Source of the DNA: Candidatus Fermentibacterota bacterium
GTDB taxonomy: Bacteria > Fermentibacterota > Fermentibacteria > Fermentibacterales > Fermentibacteraceae
Length of the DNA stretch: 51,620 bases
Assembly: GCA_012523605.1 (NCBI GenBank)
Contig: JAAYTY010000144.1
Span: 1 to 51,620 of the forward strand
Direction of reading: 5' to 3'
The notes under the pieces are model-generated. The model ran no database searches, was not told the DNA's origin, and was given only the letters and a program-made list of their open reading frames with translations. A program made the translations under genes and the position numbers. This document shows positions 1 to 51,620 of this stretch, piece after piece; positions within the stretch are counted from its first letter, which is position 1; each line of letters starts with the position of its first letter.

Positions 1-1
1 A

Positions 2-61
2 ACCCGGATTGGGATGATCTCCACCGGGCCGGAGCGCGACGACATCATCCTGAGGAAATGA
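2..61 (+). CDS. purA: Adenylosuccinate synthetase, C-terminal fragment (5' truncated by window)
   Basis: Frame 2 reads TRIGMISTGPERDDIILRK*, which resembles the PurA C-terminus (IISTGPDRTETMIL...). Only 19 codons are visible. Confidence 0.5.
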   Translation, partial: TRIGMISTGPERDDIILRK

Positions 62-1431
62 CGGGGTCCGGTCCCCACGCCCGTTTCGCCGACACGCACT
101 GCCACCTGTGCTTCGATGCGTTCGAACACGACCTCGAGCAGGTTCTGGAGCGGGCCTCCCGCTCCGGCGTCGATCTCTGCGTCGTGCCCGGAACCGACCT
201 CGCGACGAGCAGGAAGGCCGTATCCCTCGCAGGGAGTCACGGATCGGTCGCCGCGGCCGTCGGACTCCATCCCTGCGAGGAGCACCGCGGGAGCGACATG
301 GCGGAGATCAGGCGTCTGGCCTTCGAGCCGGGAGTCCATGCGATAGGCGAGACGGGCCTGGACATGAAGAGGATGGAAAGACCCCTGGATGAGCAGGAGG
401 AACTCTTCCAGAGTCACATGTCGCTGGCTGAGGCCACGGGACTGCCTCTGGTGGTCCACAGCAGGATGGCCGAGCCCCGTGTGCTTTCCATGCTCGACGG
501 CCATGAAGGGACCGTCGTTCTGCACTGCTACACGGGAAGCTGCAGAGAGGCGCGCGAGGCCGCCGACAGGGGATACTTCCTGGGATTCTCCGGGGCCGTG
601 ACCTACGGTGTGAACAGCGAGCTGAGACGCATCGCCGCCTCCCTGCCGCCAGGCTGCATTCTCTCGGAGACCGACGCGCCCTTCATGGCTCCCGCAAGCC
701 ACAGGGGCGGCCGGTCGGAGCCGGCGATGGTCGCTCTCACGGCAGGTGTCATCGCCGGGACTCGCGCCGAACCCGGATGGAAGGTCGCGGAGACCCTTAG
801 GGAGAACGCCGACAGGGCGTTCCTGCTCGGAAGATGGAAGAAACCCGCGACGCTCTACATCCTCGGCCGGCGGGCCTACGTGAATCCCACAGGGATGTGC
901 ACAAACGACTGCGCGTTCTGCGTAAGGAAGTTCAAGGCCGGCCTCGGCGGCTACCATCTCAGGCACGAGGGAGGGGATCCTCCCGAGAGTCTTGTGCTGG
1001 GCTCGATCGGAGCCCTCGATCCCGACGGCTTCGAAGAGCTGGTCTTCTGCGGATACGGCGAGCCCACCATGCGGCCCGGCCTCCTGGAGAAGGCGGTCCT
1101 CGAGGCCCGGGCCGCCGGCTGGAGGACGAGGCTCGATACGAACGGCCTTGCCGGGGCTCTTCTGGGAATGGAGGAGGCCATCAGACTCGCGCTCCTCTTC
1201 GACTCAACAAGCATCAGCCTCAACGCCCATGACGGAGAATCCTATGCACGCATCTGCAGACCCTCCATCCCCGGATCGTGGGAGAGCCTGATCGAGTTCG
1301 TGCACAGGATGGCGGCGAGCGGAGCGTCGGTCAGGCTGACCGCCGTCCGATGGCCGGGGGTGGACATGGACGCCGTCGGGCGCCTCGCCTCCTCCCTGGG
1401 CCATGTCCTGGTGGAGAGGGGGGGCGTGTGA
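58..1431 (+). CDS. TatD-family metal-dependent hydrolase fused to a C-terminal radical SAM domain
   Basis: N-terminus has DTHCHL, GLHP, GETGLD, VVHSR and SETDAPF (TatD). C-terminus has CTNDCAFC (CX3CX2C) and FCGYGEPTMRP (radical SAM). Start overlaps the purA stop (ATGA). Confidence 0.9.
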   Translation: MTGSGPHARFADTHCHLCFDAFEHDLEQVLERASRSGVDLCVVPGTDLATSRKAVSLAGSHGSVAAAVGLHPCEEHRGSDMAEIRRLAFEPGVHAIGETGLDMKRMERPLDEQEELFQSHMSLAEATGLPLVVHSRMAEPRVLSMLDGHEGTVVLHCYTGSCREAREAADRGYFLGFSGAVTYGVNSELRRIAASLPPGCILSETDAPFMAPASHRGGRSEPAMVALTAGVIAGTRAEPGWKVAETLRENADRAFLLGRWKKPATLYILGRRAYVNPTGMCTNDCAFCVRKFKAGLGGYHLRHEGGDPPESLVLGSIGALDPDGFEELVFCGYGEPTMRPGLLEKAVLEARAAGWRTRLDTNGLAGALLGMEEAIRLALLFDSTSISLNAHDGESYARICRPSIPGSWESLIEFVHRMAASGASVRLTAVRWPGVDMDAVGRLASSLGHVLVERGGV

Positions 1432-2243
1432 CAGCGGCGGAGGTGCGCGGCATCCTGTCAAGGATCGGCGTGACGCCCTCGAGGTCGCTGGGCCAGCACT
1501 TCCTGCTGAGCGAGGGGGCGGCGGAGCGGATAGCCTCCGCTGCGCGAGGGAGGAGCACGCTGGAGATCGGGCCGGGCCTCGGCATCCTCACGAGGCACCT
1601 GGCGGGGCACTCCGGGTCGGTCACCGCCGTGGAGATCAGCGCGCCGCTCTCCGCGTTCCTCGGATCGGGCATCCTGCGGCCCGGCATAAACGTGGTCAAC
1701 GCCGACTTCCTTGCCGCGGATCCCTCGTCCCTGCCCGGATACCCCTTCGACACAGTTGCCGGAAACCTGCCCTACGGCATCTCTACGGCCGTCCTGTCCG
1801 CGATCTCGGGACCGCGGTTCTCCCGAGTCTCACGGGCGGTTCTCATGCTCCAGACGGAGGTCGCCGCGAGGGCCTCCTGCCTTTCTGGCGGAAAGGAGTA
1901 CGGACGCCTGTCCCTGATGCTCTGGCCGGAGTTCACCGTCGCCCGGCTCCTTGACGCGGGACCCGGGGATTTCTATCCACAGCCTGCGGTGAGCTCCAGG
2001 GTCATCGTCCTGGACAGGAGGCCCGAGCCGATGGTGCCGTCCGGAATGATGGTTCCGTTCAGGAGGATGGTGAAGGTCTGCTTTGCATCGAGGAGGAAGA
2101 CGATCCTGAACAACCTCGCCGCGCTGAAGGGGAGGGACGAGGCGCTGCGCCTCCTCGGGCGTGCCGGCATAGAGCCCGGCCTGAGGGCGGAGCAGGTGCC
2201 CCCCGAGGGATTCGCGCGCCTGGCCTCCCTGGAGACCGCGTGA
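1428..2243 (+). CDS. rsmA: 16S rRNA (adenine1518/1519-N6) dimethyltransferase
   Basis: SLGQHFL, EIGPGLGILTRHLA, NLPYGIST and FASRRKTILNNL motifs. GTG start overlaps the TatD stop; the longer ORF-track start at 1278 is not supported. Confidence 0.93.
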   Translation: MTAAEVRGILSRIGVTPSRSLGQHFLLSEGAAERIASAARGRSTLEIGPGLGILTRHLAGHSGSVTAVEISAPLSAFLGSGILRPGINVVNADFLAADPSSLPGYPFDTVAGNLPYGISTAVLSAISGPRFSRVSRAVLMLQTEVAARASCLSGGKEYGRLSLMLWPEFTVARLLDAGPGDFYPQPAVSSRVIVLDRRPEPMVPSGMMVPFRRMVKVCFASRRKTILNNLAALKGRDEALRLLGRAGIEPGLRAEQVPPEGFARLASLETA

Positions 2244-4060
2244 GACGGCTTCTGCTCACCGCGGCTCTCGCCGCCCTGGCTGCGGATGCACCTGCCTACG
2301 ACATCTCCTATTCGCTGGGGCTGGACCAGTTCAAGAGCACGAGGAGGCTCACGAACACCCTCTTCCTCACCCAGCAGCTCACCGAAGAGTTCGCCATGAA
2401 CGTGAACACGACCTTCTCCGCCGACAGGAGCGACGACCTCGACAGGTTCCTCGACAACCGAAGCGGCAGAGCCTGGATCAGCTGGACACCGTCGAGATCC
2501 GTGGAGATCGCAACCAGCATCGCGCGCACTATCCAGCTTGAGGAGCGCTTCGGGCAGACGATCCTCGACCAGGTGGACAACACCGCCACGGGCGAAGTCC
2601 GCTTTCGACCCGCGCAGTGGATCGGCACTGAAATCGGTCTGGGCTCGCACTATCTCGACTACGAGAACGTATCCGGCGACTCCACCGTTTCCGGGCACGA
2701 CGAGGGCGGGGTGAGGAATGCCTCGGTCAGTATGAGCAGAAACTTGTTCAGCAGGCTGGGCGCGAGCCTCTCGCTCGGAGAGCGCCGTACCCTGGGGCGC
2801 CAGTACGACATGGGCAGCGACGATCTCCTCCTACGGATGACCTACTCGTTCCCCGGGGGATACGAAGGGGGCTCCATCGAGGCTCAGGCCGGAGCCGCGC
2901 GGATGTTCACGTCCTACGCCGACTCCCAGTACAGCCATCGAGAGCAGGACTGGAGCCACAGCCTCATGATCACCGCTCCCACCCTGATGGAGAACCTCAG
3001 CCTGCAGGTCTCGACCGACTGGTCCTGGAACAACCGCTACTGGGACAACCCAGCCGACACCACTGGCGCCGGCGATCCCAGGGACAGGCTGGAGCGGGCG
3101 CGCGGGATTTCCGGCAGGCTCCTGTGGAGCATGATGGACGACCTCGATCTGGAGTTCACCCTGACCCGGACCTTCGACAGGAACGACAGGAAGAGGACCT
3201 CGCCCGGGGTGCCCGAGGTATTCGAGGTATATGACGTTTCGGACAACAGGCTGTTCTCCTCCCGCGTCTCGTACACTCCCGGGGAGTCCAGGATCACCTT
3301 CGAGAGGAGCATCCAGCTCTTCCGGTTCGACACCGAGGGCACGTGGGAAGACCAGTTCGGCTTCGTGTACGAGGACGACAGCGACAGGGACGAGCAGAGA
3401 CAGCTCCTCTCGCTGACCGCCGAGATACCATTCACGGGAAGGCTCGTCGTCCTGGGCCAGGTTCAGGGCCAGAGGATCGAATCGGTCTATCTCCGGGCGG
3501 AGCAGTCGGGCAACAGCAAGACCTCGTCCACCTACAGCTTCTCCCCCGGATACCGGTACGACTTCGGCGGGGGCTGGGAGATGGAGCACGAAGTGCGTCT
3601 GAGCGCCGACTACACGACCTTCAGATTCCCCGGGAGCAGCTTCTCGGGGAACGATCTCCTCTTCAGGAGGCTCGACTCGCAGTTGAGACTGGGCCGCCTC
3701 TCCTCCGACTCGACCTCGCTCGGCATCAGCCACAGGCTGAGGCTGCAGGACCAGGGCACGCTGGAGGATCGAGTGTATGGACCGTACGAGCAGAGCGCGA
3801 ACAGCGTTCTGACCCTCGACACGGGGTTCCATATCGGTGACGGGATCGGAGTCACGCCGAGCTACTCCTACGAGTACTCCATCCGCGACTTCCTCGGGAG
3901 CTCGTCCCCCAGCCTGACGGAGCACCTGCACCACGCAGGCCTGAGGACGAGGATGGACGTGGGGAAGGGCGAACTCGCCCTGCAGATCACCAGAACCTTC
4001 TATGCCGACGGCAGGCCCAGCTACTGGAAGGCCTCCGTCGGCTTCGACTACGTACCGTGA
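2240..4060 (+). CDS. Predicted outer-membrane beta-barrel protein, uncharacterised
   Basis: Signal peptide, then alternating amphipathic strands rich in Y/S/R/D ending in an aromatic pair region (FDYVP). GTG start overlaps the rsmA stop. Confidence 0.7.
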   Translation: MRRLLLTAALAALAADAPAYDISYSLGLDQFKSTRRLTNTLFLTQQLTEEFAMNVNTTFSADRSDDLDRFLDNRSGRAWISWTPSRSVEIATSIARTIQLEERFGQTILDQVDNTATGEVRFRPAQWIGTEIGLGSHYLDYENVSGDSTVSGHDEGGVRNASVSMSRNLFSRLGASLSLGERRTLGRQYDMGSDDLLLRMTYSFPGGYEGGSIEAQAGAARMFTSYADSQYSHREQDWSHSLMITAPTLMENLSLQVSTDWSWNNRYWDNPADTTGAGDPRDRLERARGISGRLLWSMMDDLDLEFTLTRTFDRNDRKRTSPGVPEVFEVYDVSDNRLFSSRVSYTPGESRITFERSIQLFRFDTEGTWEDQFGFVYEDDSDRDEQRQLLSLTAEIPFTGRLVVLGQVQGQRIESVYLRAEQSGNSKTSSTYSFSPGYRYDFGGGWEMEHEVRLSADYTTFRFPGSSFSGNDLLFRRLDSQLRLGRLSSDSTSLGISHRLRLQDQGTLEDRVYGPYEQSANSVLTLDTGFHIGDGIGVTPSYSYEYSIRDFLGSSSPSLTEHLHHAGLRTRMDVGKGELALQITRTFYADGRPSYWKASVGFDYVP

Positions 4061-4692
4061 TTCCCTCACGCCAGCCGAAGGCGCCGCGTCGGGACCCGGG
4101 GCTCGCCGCCCTGGCCGTCGTAGCGGCTATCACCTGCTCCTGCTCCCTGTTCGAGCCCAGGACGCCCGAGGATCCAGGCGGCGGGGGATCGTTCTGGCAG
4201 TACCCGTCCGCACCGTGGATCGTGGTGAACAACGTGGACGGCTCCCTCGAGGCCCGGTCGATAACTCTCTACATGACTTCGCTCGACACATCGTTCGTAT
4301 TCGTCCCCGACGCCGCCGACAGCGTCGAGTTCGGAGGCTTCCTGGACTTCTCGAGCTGGGATTACGCCGACGAACAGAACACGATCACCAACCTCTTCGC
4401 TCAGGTGGCCGCCGAGGACAGCGTGATCGTCGCGGACTTCTCCTTCGTCGAGGGATACCCCGACCCCCCCGCGCCGACGGACAGCGCGACGATATGGCGC
4501 GACTACGAGATCGTCATCGTGGGAAGCGGCTTCGCGGAGTGGGGGAATCCGCTCAGGGGAAGGGCGAGGATCACCCTGACCGAGAGCTCGACCGCCACCT
4601 GGGCCGTCTCGCTCTGGGAGGACTTCAGGCCGGACGACTACACGCCAGGCGAGGAGTACACCTGGGGCTACGCAAAGGCCTCCTATCGCTGA
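4057..4692 (+). CDS. Putative secreted lipoprotein, uncharacterised
   Basis: Hydrophobic stretch followed by AITCSC (lipobox-like); 4-nt overlap with the upstream gene. Confidence 0.6.
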   Translation: MIPSRQPKAPRRDPGLAALAVVAAITCSCSLFEPRTPEDPGGGGSFWQYPSAPWIVVNNVDGSLEARSITLYMTSLDTSFVFVPDAADSVEFGGFLDFSSWDYADEQNTITNLFAQVAAEDSVIVADFSFVEGYPDPPAPTDSATIWRDYEIVIVGSGFAEWGNPLRGRARITLTESSTATWAVSLWEDFRPDDYTPGEEYTWGYAKASYR

Positions 4693-4723
4693 CGGAGCGC
4701 ACGGAGCTCCCGATCCGCCGGGC

Positions 4724-5350
4724 ATGACCTCCGACACCATCGCCCTGGTGGACGGTCTCCCGCCCGGCTGGGGGGGTCTGGCCTTCGACCTCTGCTCCGG
4801 CCCCGGCCACGCGGCCTTCGAGGCCGCGGCCCTCTGCCCCGGCCGTGCCTGGATCCTCGTCGACACGAACCGGGAACTTCTCCGCGCGGCGGCGCGGAAG
4901 GCGGCAGGCCTGACTGCCGGATCGTCGTTCATGTTCGCCTGCTGTGATGCGGAAAGCGTCCCGTTCGCCTTCAGCGCCGGATGCGCCGGGCTGGTTCTCT
5001 GCAATCCCCCGTACGAACCGCCCGGGGCCGGCCGGGCTCCGGCGGGAAGGGCGAGGCGCGAGTCGAGGATCGCTCCCGACTCCTTCGGCACCGCCAGGTT
5101 CGTCGCAGCCGCGGGGCATCTGCTGGAAAGGGGAGGCGGTCTGAGGATCCTGGCCAGGCCGTCGGGACTGGTCGCCCTGCTCAGAGCCCTGGATGCCTTC
5201 GGGCTGGGCTCCTTCGTAGTGCGCCCGTGGGGGGCGCCGGGGGCTCCGGCCGTGCTCGTCAGGGTGGACTGCGTGAAGGGCGGGCGCGGAGGGCTCGTCC
5301 TCGCCCCGCAGGAACCGCGGCCCGCCTTCGCGGGGCCGCCCGCATCGTGA
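4724..5350 (+). CDS. SAM-dependent methyltransferase, N6-adenine/TrmN6-HemK-like
   Basis: FDLCSGPGHAAFEAA (SAM motif I-like) and LVLCNPPYEPP (NPPY catalytic motif). Confidence 0.75.
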   Translation: MTSDTIALVDGLPPGWGGLAFDLCSGPGHAAFEAAALCPGRAWILVDTNRELLRAAARKAAGLTAGSSFMFACCDAESVPFAFSAGCAGLVLCNPPYEPPGAGRAPAGRARRESRIAPDSFGTARFVAAAGHLLERGGGLRILARPSGLVALLRALDAFGLGSFVVRPWGAPGAPAVLVRVDCVKGGRGGLVLAPQEPRPAFAGPPAS

Positions 5351-5407
5351 TATGATCCCCTCTGGACCCGACCCGCCGTCGGCAGTCCGGCCGGGCATGG
5401 AGGTGGC

Positions 5408-6148
5408 TTGAGAATCGTAGACGCCCACTGCCATCTGCTGCCGCTAATCGACGACGGCCCCGGGGGATGGGACGAGGCCGAGGCTCTCCTCGGAAGGCTC
5501 GCCGTCTCTCTGGGGAGCGGCTCGCTGTGCTTCGCCTCTCCTCATGTGAGGTTTTCGGCCTGCGCCGCACAGTCCTCCCCCGTTCATGCCAGGATGGACG
5601 AGTACACGGCGGTCGTGGAGAAGGCCGCGGGAGGGATGAGGGTGGGACTGGCTCCGGAGATCCTTCTCGATGCTCTCTCTCCGGTTCCGCCCGAGCTCTC
5701 CTTCATGTGCTACCCCGGGACGAACCGCCTGCTCGTCGAGCTCCCGCCGCGATTGCCCGGTATGATCGCCGTCCTGATGCTCGGCCGCCTCGCAAGACGC
5801 GGATTCTCGCTGATGCTGGCGCATCCCGAGAGATATCGCTTCGCCCAGAGGAGATCCTCCGCCGTCGTCTCCCTTGCCTCGGCCGGAATAGCACTGCAGA
5901 TCAGCCTGCGCAGCCTGCGAAGCCCCCTTTCCGCCGTCAGGCTAACGGCGGAACGCCTGCTGCGGGACGGCCTCTGCCATGTTCTGGCGAGCGACTGCCA
6001 TCATCCCGGAGATGCCATGCTGACGGAGTGCAGGGGCGAGATCGACACGCTCTCGGGAAGGGGATCCTGGGACATCCTCTGCCGCACGAACCCGTCCGCG
6101 GTGGTCGAGGGCGGGCGACCCGTGCTCCTCAGGGAGGCCCTGCCATGA
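5408..6148 (+). CDS. PHP-fold tyrosine-protein phosphatase, CpsB/CapC/YwqE family
   Basis: MRIVDAHCHLLPLIDDGP, LAHPERYRFAQ and LASDCHHP motifs. TTG start. Confidence 0.85.
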   Translation: MRIVDAHCHLLPLIDDGPGGWDEAEALLGRLAVSLGSGSLCFASPHVRFSACAAQSSPVHARMDEYTAVVEKAAGGMRVGLAPEILLDALSPVPPELSFMCYPGTNRLLVELPPRLPGMIAVLMLGRLARRGFSLMLAHPERYRFAQRRSSAVVSLASAGIALQISLRSLRSPLSAVRLTAERLLRDGLCHVLASDCHHPGDAMLTECRGEIDTLSGRGSWDILCRTNPSAVVEGGRPVLLREALP

Positions 6149-6951
6149 GCCGGCCCGTGTTCCTCGTCATCGGCTCGGCCGGGCTCCTGGGGAGGCACTT
6201 CATGTCCGCCCTGGGCGACTCCGCCACCGGCCTCGACCTTCCGGAGTTCGATCTGCTCGGCGGCTGCGAGGCGGTGCGCTCAGCGGTGAGGTCGTCGGGC
6301 GCCGGGGTGGTCATCAACTGCGCCGCCATGACCGACGTCGACGGCTGCGAGGAGCATCCCGCCGCCGCGTATGCCCTGCACAGGGACGCCGTCGGCATCC
6401 TGGCCTCGGTGTCTCCTCTGCTGGTCACCTTCGGCACCGATCATTCCTTCTACGGTCCCGGCTCCGCTCCGAGGCTCGAAGCCGATCCTACCGCCCCCGC
6501 CAACACCTATGCCAGGAGCAAGCTCCAGGGCGAAGCTCTGGCGCTCGGGACCGGGCGCTCCGTGGTGGTCAGAACCTCCTGGCTCTTCGCCGGCGACAGG
6601 GGCATCGTTCCGTATCTCGCCGGGGATCCGTCCCGCACCGGCCCCGTTCGCGCCGTCACGGACCAGAAGGCGTGCGTCACATACGCCCCGGATCTCGTGG
6701 ATGCAGTGCTTTCGATCCTCCGTGACGGAGGCATGGGCCTTTATCACCTCGTGAACCCCGGAGAGGTCTCTCCGTTCGAACTCGCCGCGGAGCTCCGCTC
6801 CGGGAGCATGGAGGATCCGATCCCCGTGAGATGGGAGGACCTCCGGCTTCCGGCCCGCAGGCCCCGCTACTCCGCCCTGGGAACCTCCAGAGGCTATGTT
6901 CTTCCGTCGCGTCAGGACGCTCTGAATCGCTGGAGGCGAAACAATGGGTGA
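6145..6951 (+). CDS. rfbD: dTDP-4-dehydrorhamnose reductase / RmlD-like sugar nucleotide reductase
   Basis: GSAGLLGRHF, NCAAMTDVDGCE, TFGTDHSFYG, NTYARSKLQGE and RTSWLF motifs. ATG overlaps the upstream TGA. Confidence 0.85.
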   Translation: MSRPVFLVIGSAGLLGRHFMSALGDSATGLDLPEFDLLGGCEAVRSAVRSSGAGVVINCAAMTDVDGCEEHPAAAYALHRDAVGILASVSPLLVTFGTDHSFYGPGSAPRLEADPTAPANTYARSKLQGEALALGTGRSVVVRTSWLFAGDRGIVPYLAGDPSRTGPVRAVTDQKACVTYAPDLVDAVLSILRDGGMGLYHLVNPGEVSPFELAAELRSGSMEDPIPVRWEDLRLPARRPRYSALGTSRGYVLPSRQDALNRWRRNNG

Positions 6952-7504
6952 GATCGGAGACTACCTGGCTGAGGCCGTCGCCGCCCTCGGTTCGCTCGAC
7001 CCCGGCGGGCTCGAGAGGGCCGCCGGCATCTGCGCGGACTCGATCCGCGCCGGAGGCACCGTATTCTTCTGCGGGAACGGTGGGAGCGCCGCCGATTCGA
7101 TGCACCTCGCCGCGGAGCTGGTCGGCCGGTTCGGCAGGGACAGAGCCCCGATCAGAGCCGTTGCGCTGACCGCGGACACGGCTGTCCTCACCGCCGTGGC
7201 GAACGACTACGGATACGACCGGGTGTTCGCGCGGCAGATCGAGGCCCTTGGGCGGACAGGCGACGTGCTCGTCGCCATATCCACCAGCGGATCCTCTCCA
7301 AGCGTCCTGCGGGCGGTCGAAGCGGCCCGCGCGGCCGGCATGAAGGTGGTGGCGATGACGGGTGAGAAGGGCGGAGGATTCGCCGCTTCGGCCGATGCGG
7401 CAGTCGTCTCCCCTTCCGGCTTTCCCGGGCACGTGCAGGAGGTCCTTCTTGCCGCCGGCCACGCCCTGTGCCTCGCCGTGGAGAACTCGGTCCGCGGCTC
7501 ATGA
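6944..7504 (+). CDS. gmhA: Phosphoheptose isomerase (SIS domain)
   Basis: FFCGNGGSAADSMHLAAELVGRF, NDYGYDRVFARQ and ISTSGSSPSVLRA are GmhA hallmarks. Confidence 0.9.
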   Translation: MGEIGDYLAEAVAALGSLDPGGLERAAGICADSIRAGGTVFFCGNGGSAADSMHLAAELVGRFGRDRAPIRAVALTADTAVLTAVANDYGYDRVFARQIEALGRTGDVLVAISTSGSSPSVLRAVEAARAAGMKVVAMTGEKGGGFAASADAAVVSPSGFPGHVQEVLLAAGHALCLAVENSVRGS

Positions 7505-8493
7505 GGAGGGGCAGAACCCTCCTCCAGCTCTCGATCGGCCTCGCCGTGGCGGGGCTCGCTCTGTGGCTGACCTACCGCAGGGTCCCCCCGGGGGATCTGC
7601 TGGATCTCCTGGAGGATGCGCGCTGGGGCTGGCTGCTGGTGGTCCTGCCGCCGCTCGCGGCGAGCTACGTGTTCAGGATCCTGCGATGGATGGTCCTGCT
7701 GGGACCGGTCAGGGCGGTCCGCTTCCGGGATGCTGCGTTCCCTCTTCTGGCTGGCTTCATGGTGAACTCGATCCTCCCGGCAAGGGCCGGCGAGATAGTG
7801 AGGGTTCTGCTCCTGTCACGGCGCACAGGCGTGCCGAAGGCTTCCGCGCTGGGCACGGTGGTTCTCGACAGGATATTCGACGGACTTACGCTGACGGCCA
7901 TGACGCTCGGCTGCATCGCCGGGCTCTGGTCCGGCCTGGGAGCCGGGGTCCGGCTCGGTCTGGTGGCGGCCAGCGCCATGTACGTCTTCATGCTCCTGTT
8001 CGCGGTGGCGCTGCGCAGATGGCGCGGCGGCGCCGCCCGGGCCGTCGCCCGGCCCCTGGCCCGGGCGGGCCTGAAGCGCCCCGCCGAGAAGCTGGAGAGT
8101 GTGCTCCTTTCGTTCTCCGAGGGACTGGCGACCATCCAGAGCGGCAGGGAGGTGCTCTTCCTCGCGCTGACCTCGGCAGGGGTGTGGGGAAGCCTCGCAC
8201 TCTCCATTTACCCGGTGTTCTACGCGCTCGGACTGCCGCTGGCATGGCACTACCCGGTGATTGTGCTCGTTCTGGCCGCCTTCGGCATGCTGGTCCCGAC
8301 ACCCGCCGGCACCGGGACTGTGCATGCCGCTCTCGCAGCTGTGCTCCCCGCAGTGACGGAGCTGACGACCGGGCAGGCCATGGTTCTCGCCCTCCTGTTC
8401 CATGCCACCCAGTTCCTGCCGGTCATAGCGGCAGGCATCGCGGCGGCGGTTCACGAGGGGGTGCGCCCTCTGGAAGTGGCGGAGGCCGGCTGA
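7501..8493 (+). CDS. UPF0104/YbhN-type membrane protein (lysylphosphatidylglycerol synthase TM-region family)
   Basis: Multi-TM protein with RILRWMVLL, NSILPARAGEIVRVLLLSRRTG, TVVLDRIFDGLTL and PTPAGTGTVHAAL. Confidence 0.85.
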   Translation: MRRGRTLLQLSIGLAVAGLALWLTYRRVPPGDLLDLLEDARWGWLLVVLPPLAASYVFRILRWMVLLGPVRAVRFRDAAFPLLAGFMVNSILPARAGEIVRVLLLSRRTGVPKASALGTVVLDRIFDGLTLTAMTLGCIAGLWSGLGAGVRLGLVAASAMYVFMLLFAVALRRWRGGAARAVARPLARAGLKRPAEKLESVLLSFSEGLATIQSGREVLFLALTSAGVWGSLALSIYPVFYALGLPLAWHYPVIVLVLAAFGMLVPTPAGTGTVHAALAAVLPAVTELTTGQAMVLALLFHATQFLPVIAAGIAAAVHEGVRPLEVAEAG

Positions 8494-8672
8494 TCCGGCG
8501 CGCCAGGCTGGCCGCCCGGAACGGCCGCCGCCCGGAAATGCCATGTCATTGCATTCCACTGCAACCACTTGCCATGACAAAGATGCTGGCCTGATTGTTG
8601 CTTGATCGAATCGCGTATCGTTTCCTGCGACCCTGAGGGCAGGGTCGGGCCCGAAATGAAACCGGAGGCACG

Positions 8673-8951
8673 ATGCCCACCTACGAGTACGAATGCGAAG
8701 GCTGTGGAAGCCGCTTCGAGCGTTTCCAGCAGATGACCGAGGCCCCGCTTACGAAATGCCCTTCCTGCGGAGGCAGCGTCAGGCGCATCATAGGCACCGG
8801 ATCGGGCATCATCTTCAAGGGGGCCGGCTTCTACGCCACCGACTACCGGAAAGGAGCCTGCCCCGAAGGGAAGGGCTCGTGCGAGGCCGCCAGGCCCTCC
8901 GACGACTCCGGAGGACATACCTGCTCCGGGGGATGCTGCCGAGACAAGTAG
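8673..8951 (+). CDS. FmdB-family zinc-ribbon protein
   Basis: MPTYEYECEGCGSRFERFQ...CPSCGGSVRRIIGTGSGIIFKGAGFYATDY is canonical for FmdB. Confidence 0.95.
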   Translation: MPTYEYECEGCGSRFERFQQMTEAPLTKCPSCGGSVRRIIGTGSGIIFKGAGFYATDYRKGACPEGKGSCEAARPSDDSGGHTCSGGCCRDK

Positions 8952-9172
8952 GGCGGAGAGTCGGTCCGTCCGCCGCCGGTTCCCTTCTGCTCCGGCCGTG
9001 AGCTGCCTCTGATCCGCCTCTGACAGGGGAAGGACCACCCCCCGGCATGGTGCGGCGCCGGCCTCAGCCCGTGCCCGGCGCCCTGCGATCCGCGTTATCC
9101 CTGAACCCATCCGCCCCGCGCCGTTCTATATTCACGGCTCAGGCTGGTGACACCCAATCCCGGGGGGACCGG

Positions 9173-10513
9173 TTGAGCCCGAGAGCGCTCGCATGCATCC
9201 TGACAGCACTGGCCGCCGCATCCTTCGGCTGCGGCAGGTCCGCCGAGCCGGGCGGGGTCGTCGAGGTGGTGTTCTGGCACGCCATGGGAGGACCCCTGGG
9301 CGACGTGCTGGAGGACACCCTGATCGCCGAGTTCAACGCGACACATCCCGGCATCCGGGTGATCCCCGTCTCCATGGGGAATTACAGAGCCCTCAGCCAG
9401 AAGATCATGGCCGCCGCCATGGCCGGCGAACCGCCCGCCCTGGCGCAGGCCTACGAGACATGGACGGCACAGCTCATCAGGGGCGGGGCGATCGTGCCCC
9501 TGGATTCCATGATGGATCTGTCCCCCGCCTTCCGCGATTCGATCTGGCCGGACGTGTTCGACGTCTTCAGACGCGACAACACCTTCGGGGGGCGGATATA
9601 CAGCCTTCCCTTCAACAAGAGCGTGCCTCTCGTCTACTACAATGCGGACCTCTTCGACAGCCTGGGACTGTCGCCCGCGGAGACGTGGGAGGAGCAGAGG
9701 GAGCTCCTCGGGAGGCTCTGCCTGGACTCCAACGGGGACGGCGACCTGCTCGACGAGGGCGATCGATGGGGGGCGGGCATCACCGTGAGCGTCTGGACCT
9801 TCGAGTGCCTGCTGGCGCAGGCCGGAGGCAGTCTCCTCTCCGAAGACGGCACGGAGACCGCCTTCGACTCCCCGATGGGAATCGAGGCGCTGTCGTATCT
9901 CGAGTCGCTCCTCCACGAGGACCGATCGGTCTTCCTCGCCAGCGGTTTCGAGCACCAGAGAGCCTTCTCCGAGCGGAGGACCGGGCTGGTCGAAGGATCC
10001 GTGACCTCGCTGGCCTACCTGCTGGAGGACATGGAGAGGAGGGCCGAGAGCGGTCTTCCGACTTTCAGGATCGGAGTCGCGCCCCTGCCGGCGGGCCGCG
10101 AGCACGCGGTCTTCATAGCCGGGACGAACGTCGTCGTCTTCCGCTCCGACGATCCCCGCCGGGTGGCGGCCGCATGGGAATTCGCGACATGGTTCCTGGA
10201 GCCCCGTCAGCAGGCGAGATGGTTCGCCGGGAGCGGATACCTGCCTGCTGTGAGGTCCGCTCTCCGGGAGCCCGAAGCACTCGAGAAGATCGAGAGGCAC
10301 CCCGGGCTCGAGCGCGTTATCGGCCAGCTCGAATACGCGCGGTTCGAGCCCCAGACCACCGCCTGGTACGACGGCAGGGAGTTCCTCTCCGAAGCCGTGG
10401 AGATAGTGCTGTACGGCAGGATGTCGCCGGAGGAGGCCTTGGAGAGGGCCGCCCGGCTGACCGACGAAGAGATGCGTCTGGACGCCCGGTCTGACCGAAT
10501 GGAGGTCGAATGA
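9173..10513 (+). CDS. ABC-transporter extracellular solute (sugar)-binding lipoprotein
   Basis: TTG start, lipobox AASFGC, VVFWHAMGGPLGDVLEDTLIAEFNATHPGI and SLPFNKSVPLVYYNADLF (family 1 SBP). The longer 9047 start is unlikely. Confidence 0.85.
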   Translation: MSPRALACILTALAAASFGCGRSAEPGGVVEVVFWHAMGGPLGDVLEDTLIAEFNATHPGIRVIPVSMGNYRALSQKIMAAAMAGEPPALAQAYETWTAQLIRGGAIVPLDSMMDLSPAFRDSIWPDVFDVFRRDNTFGGRIYSLPFNKSVPLVYYNADLFDSLGLSPAETWEEQRELLGRLCLDSNGDGDLLDEGDRWGAGITVSVWTFECLLAQAGGSLLSEDGTETAFDSPMGIEALSYLESLLHEDRSVFLASGFEHQRAFSERRTGLVEGSVTSLAYLLEDMERRAESGLPTFRIGVAPLPAGREHAVFIAGTNVVVFRSDDPRRVAAAWEFATWFLEPRQQARWFAGSGYLPAVRSALREPEALEKIERHPGLERVIGQLEYARFEPQTTAWYDGREFLSEAVEIVLYGRMSPEEALERAARLTDEEMRLDARSDRMEVE

Positions 10514-11514
10514 AGCTGCTCCTTCTCGCCCTGCCGCTGGCGGCGGGTCCGGCTCTTGCAGTGACGGTGTCGGAGGCCCGAATGGATGCCGACGGGGACG
10601 GCCTGCCGGACCTCCTCGGGCAGACCGTGACCATAGAGGCCGTGGCCACCTGCGAACCGGACCTGTTCTCCGGGAGCGGCGTCTCCTTCTACGTCCAGGA
10701 CGCTGCGGCCGGCATAAACGTATATGCCTACGACCCGCCGTCCTTCCCCGTGGGGCCGGGCGACCTCCTCCGCATCACCGGCGAGATCGCTCAGTACAAC
10801 GGCCTCACGGAGATAGAACCCTCCTCGCCGGACGACTACGAGTACCTCGGTTCCCCCGGTGTTCCCGAGCCCGTCCAGCTCGCCAGGCACCAGGGAGTCT
10901 CGGAGCCCCTCGAGAGCATGCTCCTCAGGGCCGGAGACCCATCAGGCCCCGTCTGGGTGACTGTGGCGACCACGCCCTCGCAGTCCGGAGGCGGCTTCAA
11001 CTTCAGCGTCTGGAACGGGGAGACCGCCATCGCGGTCAGGGTGAACGGGACCACCGGAATCTCGGTGTCCGGGATCGAGCCGGGGGTGCGGCTCTTCCTC
11101 ACCGGAATCGGCGGCCAGTACGATTCCGAGCCCCCATATACCACCGGCTACCAGCTTCTGCCACGCTACCAGGAGGATCTCGCGTTCTACACCCCGTCCA
11201 TACCGGACTTCTTCCATCTCGACCTGCTGTCGGAATCCCCCTTCTCCCCCTCGTCGGGCGAGGCGATACTCATGGAATACGGGGGAGCGCCGGGGCTCAG
11301 GTTCACCCTGAAGGTGTTCGACAGGGCCGGAAGGGAGGTCGCCCGGCTGGCCAGCTCCAGGGCGGGGGGCGACGTCGTCGAATGGGACGGCAGGGACGAC
11401 AGCGAGGAGATCCTGCCGATTGGACCCTACATCGTCCTTCTCGAGGGGATAGCCCCCGACGGCGGGCGGCTCGTCACGACCGAGACGGTCGTGGTGGCCG
11501 CCGGCCTGGAATGA
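10510..11514 (+). CDS. Secreted OB-fold domain protein with C-terminal FlgD-like Ig domain
   Basis: Signal peptide, SFYVQDAAAGINVYA...GDLLRITGEIAQYNGLTEI (secreted OB-fold), and LKVFDRAGREVARL...WDGRDDSEEILPIGPYIV (FlgD-like). Confidence 0.75.
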   Translation: MKLLLLALPLAAGPALAVTVSEARMDADGDGLPDLLGQTVTIEAVATCEPDLFSGSGVSFYVQDAAAGINVYAYDPPSFPVGPGDLLRITGEIAQYNGLTEIEPSSPDDYEYLGSPGVPEPVQLARHQGVSEPLESMLLRAGDPSGPVWVTVATTPSQSGGGFNFSVWNGETAIAVRVNGTTGISVSGIEPGVRLFLTGIGGQYDSEPPYTTGYQLLPRYQEDLAFYTPSIPDFFHLDLLSESPFSPSSGEAILMEYGGAPGLRFTLKVFDRAGREVARLASSRAGGDVVEWDGRDDSEEILPIGPYIVLLEGIAPDGGRLVTTETVVVAAGLE

Positions 11515-11524
11515 GGTGGTTCCC

Positions 11525-12343
11525 ATGAAAACGATGCTCTTCGCCGCTTCACTCGTGCTGGCCGCCGCCCCGCCCGCCCTCGCGGCCTTCGAAGAGCTGG
11601 AGCTGGGAGTCGCCGACCAGGCGATGGGCTCGACGGGCGTGATGGGGACTGGAGCTGTCTCGGTGCTTTCGAACCCCGCCTCTCCGGCCGGAAGCGCAGG
11701 CTGGTCGGTGACCGCCTCCAGCCGCCTGCCCTTCTCCATCACCGACCTCGCGACCCACGGTCTGGATGTCTCCATGCCCCTGCGCGGAACCTGGCGGGGC
11801 TCGGCGTCCATCCGGCAGTTCGGCTTCAGCGAGTACTCCGAGCAGATGGTGGCCGTGACCATCTCGGGAATGCTCGGGAGGGAGCTCGCCTTCGGGATCC
11901 AGCCCACCCTCGGAGCCGTGAGCATCGGCGACGGGGTTTCGAGCTACGGCTCGGCGACCGCCCTGTCGCTGAACGCCGGATTCCAGGCGAGGATCTGCGG
12001 GCGATGGAGGATAGGGGCGTCGGTCCGCAACCCGTTCGAGAGCGGCATCGGAGAGAGCGGAGAGCACCTCGAGAGGAGGATCGACGCGGGTGTGGCCTAC
12101 GAGCCCTCCGCCGGCATGGAATCCCGCTTCTCGTTGTCGAGGGACTTCCGCGGAACGAGGGTCCACGCCGGGCAGGCCGTCCCGGTCGGCCCTCTGAGCC
12201 TCATGGCCGGAGTCGGCACATCCCCGGTCACCATCTCCGGCGGGCTGTCGGCCTGCGTGTCCGGGGTGAGGCTGGAGTACGCGGTCCAGTCGCATCCCGA
12301 CCTCCAGCCCACGCACCAGGCCGGGATCACCTATGTCTTCTAG
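11525..12343 (+). CDS. PorV/UPF0164-like outer-membrane protein
   Basis: Signal peptide, then LGVADQAMGSTGVMGTGAVSVLSNPAS, typical of PorV/PorQ-type barrels; C-terminal GITYVF. Confidence 0.65.
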   Translation: MKTMLFAASLVLAAAPPALAAFEELELGVADQAMGSTGVMGTGAVSVLSNPASPAGSAGWSVTASSRLPFSITDLATHGLDVSMPLRGTWRGSASIRQFGFSEYSEQMVAVTISGMLGRELAFGIQPTLGAVSIGDGVSSYGSATALSLNAGFQARICGRWRIGASVRNPFESGIGESGEHLERRIDAGVAYEPSAGMESRFSLSRDFRGTRVHAGQAVPVGPLSLMAGVGTSPVTISGGLSACVSGVRLEYAVQSHPDLQPTHQAGITYVF

Positions 12344-14771
12344 CTTCCTGCTCGCGATCCTGGCCGCCGCCGGTCCTTTCGGCAGGGTGGACCTCAACAC
12401 GGCGACCCTGGAGCAGCTCCGCGCACTGGAGGGGATCACCGACGAGCAGGCCGACTCCATCTACTCGCGCGCGCTCTCGACGGGGGGATTCGCGGACATA
12501 TACGAGGTGGCGGAGATACCCGGCATGACTGCATCGAGCCTTGCGTGGCTGAGGGACAACTGCATGGTGTCGCCCCGCGCGGAAGGCTCTCTGAGCCCCG
12601 CGGTGATGGACCTCATGGAAAGGCTCGCGGTCGAGGACGGTCCCGGCGACGCAGCCGTGGACGAATGGGAGAACCTCCTGATCCGCCCGATGCCGGTGAA
12701 CGGCCTGAGGCACTGGGACCTCCGGATGCTCGACAGAGTGAGCATCGTGGACGCCGCCGCCGTCGAGCGGAGACTGCGCGATCTGGGCCCTGTCTCGGGC
12801 GTGGCTTCCCTTCGCGGGAGCGACGGCTTGAGCTACTACGGCTACAGGAATCTCAGGGACTATGTCGCAACCCGCGAGCTGGACCTCTCCAGCACCGACT
12901 TCTTCGGCGGACTGCGCGTGACCGTGGACGGGGGCGCAGGGCGGTCGGAGGGCGAAGGATCGCTGGCTGCGCGCCTGGACGACCTGGGCAGCGCAATCGG
13001 GGACATGGAGTCCGGAGGCAGGGACTATTCGGGCAGTCCCGTCGACAGCGCCGCGCTGTACGAACAGCTCGTTTCGGAGCGCGACGAGCTGGCCGGCGCC
13101 CGAGGCGTGACAGGAAGCGTTCAAAGGCTCCGATTGGGCCTCGGGGACAGGTGGAGAGGGGGCATCAGGCTCTCCCGGGGACGCTGGTCAACCGCCGGGC
13201 ACGGCCTCCTTTCCGGCATGGACATGGGCGTGATAAGCGAGACCTACGACGTCGCGAAGGCTTTCGCCTCCCTGCACCGCCTCGGACCGCTCCACCAGGT
13301 GATACTCGGGAACTACAGGCTCTCCCTCAACCAGGGCCTCCTGGTGGACAACGCCGACGAGCTGATGAGCCGCTCTCTCTACAGGCCCCGGGGTCTGCAT
13401 CCCGACCTCACCTCGACACGGCAGGCCGCGTTCACCGGGGCGGCGTGCGAGGTGCGCAGCGGGCCTCTGGTGGGATACGCCTTCGTCTCGTCGGCCCCCC
13501 GGGACGCCATCATGAACTCCGACGGCACGCCGAACTCGCTCGTGCTCTCCCGCTGGCGCACCTCCGCCATGGCCGGAGCACTGCAGGAGACCGCCGCGGG
13601 AGGCTACGGCTATTTCGACCTGGGCGGCTTCCTTCCCTGCGGGACCTTCGTCGGAGCCGGAGCGCTGACCGTCTCCTGGAGCGACAGCCTGGTCCCCGAC
13701 CCGGAATTCCTGGACATTCCGAACGACGCGGAGGTCTGGAACTGCCCGGAGTACTCCGTCATGCCCCAAGGCGACGCCCTGTCGGCCTGGTCGGTCTCGG
13801 GGCAGACCGTCCTGGGCGGATTCGGCGTCGAGGGGGAGGCCGCGATGCAGGACAACGACGCCATGGCGGCCGTAGGCGGCGCAAGATGGCAGAACGACTG
13901 GTTCTACCTGCTCTGCTCGATAAGGCACTACGACCTGGAATACACAAACCCCTACTGCAGGGGATTCGCGGAGCAGAGCAGATTCGACGATACGGTGTTC
14001 GAGAAGCCCTACTATCTGAACGACCCCTCGGCGGCCGACCTCGCGGACTGGCCGGTTCCGAAGCCCGAGGAGGGGATCTACCTGGAATCCCGCTTCCAGG
14101 TCAGCCGGCAGATTCTGTTTCCCAAGGTCTATCTGGATGTGTGGCGCTCGATCCCCTGGGGCTTCGAGAACTACAGGTTCCAGGGGGAGCTGGAATACAG
14201 GCCCGTGTTCCCCCTCCGGTTCAGGCTGAAGTACAAGCTGCAGGACAAGACGAAGATGCAGGATCTCCTGCCGACAAGCTCGGTGACCCACGAGGCCACG
14301 CTGAGAACCATCGTCCTCCCGGCGGGCGGGGACTACTTCGAAATCGGCGTGCGGGCGGGGCTGGTGGAGCTGACGCCCAACCCTCTCTACACCGACGACA
14401 GGCTGATGAGCGGGGGATTCCTGAGCGCAAGGTGGGAGCACCGCTTCACGCCCGGGTTCTCCGTGCTGGGCGGAACGACGCTCTGGACCACCGACGGGAT
14501 GAGCCAGTGGGAGTTCGAGGACACGGGAATCGACTTCCTGGACGGCAGGGGCACGAAGTTCTACGTGACTGTCAAGGAGCAGATATCCGACAACATCCAG
14601 ATACGCCTCCGGCTGCTGCGCAAGGACACCTTCTTCCCGAGGAACGGGCTCTACAGGCCCGATCCCGAGGACCAGTACTACTACGAGGGCGACCCCGGCA
14701 GCCCCGTGAGGGATTTCGGCGATCACGCGGAGAGCTACGGTATCAACTGCCAGCTCGATCTGCGCTGGTAG
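12333..14771 (+). CDS. Helix-hairpin-helix (ComEA-like) domain fused to a large predicted outer-membrane beta-barrel
   Basis: After the signal peptide: GRVDLNTATLEQLRALEGITDEQADSIYSRALSTGGFADIYEVAEIPGMT (two HHH motifs). The rest is barrel-like and ends ...INCQLDLRW. Confidence 0.8.
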   Translation: MSSSFLLAILAAAGPFGRVDLNTATLEQLRALEGITDEQADSIYSRALSTGGFADIYEVAEIPGMTASSLAWLRDNCMVSPRAEGSLSPAVMDLMERLAVEDGPGDAAVDEWENLLIRPMPVNGLRHWDLRMLDRVSIVDAAAVERRLRDLGPVSGVASLRGSDGLSYYGYRNLRDYVATRELDLSSTDFFGGLRVTVDGGAGRSEGEGSLAARLDDLGSAIGDMESGGRDYSGSPVDSAALYEQLVSERDELAGARGVTGSVQRLRLGLGDRWRGGIRLSRGRWSTAGHGLLSGMDMGVISETYDVAKAFASLHRLGPLHQVILGNYRLSLNQGLLVDNADELMSRSLYRPRGLHPDLTSTRQAAFTGAACEVRSGPLVGYAFVSSAPRDAIMNSDGTPNSLVLSRWRTSAMAGALQETAAGGYGYFDLGGFLPCGTFVGAGALTVSWSDSLVPDPEFLDIPNDAEVWNCPEYSVMPQGDALSAWSVSGQTVLGGFGVEGEAAMQDNDAMAAVGGARWQNDWFYLLCSIRHYDLEYTNPYCRGFAEQSRFDDTVFEKPYYLNDPSAADLADWPVPKPEEGIYLESRFQVSRQILFPKVYLDVWRSIPWGFENYRFQGELEYRPVFPLRFRLKYKLQDKTKMQDLLPTSSVTHEATLRTIVLPAGGDYFEIGVRAGLVELTPNPLYTDDRLMSGGFLSARWEHRFTPGFSVLGGTTLWTTDGMSQWEFEDTGIDFLDGRGTKFYVTVKEQISDNIQIRLRLLRKDTFFPRNGLYRPDPEDQYYYEGDPGSPVRDFGDHAESYGINCQLDLRW

Positions 14772-14784
14772 AGCGGAGGGTGAC

Positions 14785-15978
14785 ATGACATTGCTCGGCG
14801 GCTTGCTCGCTCTCGCCGCGATGACCGGCGGACTCCCGGAGGACTGTCTCCTGGGCACTCCCGGATTTCCGGTCACCGCACGCTCCCTCGCGATGGGCCG
14901 GGCGGAGTTCATGGATCCCTCGCCCATGGGCGCCCTGGCGAACCCGTCGGCGGCCGTCTCCGCCGGCGTCGGGCTGTCTCTCTGCGCCTCCGCCGGGATG
15001 GACCTGGAGATGGAGAAGAGGACCCGGACCGTCTACGATTCATTCGGGAGTTCCATCGGGGAGGCCGAGCACTCCTTCGACCGTTCGGCCGACCTCTTCC
15101 CGGGAGGCGTGGCCGCTTCGCTGGCCGGTTTCGACGGCATGCCCCGGGGGCTCGGGCTCGCGGCCGGCTGGAGGGCGCGGAACGGCTTCGGCTACGACTG
15201 GGACAGGGAGGTGAGGAGCGAGTACTACGCCCTGCTCGGAAGCGAGGCCCTCTCCATATCCGGCACGGCCGGGGAACTCTGCGCCTCGGCGTCGTTCTCT
15301 CCCCTCGATGCTCTCTCCCTCGGATTGGGGGCGGGCTGGCTCTCGTGCACGCGGGAGGAGACCTGGAGGCAGATCTGGGTGGACGAGAGCATTCCCGACG
15401 TACTCGAGACCCAGGAATCCGACCTCGAGGTCGTGACGGTCCGCGCCGCGTTCACCGCGCGCCCCTCCCGAAGGGTGACGGCTTCTGCGGGAGTCGAGGC
15501 CCCACTCTCGGCCGGATGGTCCGGAGACGCCGACGGCCCGCTCGACCTTCCGCCCCTCGCCCGCGCCGGCTTCCTCTGGATTCCCGGAAACTCCCTCAGG
15601 AGCGTCTTCACCGCGGAATTCTCCTACAGGGCGATGTCCGGTGCGAGATTCGACGGCGCGGACATGGGTCTGCGTGACTCCTGGAGCGCGTCCGCCGGCG
15701 TGGAGAACAGCCTGCCCGGAGGCGGGCCCGAATGCCGCTTCGGCTTCAGATACGACCGCTCCCCCATTGCGCGCTGCCTCGACTGCGTGTCCGTGACCGC
15801 CGGTCTCGGCTTCGACCTCTCCGGATGGACCCTGGATGCCGGAGGCCTTTTCTCCCCGAGGACGTGGGAGCAGGTGGATGTCGGCTCGCTCCCGTCCTTC
15901 TCCGAAGGCGACAGCCTCTCCGTCGAGGAGACGGAGACTGTCCTGCTGCTCTCACTGAGCCGCAGGATCTCGCTGTAG
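14785..15978 (+). CDS. Predicted outer-membrane beta-barrel protein, PorV-like
   Basis: LGTPGFPVTARSLAMGRAEFMDPSPMGALANPSAA N-terminal signature; amphipathic strands throughout. Confidence 0.6.
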   Translation: MTLLGGLLALAAMTGGLPEDCLLGTPGFPVTARSLAMGRAEFMDPSPMGALANPSAAVSAGVGLSLCASAGMDLEMEKRTRTVYDSFGSSIGEAEHSFDRSADLFPGGVAASLAGFDGMPRGLGLAAGWRARNGFGYDWDREVRSEYYALLGSEALSISGTAGELCASASFSPLDALSLGLGAGWLSCTREETWRQIWVDESIPDVLETQESDLEVVTVRAAFTARPSRRVTASAGVEAPLSAGWSGDADGPLDLPPLARAGFLWIPGNSLRSVFTAEFSYRAMSGARFDGADMGLRDSWSASAGVENSLPGGGPECRFGFRYDRSPIARCLDCVSVTAGLGFDLSGWTLDAGGLFSPRTWEQVDVGSLPSFSEGDSLSVEETETVLLLSLSRRISL

Positions 15979-15988
15979 GGCTGGCGTC

Positions 15989-17587
15989 GTGCGGACGGCG
16001 GCGGCGCTCCTCCTGCTCTCGGCTGCTTCGGCGCCTTGCCTCGCGAGGGTTTTCACTCTGGACATACTGCACACGAACGACGTCCATGGAGGGATCGTCT
16101 CCCGCGACGCCACGTTCCTCAACCCGGACTTCCCGCCCGAGATCGGCGGCGCCGCCTGGCTCGCCTCCTATGTGGACTCGGTCAGAAGGGAGGCGGCCGG
16201 AACCGGGGGGTACGTACTCCTCCTCGACGCCGGTGACATCTACCAGGGCACCCCCGTCGGCGGCTACGACCTCGGAGCTTCCGTGGTGCGGTGGATGAAC
16301 TTCGTCGGCTACGATGCCATGACGCTCGGGAACCACGATTTCGACGACGGAGCGGCCAACGCCCTCGCGATCGCCGCGGCCGCGGACTTTCCGGTGCTGT
16401 CCTGCAACTTCGTCGAGGAAGCCACCGGGCTTCCCCCCTGCGGCATCGAGCCCATGACATTCTTCGAATTCGAGGGCGTGAAGATCGCGCTCATCGGACT
16501 CTCGACCTCCGATACGTGGGGGCTGGTGGACCCTGCGCTGCTGGAGGGCTACTCCTTCCTCGACGAGGAGGAGTCCGTCGGAGCGGCGATGGAGGAGGCC
16601 CGCCGCAGCGGCGCCGACATCGTCTTCGTCCTGTCCCACCTGGGTCAACCCTCGGATCCCGGAAGATACGTGGAGTCCGTGAGACAGGCCTGGATCTCGG
16701 GGGAGGAGTTCGACAAGGAGTTCGCCCTCAACAACGCCGAACTCTCCTCGCTCCTGCCGGGAATCGCCCTCATCGTGTCGGGCCACATCCACTACGGCCT
16801 TGCGCGCCCCTGGGTGAACCCCTTCACCGGAACGATCGTGGTGCAGGGCTATGCGAACGGGACGGGTGTGGGGCACATCAGGCTGCTGATAGACTCCGAG
16901 GCCCGCACGGTGACAGGGTACGAACTGCCGCGCGGCGAGGAGATCGTCAACCTCCTCCACGACGAGTTCCAGCCGGACCCCGAGGCTCTGGCGCTGATCG
17001 AGTCCTTCAGGACCGTGGCCGAGGCGGGCATGGACGAGGTGATAGGAGAGGCCCTGGAGGAGATCCCCAGGGGAGGCGCCGAGCATCCGATGGGAAGGCT
17101 GGTCGCCGATGCCGTGCTGGAATGTACGGGGGCCGACGTTGCCCTTGTGAACCGCGGGGGGATCAGGTCGTCCATTCCCAGGGGCTTGATCACGCCGAGG
17201 ATGATCTACGAGGCCATTCCGTTCGAGGAGGACCTCTATCTCGTCGAGGTGACCGGAGCCCAGCTCAGGAGGATTCTGGAGACCGGGATGCAGGGGCGCA
17301 GGCGCGACATGGAGCCGGCTGGATTCACCGCGGTGAGAAACCAGGCTCTGCCGGACATGGCCAAGATCGAATCCCTGATCGTGGGTGGCGAACCGGTCGA
17401 TTCGTCCAGAGCCTACGTCCTCGCCACCACGGGCTATCTAGTCCAGGGCAACGTTGGATACGACGTCATGAGGGAGTTCGAGGCGGTGCCCGCGGGATGC
17501 ACCCTGTTCGACGCGGTGGTCGCGTATGTGAAGGCTCACAGCCCCCTCGAGCCGGACGAGGTTCCCAGAATCCGATGGACGGAGTAG
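15989..17587 (+). CDS. 5'-nucleotidase / UDP-sugar diphosphatase / 2',3'-cyclic phosphodiesterase (UshA-like)
   Basis: LDILHTNDVHGG, LLDAGDIYQGTPVGG, TLGNHDFDDG, VSGHIHYG, LVADAVLECTGADVALVNRGGIR. Signal peptide. Confidence 0.93.
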   Translation: MRTAAALLLLSAASAPCLARVFTLDILHTNDVHGGIVSRDATFLNPDFPPEIGGAAWLASYVDSVRREAAGTGGYVLLLDAGDIYQGTPVGGYDLGASVVRWMNFVGYDAMTLGNHDFDDGAANALAIAAAADFPVLSCNFVEEATGLPPCGIEPMTFFEFEGVKIALIGLSTSDTWGLVDPALLEGYSFLDEEESVGAAMEEARRSGADIVFVLSHLGQPSDPGRYVESVRQAWISGEEFDKEFALNNAELSSLLPGIALIVSGHIHYGLARPWVNPFTGTIVVQGYANGTGVGHIRLLIDSEARTVTGYELPRGEEIVNLLHDEFQPDPEALALIESFRTVAEAGMDEVIGEALEEIPRGGAEHPMGRLVADAVLECTGADVALVNRGGIRSSIPRGLITPRMIYEAIPFEEDLYLVEVTGAQLRRILETGMQGRRRDMEPAGFTAVRNQALPDMAKIESLIVGGEPVDSSRAYVLATTGYLVQGNVGYDVMREFEAVPAGCTLFDAVVAYVKAHSPLEPDEVPRIRWTE

Positions 17588-17592
17588 CGGAG

Positions 17593-18990
17593 ATGGCGCC
17601 GGGCGGCCCGGGGAGAGTCGTAGTCCTGGGTGCCGGCCTCGCCGGCCTCAGCGCCGCCGACGTCCTCGTTTCTCACGGCGTGCGAACCGTCGTCGTCGAG
17701 AAGGAGGCCGCACCGGGAGGACTCGCCGCCACCTGCAGGGTCGGCGGATTCCATTTCGACTTCGGCCCCCACCGCTTCCACACCAGGAACCCCGCCGTCC
17801 TCGCCAGAGTGTCCGCCCTGCTGGGAGGCGACCTGCTCCAGGTAGAGAGGTTGAGCCGCATTCGTCTGCTCGACCGGTACTTCCTCTATCCCCTGAGCCT
17901 CGGAGACGTGCTCCGGAGGATGCCCCTCCGCAAGGGGGCCGCCATGATGGCCAGCTATATGGCCAGGAGGGGCAGGAGGCTCTTCGGCGGGCTTCCCGAC
18001 GACAGCTTCGAGACCTGGGTGGTCAACCGCTTCGGCCGCTGCCTCTACGACATCTACTTCGGTCCCTACACCGCCAAGCTCTGGGGGATCCCCCCTTCGA
18101 GCCTCTCGCCGGACTGGGCCAGCCAGCGCATAACAGTGCCCAGCCTCACGGGGCTCGTGAGGGAGACGCTCTTTCCCCGGGGGGAGAAGGGCGCCAGGAG
18201 CCTGGTGAGCACGTTCCACTACCCCAGGGGCGGCATCGGGAGGATCTCGGAGGCCTTCGCCGCGAGAGTGAGGGAGGGCGGGGGGGCCCTGATGACATCG
18301 GTCGAACCCCTCTCGATATCGCGCGGTCCCGGAGGATTCGTGGTGGAGACGACCGCAGGCGCATTGGAAGCCGACGGTCTGATAAGCTCGATTCCCGTGA
18401 CAAGGCTGGCCGAGCTCGCGGCCCCCATGCTGGACGAACGGTCCCGCGAGGCCGCCGCCTCGCTCTCATACAGGAGCATCGTGTTCGTCACGCTCAGGCT
18501 CGCGAAGCGTCCGGAACCGCGTGACCACTGGATCTACACACCGGAGGACTGCTACAGGTTCAACAGGCTCTCCATCCCGGAGAACTTCGATCCGTCGGTC
18601 TCGGAGTCCGGCGGGCAGGTCGTCTTCGAATTCACCTGCCAGGAGGGCGACCAGATCTGGAACGGGGGCGAAGCGCTGGCGGCGGAATGCGTGAGCGGAG
18701 GAGAGAGGCTCGGTCTCTTCCGGACCGGCGAGGTCATGGGGCATGCCGTCACGAGGCAGGCTCATGCCTACCCGATCTACGACAGGGGGTACGAGGTCAG
18801 ATCGGGAATCCTCCTCGAGGCTTTCGACGCCCTCCCCGGAATCGTCACGTGCGGGAGGCAGGGCCTTTTCCGCTACAACAACATGGACCACTCGATAGAG
18901 ATGGGCGAGTACGCAGCTCTCGAGCTCCTCGGCATCGGAACCCTTCGCGAGCGGTTCGACTGGACCAGAAGCACATGGGCCGACGGCTGA
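17593..18990 (+). CDS. FAD/NAD(P)-binding flavoprotein, protoporphyrinogen oxidase / UDP-galactopyranose mutase-like
   Basis: VVVLGAGLAGLSAADVLVSHGVRTVVVEKEAAPGGLAAT (Rossmann FAD), FDFGPHRFH, FGPYTAKLWG. ATG start at 17593; the 899-aa ORF upstream of it is spurious. Confidence 0.85.
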   Translation: MAPGGPGRVVVLGAGLAGLSAADVLVSHGVRTVVVEKEAAPGGLAATCRVGGFHFDFGPHRFHTRNPAVLARVSALLGGDLLQVERLSRIRLLDRYFLYPLSLGDVLRRMPLRKGAAMMASYMARRGRRLFGGLPDDSFETWVVNRFGRCLYDIYFGPYTAKLWGIPPSSLSPDWASQRITVPSLTGLVRETLFPRGEKGARSLVSTFHYPRGGIGRISEAFAARVREGGGALMTSVEPLSISRGPGGFVVETTAGALEADGLISSIPVTRLAELAAPMLDERSREAAASLSYRSIVFVTLRLAKRPEPRDHWIYTPEDCYRFNRLSIPENFDPSVSESGGQVVFEFTCQEGDQIWNGGEALAAECVSGGERLGLFRTGEVMGHAVTRQAHAYPIYDRGYEVRSGILLEAFDALPGIVTCGRQGLFRYNNMDHSIEMGEYAALELLGIGTLRERFDWTRSTWADG

Positions 18991-19496
18991 CGCCGTTCAC
19001 GAGCCCCTCGGCCCGTGCCGCCGTGTTCGTCGTCGCGTCGCTCCCGGCGCTGGCGATGCTGGCCGCATCCCTTGTCCAGCCGGTGGTCGGAGGGGATTTC
19101 GGGGCGGCGCTGGGGCGCTTTCTGGGCTACACCTGTCACCGCCTGCCTCGGCGCTGCCTGACCCTTCCCTGGGGTCTGAGCGGGCTGTGCGCGAGATGCA
19201 CCGCGTTCTGGGCCGGGCTCGGGACCGGGACTGCCGTGACGGGCATTACGGGAATGGGCGTGCGCCGCCCCCTCGACGGGCTGGCCATGACCGCCCCGAT
19301 GGCGCTCGACGGGCTCCTCCAGGCTGTCGGACTCTACGAGAGCCTCAACGCCGTCCGGGTTGCGACCGGCCTGGCGGGAGGCTGGGGAACGGGCATCATG
19401 TTCGTCTGGCTGTTCTGCCTCCTGCTCGAAAGACGCTTCCCCGCCCGTGACCGGATCCGGCAGACCGGCCGGAGAGCGCGGAACCGCCGGGCCTGA
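18975..19496 (+). CDS. DUF2085 membrane protein
   Basis: YTCHRLPRRCLTLPWGLSGLCARCTAFWAG is the DUF2085 signature. Confidence 0.8.
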   Translation: MGRRLTPFTSPSARAAVFVVASLPALAMLAASLVQPVVGGDFGAALGRFLGYTCHRLPRRCLTLPWGLSGLCARCTAFWAGLGTGTAVTGITGMGVRRPLDGLAMTAPMALDGLLQAVGLYESLNAVRVATGLAGGWGTGIMFVWLFCLLLERRFPARDRIRQTGRRARNRRA

Positions 19497-19533
19497 CAGC
19501 CCGGGCCGGCCCCGGACCCGCCGGCCGTCGGTG

Positions 19534-19562
19534 TTGACAAATCATACCGCCGTATGAAGATT
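19534..19562 (+). promoter_or_regulatory. Sigma70-like promoter TTGACA-N17-AAGATT upstream of the cDPGS/kor operon
   Basis: TTGACA at 19534-19539, 17-nt spacer, AAGATT at 19557-19562. Confidence 0.55.
19542..19557. promoter_or_regulatory. Inverted repeat TCATAC-CGCC-GTATGA in the promoter spacer (candidate operator)
   Basis: 6-bp perfect half-sites separated by 4 nt, lying between -35 and -10. Confidence 0.45.
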
Positions 19563-19643
19563 CTGGACCGGCCGGGCCTTCGAGGATCGGCCGCTTTCAC
19601 CTGTCGGGAGAGGCCGGGCTCCGTCGTCTCGGGCCCGCTGTTG

Positions 19644-19677
19644 CTTTCCTGCAAGAACGCACCACACTTGCGGAAAG
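19644..19677 (+). other. Leader stem-loop CTTTCC(T)GCAAG / CTTGCGGAAAG next to the ribosome-binding site
   Basis: 11-bp stem with one bulged T; its 3' arm includes GGAAAG of the purine-rich region 11 nt before the ATG at 19688. Confidence 0.5.
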
Positions 19678-19687
19678 GACGAGGTCC

Positions 19688-21037
19688 ATGCTGAAGAGAA
19701 AAGTGCTGATACTCGGCGCGGCAGGGCGCGACTTCCACAACTTCAACACGGTTTTCAGGGGGAACGAGTCTTTCGAGGTCGTGGCCTTCACCGCCGCTCA
19801 GATTCCCGACATCGCCGGCAGGAGGTATCCGTCCGAGCTGGCAGGCGGCCTTTACCCCGGAGGAATCCCGATCATCCCCGAGAACGAACTCGAGGAGACC
19901 ATCGCCTCGCGTTCGGTGGACCTGTGCGTGATGGCCTACTCCGACGTGTCGGACAGCCACGTGATGGCGCTGGCAAGCCGCTGCAACGCGGCTGGAGCGG
20001 ATTTCACGATGATCGGCGTGCGCTCGACCATGCTGCAGAGCGGCAAGCCGGTGATCGCGGTGACAGCGGTCCGAACCGGCTGCGGCAAGAGCCAGACCAC
20101 CCGCAGGGTGGCCGAACTGCTCCGTGCGGCCGGGAAGAAGGTCGTCGTCGTCCGCCATCCGATGCCCTACGGTGATCTGGCGGCCCAGAAGGTCCAGCGC
20201 TTCGCAACGATAAAGGATCTCGAGAAGCACCGCTGCACCATAGAGGAGATGGAGGAGTACGAGCCCCACATCGCCCGCGGCATGGTCGTCTACGCCGGAG
20301 TGGACTACGAAGCGATCCTTCGCGAGGCCGAGAAGGAGGCCGACATCGTCCTCTGGGACGGCGGCAACAACGACACCTCCTTCTTCAGGCCCGACCTCAC
20401 GATAACCGTGGTGGATCCCCACAGGCCCGGAGACGAGATCTCCTACTACCCCGGCCAGACCAACCTCAGGCTCGCCGACGTGGTGGTCATCAACAAGATC
20501 GACTCGGCCTACCCCGAGGACGTCAACGAGGTGCGCGGCAACGTCCGTCGGACGAATCCCCGCGCGCGGATAATCGAAGCCGCCAGCCCCGTGAGCGTGT
20601 CCGATCCGGGCGTCATCCTGGGGAAGACCGTTCTGGTGGTCGAGGACGGCCCGACCCTCACCCACGGGGACATGGAGTACGGCGCGGGCTTCGTGGCGGC
20701 CGAGCGCTTCGGGGCGACCGGCACGGTGGATCCCCGCGAGTTCGCGGTTGGATCCATCGCCGACACGTTCGACAGGTACTATGCCGATCGTGAGGAAGCC
20801 CTGGTGCTCCCCGCGATGGGCTACGGCGCCGAGCAGATGAAGGACCTGGAGGCCACGATCCGGAACTGCGAATGCGACGCAGTCATAGTCGCGACTCCGA
20901 TAGACCTCGGCCGGGTCATAAGGATCGACAAGCCATTCGTAAGGGTGACGTACGACCTCGAGGAGATTGGAAAGCCCGACCTGGCGGAGGTGCTGGAGCC
21001 CTTCACCGGGGCGGGTAAGCCGCGGAAGGGGATGTAG
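19688..21037 (+). CDS. Cyclic 2,3-diphosphoglycerate synthetase-like GTPase/P-loop protein
   Basis: KVLILGAAGRDFHNFNTVFRGN, AVTAVRTGCGKSQTTRRVAELLRAAGKKVVVVRHPMPYGDL (P-loop) and VVINKIDSA (NKxD) are characteristic of the family. Confidence 0.85.
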   Translation: MLKRKVLILGAAGRDFHNFNTVFRGNESFEVVAFTAAQIPDIAGRRYPSELAGGLYPGGIPIIPENELEETIASRSVDLCVMAYSDVSDSHVMALASRCNAAGADFTMIGVRSTMLQSGKPVIAVTAVRTGCGKSQTTRRVAELLRAAGKKVVVVRHPMPYGDLAAQKVQRFATIKDLEKHRCTIEEMEEYEPHIARGMVVYAGVDYEAILREAEKEADIVLWDGGNNDTSFFRPDLTITVVDPHRPGDEISYYPGQTNLRLADVVVINKIDSAYPEDVNEVRGNVRRTNPRARIIEAASPVSVSDPGVILGKTVLVVEDGPTLTHGDMEYGAGFVAAERFGATGTVDPREFAVGSIADTFDRYYADREEALVLPAMGYGAEQMKDLEATIRNCECDAVIVATPIDLGRVIRIDKPFVRVTYDLEEIGKPDLAEVLEPFTGAGKPRKGM

Positions 21038-21039
21038 GG

Positions 21040-21357
21040 ATGCGGGAGGTCTCCGGAGAGGGTTCCAGGGAGACGCCCCCCCCCGCAACCGAAGAGGCTG
21101 CCGGGAGGGACGGCGGAAAGGACCGCGGGGAGGTTCGGTCCTACGTCCACATCTTCCACGAGTGGTGCAAGGGCTGCGGGATATGCGTGGCCTTCTGCCC
21201 GAAGAAGGTGCTGGAGATGGGCCGGGGGCAGAAGGCGCACGTTGTGCACCCCGAGCTGTGCATCAAGTGCTACATGTGCGCCCGCCGCTGCCCCGACCTT
21301 GCGGTGACAGTGACCGAGGAGCTCGAGAGGATGCGGGAGGAGGGCGAGACCGAATGA
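21040..21357 (+). CDS. korD: 4Fe-4S ferredoxin subunit (delta) of 2-oxoacid:ferredoxin oxidoreductase
   Basis: CKGCGICVAFCPKKVL and CIKCYMCARRCPDLAV: two CX2CX2CX3C clusters, directly upstream of the alpha/beta/gamma subunits. Confidence 0.85.
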   Translation: MREVSGEGSRETPPPATEEAAGRDGGKDRGEVRSYVHIFHEWCKGCGICVAFCPKKVLEMGRGQKAHVVHPELCIKCYMCARRCPDLAVTVTEELERMREEGETE

Positions 21358-22496
21358 CCGTTCCCTGGGGAGAGACCAGGCTGGTGCAGGGCAACGAGGC
21401 CGTGGCCCTCGGAGCCCTGGCCAGCGGAGTGAGGTTCTTCGGCGGATATCCCATCACACCCTCCACCGAGATCGCCGAGATCCTGGCCCGCGAGCTTCCC
21501 AGGCTCGGGGGCGTTTTCATCCAGATGGAGGACGAGATCGCGAGCATCAGCGCCGTCATGGGCGCCAGCCTCGCCGGTGCGAAATCCATGACAGCCACCA
21601 GCGGGCCCGGTTTCAGCCTGATGCAGGAGGGTCTGGGATTCGGCTGCATCGCCGAGATCCCGTTCGTCCTGGTCGACGTCATGCGCGCAGGCCCCTCGAC
21701 CGGTCTCCCCACGCAGGTCTCTCAGGGCGACGTGATGCAGGCCCGCTGGGGAACCCACGGCGACCATCCCGCCGTAGTCCTCGCACCGGCCACGGTGCGC
21801 GAGTGCTTCGATCTCACCATAAGGGCCTTCAACCTCTCCGAGACGTTCCGCACCCCCGTCATCCTGCTCTCGGACGAGGTCATCGGGCACATGCGCGAAC
21901 GCGTCACCTTCCCCCGCCGGGAGGAGGTGGAGGTGATCGAGAGACCTGTGCCCGAGACCCCGAAGGAGTGGTACGAGCACTACCATCCTACGGCCTCGAA
22001 CGTCTCGCCCATGGCGTGCTACGGCTCCGGCTACCGCTTCCACGTGACGGGGCTCACCCACGACAGGCAGGGCTTCCCCACGAGGCGCCGCGACGAGGTC
22101 AACGAGATGATGGAACGCCTGAAGCACAAGGTCGCGAGGCGCCTCGACGAGCTCGTCGAGGTGAAGATGCACGACGTGGAGCACTCGAGGGTGGTGATCT
22201 TCGCCTACGGCTCGGTGGTGAGGTCCGCGAAGGCCGCCCAGGTCATGCTGGAGAAGAAGCACAGGAGGGTCGGGGTCTTCAGGCCCGTCACCCTTTGGCC
22301 CTTCCCCGACAGGGAGGTGAAGCAGCACCTCGACGAGAAGGACGTGATCATAGTCCCCGAGCTCAACCAGGGGCAGCTCATCCACGAAGTCGAGAGGCTG
22401 ACTTCCGACACCGTCAGGGTGATACCCGTCCAGCGCGTGGACGGGTACGAGATCACGCCCGACGAGATAGTCGCCGCGGCCATGGAGGTGATGTGA
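21354..22496 (+). CDS. korA: 2-oxoacid:ferredoxin oxidoreductase alpha subunit
   Basis: LVQGNEAVALGALASGVRFFGGYPITPSTEIAE, TATSGPGFSLMQE, RAGPSTGLPTQVSQGDV. Confidence 0.92.
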   Translation: MTVPWGETRLVQGNEAVALGALASGVRFFGGYPITPSTEIAEILARELPRLGGVFIQMEDEIASISAVMGASLAGAKSMTATSGPGFSLMQEGLGFGCIAEIPFVLVDVMRAGPSTGLPTQVSQGDVMQARWGTHGDHPAVVLAPATVRECFDLTIRAFNLSETFRTPVILLSDEVIGHMRERVTFPRREEVEVIERPVPETPKEWYEHYHPTASNVSPMACYGSGYRFHVTGLTHDRQGFPTRRRDEVNEMMERLKHKVARRLDELVEVKMHDVEHSRVVIFAYGSVVRSAKAAQVMLEKKHRRVGVFRPVTLWPFPDREVKQHLDEKDVIIVPELNQGQLIHEVERLTSDTVRVIPVQRVDGYEITPDEIVAAAMEVM

Positions 22497-23338
22497 TGCC
22501 GGCCGAGTTTCCCTACGAGCACAAGTATCTGAGGGCCAAGAAGAAGTTCCCCCACGTGTGGTGCCCGGGATGCGGCATCGGCATAGTGATGGGATCCATA
22601 ATCCGGGCCGTCGACAGCCTGGGATGGAGCAAGAACGAGGTCATGGTCGTCTCGGGCATCGGATGCACCTCCCGCATGCCCGTCTATCTCGACTTCAACA
22701 CTCTGCACACGATGCACGGAAGGGCGCTGGCCTTCGCCACGGGGATAAAGCTCGCCAACCCCGAACTCAGGATCATCGCCGTGATGGGCGACGGCGACGC
22801 GCTGGCGATCGGCGGCAACCACATCATCCACTCCGCGCGCAGGAACATCGACATCACCGCCGTGATAGTGAACAACTACAACTACGGGATGACGGGCGGA
22901 CAGCACTCGCCCACAACCCCGCTCGAGAAGATCACGAAGACCTCTCCTTACGGAATGGTCGAGCCCGAATTCGACATCTGCGAGCTCCTGAAGGCCGCAG
23001 GAAGCGTGTTCGTCGCGCGCGGTACGGTGTACCACGTGATCGAACTCGACGGGCTCATAAGGAAGGCCCTCGAGAAGAAGGGCTTCAGCGTCGTCGAGGC
23101 CATCTCGCCCTGCCCCACCAACTACGGCAGGGACAACAGGCTGGGCGACGCCGTCAGGATGATGGAGTCCCTCAGGGACGACTCGGTCAACGTGGCCCAG
23201 GCCGCCCGCATGAAGCCGGAGGAGCTCGCGGGGAAGATCGTGAGGGGAGTCCTCGCGGACAGGGAGGCGCCCGAGTACACCGATCTCTACCTCGAACTCT
23301 GCCGCAGGGTGCGGTCTTCGGGGGAGGTCGGGGAATGA
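22496..23338 (+). CDS. korB: 2-oxoacid:ferredoxin oxidoreductase beta subunit (TPP-binding)
   Basis: FPHVWCPGCGIGIV, MGDGDALAIGGNH, NNYNYGMTGGQHSPTTP. Confidence 0.93.
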   Translation: MPAEFPYEHKYLRAKKKFPHVWCPGCGIGIVMGSIIRAVDSLGWSKNEVMVVSGIGCTSRMPVYLDFNTLHTMHGRALAFATGIKLANPELRIIAVMGDGDALAIGGNHIIHSARRNIDITAVIVNNYNYGMTGGQHSPTTPLEKITKTSPYGMVEPEFDICELLKAAGSVFVARGTVYHVIELDGLIRKALEKKGFSVVEAISPCPTNYGRDNRLGDAVRMMESLRDDSVNVAQAARMKPEELAGKIVRGVLADREAPEYTDLYLELCRRVRSSGEVGE

Positions 23339-23961
23339 GATACGCCGAGATAAGGCTGAGCGGCTCGGGAGGGCAGGGTCTGGGCCTGGCCGGCCGCATA
23401 CTCTCCGAAGTGGCGATGGCCGAGGACTTCAACGTATGCCAGACGCAGAGCTACGGGCCTGAGGCGCGCGGAGGCGCCAGCCGCACCGACGTGATAGTGT
23501 CCCGTGATGAGATACTTTTCCCCAACTGCCGCGAGATCGACGTTCTCCTCGCCATGAACCAGGAGAGCTGCGACACCTTCGGCGAAGAGGTGAAGGAGAC
23601 GGGGATCGTCATCGTGGATTCCACGTTCTGCGACCAGACTCCGGCCGTCGGCACGGTCTACAGGTATCCGTTCACGCGGGTGGCTGTCGAGAAGTTCGAG
23701 TCCGCTCTCACGGCGAACATGATAGCCCTCGGCGTCCTCGCCTCGATCACGAGGTACTTCCCGTTCGAGGCCTGGAAGAGGGTCATATCCGCACGGACGC
23801 CCGAGCGCTTCCGCAGGGTCAACCTGGAGGCCTTCGAGTTCGGATGCGCCGAGGGCCGCACGCTGGTGAAGGAGCAGTCCGAGAACAGGCCCGTGGTCTG
23901 GGATCGGAAGGCTCCGGTGCCGCCCGGTCTGAAGAGAAAGCAGCGAGGCAGGCAGTCCTGA
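23335..23961 (+). CDS. korC: 2-oxoacid:ferredoxin oxidoreductase gamma subunit
   Basis: IRLSGSGGQGLGLAGRILSEVA, TQSYGPEARGGASRTDVIVS. Confidence 0.92.
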   Translation: MRYAEIRLSGSGGQGLGLAGRILSEVAMAEDFNVCQTQSYGPEARGGASRTDVIVSRDEILFPNCREIDVLLAMNQESCDTFGEEVKETGIVIVDSTFCDQTPAVGTVYRYPFTRVAVEKFESALTANMIALGVLASITRYFPFEAWKRVISARTPERFRRVNLEAFEFGCAEGRTLVKEQSENRPVVWDRKAPVPPGLKRKQRGRQS

Positions 23962-23970
23962 CGCCGAATC

Positions 23971-23995
23971 GAGCCGGGGAGCCTTTCCCCGGCTC
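23971..23995 (+). terminator. Terminator-like hairpin after the kor operon
   Basis: Perfect 10-bp inverted repeat GAGCCGGGGA-GCCTT-TCCCCGGCTC; weak downstream T content. Confidence 0.5.
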
Positions 23996-24106
23996 GCCTC
24001 CGTCCCTCACGCGACGGACCGTTTCCCGGACATCGCAGACCGCCGCAGGATGTTCACGAAACTTGCCGGATACCCGGCGGCGCGCGGGGTTTCCGGCCAT
24101 AGGCTC

Positions 24107-24134
24107 TTGCCGCGCACAGCCCGCCCCTTATATT
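24107..24134 (+). promoter_or_regulatory. Promoter TTGCCG-N16-TATATT upstream of the DtxR-FeoA/feoB operon
   Basis: -35 at 24107-24112, -10 at 24129-24134, overlapping the palindrome. Confidence 0.55.
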
Positions 24135-24146
24135 AGGCATGCCTAA
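24133..24146. promoter_or_regulatory. DtxR/MntR-family operator, perfect 14-bp palindrome TTAGGCATGCCTAA
   Basis: Perfect palindrome overlapping the -10, 27 bp before the regulator's start; TTAGGC/GCCTAA half-sites resemble DtxR-family boxes. Confidence 0.75.
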
Positions 24147-24173
24147 CAATCGAGATGACCCCGGAGGTGCGGC

Positions 24174-24902
24174 ATGGAGAAGCAGGCTGCTCTTACGGAG
24201 AGCATGGAGGACTACCTGCTCTCCGTCTACAGGATAGTGCGATCCGGTCGGAAGCCGCGCGTCACCGACATTGCGAAGAACAGGTCCGTGAGCCCGGCGA
24301 GCGTATGCCAGGCCCTCCGGAAGCTCGACAGGGACGGCCTCGTCCGCTACTCCTCGGGAAGGAGCATCACCCTCACCGGGGAGGGCGCGAAGGCGGCCCA
24401 GAGGCTGGCGTCGCGGCACGACTTCCTGCTGTTCTTCCTCCGCGACATCCTGGGCGTCGAGCCCTCCGCGGCCGAGAGCGACGCCTGTGCGCTCGAGCAC
24501 CACGTGAGTTCCGACACCCTCTCCCATCTCGTGGCCTTCGCCCAGTTCACCGAGCTCCGGATGCTCGGAGGGGACAAGATCGGCGCCGCGTTCAGGGGCG
24601 CCGAGCCCACCGGCTGCCTCGCCGCGGCTCCGCCCGGCCGGTGCAGGAGGCGCAGGGGCGGTATGGGCCTCGCGCTGTCCGACCTCCCTCCGGGGGCCAG
24701 GGCGCGCATACTGCATCTGCACTCCGACTGCACCGCGAGGCAGAGGCTCGCCGAGATGGGGCTCCTTCCAGGAGTCGAGGTGGAGGTGGTCCGCCGCGCC
24801 CCGCTGGGAGGGCCGGTGGAGATAAGGCTCGAGAACTCCTCCCTGACCCTTCGCAGGCGCGAGGCCGCGTCCGTCGAGGTCGAGGAGGCTCCTGCCGAGT
24901 GA
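24174..24902 (+). CDS. DtxR/MntR-family metal-dependent regulator with C-terminal FeoA domain
   Basis: SMEDYLLSVYRIV...VTDIAKNRSVSPASVCQALRKLDRDGLVRY (wHTH), CALEHHVS (metal site), LSDLPPGARARI...RQRLAEMGLLPGVEVEVVRRAPLGGPVEIRL (FeoA). Confidence 0.92.
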   Translation: MEKQAALTESMEDYLLSVYRIVRSGRKPRVTDIAKNRSVSPASVCQALRKLDRDGLVRYSSGRSITLTGEGAKAAQRLASRHDFLLFFLRDILGVEPSAAESDACALEHHVSSDTLSHLVAFAQFTELRMLGGDKIGAAFRGAEPTGCLAAAPPGRCRRRRGGMGLALSDLPPGARARILHLHSDCTARQRLAEMGLLPGVEVEVVRRAPLGGPVEIRLENSSLTLRRREAASVEVEEAPAE

Positions 24903-26932
24903 AGACCCTCAGGGTGGCCCTCGCGGGCAATCCCAACTGCGGGAAGAGCACGCTCTTCAACTGCATGACCGGCATGGCGGAAGCCGAGGGGAACTATCCA
25001 GGCGTCACCGTGGACACCGCGGTAGGCCGCATTCGCCGCGGCGACCGTCTGCTGGAGATGACCGATCTTCCCGGCATGTACGGAACGAGGCCCTCGAGTC
25101 CCGACGAGGAGCTGGCGGTGAGGGCTCTTCTCGCGGGATCCTTCGACGTGGTGGTGAGCGTACTCGACAGCACCAACCTCGAACGCGGGCTGGCCATGAC
25201 GATCCAGCTCCTGCACATGGGCCGGCGCGTCGTGGTGGCGCTGAACATGATAGACGAGGCGCGGCGCGCCGGCTCTGCCCCCGACTCCGCGGTGCTGTCG
25301 CGCCTTCTGGGAGTTCCGGTGGTCGAGACCTGCGGCAGGACCTGCGCCGGGACCGAGGAGCTCCTGCAGGCCGTCCTGACGGTCTCTTCCGCGAATCCCC
25401 GCCCGAGACGGATAAGCTTCGGCGACGAGCTGGACAGACAGCTTGTAGATATCGCTGCACAGATCCCCCCGTCCAGGGTGCCGGCGGCACCGGCTTATCT
25501 GGCCGCGTCTCTGCTGGAGGGGAGCGAAGCGGCATGGCGCCTGGTTCAGCTGTCGCTTGGCAGAGAGACCTCGGCGAGGATAGCACACGCGGTGGAAAAG
25601 GCCTCGAAGGAGATCGCCAGGGTCTTCGGCGAGACGCCGGACCTGGTGGTGACACGGGCGAGGCACGGGATCGCGCGGGGGGTGGTGAGGGAGTGCATTC
25701 CGGGCATCGTCCGGAGATCCACGGATCGGGATCTCACGCGGAGGATAGACGACGTGCTCCTGAGCCGCCTCTGGGGCATACCCGTGTTCGCCGCTGTGAT
25801 GTACGCCACTTTCTGGCTCACCTTCAGAGCGTCCGCCCCGCTGGCCGGCCTGGTGGGCTCGCTGTTCGAGGCTCTGGGCGGAATCGCCGCCGATGTCCTG
25901 CCCCCGGGCGCGCTGTCGTCGCTGGTCCGCGACGGGGTTATGGGCGGCGTGGGCGGCGTGCTCCAGTTCCTGCCGGGCATGACCGTCCTCTTCATGGTGA
26001 TGACGCTCCTGGAGGACAGCGGGTACATGGCCCGGGCCGCGTTTCTCACCGACGGCTTCATGCACAGGGTGGGCCTTCACGGGAGGAGCTTCATACCCCT
26101 GCTGCTGGGCTTCGGATGCACGGTGCCCGCTCTCATGGCCACCAGGGCGCTCGAGGACAGGCGCGACAGGCTCGCGACCATGCTCGTTCTCCCTCTCATG
26201 TCGTGCGGGGCCAGACTCCCCGTGTACATCCTGCTCATCCAAGCCTTCTATCCCGGAAGGCAGGGGGCCATGGTGGCGATGCTCTACGCAGCCGGTGCGG
26301 CGCTCGCGCTCGGCCTCGCCGGGCTCCTGAGGAAAACCGTTCTCGCGGGCCGCGATGCCGCGTTCGTCATGGAGCTCCCCCCCTACAGGCTGCCTACCCT
26401 GCGCAGCGTGCTGAAGCACGTATGGCAGCGCGTGAAACACTATCTGGCCAAGGCCGGCACGGTCATCCTGGCCTTCTCCGCGCTGCTGTGGCTTCTGAGC
26501 TACTTCCCAGTTCCCCGGCCCGGGCTCGGCGGTGCCATGCCTTCCGGCGCAGAGAGGCTGGAACAGTCCTACGCCGGCAGGATCGGCCGCCTGCTGGAAC
26601 CGCTCACGGAGCCTCTCGGATTCGACTGGAGAATGAACATGGCCATGCTCGGCGCGATGGGCGCGAAGGAGCTCTTCATATCTCAGACGGCGATCCTGCT
26701 GTCCCTGGAGGACGGCGGAAACGAGAGCATCTCGTCGGCCCTCCGTGCGCGCTACGCCCCGGCGACGGGGCTGGCGGCCATGTTCTTCATCCTGGTCTCT
26801 CCGCCCTGCGTGGCAGCGCTGGCGGTGCTCCTGAAGGAGTCGGGCGGATGGAGATGGGTCGTTCTGCAGTTCACGTTCCTGACACTGCTCGCATGGCTGG
26901 CCGGGTTCGCCGCGGTCAGGCTTGCGGGCTGA
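24899..26932 (+). CDS. feoB: Ferrous iron transport protein B
   Basis: ALAGNPNCGKSTLFNCMTG, NYPGVTVDTAVG, DLPGMYG, LNMIDEA, GFGCTVPALMATRALEDRRDRLATMLVLPLMSCGARLPVY. GTG start overlaps the upstream stop. Confidence 0.95.
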   Translation: MKTLRVALAGNPNCGKSTLFNCMTGMAEAEGNYPGVTVDTAVGRIRRGDRLLEMTDLPGMYGTRPSSPDEELAVRALLAGSFDVVVSVLDSTNLERGLAMTIQLLHMGRRVVVALNMIDEARRAGSAPDSAVLSRLLGVPVVETCGRTCAGTEELLQAVLTVSSANPRPRRISFGDELDRQLVDIAAQIPPSRVPAAPAYLAASLLEGSEAAWRLVQLSLGRETSARIAHAVEKASKEIARVFGETPDLVVTRARHGIARGVVRECIPGIVRRSTDRDLTRRIDDVLLSRLWGIPVFAAVMYATFWLTFRASAPLAGLVGSLFEALGGIAADVLPPGALSSLVRDGVMGGVGGVLQFLPGMTVLFMVMTLLEDSGYMARAAFLTDGFMHRVGLHGRSFIPLLLGFGCTVPALMATRALEDRRDRLATMLVLPLMSCGARLPVYILLIQAFYPGRQGAMVAMLYAAGAALALGLAGLLRKTVLAGRDAAFVMELPPYRLPTLRSVLKHVWQRVKHYLAKAGTVILAFSALLWLLSYFPVPRPGLGGAMPSGAERLEQSYAGRIGRLLEPLTEPLGFDWRMNMAMLGAMGAKELFISQTAILLSLEDGGNESISSALRARYAPATGLAAMFFILVSPPCVAALAVLLKESGGWRWVVLQFTFLTLLAWLAGFAAVRLAG

Positions 26933-26939
26933 CGCCCGG

Positions 26940-28763
26940 CTAGAACCCCGCCCAGAGGCCCAGGACGGACGACGTCCAGAGGTCGTCCTCGAGGGCGGAA
27001 CGGAAGTACACCCTGTCGGCCCTGGGAACGCGCTTCGACAATGCGGGCAGGTCGTGTCCCGGCGGCAGCCTTACCCCGACGTCCGCCTCGAGAAGCTCCC
27101 CGGGGATGTCGCGGGGATCCCCTGCGTCCACGGCGAGCGGACACGATGCCGCAGCCTCACGGAGCCAGCCTGGGGGGAAGCCCTCCATCGAGCGCAGGAG
27201 TATCGAGGGTCTTATCCCCCCGTCGGTCCCGTGCATCGCGGCCACGCGCGAGGAGTAGTCCGCCTGCTCTTCCAGCGCCCTGATCGTGTCCAGCAGATCG
27301 AGCGGAAAGGGTGCTCGCGGCTCGAGCACGACGTCCAGCACGCAGTACGGATCCGCCGACCTGCGCCTCCTGACGTGCGCCTCTACGAGTGAGCGCCTTG
27401 CCCAGAGATCCTCGGAAGCCAGCCTCACCGAACCGTGTCGAAGAGAGGGCGGATCGGGCAGGGATGCCGGGTCCGGAACGTTTTCGACGTCCAAATCGTA
27501 CTCCTCGGTGCCCTCCCATCCATCGAACAGGACTGGGCGGTGGCCGATGTCGAGATCGAACCCGAACATCTCCGCGATCGCCTCCCTGATCCGGCGCATC
27601 TCGTCGAACACCACGCCAGGCGCTTCGAGAACGTAGTACGGGGGCCTCTCCATCCACGAAACGCCCATACCCGCCGAGCGCGCCCTGAGCTCCGTGCCGG
27701 GGAGGACCGAGAGATAGAAGACCTGCGCGTCGAAGTCGAAGCCCCTCGACGCCACCTGCCTCGCTGCTTCCAGGGGACCCGCCGCGGTATCCCCGGGAAG
27801 GCCCAGAATGATGTCCAGAACGGGTTTTACGCCGGCCTCAGCGAGGGCCTGGGCGCCGTCGAGCGCAACGCCCGGATTCCCGCGCCTCCCGGCGGTCCTC
27901 AGAGCCTCGGCGCTCCACGACTGGAGGCCTATCTCCACGCTCCTGAAGCCCGCCGACGCGTAGAGCCGCGCCAGCCCGTCCGTCACGGACTCGCCCGATA
28001 TCTCGCCAAAGCATGACGCGCCGAGCTCTCCCAGGCCTTCCAGCAGGATCCGGAGGTCGGGTCGCGCATCGAAGGTGGGGTCCAGGAACACTAGCTCGGA
28101 AGCACCGGCCCTCACCAGCCTGCGGCAGAGAGCAAGCGCGGCGGAGGCATCCATCCTCCTCGGCACCGGGTGGCGCCGCCTGTAGGAGCAGTAGATGCAC
28201 CCCGACGGGCATCCCCTTACGGTCTCGACGGAAGCGGAGCCGTCGCGGCGGAGGTCGAGCTGGCCCGAGAGCCAGGGATCGGGATAGGCTCCGGGCGGGA
28301 ACGAATGAGCCCCGGAATCGAGGAGACCGGACTCCGGCCCCAGATCGGCGATGCCCTCCGGACCGGTCGAGAGGAGGCGCCCCGCCAGGGGCTCGCCCTC
28401 TCCCGCCACGAGGAGGTCGAAAACGCCGTTTGCGAGCAGCCAGGAGTTGTCGGGGCTTGCCTCCGGCCCTCCCGCGACGAGGACCGTTCCCGGCGCCTTC
28501 TCCCTGACGAGCGAGGCGACATGACAGCTCCGCTCCGAATTCCAGCAGTAGAGCGTGAACGCTGCGATCCCCGGCTCCATCGAAGCGATCCGCGCTGCCA
28601 GGGCGCGATCTCCCAGCCGGTCGGCCTCGTCCTGGCACAGCACCCGGCCGGGAGCGAGGCCTGCGGCGGCAGCGAGCATCGCTCCCGCCAGAGGGATGTT
28701 GCCCGTGGGCTCGAACGGCGCGGAGGGATTCAGGGGAAGCTGTACGAAGAGTGGAGACTTCAT
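26940..28763 (-). CDS. B12-binding-domain radical SAM protein
   Basis: Radical SAM motif CPSGCIYCSYRRR, EIGLQSW, LDIILGLPGDT; N-terminal Rossmann/B12-binding-like region VLVAGGPEASPDNSWLL...VAGEGE. Confidence 0.85.
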   Translation of the reverse strand: MKSPLFVQLPLNPSAPFEPTGNIPLAGAMLAAAAGLAPGRVLCQDEADRLGDRALAARIASMEPGIAAFTLYCWNSERSCHVASLVREKAPGTVLVAGGPEASPDNSWLLANGVFDLLVAGEGEPLAGRLLSTGPEGIADLGPESGLLDSGAHSFPPGAYPDPWLSGQLDLRRDGSASVETVRGCPSGCIYCSYRRRHPVPRRMDASAALALCRRLVRAGASELVFLDPTFDARPDLRILLEGLGELGASCFGEISGESVTDGLARLYASAGFRSVEIGLQSWSAEALRTAGRRGNPGVALDGAQALAEAGVKPVLDIILGLPGDTAAGPLEAARQVASRGFDFDAQVFYLSVLPGTELRARSAGMGVSWMERPPYYVLEAPGVVFDEMRRIREAIAEMFGFDLDIGHRPVLFDGWEGTEEYDLDVENVPDPASLPDPPSLRHGSVRLASEDLWARRSLVEAHVRRRRSADPYCVLDVVLEPRAPFPLDLLDTIRALEEQADYSSRVAAMHGTDGGIRPSILLRSMEGFPPGWLREAAASCPLAVDAGDPRDIPGELLEADVGVRLPPGHDLPALSKRVPRADRVYFRSALEDDLWTSSVLGLWAGF

Positions 28764-29596
28764 GCCCGCATGTCGGGCATCGCTGTCTGTCCGGCCAGGA
28801 CCAGCGCGAGCAGCAGGGGATAGGCGGCCGCCGCGAGCAGGTTCGCAGCGGGATGGTGCAGGCGCCTCCGGTCGAGGTAGAGAATCGCCGCCACCGGAGC
28901 CGGGATGAGAGCGAAGGCTGCGGACCTGGCCGCGCACGCCTGCACTCCCCCCGGCTCGATGAGCATCAGCGTCATCGCCGCCAGCAGGAAGGGTATGCCC
29001 GCCAGGAAGGCGCGTCTGGCGAGGCTCTCGGAGGAGGCGAGCGGAGGGAGGGCCGAGTTCACGACTCGATCCCTGCGGACCTTCAACCTGATGAGATATA
29101 CTATCACCGCGGAGAAGCACACCGCGAACGCCAGAAGGGCCGCCGCGAGAGCCGCCCCGGACAGCCAGTTCACGGAATGGACCTGCTGTCCCGGGGCTCT
29201 TTGCGCAGGAGCGAGGAACGGTACTAGGATGGCCAGCAAGGCCTGCTGGCAGGCCATGACCGTGAGGAAGGCCCTGTTGCCTGCAACCTGCCTGCCCAGG
29301 ACGCGCAGGACCTGCATCATGAGCATCTGAGAGGTAATCTGTCCGAAGCTGCTGGTCATGAGCTGGGTGCCCGCCCTGCCCCCCGCGAGAAGCCAGAGCA
29401 GTGCGAACGCGGCGAACTGAAGCAGCTTCACGATGCGGTAATGGAGCATCTGCCTCCGGCGATGAGCTTCCTGCCCCTCGGGGCCTTCCAGGGGAACGGC
29501 CCAGACCGGAAGGCTCCTCCCGTACCCGCCGAGGTGGAGGTAGAGCTCCTCCAGGATCAGCGTGGCCAGGCACAACAGGGAGGCCGCAGTGATCAT
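28760..29596 (-). CDS. Uncharacterised multi-TM membrane protein
   Basis: Several hydrophobic helices; 4-nt overlaps with both neighbours. Confidence 0.65.
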   Translation of the reverse strand: MITAASLLCLATLILEELYLHLGGYGRSLPVWAVPLEGPEGQEAHRRRQMLHYRIVKLLQFAAFALLWLLAGGRAGTQLMTSSFGQITSQMLMMQVLRVLGRQVAGNRAFLTVMACQQALLAILVPFLAPAQRAPGQQVHSVNWLSGAALAAALLAFAVCFSAVIVYLIRLKVRRDRVVNSALPPLASSESLARRAFLAGIPFLLAAMTLMLIEPGGVQACAARSAAFALIPAPVAAILYLDRRRLHHPAANLLAAAAYPLLLALVLAGQTAMPDMRA

Positions 29597-30867
29597 CCGC
29601 CCTCCTCCCTCACCGCTGCGAGCACCGAACCACCGGCCGCGAAGAGAACCAGCGTGGCAAGTATGGACAAGCGGGCGCTCCCGGTCATGTCCCGGACCAC
29701 GGCGAACATCAGGGGGCCCAGGATGCTGGCGAACCTCGACGAGACAGAGAAGAGGCCGAAGTACTCCGCCGCGAGTCCGGCGGGGATGAGCCTGCTGTAC
29801 ATGCTCCTGCTGATCGCCTGCAGACCGCCCTGGAAGACGCCCACGGCGCAGGCCAGAGCCGTGAACTCGCCGGCGGTCCTCATGCGCGATGCCGCCAGCA
29901 CGATCGCCATGTATGCGAGGATCCCCGCCATGATGGATTTCTTCGCGCCGAAGCGCGAGGCCGCCCTTCCGTAGAGCATGCTCCCCGGCACGCCGACCGC
30001 CTGCGTGAGCAGGAGGGCGGCGACCAGATCGCCCGTGTCCAGTCCCATCTCGGCCTTTCCGAACACGGCTGCCATCAGGATGACGGTCTGGATGCCGTCG
30101 TTGTAGAGAAGGAAGGCCGTCAGGAAGAGAAGGAGGTTCCGCTGACGCGGAAGAGCCCGCAGAGTGGCGCCCAGCGCTGTGAGACCCTCGCGCAGCGCGG
30201 AGCGGGCCGGGATCCGCCCCGCGCCCTCGGGAACGGTCGCGAACAGCGGAAGCGAGAAAAGCGCCCACCACGCCGCCACGCTCAGGAAGCTCGCCCTGGA
30301 GGCCGCCGCGGCATCCTCGAGGCCGAAGAGCCCGGGCTTCCTTATCATCAGGAGGTTGACCGCCAGCAGGATTCCGCCTCCGAGATAGCCCCATGCGAAT
30401 CCCCCGGCCGAAGCCCTGTCGCGTCCTTCGGGGGGTGTAATCCCGACGAGCAGGGAGTTGTAGAACACCTGCGCTCCTGCGAAGCCGACCTCCCCGACCG
30501 CCAGCATGGCCAGGGTGAACGCGACCATGCCCGGGCCGGCCAGCGACAGCGCCGCCGAGGCCGCCATGCCGCCCGCCGCGAAGACTCCGAGGAAGAGCTT
30601 CCTCCTGCCCCCGGCGTCGGCCACGGCTCCGAGAACCGGCGACAGCACGGCCACGAGAGCGGCGGCGGCTCCGACGGCGTAGCCCCAGAGCGATGTGGGC
30701 GAGCCGCCGATCCTCGAGCCGAGGACCTCGAAGCCTGCCTCGCCGCCGCCGCAGACGACTCCGGCGAAGTATGCCGGAAGGACGGCCGCCACGACAGTGG
30801 TCACGAATGCGGAATCGGCCCAGTCGTAGAGCTTCCAGGCCCTCAGAGGGGTGAAGAACCTGCTCAA
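29593..30867 (-). CDS. MFS transporter, UMF1/Atg22-like
   Basis: KLYDWADSAFVTTVVAAVLPAYF, SPVLGAVADAGGRRKLFLG, LLYNDGIQTVILMAAVFG. Confidence 0.85.
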   Translation of the reverse strand: MSRFFTPLRAWKLYDWADSAFVTTVVAAVLPAYFAGVVCGGGEAGFEVLGSRIGGSPTSLWGYAVGAAAALVAVLSPVLGAVADAGGRRKLFLGVFAAGGMAASAALSLAGPGMVAFTLAMLAVGEVGFAGAQVFYNSLLVGITPPEGRDRASAGGFAWGYLGGGILLAVNLLMIRKPGLFGLEDAAAASRASFLSVAAWWALFSLPLFATVPEGAGRIPARSALREGLTALGATLRALPRQRNLLLFLTAFLLYNDGIQTVILMAAVFGKAEMGLDTGDLVAALLLTQAVGVPGSMLYGRAASRFGAKKSIMAGILAYMAIVLAASRMRTAGEFTALACAVGVFQGGLQAISRSMYSRLIPAGLAAEYFGLFSVSSRFASILGPLMFAVVRDMTGSARLSILATLVLFAAGGSVLAAVREEGG

Positions 30868-31556
30868 GCCCGCCGGTCCCCCGTCATGAGGCCGGATATG
30901 GAGGCCGTGTCGGTGAGGTCGGGAACCACGCCGGACGCCCCGGAAGCCGCCAGCTCCTCCTCGTCGTAGGGGCCGGTGGCCACGGCCAGCGTCTCGAAGC
31001 CCCAGAAGCGCCCGCAAGACACGTCGTACGGCGTGTCGCCCACAACCCATGTGTCCGAGGGGGCGAAGGTCTTCCCCGTCAGGAGGCGCGCACCCTCGAC
31101 CGCGTTCGGCACCAGCTCGGCCCGCTCCCTCCCGTCGTCGGCGAAGCCTCCGAACATGAAGCGGCCGTCCAGCCCGCAGGCCGCGAGCTTGAGGAAGGCG
31201 CCCTCCTTCCAGTTGCCGGTGAGCAGGCCGATCGCGGCGCCCCGATCATCCAGCGATTCCAGCAGGTCCGGCACCCCGGGGAGAACCGCGGCGGTGCACC
31301 GGACGGAAGCCAGCTCCCTGGCGAGGTGCCTCAGGTATGCGCTTCTCATCCCGCTCACCGCGCCGGGGGTCGGCTCCACGCCGCCGCGCCTGAGCCCTTC
31401 TTCCGTTATCAGCCTGTCCGTCCGTCCCGCGAACTCGACGCCCCTGAACGCCGCCTCTATTCCGTATAGCTCGCCCATGGCGGCATCCAGCGCCCTCGCT
31501 CCGGCGCCCGCGCTGGAGATGAGCGTCATGTCGACGTCGAACAGGATCAGTTTCAA
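30864..31556 (-). CDS. HAD-superfamily hydrolase (phosphoglycolate-phosphatase-like)
   Basis: LILFDVDMTLISS, LLTGNWKEGA, WVVGDTPYDVSCGR. Confidence 0.88.
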   Translation of the reverse strand: MKLILFDVDMTLISSAGAGARALDAAMGELYGIEAAFRGVEFAGRTDRLITEEGLRRGGVEPTPGAVSGMRSAYLRHLARELASVRCTAAVLPGVPDLLESLDDRGAAIGLLTGNWKEGAFLKLAACGLDGRFMFGGFADDGRERAELVPNAVEGARLLTGKTFAPSDTWVVGDTPYDVSCGRFWGFETLAVATGPYDEEELAASGASGVVPDLTDTASISGLMTGDRRA

Positions 31557-31617
31557 GCGACCTCCTCCTCCGGGAGCCCGAAGCCCGAAGATAGGCCACG
31601 GAGCCTCCCGGCCGCCA

Positions 31618-31647
31618 TTGGCCTTCGCGGCGGCGTGGGCTTATTCT
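31618..31647 (+). promoter_or_regulatory. Candidate pckA promoter TTGGCC-N18-TATTCT
   Basis: -35 at 31618-31623, -10 at 31642-31647. Confidence 0.4.
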
Positions 31648-31652
31648 TTCCG

Positions 31653-31686
31653 GACCCGGCTGGAGGCGTTCTCCGCCCGCCGGGTC
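31653..31686 (+). other. Stem-loop at the 5' end of the pckA leader
   Basis: GACCCGGC (31653-31660) pairs perfectly with GCCGGGTC (31679-31686); inner GGAG/CTCC pairing. Confidence 0.5.
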
Positions 31687-31707
31687 AACCATCACCGGGG
31701 GTGTGCA

Positions 31708-33357
31708 ATGACTCTCCAGGATAAGCTCGCGAAACTGCTCGCCGGGCGCCCGGGTGTTTTCGAGAACTCTCCGAGGCCCGTGCTCATAAGGGAATGCATG
31801 GCGAACCGCGAGGTGATGGCCGCCGCCTGCGGCGCGCTGGCGATTTGGACCAGGCCCGAGTCGACCGGGCGAAGCCCGAGCGACACCCTCATGGTGAAGA
31901 GGCCGGCCAGCGAGAAGAACATCGACTGGACCAGCGCCAACTGCCTCCCGGTGACCGAGGAGACCTTCGACATGGTTGCGGAGGACACTCTCGGCGTCTT
32001 CGGGAGGTCGAAGAAGCTCTATGTGACGGACCGCCTGGTGGGCGCCGACCCGAAGTGCACCCTTCATGTGAGAACCGTTTCGGACAGGGCGATCACCGCC
32101 CTGTTCACCTGCAACATGTTCAGGCCGTTCGACGAGAAGCTGCTGGCCCGGAGCTGCTTCCGCGACAGGCCCTTCACGCTGCTCGTCACCCCCGACAGCA
32201 AGCTCGACCCCGCCCGATACGATGGCCGTCTCCGCGTGGACCCCGCGCTGGGCCATACCTCCACGATGATGATCGGCATGGACTTCGACAGGTTCCTGGG
32301 ACTGGTCCACGGCTCGGCCTACTGCGGCAGCGTGAAGAAGCTCATCTTCACTGTGATGAACTACCTCCTGCCGTTGGAGGGGATTCTCCCCCTCCACTGC
32401 AGCGCCAACGAGGGCAGGGACGGCAGGTCGGCCCTGCTGCTGGGCCTCTCCGGCACCGGGAAGACCACCCTCTCCGCCGATCCCTCCAGGGCTCTCCTGG
32501 GCGACGACGAACATTCCTGGAGCGACGAGTGCATCGCCAACTTCGAATACGGATGCTATGCGAAGCTCATCAACCTGAAACCCGAGAAGGAGCCCGACAT
32601 ATACAGGGCATGCTTCCACGAGGCGCCTCCCGAGGAGCACGGCGCGATAATAGAAAACGCCATGATCTACCCCGACGGCACGTTCGACCTCGCCGACCAG
32701 AGGCTGACGGAGAACTCGCGCGGGTCCTATCCGCTCAGCTTCCTGTCCAACATCAAGGAACCGCCCATCGCCGGACACCCGTCTGCGATCCTCTTCCTGA
32801 CCGCCGATGCCAACGGCGTCCTTCCGCCGATCGCCAGGCTCACGAGGGAGCAGGCGATGTTCTGGTTCGTCATGGGGTACACCAGCAAGCTCGCCGGGAC
32901 CGAGCGCGGGATCGTCGAGCCGAAGAGCACCTTCTCCCGCTTCTTCGGCGGACCGTTCATGCCGCTCCTGCCGGACGTGTATGCGGGCATGCTGGGCGAG
33001 AAGCTGGACAGGCACGGGTCGAAGGTGTACCTGGTGAACACCGGCTGGAGCGGAGGCCCCTACGGCGTGGGCAGGCGCATGGACATCTCGCTTACGAGAG
33101 CCATGGTGGCCGCCGCCCTCGAGGGAGGGCTGGACGGAGCGGAGTTCGATCCCGCCCCCTGTTTCAAGGTCCTTGTACCGCGAAGCTGCCCCGGCGTGCC
33201 CGACCCGTCCGTGCTCTCGCCGGCGAACACCTGGGCGGACAAATCGGCCTACCGCGAGAAGGCGAAGAAGCTCGCAGCCGAGTTCGCCTCCTTCTTCGAG
33301 AAGAACTATGCGGGCAGGCTCGATCCCTCGGTTGCCGCGGAGTGTCCGGGGAGATAG
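31708..33357 (+). CDS. pckA: Phosphoenolpyruvate carboxykinase (ATP)
   Basis: RTVSDRAITALFTCNMF, GLSGTGKTTLSADPSRALLGDDEHSW, YPDGTFDLADQRLTENSRGSYPL, GYTSKLAGTERG. Confidence 0.95.
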   Translation: MTLQDKLAKLLAGRPGVFENSPRPVLIRECMANREVMAAACGALAIWTRPESTGRSPSDTLMVKRPASEKNIDWTSANCLPVTEETFDMVAEDTLGVFGRSKKLYVTDRLVGADPKCTLHVRTVSDRAITALFTCNMFRPFDEKLLARSCFRDRPFTLLVTPDSKLDPARYDGRLRVDPALGHTSTMMIGMDFDRFLGLVHGSAYCGSVKKLIFTVMNYLLPLEGILPLHCSANEGRDGRSALLLGLSGTGKTTLSADPSRALLGDDEHSWSDECIANFEYGCYAKLINLKPEKEPDIYRACFHEAPPEEHGAIIENAMIYPDGTFDLADQRLTENSRGSYPLSFLSNIKEPPIAGHPSAILFLTADANGVLPPIARLTREQAMFWFVMGYTSKLAGTERGIVEPKSTFSRFFGGPFMPLLPDVYAGMLGEKLDRHGSKVYLVNTGWSGGPYGVGRRMDISLTRAMVAAALEGGLDGAEFDPAPCFKVLVPRSCPGVPDPSVLSPANTWADKSAYREKAKKLAAEFASFFEKNYAGRLDPSVAAECPGR

Positions 33358-33493
33358 CCGCCCGCCTGCCGCGTCAGCGACCCGCCGAAGCCTCCCGGCG
33401 GCTGGAGGTGCCGCGAACGGCTCCTCATCCGTGCGAGCCCCGGCGGACCGCCGCCGCGGCGCAGCATCGGCGCATGTCCGCCCGACCCCGCTC

Positions 33494-34024
33494 CTACCGC
33501 TCCTTTACGGGCAGACCGAGGTGCGACCAGTCGCCCGGAGTTGGCGCCGGGATGTCGCCCGACACGAGCAGGCGCAGAGTCCCGACGAGCAGGGAAATGC
33601 TCCTGTGGACAGGCGGGTTCAGGAGGCCGGGGAGGTCATCGGGCTGGTGGAAGCCGGTTCTCCCGGTGTCGAGCTCCTCTTCCGGTCCTGCCAGGGCTCT
33701 CGCATCCCACCACGTGAGGAAGCCCGCCGGTACGGGAGCCCCTTGCTCCCGCCCGGCCATGAGAAGGAGAAAGTCGCACTTCGCACGGGCCATGGACTCG
33801 AAGGTCCATCCGGTGCGGGGCACGGGGCCCACGGCAAGCCGCCGGCCGTCGTGGAGGACGATCCCGTACCTGCCCTCCGTGCCCGGAGGGGAACCGCTCG
33901 TCCAGCAGGCGAAGCCGGAGGAAGCCAGCCAGCGCAGAGCCGCCCTTTCGAGGGCTGCCGGATCGTACCCCGCCCGACCTGTCCGGGCCCCTGTTCCGTC
34001 ATCTCCCGGCCTGTTCCTGCTCAT
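33494..34024 (-). CDS. Hypothetical protein (divergent from gcvT)
   Basis: 176-aa ORF filling the pckA-gcvT gap with no overlapping + strand gene; composition looks protein-like but no family recognised. Confidence 0.45.
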   Translation of the reverse strand: MSRNRPGDDGTGARTGRAGYDPAALERAALRWLASSGFACWTSGSPPGTEGRYGIVLHDGRRLAVGPVPRTGWTFESMARAKCDFLLLMAGREQGAPVPAGFLTWWDARALAGPEEELDTGRTGFHQPDDLPGLLNPPVHRSISLLVGTLRLLVSGDIPAPTPGDWSHLGLPVKER

Positions 34025-34052
34025 TGCCGGGAGTCTCCTGCAGACGTAGATT
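34024..34052 (+). promoter_or_regulatory. Candidate gcv operon promoter TTGCCG-N17-TAGATT
   Basis: -35 at 34024-34029, -10 at 34047-34052. Confidence 0.45.
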
Positions 34053-34074
34053 CGCTGGTGATTTTACCTTCTCC

Positions 34075-34091
34075 GGCGGGGCCGCCCCGCC
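34075..34091 (+). other. GC-rich hairpin in the gcvT leader, attenuator-like
   Basis: GGCGGGG-CCG-CCCCGCC followed by TTTCC. Confidence 0.35.
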
Positions 34092-34110
34092 TTTCCAGGG
34101 AGAGAGAACG

Positions 34111-35214
34111 ATGGACAGGAAAACGCCGCTCTACGATCGCCACTCGGCTCTAGGCGCCAGGATCGAACCCTTCGCGGGATACCTCATGCCCATCCAGTAC
34201 TCGGGCATCATGGCAGAACACATGGCCGTCCGCAAGAAGGCCGGGCTTTTCGACCTGTCGCACATGGGCGAATTCATGGTCGAGGGGCCCGGAGCGCTCG
34301 ACTTTCTCGACATGCTCCTCACCAACAACGCCGACGTCGAGCCGGGGAAGGCCTACTACAGCACGATGTGCTATCCCGACGGCGGCATAGTGGACGACCT
34401 GATAGTGTACCGGCTCTCCGAGAGCGAGTACCTAATGGTGGTGAACGCGGCCAACCTGGACAAGGACTGGGCCTGGGTCTCGAGCCACGCTCGAGGGTGT
34501 GACGTGCGTATCACCAACCGGAGCGACGAAACGGCCCTGGTGGCGATTCAGGGGCCGGAAGCCCAGAAGATAGCGTCGAAGTTCACGGACACCGATCTCG
34601 ATTCGATACCGTACTACGCCCACAGGAGCGGCGCCGTCGCAGGCAGGAGCGCCATCATCGCTCGGACCGGATACACGGGGGAGGACGGATTCGAGTTCTA
34701 CGTCTCCTCCGGAGACGCCACTGCCGTCTGGGACGCTGTGATGGACGACTCGGCCTCGAGCAGGATAGTCCCCGTGGGTCTCGGCGCCCGGGACACCCTT
34801 CGCCTGGAGGTGGGGTACGTCCTCTACGGAAACGACATAGACCATACGACTACCCCCCTGGAGGCGAAGCTGGGCTGGGTGGTGAAGCTGGCCTCGGGCA
34901 AGGATTTCATCGGCCGCGAGGTTCTTGCGAGGCAGAAGGAGGAGGGAACCGCGCGGAGCCTAGTCGGGCTCAGGGTCGAGGGCCGCGGAGTCATACGCCA
35001 CGGCACAGACCTCTACTCCGGGGAGAGCCGCGTCGGTGTGGTGACCAGCGGGACGATGGCCCCGGCTCTAGGGGTCTCCGTGGGCCTCGGCTATGTCGAG
35101 AAGGCCCTTGCAAAGACCGGCACTCCGCTCGAGGCCGAGATCAGGGGCAGCCGTGTGCCGGTGAAGGTCGTCAAGATACCTTTCTATACAACTGGCAGCC
35201 GCCGCCAGGCATGA
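34111..35214 (+). CDS. gcvT: Glycine cleavage system T protein (aminomethyltransferase)
   Basis: PLYDRHSALGARIEPFAGYLMPIQYSGIMAEHMAVRKKAGLFDLSHMGEF, TGYTGEDGFEFY. Confidence 0.95.
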   Translation: MDRKTPLYDRHSALGARIEPFAGYLMPIQYSGIMAEHMAVRKKAGLFDLSHMGEFMVEGPGALDFLDMLLTNNADVEPGKAYYSTMCYPDGGIVDDLIVYRLSESEYLMVVNAANLDKDWAWVSSHARGCDVRITNRSDETALVAIQGPEAQKIASKFTDTDLDSIPYYAHRSGAVAGRSAIIARTGYTGEDGFEFYVSSGDATAVWDAVMDDSASSRIVPVGLGARDTLRLEVGYVLYGNDIDHTTTPLEAKLGWVVKLASGKDFIGREVLARQKEEGTARSLVGLRVEGRGVIRHGTDLYSGESRVGVVTSGTMAPALGVSVGLGYVEKALAKTGTPLEAEIRGSRVPVKVVKIPFYTTGSRRQA

Positions 35215-35236
35215 CCGGGCGGGGAAGGAGCTTCGC

Positions 35237-35623
35237 ATGAGCAGCATCCCTAAGAATCTCCGTTACACCGAGACCCACGAGTGGGCAAGGCTGGAGGCCG
35301 ACGGCACGGTGACCATAGGCATCACGGACTACGCTCAGCATCAGATGGGCGAGATAGTCATGGTGGAGCTGCCCAGGAAGGGGCATCAGGCGGCCAGAGG
35401 TGCGAGCCTGGGCGCCCTCGAGGCGGTGAAGACCGCCTCCGACTACTACTCTCCCGTGGATGGAACCGTGGAGGACGCCAACACGAAGCTCGAGTCAGAC
35501 CCCGGTCTGGTGAACACCGACTGCTACGGGGCCGGCTGGCTCGCGGTCGTGAAACCCTCCGACCCCTCTCAGCTCGACTCGCTCATGGACGCATCCGGCT
35601 ACGCCAGGCATACGGGCGAATAG
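35237..35623 (+). CDS. gcvH: Glycine cleavage system H protein
   Basis: YTETHEWARLE...ITDYAQHQMGEIVMVELP...LGALEAVKTASDYYSPVDGTV (lipoyl-lysine region). Confidence 0.95.
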   Translation: MSSIPKNLRYTETHEWARLEADGTVTIGITDYAQHQMGEIVMVELPRKGHQAARGASLGALEAVKTASDYYSPVDGTVEDANTKLESDPGLVNTDCYGAGWLAVVKPSDPSQLDSLMDASGYARHTGE

Positions 35624-35630
35624 GGAACAG

Positions 35631-36977
<1,347 letters not shown>

Positions 36978-36978
36978 G

Positions 36979-38439
36979 ATGGAAGGGACCATCTTCTCGA
37001 AGAGCTGCTGCGGACGCCGGGGAATGGACCTCCCAGCGCCGGAGGTTCCCGTGCTCGATCCCTCCGCGGTCCTGGGTCCCGGCAGGCTCCGTTCCGCGCC
37101 GGTCGGCCTCCCCCAGGTCAGCGAGCCTCAGGCCGTGAGGCACTTCGTCAACCTCGGGGTCAAGAACTACCACGTGGACAAAGGCATCTATCCGCTGGGC
37201 TCTTGCACGATGAAATACAATCCCAAGCTCAACGAGGACCTCGCGAGGCACCCTGCCTTCGCCGGCCTGCACCCGCTTGCTCCGGCCCGGGCCGCCCAGG
37301 GCGCGCTGGAGCTGATGCACGAGCTGGGGACCTACCTGTGCGAGATCACGGGATTCCGCGGAGTGACCCTCCAGCCTGCCGCCGGAGCCCAGGGTGAGTT
37401 CACGGGACTCCTCCTCATCAGGAAGTGGCACGACGCGAGGGGAGATGCCGGAAGGGTCGAGGTGCTGATGCCCGATTCGGCCCACGGCACCAACCCCGCA
37501 TCCAGCACTCTGGCGGGCATGCGGGTGGTCAGCGTGAAATCCGACTCCCGAGGCGAAGTGGATCTCGACGACCTGAAGGCGAAGGCCGGCCCCCTGACCG
37601 CGGCTCTCATGCTGACGAACCCCAACACTCTCGGGATCTTCGAGTCGCGCATCGGAGAGATCACGAGGATCGTCCACGAGGCCGGCGGCCTCTGCTACAT
37701 GGACGGAGCGAACCTCAACGCCCTCCTGGGGATCGCGAGGCCGGGGGACATGGGATTCGACGTCTGCCACGTGAACCTGCACAAGACCTTCTCCACCCCC
37801 CACGGCGGAGGCGGGCCCGGCGCGGGGCCCGTGGCCTGCGCCGAGCCTCTGGCCAGGTTCCTGCCGAATCCGGTCGTCGTGCGCGCCGGGGACGGCTCCT
37901 ATGCGTTCGAGCCCGGCGGGAGGGAGTCCTTCGGAAGGCTGCTGGCCTTCCACGGCAACTTCGGGGTTCTCGTCAGGGCCTGGGCGTACATCCGGACTCT
38001 CGGCGCGGCAGGCCTCCGCGAGACGGCCGAGAACGCGCTGATAAACGCCAACTACCTCAGGGCGCGGCTGAAGGGTGCCTTCGAGCTTCCCTATGACCAC
38101 GGCCCCTGCATGCACGAGTTCGTGCTGTCGGGCGAGGCGCAGGCGAAGAAAGGCGTCAGGACGCTGGACATCGCGAAGAGGCTGCTCGACTACGGTTTCC
38201 ATGCCCCCACCATCTATTTCCCCCTGATCGTTCACGAGGCGATCATGATCGAGCCCACCGAGACCGAGGGTCTCCAGTCCCTCGACGCCTTCGCGGACGC
38301 CATGCTCGCCATCGCGAGGGAGGTCGAGGAGAAGCCGCACCTCGTCACGGACGCACCGGTGAACACGCCGGTCCTTCGGCTCGACGAGGTCCGCGCCGTG
38401 AAGGAGCTGGACATAGCGGAACCGTGGGAGAGAACGTAG
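36979..38439 (+). CDS. gcvPB: Glycine dehydrogenase (decarboxylating) subunit 2
   Basis: YPLGSCTMKYNPKLNED, DSAHGTNPAS, LHKTFSTPHGGGGPGAGPV (PLP lysine). Confidence 0.95.
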   Translation: MEGTIFSKSCCGRRGMDLPAPEVPVLDPSAVLGPGRLRSAPVGLPQVSEPQAVRHFVNLGVKNYHVDKGIYPLGSCTMKYNPKLNEDLARHPAFAGLHPLAPARAAQGALELMHELGTYLCEITGFRGVTLQPAAGAQGEFTGLLLIRKWHDARGDAGRVEVLMPDSAHGTNPASSTLAGMRVVSVKSDSRGEVDLDDLKAKAGPLTAALMLTNPNTLGIFESRIGEITRIVHEAGGLCYMDGANLNALLGIARPGDMGFDVCHVNLHKTFSTPHGGGGPGAGPVACAEPLARFLPNPVVVRAGDGSYAFEPGGRESFGRLLAFHGNFGVLVRAWAYIRTLGAAGLRETAENALINANYLRARLKGAFELPYDHGPCMHEFVLSGEAQAKKGVRTLDIAKRLLDYGFHAPTIYFPLIVHEAIMIEPTETEGLQSLDAFADAMLAIAREVEEKPHLVTDAPVNTPVLRLDEVRAVKELDIAEPWERT

Positions 38440-38867
38440 AAACCGGGGCGCGGTCCGTACTCGAGTGGAGGTCGCACCCTGCAGCCGAGAGGCCGCTGGC
38501 CGCCGCCCTTCTGCTCGTTATAATGCTCGCTGCCACGGGCGGGGCGGTGCTCTGGGGCGGAAGCCCGTGGTGGGGCGTCGTGGGCTTCGCGATGCTCTTC
38601 CTGGGCTTGTGGAGCTTCCTCCTGCCCGCCTGGTACCGGATGGACGGGAAGGGGGTCTCGAAGCGCACCGTCTTCGGCCTGGAGAAGCGCGAGTGGCGGG
38701 AAGTCAGGAGCTTCACGGTGGACAGGTACGGAATGCTCCTCAGTCCGTTTCCCGGACCTGCGAGGCTGGCGAAGTTCCGCGGGCTGTCCGTCCAGTTCTC
38801 GCCCTCCAACAGGGAGGAAGTCGTTGGGTTTGTCGAGGCAAGGACCGTGGGGGACCGTACCCGCTGA
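38424..38867 (+). CDS. Small membrane protein, PH-like/two-TM, uncharacterised
   Basis: Two adjacent TM helices, then YRMDGKGVSKRTVFGLEKREWREVRSFTV. GTG start inside the gcvPB end. Confidence 0.6.
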   Translation: MGENVETGARSVLEWRSHPAAERPLAAALLLVIMLAATGGAVLWGGSPWWGVVGFAMLFLGLWSFLLPAWYRMDGKGVSKRTVFGLEKREWREVRSFTVDRYGMLLSPFPGPARLAKFRGLSVQFSPSNREEVVGFVEARTVGDRTR

Positions 38868-39273
38868 CGCCGCGGAGGGCGAGTCCTACGACGATCTGAT
38901 AGGGAAGATCGCCCGTGAGATAGTCAGCCGCGAACTCACAGTTCCGGCGATCATGTTCCTCGAGTCGGTTAAGCCCCTGTCGTTCCTCGGGAACCAGCTT
39001 CTCGTGTTCCTGGATCCGGTGGTCTCCCTCGTGGTGACCTCGGGGGAATACCGGCGCTTCGTCAGGATGCTCGAGGACAGGGAGAACCTCGAAAGGCTGA
39101 TATCCGTGATAGAGGAGGAAAACGCCCTCGAAGAGGCCCGCAGGAGGGAGGAGAGGAGCAGGCGCCCCCGGCGCGGGCTTCGCGCCTTCTTCGGGCGCCG
39201 TGGAGGGCCCGCAGGGGAGCAGAAGGGAGACGGCATTGGCCGGCAAGGAGATCACCAGGATACTGGCAACTGA
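38824..39273 (+). CDS. Uncharacterised protein preceding the MutL-like ATPase
   Basis: IAREIVSRELTVPAIMFLESVKPLSFLGNQLLVFLDPVVSLVVTSGEYRRFVRMLEDRENLERLISVIEEENA; amphipathic/membrane-associating core and basic tail. Start uncertain (TTG). Confidence 0.6.
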   Translation: MGLSRQGPWGTVPADAAEGESYDDLIGKIAREIVSRELTVPAIMFLESVKPLSFLGNQLLVFLDPVVSLVVTSGEYRRFVRMLEDRENLERLISVIEEENALEEARRREERSRRPRRGLRAFFGRRGGPAGEQKGDGIGRQGDHQDTGN

Positions 39274-41101
39274 CTGCGGCAGCACGACGACCAAGGCCAT
39301 TCTCATCGAGAAGCGGGCCGGCGAGTACAGGCTGATCCGCCGGGGCGAGGCGCCGACGACGGTGGAGGCGCCCGCCGAGGACGTGACCAAGGGGGTGCTC
39401 AACGCCGTAGGCGAGATAGAGGACCTCGAGGGCAGGGAGTTCCTCGACGCCTCCCGCGAAGGGATAGCCGTGGGTGACGATCTCTCCAGGGGCGTGGACA
39501 TCTTCGTCTCTACCTCCTCCGCCGGGGGAGGGCTCCAGATGACCGTCGCCGGAGTGGTCAAGTCCATGACCGGCGAGAGCGCCCAGCGCGCCGCCCTCGG
39601 CGCCGGCGCGATCGTCATGGACGTCGTCGCCTCGAACGACGGCCGGCTGTTCCACGAGAAGGTCGCCGACATCAGGCGCCTCCGGCCGGACATGATCCTG
39701 CTCTCCGGCGGCATAGACGGAGGGACCATAGACCATGTCGTGGAACTGGCCGAGGTCATAAGGGCCGCCGACCCCAAGCCCAGGTTCGGGGTGGGCTACA
39801 AGCTGCCCGTCATCTACGCAGGGAACAGGGACGCCACAGGAGAGGTGGAGCACGAGCTCGGCGGGATGTCCGCCCTCAAGGTGGTCCCCAACATCCGGCC
39901 CGTCCTCGAGAGGGAGAACCTGGGCCCGGCGCGCGACACGATACACGAACTCTTCATGGAGCATGTCATGGCCCAGGCTCCGGGCTACGGCAAGCTGATG
40001 CAGTGGGCTGGCCACTGGGTTGACGGCAGGTGGGAGAACGTTCCGATCATGCCCACTCCAGGGGCCGTCGGAAAGCTGATCGAGATGGTCGCCAGGGCCG
40101 AGGGCATCCATGTCATGGGCGTGGATATCGGCGGCGCCACGACCGACGTGTTCAGCGTCTTCGACAGCCAGGGCCAGCCCGTCTTCAACCGCACCGTATC
40201 GGCCAACCTGGGGATGAGCTACAGCATTTCGAACGTCCTCGCCAGCGCAGGCATGGAGAACGTGATGCGCTGGGTTCCCTTCAGGATGGACGAGGCCGAC
40301 CTCAGAAACCGCATCCGGAACAAGATGATCAGACCCACGACCATCCCGCAGACCCTCGAGGAGCTGATCGTCGAGCAGGCTATCAGCCGGGAGGCCCTGA
40401 GACTTGCCCTGGTCCAGCACCGGGAGCTGGCCGTGGGCCTCAAGGGGGTGGCGCAGGAGCGGACCATCGGCGACGCCTTCGAGCAGACCCAGACGGGTGC
40501 GACCCTGGTGGACATGATGAAGCTCGACCTGCTGATCGGCTCGGGCGGAGTCCTGTCCCATGCTCCGAGGAGATGCCAGGCGGCGCTGATGATGATCGAC
40601 TCGTTCCTCCCCGAAGGCATCACGATGCTGGCGGTGGACTCGATCTTCATGATGCCCCAGCTCGGCGTTCTCTCGAAAGAGCTCCCGGAAGCGGCCGCCG
40701 AGGTCTTCGACAAGGACTGCCTCATCCGGCTCGGAAGCTGCGTCGCTCCTTCCGGCCAGTCGAAGGACGGCCAGACCACCGCGACCATGCAGATGGAGGC
40801 CCCCGACGGCCGGACGCGCGAGTTCAGGATCGTCTACGGCAGAATGGAGGTGATCCCCCTGGGCGTCGGCGAGAAGGCAAGGGTAACGATACGCCCGGCG
40901 AAGGGGATAGATGTCGGAGCCGGTCCCGGAAGGCAGCTCGAATCGGTGGTCGAGGGCGGAGTCGTTGGAGTCGTGCTCGACGGCAGGGGCAGGCAGCCGT
41001 TCGGCCTTCCGGCGGGAGACGCCGAGAGGATCCGCAAGCTGCAGGAGTGGGCCATGGCCATGACGGCCTACCCCGAGAAGTTCCTTTCCCTGGGGAGGTA
41101 G
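39236..41101 (+). CDS. MutL/GlmL-family protein (actin/Hsp70-fold ATPase, glutamate mutase L family)
   Basis: ILATDCGSTTTKAILIEK, STSSAGGGLQMTVAG, DMILLSGGIDGG, VMGVDIGGATTDVFSVF, GSGGVLSHAPRRCQAALMMIDSFLPEGIT. TTG start with GGGAG SD. Confidence 0.85.
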   Translation: MAGKEITRILATDCGSTTTKAILIEKRAGEYRLIRRGEAPTTVEAPAEDVTKGVLNAVGEIEDLEGREFLDASREGIAVGDDLSRGVDIFVSTSSAGGGLQMTVAGVVKSMTGESAQRAALGAGAIVMDVVASNDGRLFHEKVADIRRLRPDMILLSGGIDGGTIDHVVELAEVIRAADPKPRFGVGYKLPVIYAGNRDATGEVEHELGGMSALKVVPNIRPVLERENLGPARDTIHELFMEHVMAQAPGYGKLMQWAGHWVDGRWENVPIMPTPGAVGKLIEMVARAEGIHVMGVDIGGATTDVFSVFDSQGQPVFNRTVSANLGMSYSISNVLASAGMENVMRWVPFRMDEADLRNRIRNKMIRPTTIPQTLEELIVEQAISREALRLALVQHRELAVGLKGVAQERTIGDAFEQTQTGATLVDMMKLDLLIGSGGVLSHAPRRCQAALMMIDSFLPEGITMLAVDSIFMMPQLGVLSKELPEAAAEVFDKDCLIRLGSCVAPSGQSKDGQTTATMQMEAPDGRTREFRIVYGRMEVIPLGVGEKARVTIRPAKGIDVGAGPGRQLESVVEGGVVGVVLDGRGRQPFGLPAGDAERIRKLQEWAMAMTAYPEKFLSLGR

Positions 41102-41105
41102 GAGG

Positions 41106-42227
41106 ATGGCATTCGCTTACACACCGGGTCTCAGGGTCGCCGACGTGACGACCGTCCGCAAGGAACGCCGCCTCCCGCTCAAGGGCAGAGTCCTGGTCCG
41201 TGAGGGCGCCGACGTGGACGCCGAGACGGTGGTCGCCAGGACCGAGCTGCCCGGCAACGTGAAGATGCTCAACATAGCCAACATTCTCGGCGTGCCGCCC
41301 GACGACATCCCGGAGCTCCTCTTGAAGAAGGAGGGCGACCCGCTGTCGGAGAACGAGACGATAGCCCAGTCCAGGGGGCTGTTCGGGCTGTTCCGGAACA
41401 CCGTGAGATCACCCATCGAGGGATCCTTCGAGAGCTTCAACAAGGTCACGGGACAGGCGGTTCTCAGGGAGCCGCCGATTCCGGTGACCATCGACGCATA
41501 CGTGAAGGGGCGCGTGGTGGAAGTGATCCCCGACGAGGGCGTCGTGGTGGAGACGAGGGCCACCTTCGTACAGGGCATCTTCGGCATCGGAGGAGAGGTC
41601 AGAGGGTTCCTGAAGACGGTCGTCAAGAGCCCCGACCAGGAGCTGACATCCGATCTGATAGACGCCTCCTGCTCGGGGAGGATCCTGGTGGGAGGCTCGT
41701 TCGTTACCGTGGCCACGCTCCGGAAGGCCGTGTCGGCCGGTGTGAAGGGGATGGTCGTCGGCGGCTTCGACGACAGGGATCTGAAGGATTTCCTCGGCTA
41801 CGATCTCGGCGTCGCCATCACAGGCCACGAGAACAAGGGCATAACCCTCGTCCTGACGGAGGGGTTCGGCCGCATGAACATGGCCCGGGCCACTTTCGAC
41901 CTCCTGAGGAGCCGCGAGGGAATGCTCGCGAGCATAAACGGCGCGACACAGATCAGGGCGGGGGTGATCCGCCCGGAGGTGGTCATCCCGGTCGGCGACG
42001 AGGTACAGGGCAAACCGCCTTCGAGGGAGCAGGGGGCTCTCGTCACCGGATCGCCCGTCAGGGTCATCAGGGCGCCGTATTTCGGCAGGCTGGGCAGAGT
42101 GTCGGCGCTGCCGCCGGAGCTGCAGCAGCTCGAGACCGAGGCTCACGTGAGGGTGCTCGAAGTGGAGTTCGGGGACGGCTCCAGGGCGGTGGTGCCCAGG
42201 GCAAACGTCGAGCTCATAGAGGAATAG
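41106..42227 (+). CDS. Uncharacterised protein with barrel-sandwich-hybrid-like N-terminus and KOW-like C-terminus, MutL-linked
   Basis: LKGRVLVREGADVDAETVVART...VRSPIEGSFESFNKVTGQAVLREPPIPVTIDAYVKGRVVEVIPDEG; C-terminal VLEVEFGDGSRAVVPRANVELIEE. 4-nt gap to MutL. Confidence 0.7.
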   Translation: MAFAYTPGLRVADVTTVRKERRLPLKGRVLVREGADVDAETVVARTELPGNVKMLNIANILGVPPDDIPELLLKKEGDPLSENETIAQSRGLFGLFRNTVRSPIEGSFESFNKVTGQAVLREPPIPVTIDAYVKGRVVEVIPDEGVVVETRATFVQGIFGIGGEVRGFLKTVVKSPDQELTSDLIDASCSGRILVGGSFVTVATLRKAVSAGVKGMVVGGFDDRDLKDFLGYDLGVAITGHENKGITLVLTEGFGRMNMARATFDLLRSREGMLASINGATQIRAGVIRPEVVIPVGDEVQGKPPSREQGALVTGSPVRVIRAPYFGRLGRVSALPPELQQLETEAHVRVLEVEFGDGSRAVVPRANVELIEE

Positions 42228-42270
42228 GTCCGGGCATGTCCTTGCCCTGCTGTCAGGTTCTATCCATGAC

Positions 42271-42292
42271 CCGGGGAGTTTCGGCTCCCCGG
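42271..42292 (+). terminator. Terminator/attenuator-like hairpin inside the MutL-DUF6754 cluster
   Basis: CCGGGGAG-TTTCGG-CTCCCCGG followed by TTCCATTCT. Confidence 0.55.
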
Positions 42293-42327
42293 TTCCATTC
42301 TGAGGTCCTGTCGATCGGAGGAGTGGA

Positions 42328-43542
42328 ATGAGGTTGTTCGGTCTTCTCGCGCTGGCGCTGGCCGCCGGCCCGGCGGCACAGCCGGCCGGGCCGCCCGGGA
42401 CCGGCCCGGTTGCATACGGGCAGGCCGCGGCCGACTCGATGCCTTCACCGCCCCCTGCGCCTTCGGTGACCGGTCTCGCCGCCCGCGATGTGCGCGACGA
42501 CGCCGGCGGCGCGATCGAGCTCTCGTGGGAGCTGGTTCCAGGCGTGACGGCCGACTCGCTCCTCGTGTCCCGAAGCGCCGACGGCGGGACATGGGAGACG
42601 GTCGCCTTCCTGCCCGGAGCCGAAGTGGTGTTCACGGACGAGGGGCTGGAGGACGGCGTCGAGTACTCCTACACCGTCACCTCCCTCCTGGGCGGTGCGG
42701 CATCCCAGCCGGCGGGGCCGGTTTCTGCGGTCCCCTCGGCGCAGTGGCTTCACTCGAAGCGCACCGGGATGCTCATCATCCTGGTCCTGCTCTCCGGCGT
42801 GATCTTCTGGTTCATCGACCAGGGCAGGAAGGGCCGAAAGCTGTACATACGCGAGATCGCCGGGCTCTCCGCCGTGGACGACGCCGTCGGCAGGGCCACC
42901 GAGATGGGCCGGTCGGTGCTCTACATCCCCGGCATCATGGGCATGGACGACATCCAGACGATAGCCAGCATGATCATCCTGGGGCGCGTGGCCGGCAAGA
43001 CCGCCGAGTACGGCGCCGACCTTCAGGTGCCGGTCTGCAACAGCGTCGTGATGAGCGTGGGACAGGAGATCGTGAAGGAGGCGTATCTCGCTGCCGGAAG
43101 GCCCGACTCCTACCGTCGCGACAATGTCTTCTACCTCACCGACGACCAGTTCGGATACGCGGCGGGCGTGGACGGGATAATGGTCCGCCAGCGGCCCGCA
43201 GCCATATTCATGCTGGGCACCTTCTACGCCGAGAGCCTCATCCTGGCCGAGACCGGCAAGAGCGTGGGCGCGATCCAGATCGCCGGCACGGCCATGCCCA
43301 GCCAGCTTCCGTTCTTCATCGCCGCCTGCGACTACACCCTCATAGGCGAGGAGCTCTTCGCCGCCAGCGCCTACCTTTCCCGCGAGCCCAAGCTCCTCGG
43401 GAGCCTGAAGGGCCAGGATGCAGCCAAGCTGATTATCATGCTGGTGATCGTTGTCGGCGTGCTCGCCGCCTCGATAGGCACATGGTGGGCGCCGGCGGCC
43501 TCCCTGGCGGACTTCCTCCGCCGCATCCTTCACGTCGAGTAG
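42328..43542 (+). CDS. Fibronectin type III-like domain plus DUF6754 membrane protein
   Basis: Signal peptide, FN3-like LSWELVPGVTADSLLVSRSADGG...GVEYSYTVTSL, TM helix, alpha/beta domain SVLYIPGIMGMDDIQTIASMIILGRVAGKTAEYGADLQVPVCNS, C-terminal TM. Confidence 0.75.
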   Translation: MRLFGLLALALAAGPAAQPAGPPGTGPVAYGQAAADSMPSPPPAPSVTGLAARDVRDDAGGAIELSWELVPGVTADSLLVSRSADGGTWETVAFLPGAEVVFTDEGLEDGVEYSYTVTSLLGGAASQPAGPVSAVPSAQWLHSKRTGMLIILVLLSGVIFWFIDQGRKGRKLYIREIAGLSAVDDAVGRATEMGRSVLYIPGIMGMDDIQTIASMIILGRVAGKTAEYGADLQVPVCNSVVMSVGQEIVKEAYLAAGRPDSYRRDNVFYLTDDQFGYAAGVDGIMVRQRPAAIFMLGTFYAESLILAETGKSVGAIQIAGTAMPSQLPFFIAACDYTLIGEELFAASAYLSREPKLLGSLKGQDAAKLIIMLVIVVGVLAASIGTWWAPAASLADFLRRILHVE

Positions 43543-43553
43543 GGGGTGGCGGA

Positions 43554-44213
43554 ATGAGGACGATCCTTCCTCTCGCGATTACGTTCGTAACGGGAATGAT
43601 CATGGTACTCAACTTTTTCGTGCCCCACCGCCCCTTCAACTCCATGGGCAACTCGCTGTCCGACTGGTACATGATCGTGGCCTCCGCCGCCATCTTCCTC
43701 GGCGCGATGAACCTCCTCCAGGTCCACTTCGCGAGGATCCGCCACAGAGCCAGGAACTGGCAGTACAGCCCGGTGGCGATAGGCGGGTTCCTCCTCATGC
43801 TGACGGCCGGGCTGGTCACCGGTGTGGAGGAGGGCCGCGCATTCGACTTCATGTTCCAGAACATGGTGGTCCCGATGGGAGCGACGATGTTCAGCCTCCT
43901 CGCCTTCTTCGTCGCGTCAGCCGCCTTCAGGGCGTTCAGATCGTCCAACTGGAGGGCCACCCTCCTCCTGGTCTCGGCGTTCGTCGTCATGCTGGGCAGG
44001 GTTCCGATCGGCGACCTCCTGTGGAGGCTCGTGCCCGGAGCGGCTTCGGGTGCGCATCCGAGCCTGGTGACGGAGATCGCCGAGTGGATAATGCAGGTCC
44101 CCAACATGGCCGGACAGCGAGCTGTGATGATAGGTGCCGCGCTGGGCGTCGTCGCCACCTCGCTCCGCATGATCTTCGGCGTCGAGCGCAGCTACCTCGG
44201 AGGTGCGGACTGA
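43554..44213 (+). CDS. Uncharacterised multi-TM protein of the DUF6754 cluster
   Basis: Six or so hydrophobic segments; adjacent to the DUF6754 gene. Confidence 0.65.
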   Translation: MRTILPLAITFVTGMIMVLNFFVPHRPFNSMGNSLSDWYMIVASAAIFLGAMNLLQVHFARIRHRARNWQYSPVAIGGFLLMLTAGLVTGVEEGRAFDFMFQNMVVPMGATMFSLLAFFVASAAFRAFRSSNWRATLLLVSAFVVMLGRVPIGDLLWRLVPGAASGAHPSLVTEIAEWIMQVPNMAGQRAVMIGAALGVVATSLRMIFGVERSYLGGAD

Positions 44214-45073
44214 TGGGTGGCCTCCTCGAAAAGCTCGACAGGATAGACAGGCGGTTCATCTATCTCCTCATGGCTCTGTCGGTCCTCGTTCCGCTCGCAT
44301 TCAGGCTCGAGATGCCGATCCCGGTCAGCCCCGGCCCCAGCATGGACCTCTACGAAGCGGTCGACGCGCTTCCGCCGGGCTCGGTCGTGATAGTGAGCTA
44401 CGACTACGATCCCTCCACGATGCCAGAACTCCAGCCCATGGCCGTGGCGCTGACCCGGCACCTCATGTCGAGAGGCGTGAAGATCATCGCCACGGCTCTC
44501 TGGCCGCAGGGCGCGAGCCTCGCGCAGAACGCGCTCACGCAGATCTCCGACAGCCTCGGGCTCTCGGAGTACGAGGACTGGGTGAACCTGGGCTACACCG
44601 TGGGAGGGGCCGTTTCGGTCGTCAGGATGGGCAGCTCGATAAGCGCCGTCTTTCCCAGGGACAGGGTCGGGGTGCCCTACGACTCGATCCCTGTGCTCGA
44701 AGGCGTCGGCAGGCTGGCCGACATCTCGATGGTCATCGCGCTGTCCGCCGGCGATCCCGGCATCCACGCCTGGGTGATGGTGGCCCAGGGCAGGTTCGGC
44801 ATCCCCGTAGGAGGGGGCTGTACCGCCGTCAGCGCGCCGGAGTTCTACACCTATCTCGGCTCGGGCCAGCTGGTCGGCCTGCTCGGCGGGCTGAAGGGGG
44901 CCGCCGACTACGAGACCCTTCTCAAAAGGGACAATCCGGGAGCCCCCGGCGGCACCGCGACCCCCGGAATGGCCGCGCAGTCCATCTCGCATCTCGTCAT
45001 CATGGGATTCATAGTGATAGGCAACATCGCCTTCATCGCTGGCAGGAAGAGGAAGAGGGGGGGTGCGAAGTGA
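44213..45073 (+). CDS. Uncharacterised TM-alpha/beta-TM protein of the DUF6754 cluster
   Basis: TM near each terminus flanking PPGSVVIVSYDYDPSTMPELQPMAVALTRHLMSRGVKIIATALWPQG...LLGGLKGAADYE. Confidence 0.7.
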   Translation: MGGLLEKLDRIDRRFIYLLMALSVLVPLAFRLEMPIPVSPGPSMDLYEAVDALPPGSVVIVSYDYDPSTMPELQPMAVALTRHLMSRGVKIIATALWPQGASLAQNALTQISDSLGLSEYEDWVNLGYTVGGAVSVVRMGSSISAVFPRDRVGVPYDSIPVLEGVGRLADISMVIALSAGDPGIHAWVMVAQGRFGIPVGGGCTAVSAPEFYTYLGSGQLVGLLGGLKGAADYETLLKRDNPGAPGGTATPGMAAQSISHLVIMGFIVIGNIAFIAGRKRKRGGAK

Positions 45074-45726
45074 ACTGGGAGATCCTCGGCATCTGGCTGG
45101 GGGCCCTGCTGACCCTGAGCCTCTATAGTTTTCTTTACAGGGACAACCCCTTCTACAAGTTCACCGAGCATCTCTTCGTGGGGATGAGCGCGGGATACTG
45201 GGTCATCTACAACATCTTCAACGTACTGAGGCCGAACCTCTGGGACAGGCTGACCGGCGCCGGGGAGGCCGGTCCCGACCTCTGGATGATCATCCCCGCC
45301 GTGTTCGGCGTGTTCATGATCCTCCGCCTGGTGCCGAAGGTCGCCAGCCTGTCGCGGTTCGCCCTCGCGATGATAGTCGGCACGGGCGCGGGACTGAGCC
45401 TCGTCACGACGCTCCAGACGAACGCCCTCGCCCAGGTGGAGGGGACCATACTGTCGGTGACCGGCGGCGGGCTGTCGGAGTTCCTCGACAGCTTCCTCCT
45501 GGTCGCGGGGGTGGTCTGCGGGCTGGTGTACTTCTTCTTCTCGAAAGCCCACAGGGGGGTGATCGGAGGCGCCGCCGGCATCGGAATCACGATCCTCATG
45601 ATCGCCTTCGGCGCCAGCTTCGGCTACACCGTGATGGCGCGAATCAGCCTGCTGATCGGTCAGGCGCAGTTCCTGCTGTTCAGATGGCTGCCCACGATAC
45701 CCCTCTTCAGGGGCCTTGCCGGATAG
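45070..45726 (+). CDS. Uncharacterised multi-TM protein of the DUF6754 cluster
   Basis: SLYSFLYRDNPFYKFTEHLFVGMSAGYWVIYNIFNVLRPNLWDRL; several TM helices; 4-nt overlap with the upstream gene. Confidence 0.65.
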   Translation: MNWEILGIWLGALLTLSLYSFLYRDNPFYKFTEHLFVGMSAGYWVIYNIFNVLRPNLWDRLTGAGEAGPDLWMIIPAVFGVFMILRLVPKVASLSRFALAMIVGTGAGLSLVTTLQTNALAQVEGTILSVTGGGLSEFLDSFLLVAGVVCGLVYFFFSKAHRGVIGGAAGIGITILMIAFGASFGYTVMARISLLIGQAQFLLFRWLPTIPLFRGLAG

Positions 45727-45749
45727 TCGTGGACGGCGTTTGCGTCAGC

Positions 45750-45778
45750 TTGACACCGATGGCCTTCCCGGCTATTCT
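45750..45778 (+). promoter_or_regulatory. Sigma70-like promoter TTGACA-N17-TATTCT for the TonB-dependent receptor
   Basis: Consensus -35 at 45750-45755 and -10 at 45773-45778 with 17-nt spacing. Confidence 0.7.
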
Positions 45779-45783
45779 CACTT

Positions 45784-45827
45784 CGGGCAGTGTGCCCGTG
45801 ATGCGGCGTTCCGCCCCGTTGGGGCGG
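45784..45827 (+). other. Tandem perfect hairpins in the TBDT 5' leader
   Basis: CGGGCA-GTG-TGCCCG (45784-45798) and CCGCCCC-GTT-GGGGCGG (45811-45827), the latter followed by CTTTGT. Confidence 0.6.
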
Positions 45828-45961
45828 CTTTGTATGGGTTTGCTCGGCAGTGTTCGCTTCTTGATAGAGGTTGCGCCCCCCGGGAAAGGGAGGTGGACCA
45901 GCTCCGGAGGGCGGAGGCTTTCGACTGAGGTCCCCGATTCTTGGGAAAGGAGAAAAAGACC

Positions 45962-48661
45962 GTGCTGAGTAGGGCTACAGTGCTCTCTCTCGCCCTGGTC
46001 CTGCTGGTCGCGTTCGGCGCGATGGCCGGCACCACGGGCAAGATCGCAGGTCGGGTCACCGACCGGAACGGTCAGCCCCTGGTCGGCGCCGCGGTGCTCA
46101 TAGTGGGCACCCCCTACGGCGCCATGACCGACGCCAACGGCGAGTACTTCATCATCAACCTCGAGCCCGGCGAGTACACGCTGAGGGCGCAGATGGTGGG
46201 AATGTCCATGAAGGAGGCTCAGGGCGTGGAGGTCCTCGTGGACATGACCACGCGCATGGACTTCACACTCGACCCCGAGGCCGTGGGCAACACGGTTTTC
46301 GTGGTCACGGGCGACAGGGCGATGATCCTCCGCGACCTCACGCAGTCCGTCCACGTCGTCAGCCGTGACGAGATCAAGACCATGCCGGTGGCCGGCATCC
46401 AGGACGTCGTCAACCGCCAGGCCGGCTCCGTGGACCGCGGCGGGCTCCACATGCGCGGCGGCAGAACCGGCGAGGTGGTCTATCTCGTCGACGGCGTCGC
46501 CCAGGTGGATCCAACCAGCAACGTGTTCAACAGCGACATCCCCATGTCCGCGGTGGCCGAGACGTCGGTCATCTCCGGCGGCTTCGGCGCGGAGTACGGC
46601 AACGCCCAGTCCGGAGTCGTGAACATCGTCACCCGCGAGGGCGGAAACGAGTACACCGGCTCCGCAGAGTTCAGTGGAAACGACTGGCAGGCCCTGGGTC
46701 TGGCCGACGGCTGGACATTCGTCACCGACTGGGACGACGCCGGCCCGTTCTCCGAGGCCAGGCTCAACGGCGAGGCCTCCATCGGCGGCCCCGAGCCCCT
46801 CACGAGCTTCCTTCTGCCCGCCATCGGCATCGACATCCCCGGCGACATGCGCCTCTTCGCCTCCGGCGAATGGCTCGAGACCGGCGGCGGCGAGGATGGG
46901 CGCTACGAGTATCAGTTCAACAACTGGCGCACCCAGTGGAGCACCAACGTCAAGCTGACCTACCGCCCCAACAACAGGACGAAGATCAACCTCACCTCCT
47001 ACATCCTCGACAGGGTGGCGGGCTTCGGCATCTGGGAGTACTACCGCTGCGAGGAGCCGTACGTAGATCCGGCGACCGGCGACACCATGCCCGGCACCGA
47101 CGTCCGCTACATCCTCCCCACGAGGTTCTGGCTCAACACCAGCAACGGCATCGGCCTCACCCAGACCCTCAGCGACGCGACCTTCATGGAGTTCAAGGTC
47201 AACCAGTACATGGCCCGCTTCCGCTACAAGATCCGCGACCCGGAAGGCGGCTGGCTGGGCGAGGACTGGGACGAGGACGACTGGCTGGCATACCAGCCCT
47301 CCCGCGTGAACGACGAGGAGGGATATCCGCGCTCCGGCGCCAGCCGCTACGCCTGGAACGACACCCGCAGCACCATCTCCACGGCGAGGATAGACGTCAC
47401 GAGCCAGATCTCGCAGGAGCACCAGCTCAAGGCCGGCGTCGAGGGCCAGTACTACGACGTGTTCGACTACAGCGTGGACACCGCCTCCGGAGGCAACATC
47501 TACCTCAACAGGTATCACGCCTTCCCGAACAGCGGCTCCGCGTACATCCAGGACAAGATGGAGTACAGGGGCATGATCGTGAACGCGGGTCTCAGGTTCG
47601 ACTACTTCGACGCCAACTTCGACAACTACCCGGCCGATCCGTCGAACCCGGTGACCCCGGGCACGACGCCCGACGACCCCGACCACATAGTCAACCCGAT
47701 CTCCGTTCCGATCAAGTACCACCTCAGCCCGCGCGTGGGCTTCTCCCACCCCATCACCGAGCGTGACGTCCTCCACTTCACCTACGGCCACTACTTCCAG
47801 ATGCCGATGTTCGACAGGCTCTACTACGGATCTTCGTACGACCTGTCCGGCGCCTTCCCGCTGATCGGCAACGTGGACCTCGAGCCCGAGGAGACCATCT
47901 CCTACGAGGTGGGAGTGAAGCACCAGTTCGACGACGTGACCCTCATGGACGTGACGGGCTTCTACAAGGACATCACGGGCCTGATCGACACCGAGCGCAA
48001 CTTCTATTCGGCCGTTGACTTCTACGATCACTACATCAACGGCGACTACGGCAGCGTGCGCGGCGCCGAGCTCTCGATCATGAGGCGCCAGAGCGGCTTC
48101 TGGTCGTTCAGCGGCAACTACAGCTACCAGGTCGCCAAGGGCAAGTCGTCGGGCGCCACCCAGAACTACAGCTACCTATGGTCAGGCTGGGTCATCCCGA
48201 AGCGCGAGTCCTACCTCGACTGGGATCAGAGGCACACCGCCAACGTGAATGTGGACTTCCGCATTCCCAGGGGCGAGGGTCCGAGGCTCGGCGCATTCCC
48301 GATCCTCGAGGGCTTCGGCGTTTCCACCCAGTGGAGCTGGGGCTCGGGCTTCCCGTACACGCAGGACAACCAGGGTACCGCCTCCCCCGAGATCAACGGA
48401 AGGCGCATGCCCTGGACTATGAATACGGACATGAAGATCAACCGCACGATATGGGCGGGCCCGCTGACCTTCGACGTGTACTGCTGGATCATGAACGTCT
48501 TCAACCGGCAGAACATCAGCAGCATCGCCGATATCGCCTGGTATGACGCCGATCAGGACGGCGACGGCGAGCCCGACCACGATCCCGAGGGCTCGACCCA
48601 CAATCCGTACGTGTATTCGCGTCCGCGCATGATCCGCTTCGGCATGAGCGTGGAGTGGTAG
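45962..48661 (+). CDS. TonB-dependent receptor with N-terminal carboxypeptidase-like regulatory domain
   Basis: GKIAGRVTDRNGQPLVGAAVLIVGTPYGAMTDANGEYFIINLEPGEYTL, plug MRGGRTGEVVYLVDGV...GGFGAEYGNAQSGVVNIVTREGG, C-terminal MIRFGMSVEW. GTG start with upstream GGAG. Confidence 0.93.
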   Translation: MLSRATVLSLALVLLVAFGAMAGTTGKIAGRVTDRNGQPLVGAAVLIVGTPYGAMTDANGEYFIINLEPGEYTLRAQMVGMSMKEAQGVEVLVDMTTRMDFTLDPEAVGNTVFVVTGDRAMILRDLTQSVHVVSRDEIKTMPVAGIQDVVNRQAGSVDRGGLHMRGGRTGEVVYLVDGVAQVDPTSNVFNSDIPMSAVAETSVISGGFGAEYGNAQSGVVNIVTREGGNEYTGSAEFSGNDWQALGLADGWTFVTDWDDAGPFSEARLNGEASIGGPEPLTSFLLPAIGIDIPGDMRLFASGEWLETGGGEDGRYEYQFNNWRTQWSTNVKLTYRPNNRTKINLTSYILDRVAGFGIWEYYRCEEPYVDPATGDTMPGTDVRYILPTRFWLNTSNGIGLTQTLSDATFMEFKVNQYMARFRYKIRDPEGGWLGEDWDEDDWLAYQPSRVNDEEGYPRSGASRYAWNDTRSTISTARIDVTSQISQEHQLKAGVEGQYYDVFDYSVDTASGGNIYLNRYHAFPNSGSAYIQDKMEYRGMIVNAGLRFDYFDANFDNYPADPSNPVTPGTTPDDPDHIVNPISVPIKYHLSPRVGFSHPITERDVLHFTYGHYFQMPMFDRLYYGSSYDLSGAFPLIGNVDLEPEETISYEVGVKHQFDDVTLMDVTGFYKDITGLIDTERNFYSAVDFYDHYINGDYGSVRGAELSIMRRQSGFWSFSGNYSYQVAKGKSSGATQNYSYLWSGWVIPKRESYLDWDQRHTANVNVDFRIPRGEGPRLGAFPILEGFGVSTQWSWGSGFPYTQDNQGTASPEINGRRMPWTMNTDMKINRTIWAGPLTFDVYCWIMNVFNRQNISSIADIAWYDADQDGDGEPDHDPEGSTHNPYVYSRPRMIRFGMSVEW

Positions 48662-48688
48662 AAGGCGCAGGCTGAACAAACGAAGGCG

Positions 48689-48715
48689 GGCGGTTCCCCT
48701 TCCGGGGGGACCGCC
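48689..48715 (+). other. Intercistronic hairpin between the TBDT and exbB
   Basis: GGCGGTTCCCC / GGGGGACCGCC with one G-T wobble; no T-tract. Confidence 0.45.
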
Positions 48716-48748
48716 TCCCGACAGCGACCGACAAGGAGAAGTCCTTAG

Positions 48749-49582
48749 ATGCGTAACATCCTGATTGCAGTCCTGTTCATGGCTGCGCTCTCCTGGGGGC
48801 AGGCCGGCGGGACACCAGCGGCCGCGACGCCTGACTCGACTGCCGTACAGCCCGAAGACACCACCGCACAGGTGACCGAACCCGTCGCTCCTCCGGTGGA
48901 AGACGCCGCCACCCCTCCCGAAGGTCAGGACATCGAGCGCCCGCAGAGCGCCCGCATGGATATCAAGGACCTGTTCATAGCGGGCGGGATCTTCATGTGG
49001 CCGCTGCTCCTCTCCGCGATCCTCGGCGTGGCCTTCTCGGTGGAGCGCTTCATCACCCTCGGGAAGTGCAAGATCAACCAGGGTCTCTTCCTCGAACAGC
49101 TCGGGGGCTACATCCGCAAGGGCGACGCCCGCGGAGCCGAGGACCTCTGCGACCGCACGCGCGGCCCGGTGGCCTCCATCATGCGCGCCGGCCTCCTGCG
49201 CCGTGACAAGGGCCTCGACGCCGTCGAGAAGGGCATAGAGACCGCGGCCAGCGTCGAGGTGAACTTCCTCGAGCGGGGCCTCATCGTGCTCGCCTCGGTA
49301 GTCGTCATCGCCCCCATGCTGGGCTTCCTCGGAACGGTTTCGGGCATGATCAACGCCTTCGGCGCGATAGCCGCCGCAAAGAACGTCGAGGCCAGCCTTG
49401 TCGCGAGCGGCATACAGGAGGCGCTGATCACCACGGCCACCGGCCTGATGATCGCCATCCCGATCCAGATGTGCTACAACTGGTTCCTAGCTCAGATCGG
49501 CCGTTACGTGGTCGAGATGGAGGAAGCCAGCGGCTTCCTGGTGGACACCCTGACCGACATGGAGCAGCTCAAGAAGCTGTAA
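48749..49582 (+). CDS. exbB: ExbB/TolQ/MotA-type proton channel with periplasmic N-terminal extension
   Basis: GGIFMWPLLLSAILGVAFSVERFI, VVVIAPMLGFLGTVSGMINAFGAIAA, ALITTATGLMIAIPIQMCYNWF. Confidence 0.92.
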   Translation: MRNILIAVLFMAALSWGQAGGTPAAATPDSTAVQPEDTTAQVTEPVAPPVEDAATPPEGQDIERPQSARMDIKDLFIAGGIFMWPLLLSAILGVAFSVERFITLGKCKINQGLFLEQLGGYIRKGDARGAEDLCDRTRGPVASIMRAGLLRRDKGLDAVEKGIETAASVEVNFLERGLIVLASVVVIAPMLGFLGTVSGMINAFGAIAAAKNVEASLVASGIQEALITTATGLMIAIPIQMCYNWFLAQIGRYVVEMEEASGFLVDTLTDMEQLKKL

Positions 49583-49591
49583 GGAGTTCGC

Positions 49592-50341
49592 ATGCGGCTG
49601 ATAAAGAAATCTAGCCCGAACGCGGATATTCCTGAGGCTTCAATGGCCGACATCGGGTTCCTCCTGATGATCTTCTTCCTCGTCACGACCACGTTCGAGG
49701 TCCAGAAGGGCATCTCCTACAGGCTTCCCAAGAAGCCCGACGAGCAGACGCAGGAGGTGGTCGTCGACGAGACCAACCGTCTCATGATGACCATCAAGCA
49801 GTGGGGGATGAACGAATACGTGGCCCTGATCGACCAGGCTCCTCCAGGAGGGCCCCTGCAGAGGGCCCGCGCGGGCGAGGACGTCAGCCTGGAGGACTCG
49901 GCCCTGGTGTCGGGCATCCGCGCGCTCGCATCCGAGCGCGCCGAAACGCTCGCGGCGGCGCGCAGCAGGCTGCTCACGAACCTGCTGATCGCGAAGGACC
50001 TCTCGGCCGGTTCCTACACCAGCCTCGAAGTGGCCATTCAGGGAGAGAACCTTGTTCCGCAGGTGCGCCCGGGGATCATGAGGTCGCACCTCGGATCGAG
50101 CATCGTCGTCGACGACGACCCCTTGTTCGGGCAGGTCGCCTTCGGCGACACTCTCGTGCTCTCCGACGCCGTGCAGGGCGAGATAGCGAGCGTGGTGAGG
50201 GAGAGCGAACTGGTCGTGATCCTGAAGTTCTTCCCCGACTGCGATTACGACGGCATGGTGCAGGCCCTGGACATGCTGCGCCGGAACGGCGTCAGCCGCA
50301 CGGGCATCACGATCCAGGAGAGGACGGGTGGCACGGTATGA
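49592..50341 (+). CDS. exbD: ExbD/TolR-family protein (long form)
   Basis: PEASMADIGFLLMIFFLVTTTFEVQKGISYRLPK, with the TM Asp conserved; long insert before the C-terminal domain. Confidence 0.88.
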   Translation: MRLIKKSSPNADIPEASMADIGFLLMIFFLVTTTFEVQKGISYRLPKKPDEQTQEVVVDETNRLMMTIKQWGMNEYVALIDQAPPGGPLQRARAGEDVSLEDSALVSGIRALASERAETLAAARSRLLTNLLIAKDLSAGSYTSLEVAIQGENLVPQVRPGIMRSHLGSSIVVDDDPLFGQVAFGDTLVLSDAVQGEIASVVRESELVVILKFFPDCDYDGMVQALDMLRRNGVSRTGITIQERTGGTV

Positions 50342-50796
50342 GGATAAAGCGCGCATCGAGGTCACCCGCCAAGATCCCCACCGCCTCCACGGCGGATCTG
50401 GTGTTCATCCTGCTGACGTTCTTCATGAGCACCACCCTGTTCCGCGAGGAGGGGGGGCTGAGCATCCGGTTCCCGCAGGCGCATCCCGAAGTCATGACCG
50501 AACTCGGGAGGCAGGCGCTGTCCATCAACGTGTGGGTGAAGCAGCTCGAGCCGGGCAACGACCAGAGCGACATCGTGGCGCGCATCGGCGACTTCGACAT
50601 GCCCGTCCGTGACGTCCCGGTTCAGCTCAGGGCCCTTAGCGAGCGCCTGTGGACGGAGCAGAACAAGAGCGTTGACGTGATCATCTTCAACATAGACCAG
50701 CGCGTCCCGATGCGGGCGATGGTCGAACTGTTCAACTCCCTCCGGTACGAGGAGCTGTACAGCGTCATGTTCAACGCCGAGGAAGTCCCATACTAG
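50338..50796 (+). CDS. exbD: Second ExbD/TolR-family protein
   Basis: PTASTADLVFILLTFFMSTTLFREEGGLSIRFP; VDVIIFNIDQRVPMRAMVELFNSLR. Confidence 0.88.
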   Translation: MRIKRASRSPAKIPTASTADLVFILLTFFMSTTLFREEGGLSIRFPQAHPEVMTELGRQALSINVWVKQLEPGNDQSDIVARIGDFDMPVRDVPVQLRALSERLWTEQNKSVDVIIFNIDQRVPMRAMVELFNSLRYEELYSVMFNAEEVPY

Positions 50797-50806
50797 GGAG
50801 GACGCT

Positions 50807-51481
50807 GTGAGCACGCGTGCGAACGCATACAGCGAGTTCAAGGAGAAGGCCTCCCTGATGTACGACTGGGGGACGGTCATGGCGCTCGCAGCCGCCATCC
50901 TGATCTTCGAACTGGTCCCCCCCACGGAGATGGGAAGCATATCCACTCGCACCACCGACTCCGAGATGGAGGCCGTGGAGGCCGACCTCGCCTTCGACGA
51001 CACGGTCCAGGAGCAGGAGGAGGAGGTCCAGCAGGAGCAGGAGGAGATGCAGCAGGCCGCCGAGGAGCTGATCGAGCAGCTCCAGACGGACGTGACCCTG
51101 TCGCTGGGCGACTCGACGGGTCTCGCGACCGTCACGACCGTCCAGCAGACTGCCGAGAACGTCGGCGATGGCGGCGAGGAGATGGGCCCCCCCAGGTTCA
51201 TGCCCGTGGAGGTCTTCCCCAACTGCACGTTCCGTCCCCAGCCTGCCTACCCGGAGATGGCGCGGATGGCGGGCGTGGAGGGAACCGTCACGCTGTGGGT
51301 GTTCGTGAAGACCGACGGCACGGTGGGGGATGTTCAGCTCTACAACTCGAGCGGAGCGAGCGCCCTGGACGAAGCGGCCCTCGAGGCCGCCTGGCGCACG
51401 AGATGGACCCCCGCCCAGAACAGCGGGATTCCCGTCGGAGTGTGGACGACCGTGCAGTACGTCTTCACGCTGAACAACTAG
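50807..51481 (+). CDS. tonB: TonB-family energy transducer
   Basis: N-terminal TM, E/Q-rich coil, C-terminal QPAYPEMARMAGVEGTVTLWVFVKTDGTVGDVQLYNSSGASALDEAALEAAWRTRWTPAQNSGIPVGVWTTVQYVFTL. Confidence 0.92.
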   Translation: MSTRANAYSEFKEKASLMYDWGTVMALAAAILIFELVPPTEMGSISTRTTDSEMEAVEADLAFDDTVQEQEEEVQQEQEEMQQAAEELIEQLQTDVTLSLGDSTGLATVTTVQQTAENVGDGGEEMGPPRFMPVEVFPNCTFRPQPAYPEMARMAGVEGTVTLWVFVKTDGTVGDVQLYNSSGASALDEAALEAAWRTRWTPAQNSGIPVGVWTTVQYVFTLNN

Positions 51482-51600
51482 GCCATGACAGTGTCCGGAC
51501 ATGCGATAGAGGGTAGTGCCAGTGACTCGATCCGGGGGGGCGCGGCCGTCCGCCCCGTCCGCCCGGGCCAGAAGTGGACGAATTGGAGGTGAAGGAGGGT

Positions 51601-51620
51601 ATGAGGAACTCCAGTCACGG
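51601..51620 (+). CDS. Possible start of a further CDS (truncated)
   Basis: ATG preceded by GGAGGTGAAGGAGGGT; only six codons (MRNSSH) visible. Confidence 0.3.

Follow-up and report, generated by a model that had tools for sequence, protein, structure and literature searches.

The six tightly packed genes at positions 9173–17587 of a Candidatus Fermentibacterota contig (assembly GCA_012523605.1, JAAYTY010000144.1; the whole 51,620-nucleotide stretch analysed is here called the window) raise the question of whether they jointly capture and salvage DNA or RNA from outside the cell, as the first-pass annotation had proposed from domain content. An ORF check of the window recovered all six at their annotated positions on the + strand, with junctions of −11 to +13 bases. 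Their features, named A to F in genomic order, are as follows.

9173–10513, + strand: A, solute-binding lipoprotein of the UgpB branch of CUT1 ABC importers (SBP_bac_8/SBP_bac_1, lipobox)
10510–11514, + strand: B, putatively secreted protein with two OB folds and an FlgD_ig C-terminal domain (AlphaFold, Foldseek, homologue profiles)
10561–11193, + strand: tandem OB region of B (residues 18–228), net acidic (model, Foldseek, charge count)
10585–10611, + strand: DxDxDGxxD putative Ca2+-binding loop of B (residues 26–34; sequence)
11227–11511, + strand: FlgD_ig-type C-terminal domain of B, ending in VVVAAGLE (near-threshold profile match)
11516–12343, + strand: C, small outer-membrane protein, weakly PorV/PorQ-family-like (conserved module position, homologue alignment)
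12333–14771, + strand: D, HhH-plus-barrel outer-membrane protein (HHH_3, model, multi-phylum family)
12390–12566, + strand: first (HhH)2 domain of D (residues 20–78), non-canonical, net charge about −6 (model)
12666–12866, + strand: second (HhH)2 domain of D (residues 112–178), with an invariant Asp-Ala in its first hairpin (model, alignment)
12900–14765, + strand: barrel of D, about 24 strands (residues 190–811; DSSP of the model)
14785–15978, + strand: E, putative outer-membrane protein (conserved after D in several phyla)
15989–17587, + strand: F, UshA-like secreted 5′-nucleotidase (Metallophos, 5_nucleotid_C, active-site alignment)

Promoter and terminator scans gave no signal above that of shuffled sequences. 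Sugar-nucleotide-type genes also occur near the operon within the window.

Conservation of the operon across phyla

Gene-order comparison revealed that A–F are collinear throughout the order Fermentibacterales, and that the same order is found in Edwardsbacteria and the variant A-B-B′-C-D-E-F in Eisenbacteria. A B-C-D core is also present in WOR-3, UBP14 and Gemmatimonadota. Because the order is conserved across phyla, a chance arrangement is ruled out, and the suspicion that the linkage might not be conserved is firmly rejected. Homologues of D also occur without A and F nearby, in several WOR-3 and in Coatesbacteria (L096), where B and C are missing near D as well.

Putative surface and outer-membrane proteins

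Pfam and NCBIfam profile searches assigned B to no significant family of its own: FlgD_ig matched near threshold (1.2e−5, 25.7 bits, cut-off 27) and ExeM/NucH weakly (0.0019). The best Foldseek matches of its AlphaFold model (pLDDT 91) are the tandem-OB DNA-binding HIN-200 domains (E-value 2.6e−6, prob 1.0), with low TM-scores (0.2–0.4), and it is these matches that support the OB fold annotated earlier. Relatives of B match OB_tRNA_anti-codon (2.2e−19), DUF5689 (4.7e−10 and 7.6e−9) and LTD, and the OB region of one of them matches the ExeM/NucH model (3e−21); LTD domains are present in B′. Among the homologues that occupy the place of B in the operon, distant ones pass the DUF5689 cut-off; B of the window falls below significance, and a search of its genome gave no significant DUF5689 match. 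The two OB domains of B have net charges of −16 and −4, so that charge-driven binding of nucleic acid is not expected without metal ions. The putative Ca2+ loop is mostly retained across the Fermentibacterota rows of the alignment, and the C-terminus follows a module-wide consensus of roughly VVxGxxL[DEK]. The FlgD_ig-type domain recurs at many other sites of the same genome, in which a profile search also found a SprA_N match, and judging from its sequence B may reach the cell surface through the type IX secretion system (T9SS).

D matches HHH_3 above the cut-off (7.7e−8), and its model comprises two (HhH)2 domains (about residues 20–178) and a barrel of about 24 strands, in agreement with the HHH domain and outer-membrane barrel of the first-pass annotation. 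The accompanying suggestion that the HHH domain binds DNA is not supported: the ComEA-type signature of two GhG hairpins with basic residues is absent from D, GhG and Lys both being missing; of the two HhH domains, the first is acidic. D itself is therefore no demonstrated DNA binder, and DNA binding by its HhH domains was dropped as a supported claim. An usher function was rejected as well, since the best Foldseek matches, FimD/PapC, reach TM-scores of only about 0.3, so that the resemblance is one of barrel size only.

Neither C nor E matched a Pfam family, nor did Pfam or NCBIfam yield a PorV match for them. Eisenbacterial-type homologues of C align (47–52 bits) with a PorV/PorQ-family protein encoded at locus 2 of the window's genome (PorV_fam 2.8e−44). 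The label "PorV-like", originally given to both proteins, is thus weakly supported, with E assigned to no family.

The nucleotidase, the solute-binding protein and its permeases

F contains Metallophos and 5_nucleotid_C domains and keeps every metal and catalytic residue of UshA (two-metal site, His-Asp dyad), as expected of the UshA-like nucleotidase it had been taken for. Both aromatic positions of the nucleobase sandwich (F429 and F498 in E. coli UshA) are likewise kept, as F and Y. The UshA contacts R375, R379, N431 and D504 are substituted in F of the window and in most Fermentibacterota, which makes F UshA-like and not UshA itself. UshA hydrolyses UDP-sugars as well.

Translation of A starts at a TTG codon (position 9173), after which comes a lipobox (..SFGC). 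In the Pfam profile search A matches SBP_bac_8 (5.5e−30) and also SBP_bac_1, the UgpB match being below cut-off; the lipobox and the SBP_bac_8 match confirm a solute-binding lipoprotein. The closest solved chains are those of the 7c14/7c0f series (3e−41, 145 bits), which we take to be structures of U3G-binding protein, and below them ranks E. coli UgpB, matched over its full length (1e−29, 107 bits). In an alignment that includes the 7c14 chain and E. coli UgpB, A keeps all four residues (two Tyr and two Ser) that a published study gives as the phosphate ligands of UgpB and of the GPC- and U3G-binding proteins (PMC12718374). As for the Trp clamp of true G3P-binding UgpB, A has one Trp near the site that is not clearly aligned. 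The family of A also includes G3P and GPC binders, and A could bind glycerophosphodiesters. That A and F act on unrelated sugars, a doubt raised at the outset, does not agree with the four phosphate ligands of A and the active site and base-stacking aromatics of F.

Cognate permeases and an ATPase for A were found. In Eisenbacteria and Edwardsbacteria the genes immediately upstream of A are those of UgpA-UgpE permeases, 50–60% identical to the Fermentibacterota permeases, and in Edwardsbacteria a CUT1-type ATPase is encoded downstream. Fermentibacterota carry UgpA-UgpE away from the A–F operon, at a second locus; a single UgpE-like permease locus was located in the window's genome, which also encodes a UgpC-like ATPase (49% identity). 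That A is partnered with UgpA-UgpE is shown by the gene order of other phyla and by the co-loss from one of the genomes. An apparent 504-aa permease with an extended N-terminus was recognised as a read-through, out of frame, upstream of UgpE; UgpA and UgpE are separate genes.

Linked nucleases and gene loss

No nuclease gene is present inside the operon. A ComEA-HhH/ComEC-CTD nuclease fusion (HhH-MBL) adjoins UgpAE in essentially all of the Fermentibacterota loci retrieved, and in a Gemmatimonadota genome (L114) Endonuclease I and a ComEC-type MBL gene follow B-C-D-E. Mn-dependent nuclease activity of the ComEC CTD has been demonstrated (PMC8579336). In the window's genome, ComEC is without the MBL domain and HhH-MBL (ComEA plus ComEC-CTD) is encoded separately. 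Of the natural transformation machinery, ComEC and such ComEA/ComEC-CTD-like genes were the only components seen.

One genome (G005, 98% complete) has lost A, B, D and the UgpA-UgpE permeases together. It retains ComEC and several FlgD_ig-type tails, and the flanking PorV-family-like, small and HhH-MBL genes remain contiguous. Co-loss in another genome (G002) was rejected, A and B being present on a 4.5-kb contig that ends after B; as only G005 is a real loss, the co-loss is a single event. Retention of HhH-MBL after loss of the importer weakens the case for it as an obligate part of the system and suggests that it may serve another process.

Possible function and relation to known systems

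Starting from the gene content, domains, predicted folds, conserved order and active site of F described above, we consider it moderately likely that nucleic acid and nucleotides from outside the cell are scavenged by an outer-membrane and periplasmic system that these genes encode. We infer that nucleic acid is the substrate and that the steps would follow one another thus. B, exported by the T9SS, would capture nucleic acid at the surface via its tandem OB folds, and D, together with its small outer-membrane partners C and E, would pass nucleic acid or oligonucleotides across the outer membrane, its periplasmic HhH domains perhaps acting as a gate or docking module. Nucleases would complete the breakdown, the best candidate in Fermentibacterota being the fusion at the second locus and in Gemmatimonadota the linked Endonuclease I and MBL. 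F would then strip phosphate from nucleotides, and A would bind a dinucleotide or nucleotide, still carrying its phosphate or phosphodiester, and deliver it to UgpA-UgpE-UgpC, which would import it. The hypothesis is partly supported, and is now stronger than domain content alone had made it, owing to UgpA-UgpE beside A, the linked nucleases in Fermentibacterota and Gemmatimonadota, and the relatives of B with OB-fold and DUF5689 matches; linkage, the ligands of A and the active site of F also speak for the original proposal. Against the hypothesis stand the hairpins of D without a DNA-contact signature, the acidic OB domains, the G3P and GPC binders in the family of A and the lack of a nuclease in the operon, as well as retention of HhH-MBL in G005, the D homologues without A and F, and the changed substrate residues of F.

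In Riemerella anatipestifer, transformation requires a DUF5689 protein (RA0C_RS04920), the barrel encoded next to it and an HhH protein encoded elsewhere (PMC8459023). This set (RA0C_RS04920/RS04915/RS02645) resembles the module in its combination of a secreted DUF5689 protein, a barrel and an HhH protein, but the HhH protein is encoded by a separate gene and predicted to be periplasmic, the barrel has a CarboxypepD_reg domain (PMC8459023), and the published set includes neither an ABC importer nor a nucleotidase. The operon might accordingly be the outer-membrane part of natural transformation, with B binding DNA, D passing dsDNA, the ComEA-HhH/ComEC-CTD fusion trimming one strand and ComEC importing the other, which would suit both the DUF5689 matches of B relatives and the separation of ComEC from HhH-MBL in the window's genome. 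We regard this as unlikely, given that the most conserved companions of the module, the importer's solute-binding protein and the nucleotidase, are needless for transformation, that G005 is without A, B, D and the permeases yet has ComEC and HhH-MBL, that B of the window falls short of DUF5689 significance, and that homology of D to the Riemerella barrel is not established.

Rather unlikely, in our estimate, is that phosphodiesters other than nucleic acid (glycerophosphocholine, glycerol-3-phosphate, nucleotide-sugars) are scavenged for their organic phosphate, the OB and HhH domains having structural roles. The place of A in the UgpB branch, with its phosphate ligands and full-length UgpB match, would fit such a role, as would the action of UshA on UDP-sugars, the HhH domains of D without DNA-contact residues and the acidic OB domains. 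However, A is closer to the 7c14/7c0f series than to UgpB (145 vs 107 bits), nucleases are linked in other loci (HhH-MBL; Endonuclease I and MBL), relatives of B have OB_tRNA_anti-codon and ExeM-type OB matches, and F has both base-stacking aromatic positions. A cell-envelope or T9SS accessory operon for sorting or anchoring surface proteins, in which the solute-binding protein and nucleotidase are bystanders, seems very improbable: it would accommodate the weak PorV/PorQ-family resemblance of C, the FlgD_ig tail of B with its module-specific C-terminus and the neighbouring sugar-nucleotide-type genes, but leaves the conserved coupling to permeases, the co-loss and the linked nucleases unexplained, and the module is absent from G005 despite several FlgD_ig-type tails there.

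The scavenging system favoured here recalls several others in part. With A, UgpA, UgpE and a UgpC-like ATPase all present and the phosphate ligands conserved, its importer resembles the glycerol-phosphate importer UgpABCE and the U3G-binding protein of Thermus (CUT1 family), described as a dinucleotide binder (quoted in PMC12718374). In the window's genome, however, these genes are split over three loci, and their joining with an outer-membrane module is not described for Ugp. As in the SUS of Bacteroidota, a working analogy, a surface binder, barrel, degradative enzyme and importer would be encoded together, but in D about 24 predicted strands form a barrel fronted by HhH domains, and profile searches of the six operon proteins found no SusC/TonB-dependent or SusD signature. 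B is reminiscent of ExeM/NucH, through the OB region of one relative (3e−21) and the LTD domains of B′, and of YhcR, in which OB folds are paired with a 5′-nucleotidase domain, but differs from these in having no nuclease domain. DNA-degradation loci of Izemoplasmatales also cluster a nucleic-acid-binding/LTD protein, nucleotide-processing enzymes and transporters; these bacteria have no outer membrane and so no barrel, and the transporters are different (PMC8289736).

It is possible, although doubtful, that the operon represents a SUS-like DNA/RNA uptake machine not described before, combining T9SS-dependent tandem-OB capture, a barrel of about 24 strands with non-canonical HhH domains and a dinucleotide ABC importer, and widespread in uncultured phyla (Fermentibacterota, Eisenbacteria, WOR-3). 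Such a machine would bear on how large polymers such as DNA pass the outer membrane for nutrition, and on DNA uptake by Bacteroidota-like bacteria without the usual pilus/secretin genes.

Conservation of the operon

The six tightly packed genes reported in the first-pass annotation at 9173-17587 are all present as closely spaced ORFs on the + strand:

9173-10513, +, A: UgpB-like lipoprotein (Pfam SBP_bac_8)
10510-11514, +, B: tandem-OB protein (Pfam FlgD_ig, near threshold)
11516-12343, +, C: small outer-membrane protein (OMP), no match in the Pfam search
12333-14771, +, D: HhH-barrel (Pfam HHH_3)
14785-15978, +, E: putative OMP, no match in the Pfam search
15989-17587, +, F: UshA-like nucleotidase (Pfam Metallophos/5_nucleotid_C)

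D is present in 37 of the 42 genomes of the order, and A-B-C-D-E-F is the single order in all loci fetched from it, contig ends aside. The window itself belongs to Candidatus Fermentibacterota (Hyd24-12), its relatives in named records being Aegiribacteria, Sabulitectum and other Fermentibacteria. Outside this phylum, profile searches traced A-B-C-D-E-F in Edwardsbacteria (L094), A-B-B'-C-D-E(-F) in Eisenbacteria records and relatives (L104, L105, L106, L109, L110), B-C-D with or without E and F in WOR-3, UBP14 and further genomes, B-C-D-E in Gemmatimonadota and D-E-F in Cloacimonadota; in Coatesbacteria (L096) D occurs without its partners. Since the gene order recurs across the order and other phyla, chance linkage is ruled out, and the conservation that the annotation had proposed to check holds.

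An additional, larger protein between B and C, B' (L104 3847-6894; L105 3930-6965), combines LTD, OB and FlgD_ig domains and is apparently confined to Eisenbacteria-type operons. Upstream in the window, 5408-8493 encodes, by eye, a PHP-type phosphatase, a dTDP-rhamnose-type reductase, a GmhA-like isomerase and a UPF0104-type membrane protein, whose order ahead of FmdB and A is the same in most relatives.

Predicted folds and proposed nucleic-acid binding

When the AlphaFold model of B (pLDDT 91) is compared by Foldseek, the top hits include DNA-binding proteins with tandem OB folds, HIN-200 and Teb1 (E from 2.6e-6 upwards, probability 1.0, TM 0.2-0.4), in keeping with the OB-fold proposed earlier. 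Homologues of B encoded at the corresponding place in the operon match OB_tRNA_anti-codon (2.2e-19) as well as DUF5689 (4.7e-10 and 7.6e-9), a model that also gives matches in Bacillus subtilis and Bacteroides controls; one homologue is similar to ExeM/NucH nucleases in their OB part (3e-21). The OB domains of B are acidic, and a DxDxDGxxD loop suggests that Ca2+ may be relevant. B proteins of the module end in roughly VVxGxxL[DEK], possibly the mark of a dedicated sorting partner, whereas other cargo-like proteins in related genomes carry RKMVLLK-type tails.

D is modelled (pLDDT 83) as two (HhH)2 domains and a barrel of ~24 strands, with large barrels, FimD/PapC ushers first, as best PDB matches. 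Missing DNA-contact residues had been named as a point against nucleic-acid binding, and GhG and Lys contacts are indeed absent from the hairpins of the whole D family; the first HhH domain is also acidic in the window protein. F keeps all metal and catalytic residues of UshA and both aromatic base-stacking positions; of R375, R379, N431 and D504, none is kept.

The importer and nuclease-linked loci

The best-scoring solved relatives of A are the 7c14/7c0f series (145 bits), presumably the Thermus U3G dinucleotide-binding protein, followed by E. coli UgpB (~107 bits). A published account (PMC12718374) describes phosphate held by two Tyr and two Ser in UgpB, GPC- and U3G-binding proteins; A retains all four. 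In Eisenbacteria and Edwardsbacteria, the genes immediately upstream of A encode UgpA and UgpE of one subfamily; in Edwardsbacteria a TOBE-type ATPase is also encoded downstream. In Fermentibacterota the same subfamily occurs in a second conserved cluster:

L120 (own genome, G000:C86) 1325-5530: ComEA-HhH/ComEC-CTD fusion (HhH-MBL), UgpA, UgpE, small secreted protein, PorV/PorQ-family OMP

In the own genome there is a single UgpE-like locus, along with a UgpC-like ATPase. In G005, a genome of the order (98% complete), searches for D, UgpE, A and B all gave no match, while the PorV-family-like, small and HhH-MBL genes are still contiguous; this co-loss of importer and outer-membrane module is one event. 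A second candidate, G002, was rejected, its contig simply stopping after B. Because UgpA and UgpE (UgpAE) adjoin A in other phyla and are co-lost in G005, they are most likely the partner of A, and the importer is most likely tied to the outer-membrane module.

The HhH-MBL fusion joins ComEA HhH, with canonical GIG hairpins, to the ComEC C-terminal domain, for which Mn-dependent nuclease activity has been demonstrated (PMC8579336). Since the ComEC of the own genome lacks the MBL domain, the fusion may be the nuclease domain detached from it. The cluster has ORFs resembling transposases (by eye IS5-type and Y1/RAYT-like) on both sides, at L120 67-892 and 5949-7112, which might relate to the separation of the importer genes from the main operon. 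In Gemmatimonadota (L114 11831-15895), B-C-D-E is followed by an Endonuclease I with a T9SS-like tail, a ComEC-type MBL and a 600-aa HhH protein.

A region in another genome (L163, G007:C31, 3710-14845) encodes an LTD protein, a multi-OB protein, a ComEC-CTD-like MBL that is secreted and bears a sorting-type tail, an OMP-like protein with canonical ComEA HhH fused at its C-terminus and a putative 500-aa barrel, possibly another envelope system handling nucleic acid. It is resembled in the own genome by L162 (G000:C111, 6259-10135), where an MBL protein adjoins an 804-aa OB-fold/fn3 protein.

Proposed function

On balance we consider it probable that B would capture nucleic acid at the cell surface, that passage through D, together with C and E, would be followed by nuclease digestion and dephosphorylation by F, and that A-UgpAEC import would be the last step. 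The observed genes, predicted folds, linkage, permease coupling and F active site underlie this scheme, from which we infer location, direction, ligand and substrate. Surface capture with nucleotide salvage, as first proposed, is thus upheld in part: linkage, the OB and nuclease matches of B relatives and the F active site favour it, and the absent HhH contacts of D, the acidic OB domains of B, the retention of HhH-MBL in G005 and the occurrence of D without partners in Coatesbacteria speak against it.

Scavenging of phosphodiesters is an unlikely alternative to this scheme, and a role in transformation is slightly less likely. Riemerella transformation requires a DUF5689 protein, a barrel and an HhH protein (PMC8459023). 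G005 retains HhH-MBL and ComEC although the importer is lost, and because both outlive it, HhH-MBL may serve transformation instead. That the operon acts in envelope sorting appears very improbable.

The operon would work in a manner like SUS-type systems but, as tested, does not belong to them; it would likewise resemble Izemoplasmatales DNA-degradation loci (PMC8289736), whose bacteria differ from its host in wall type. Nucleic-acid or nucleotide scavenging is a known kind of function, and no published description of this gene set was found in the open-access literature searched. A stronger claim, which is possible, would be that the operon includes a new outer-membrane nucleic-acid channel.
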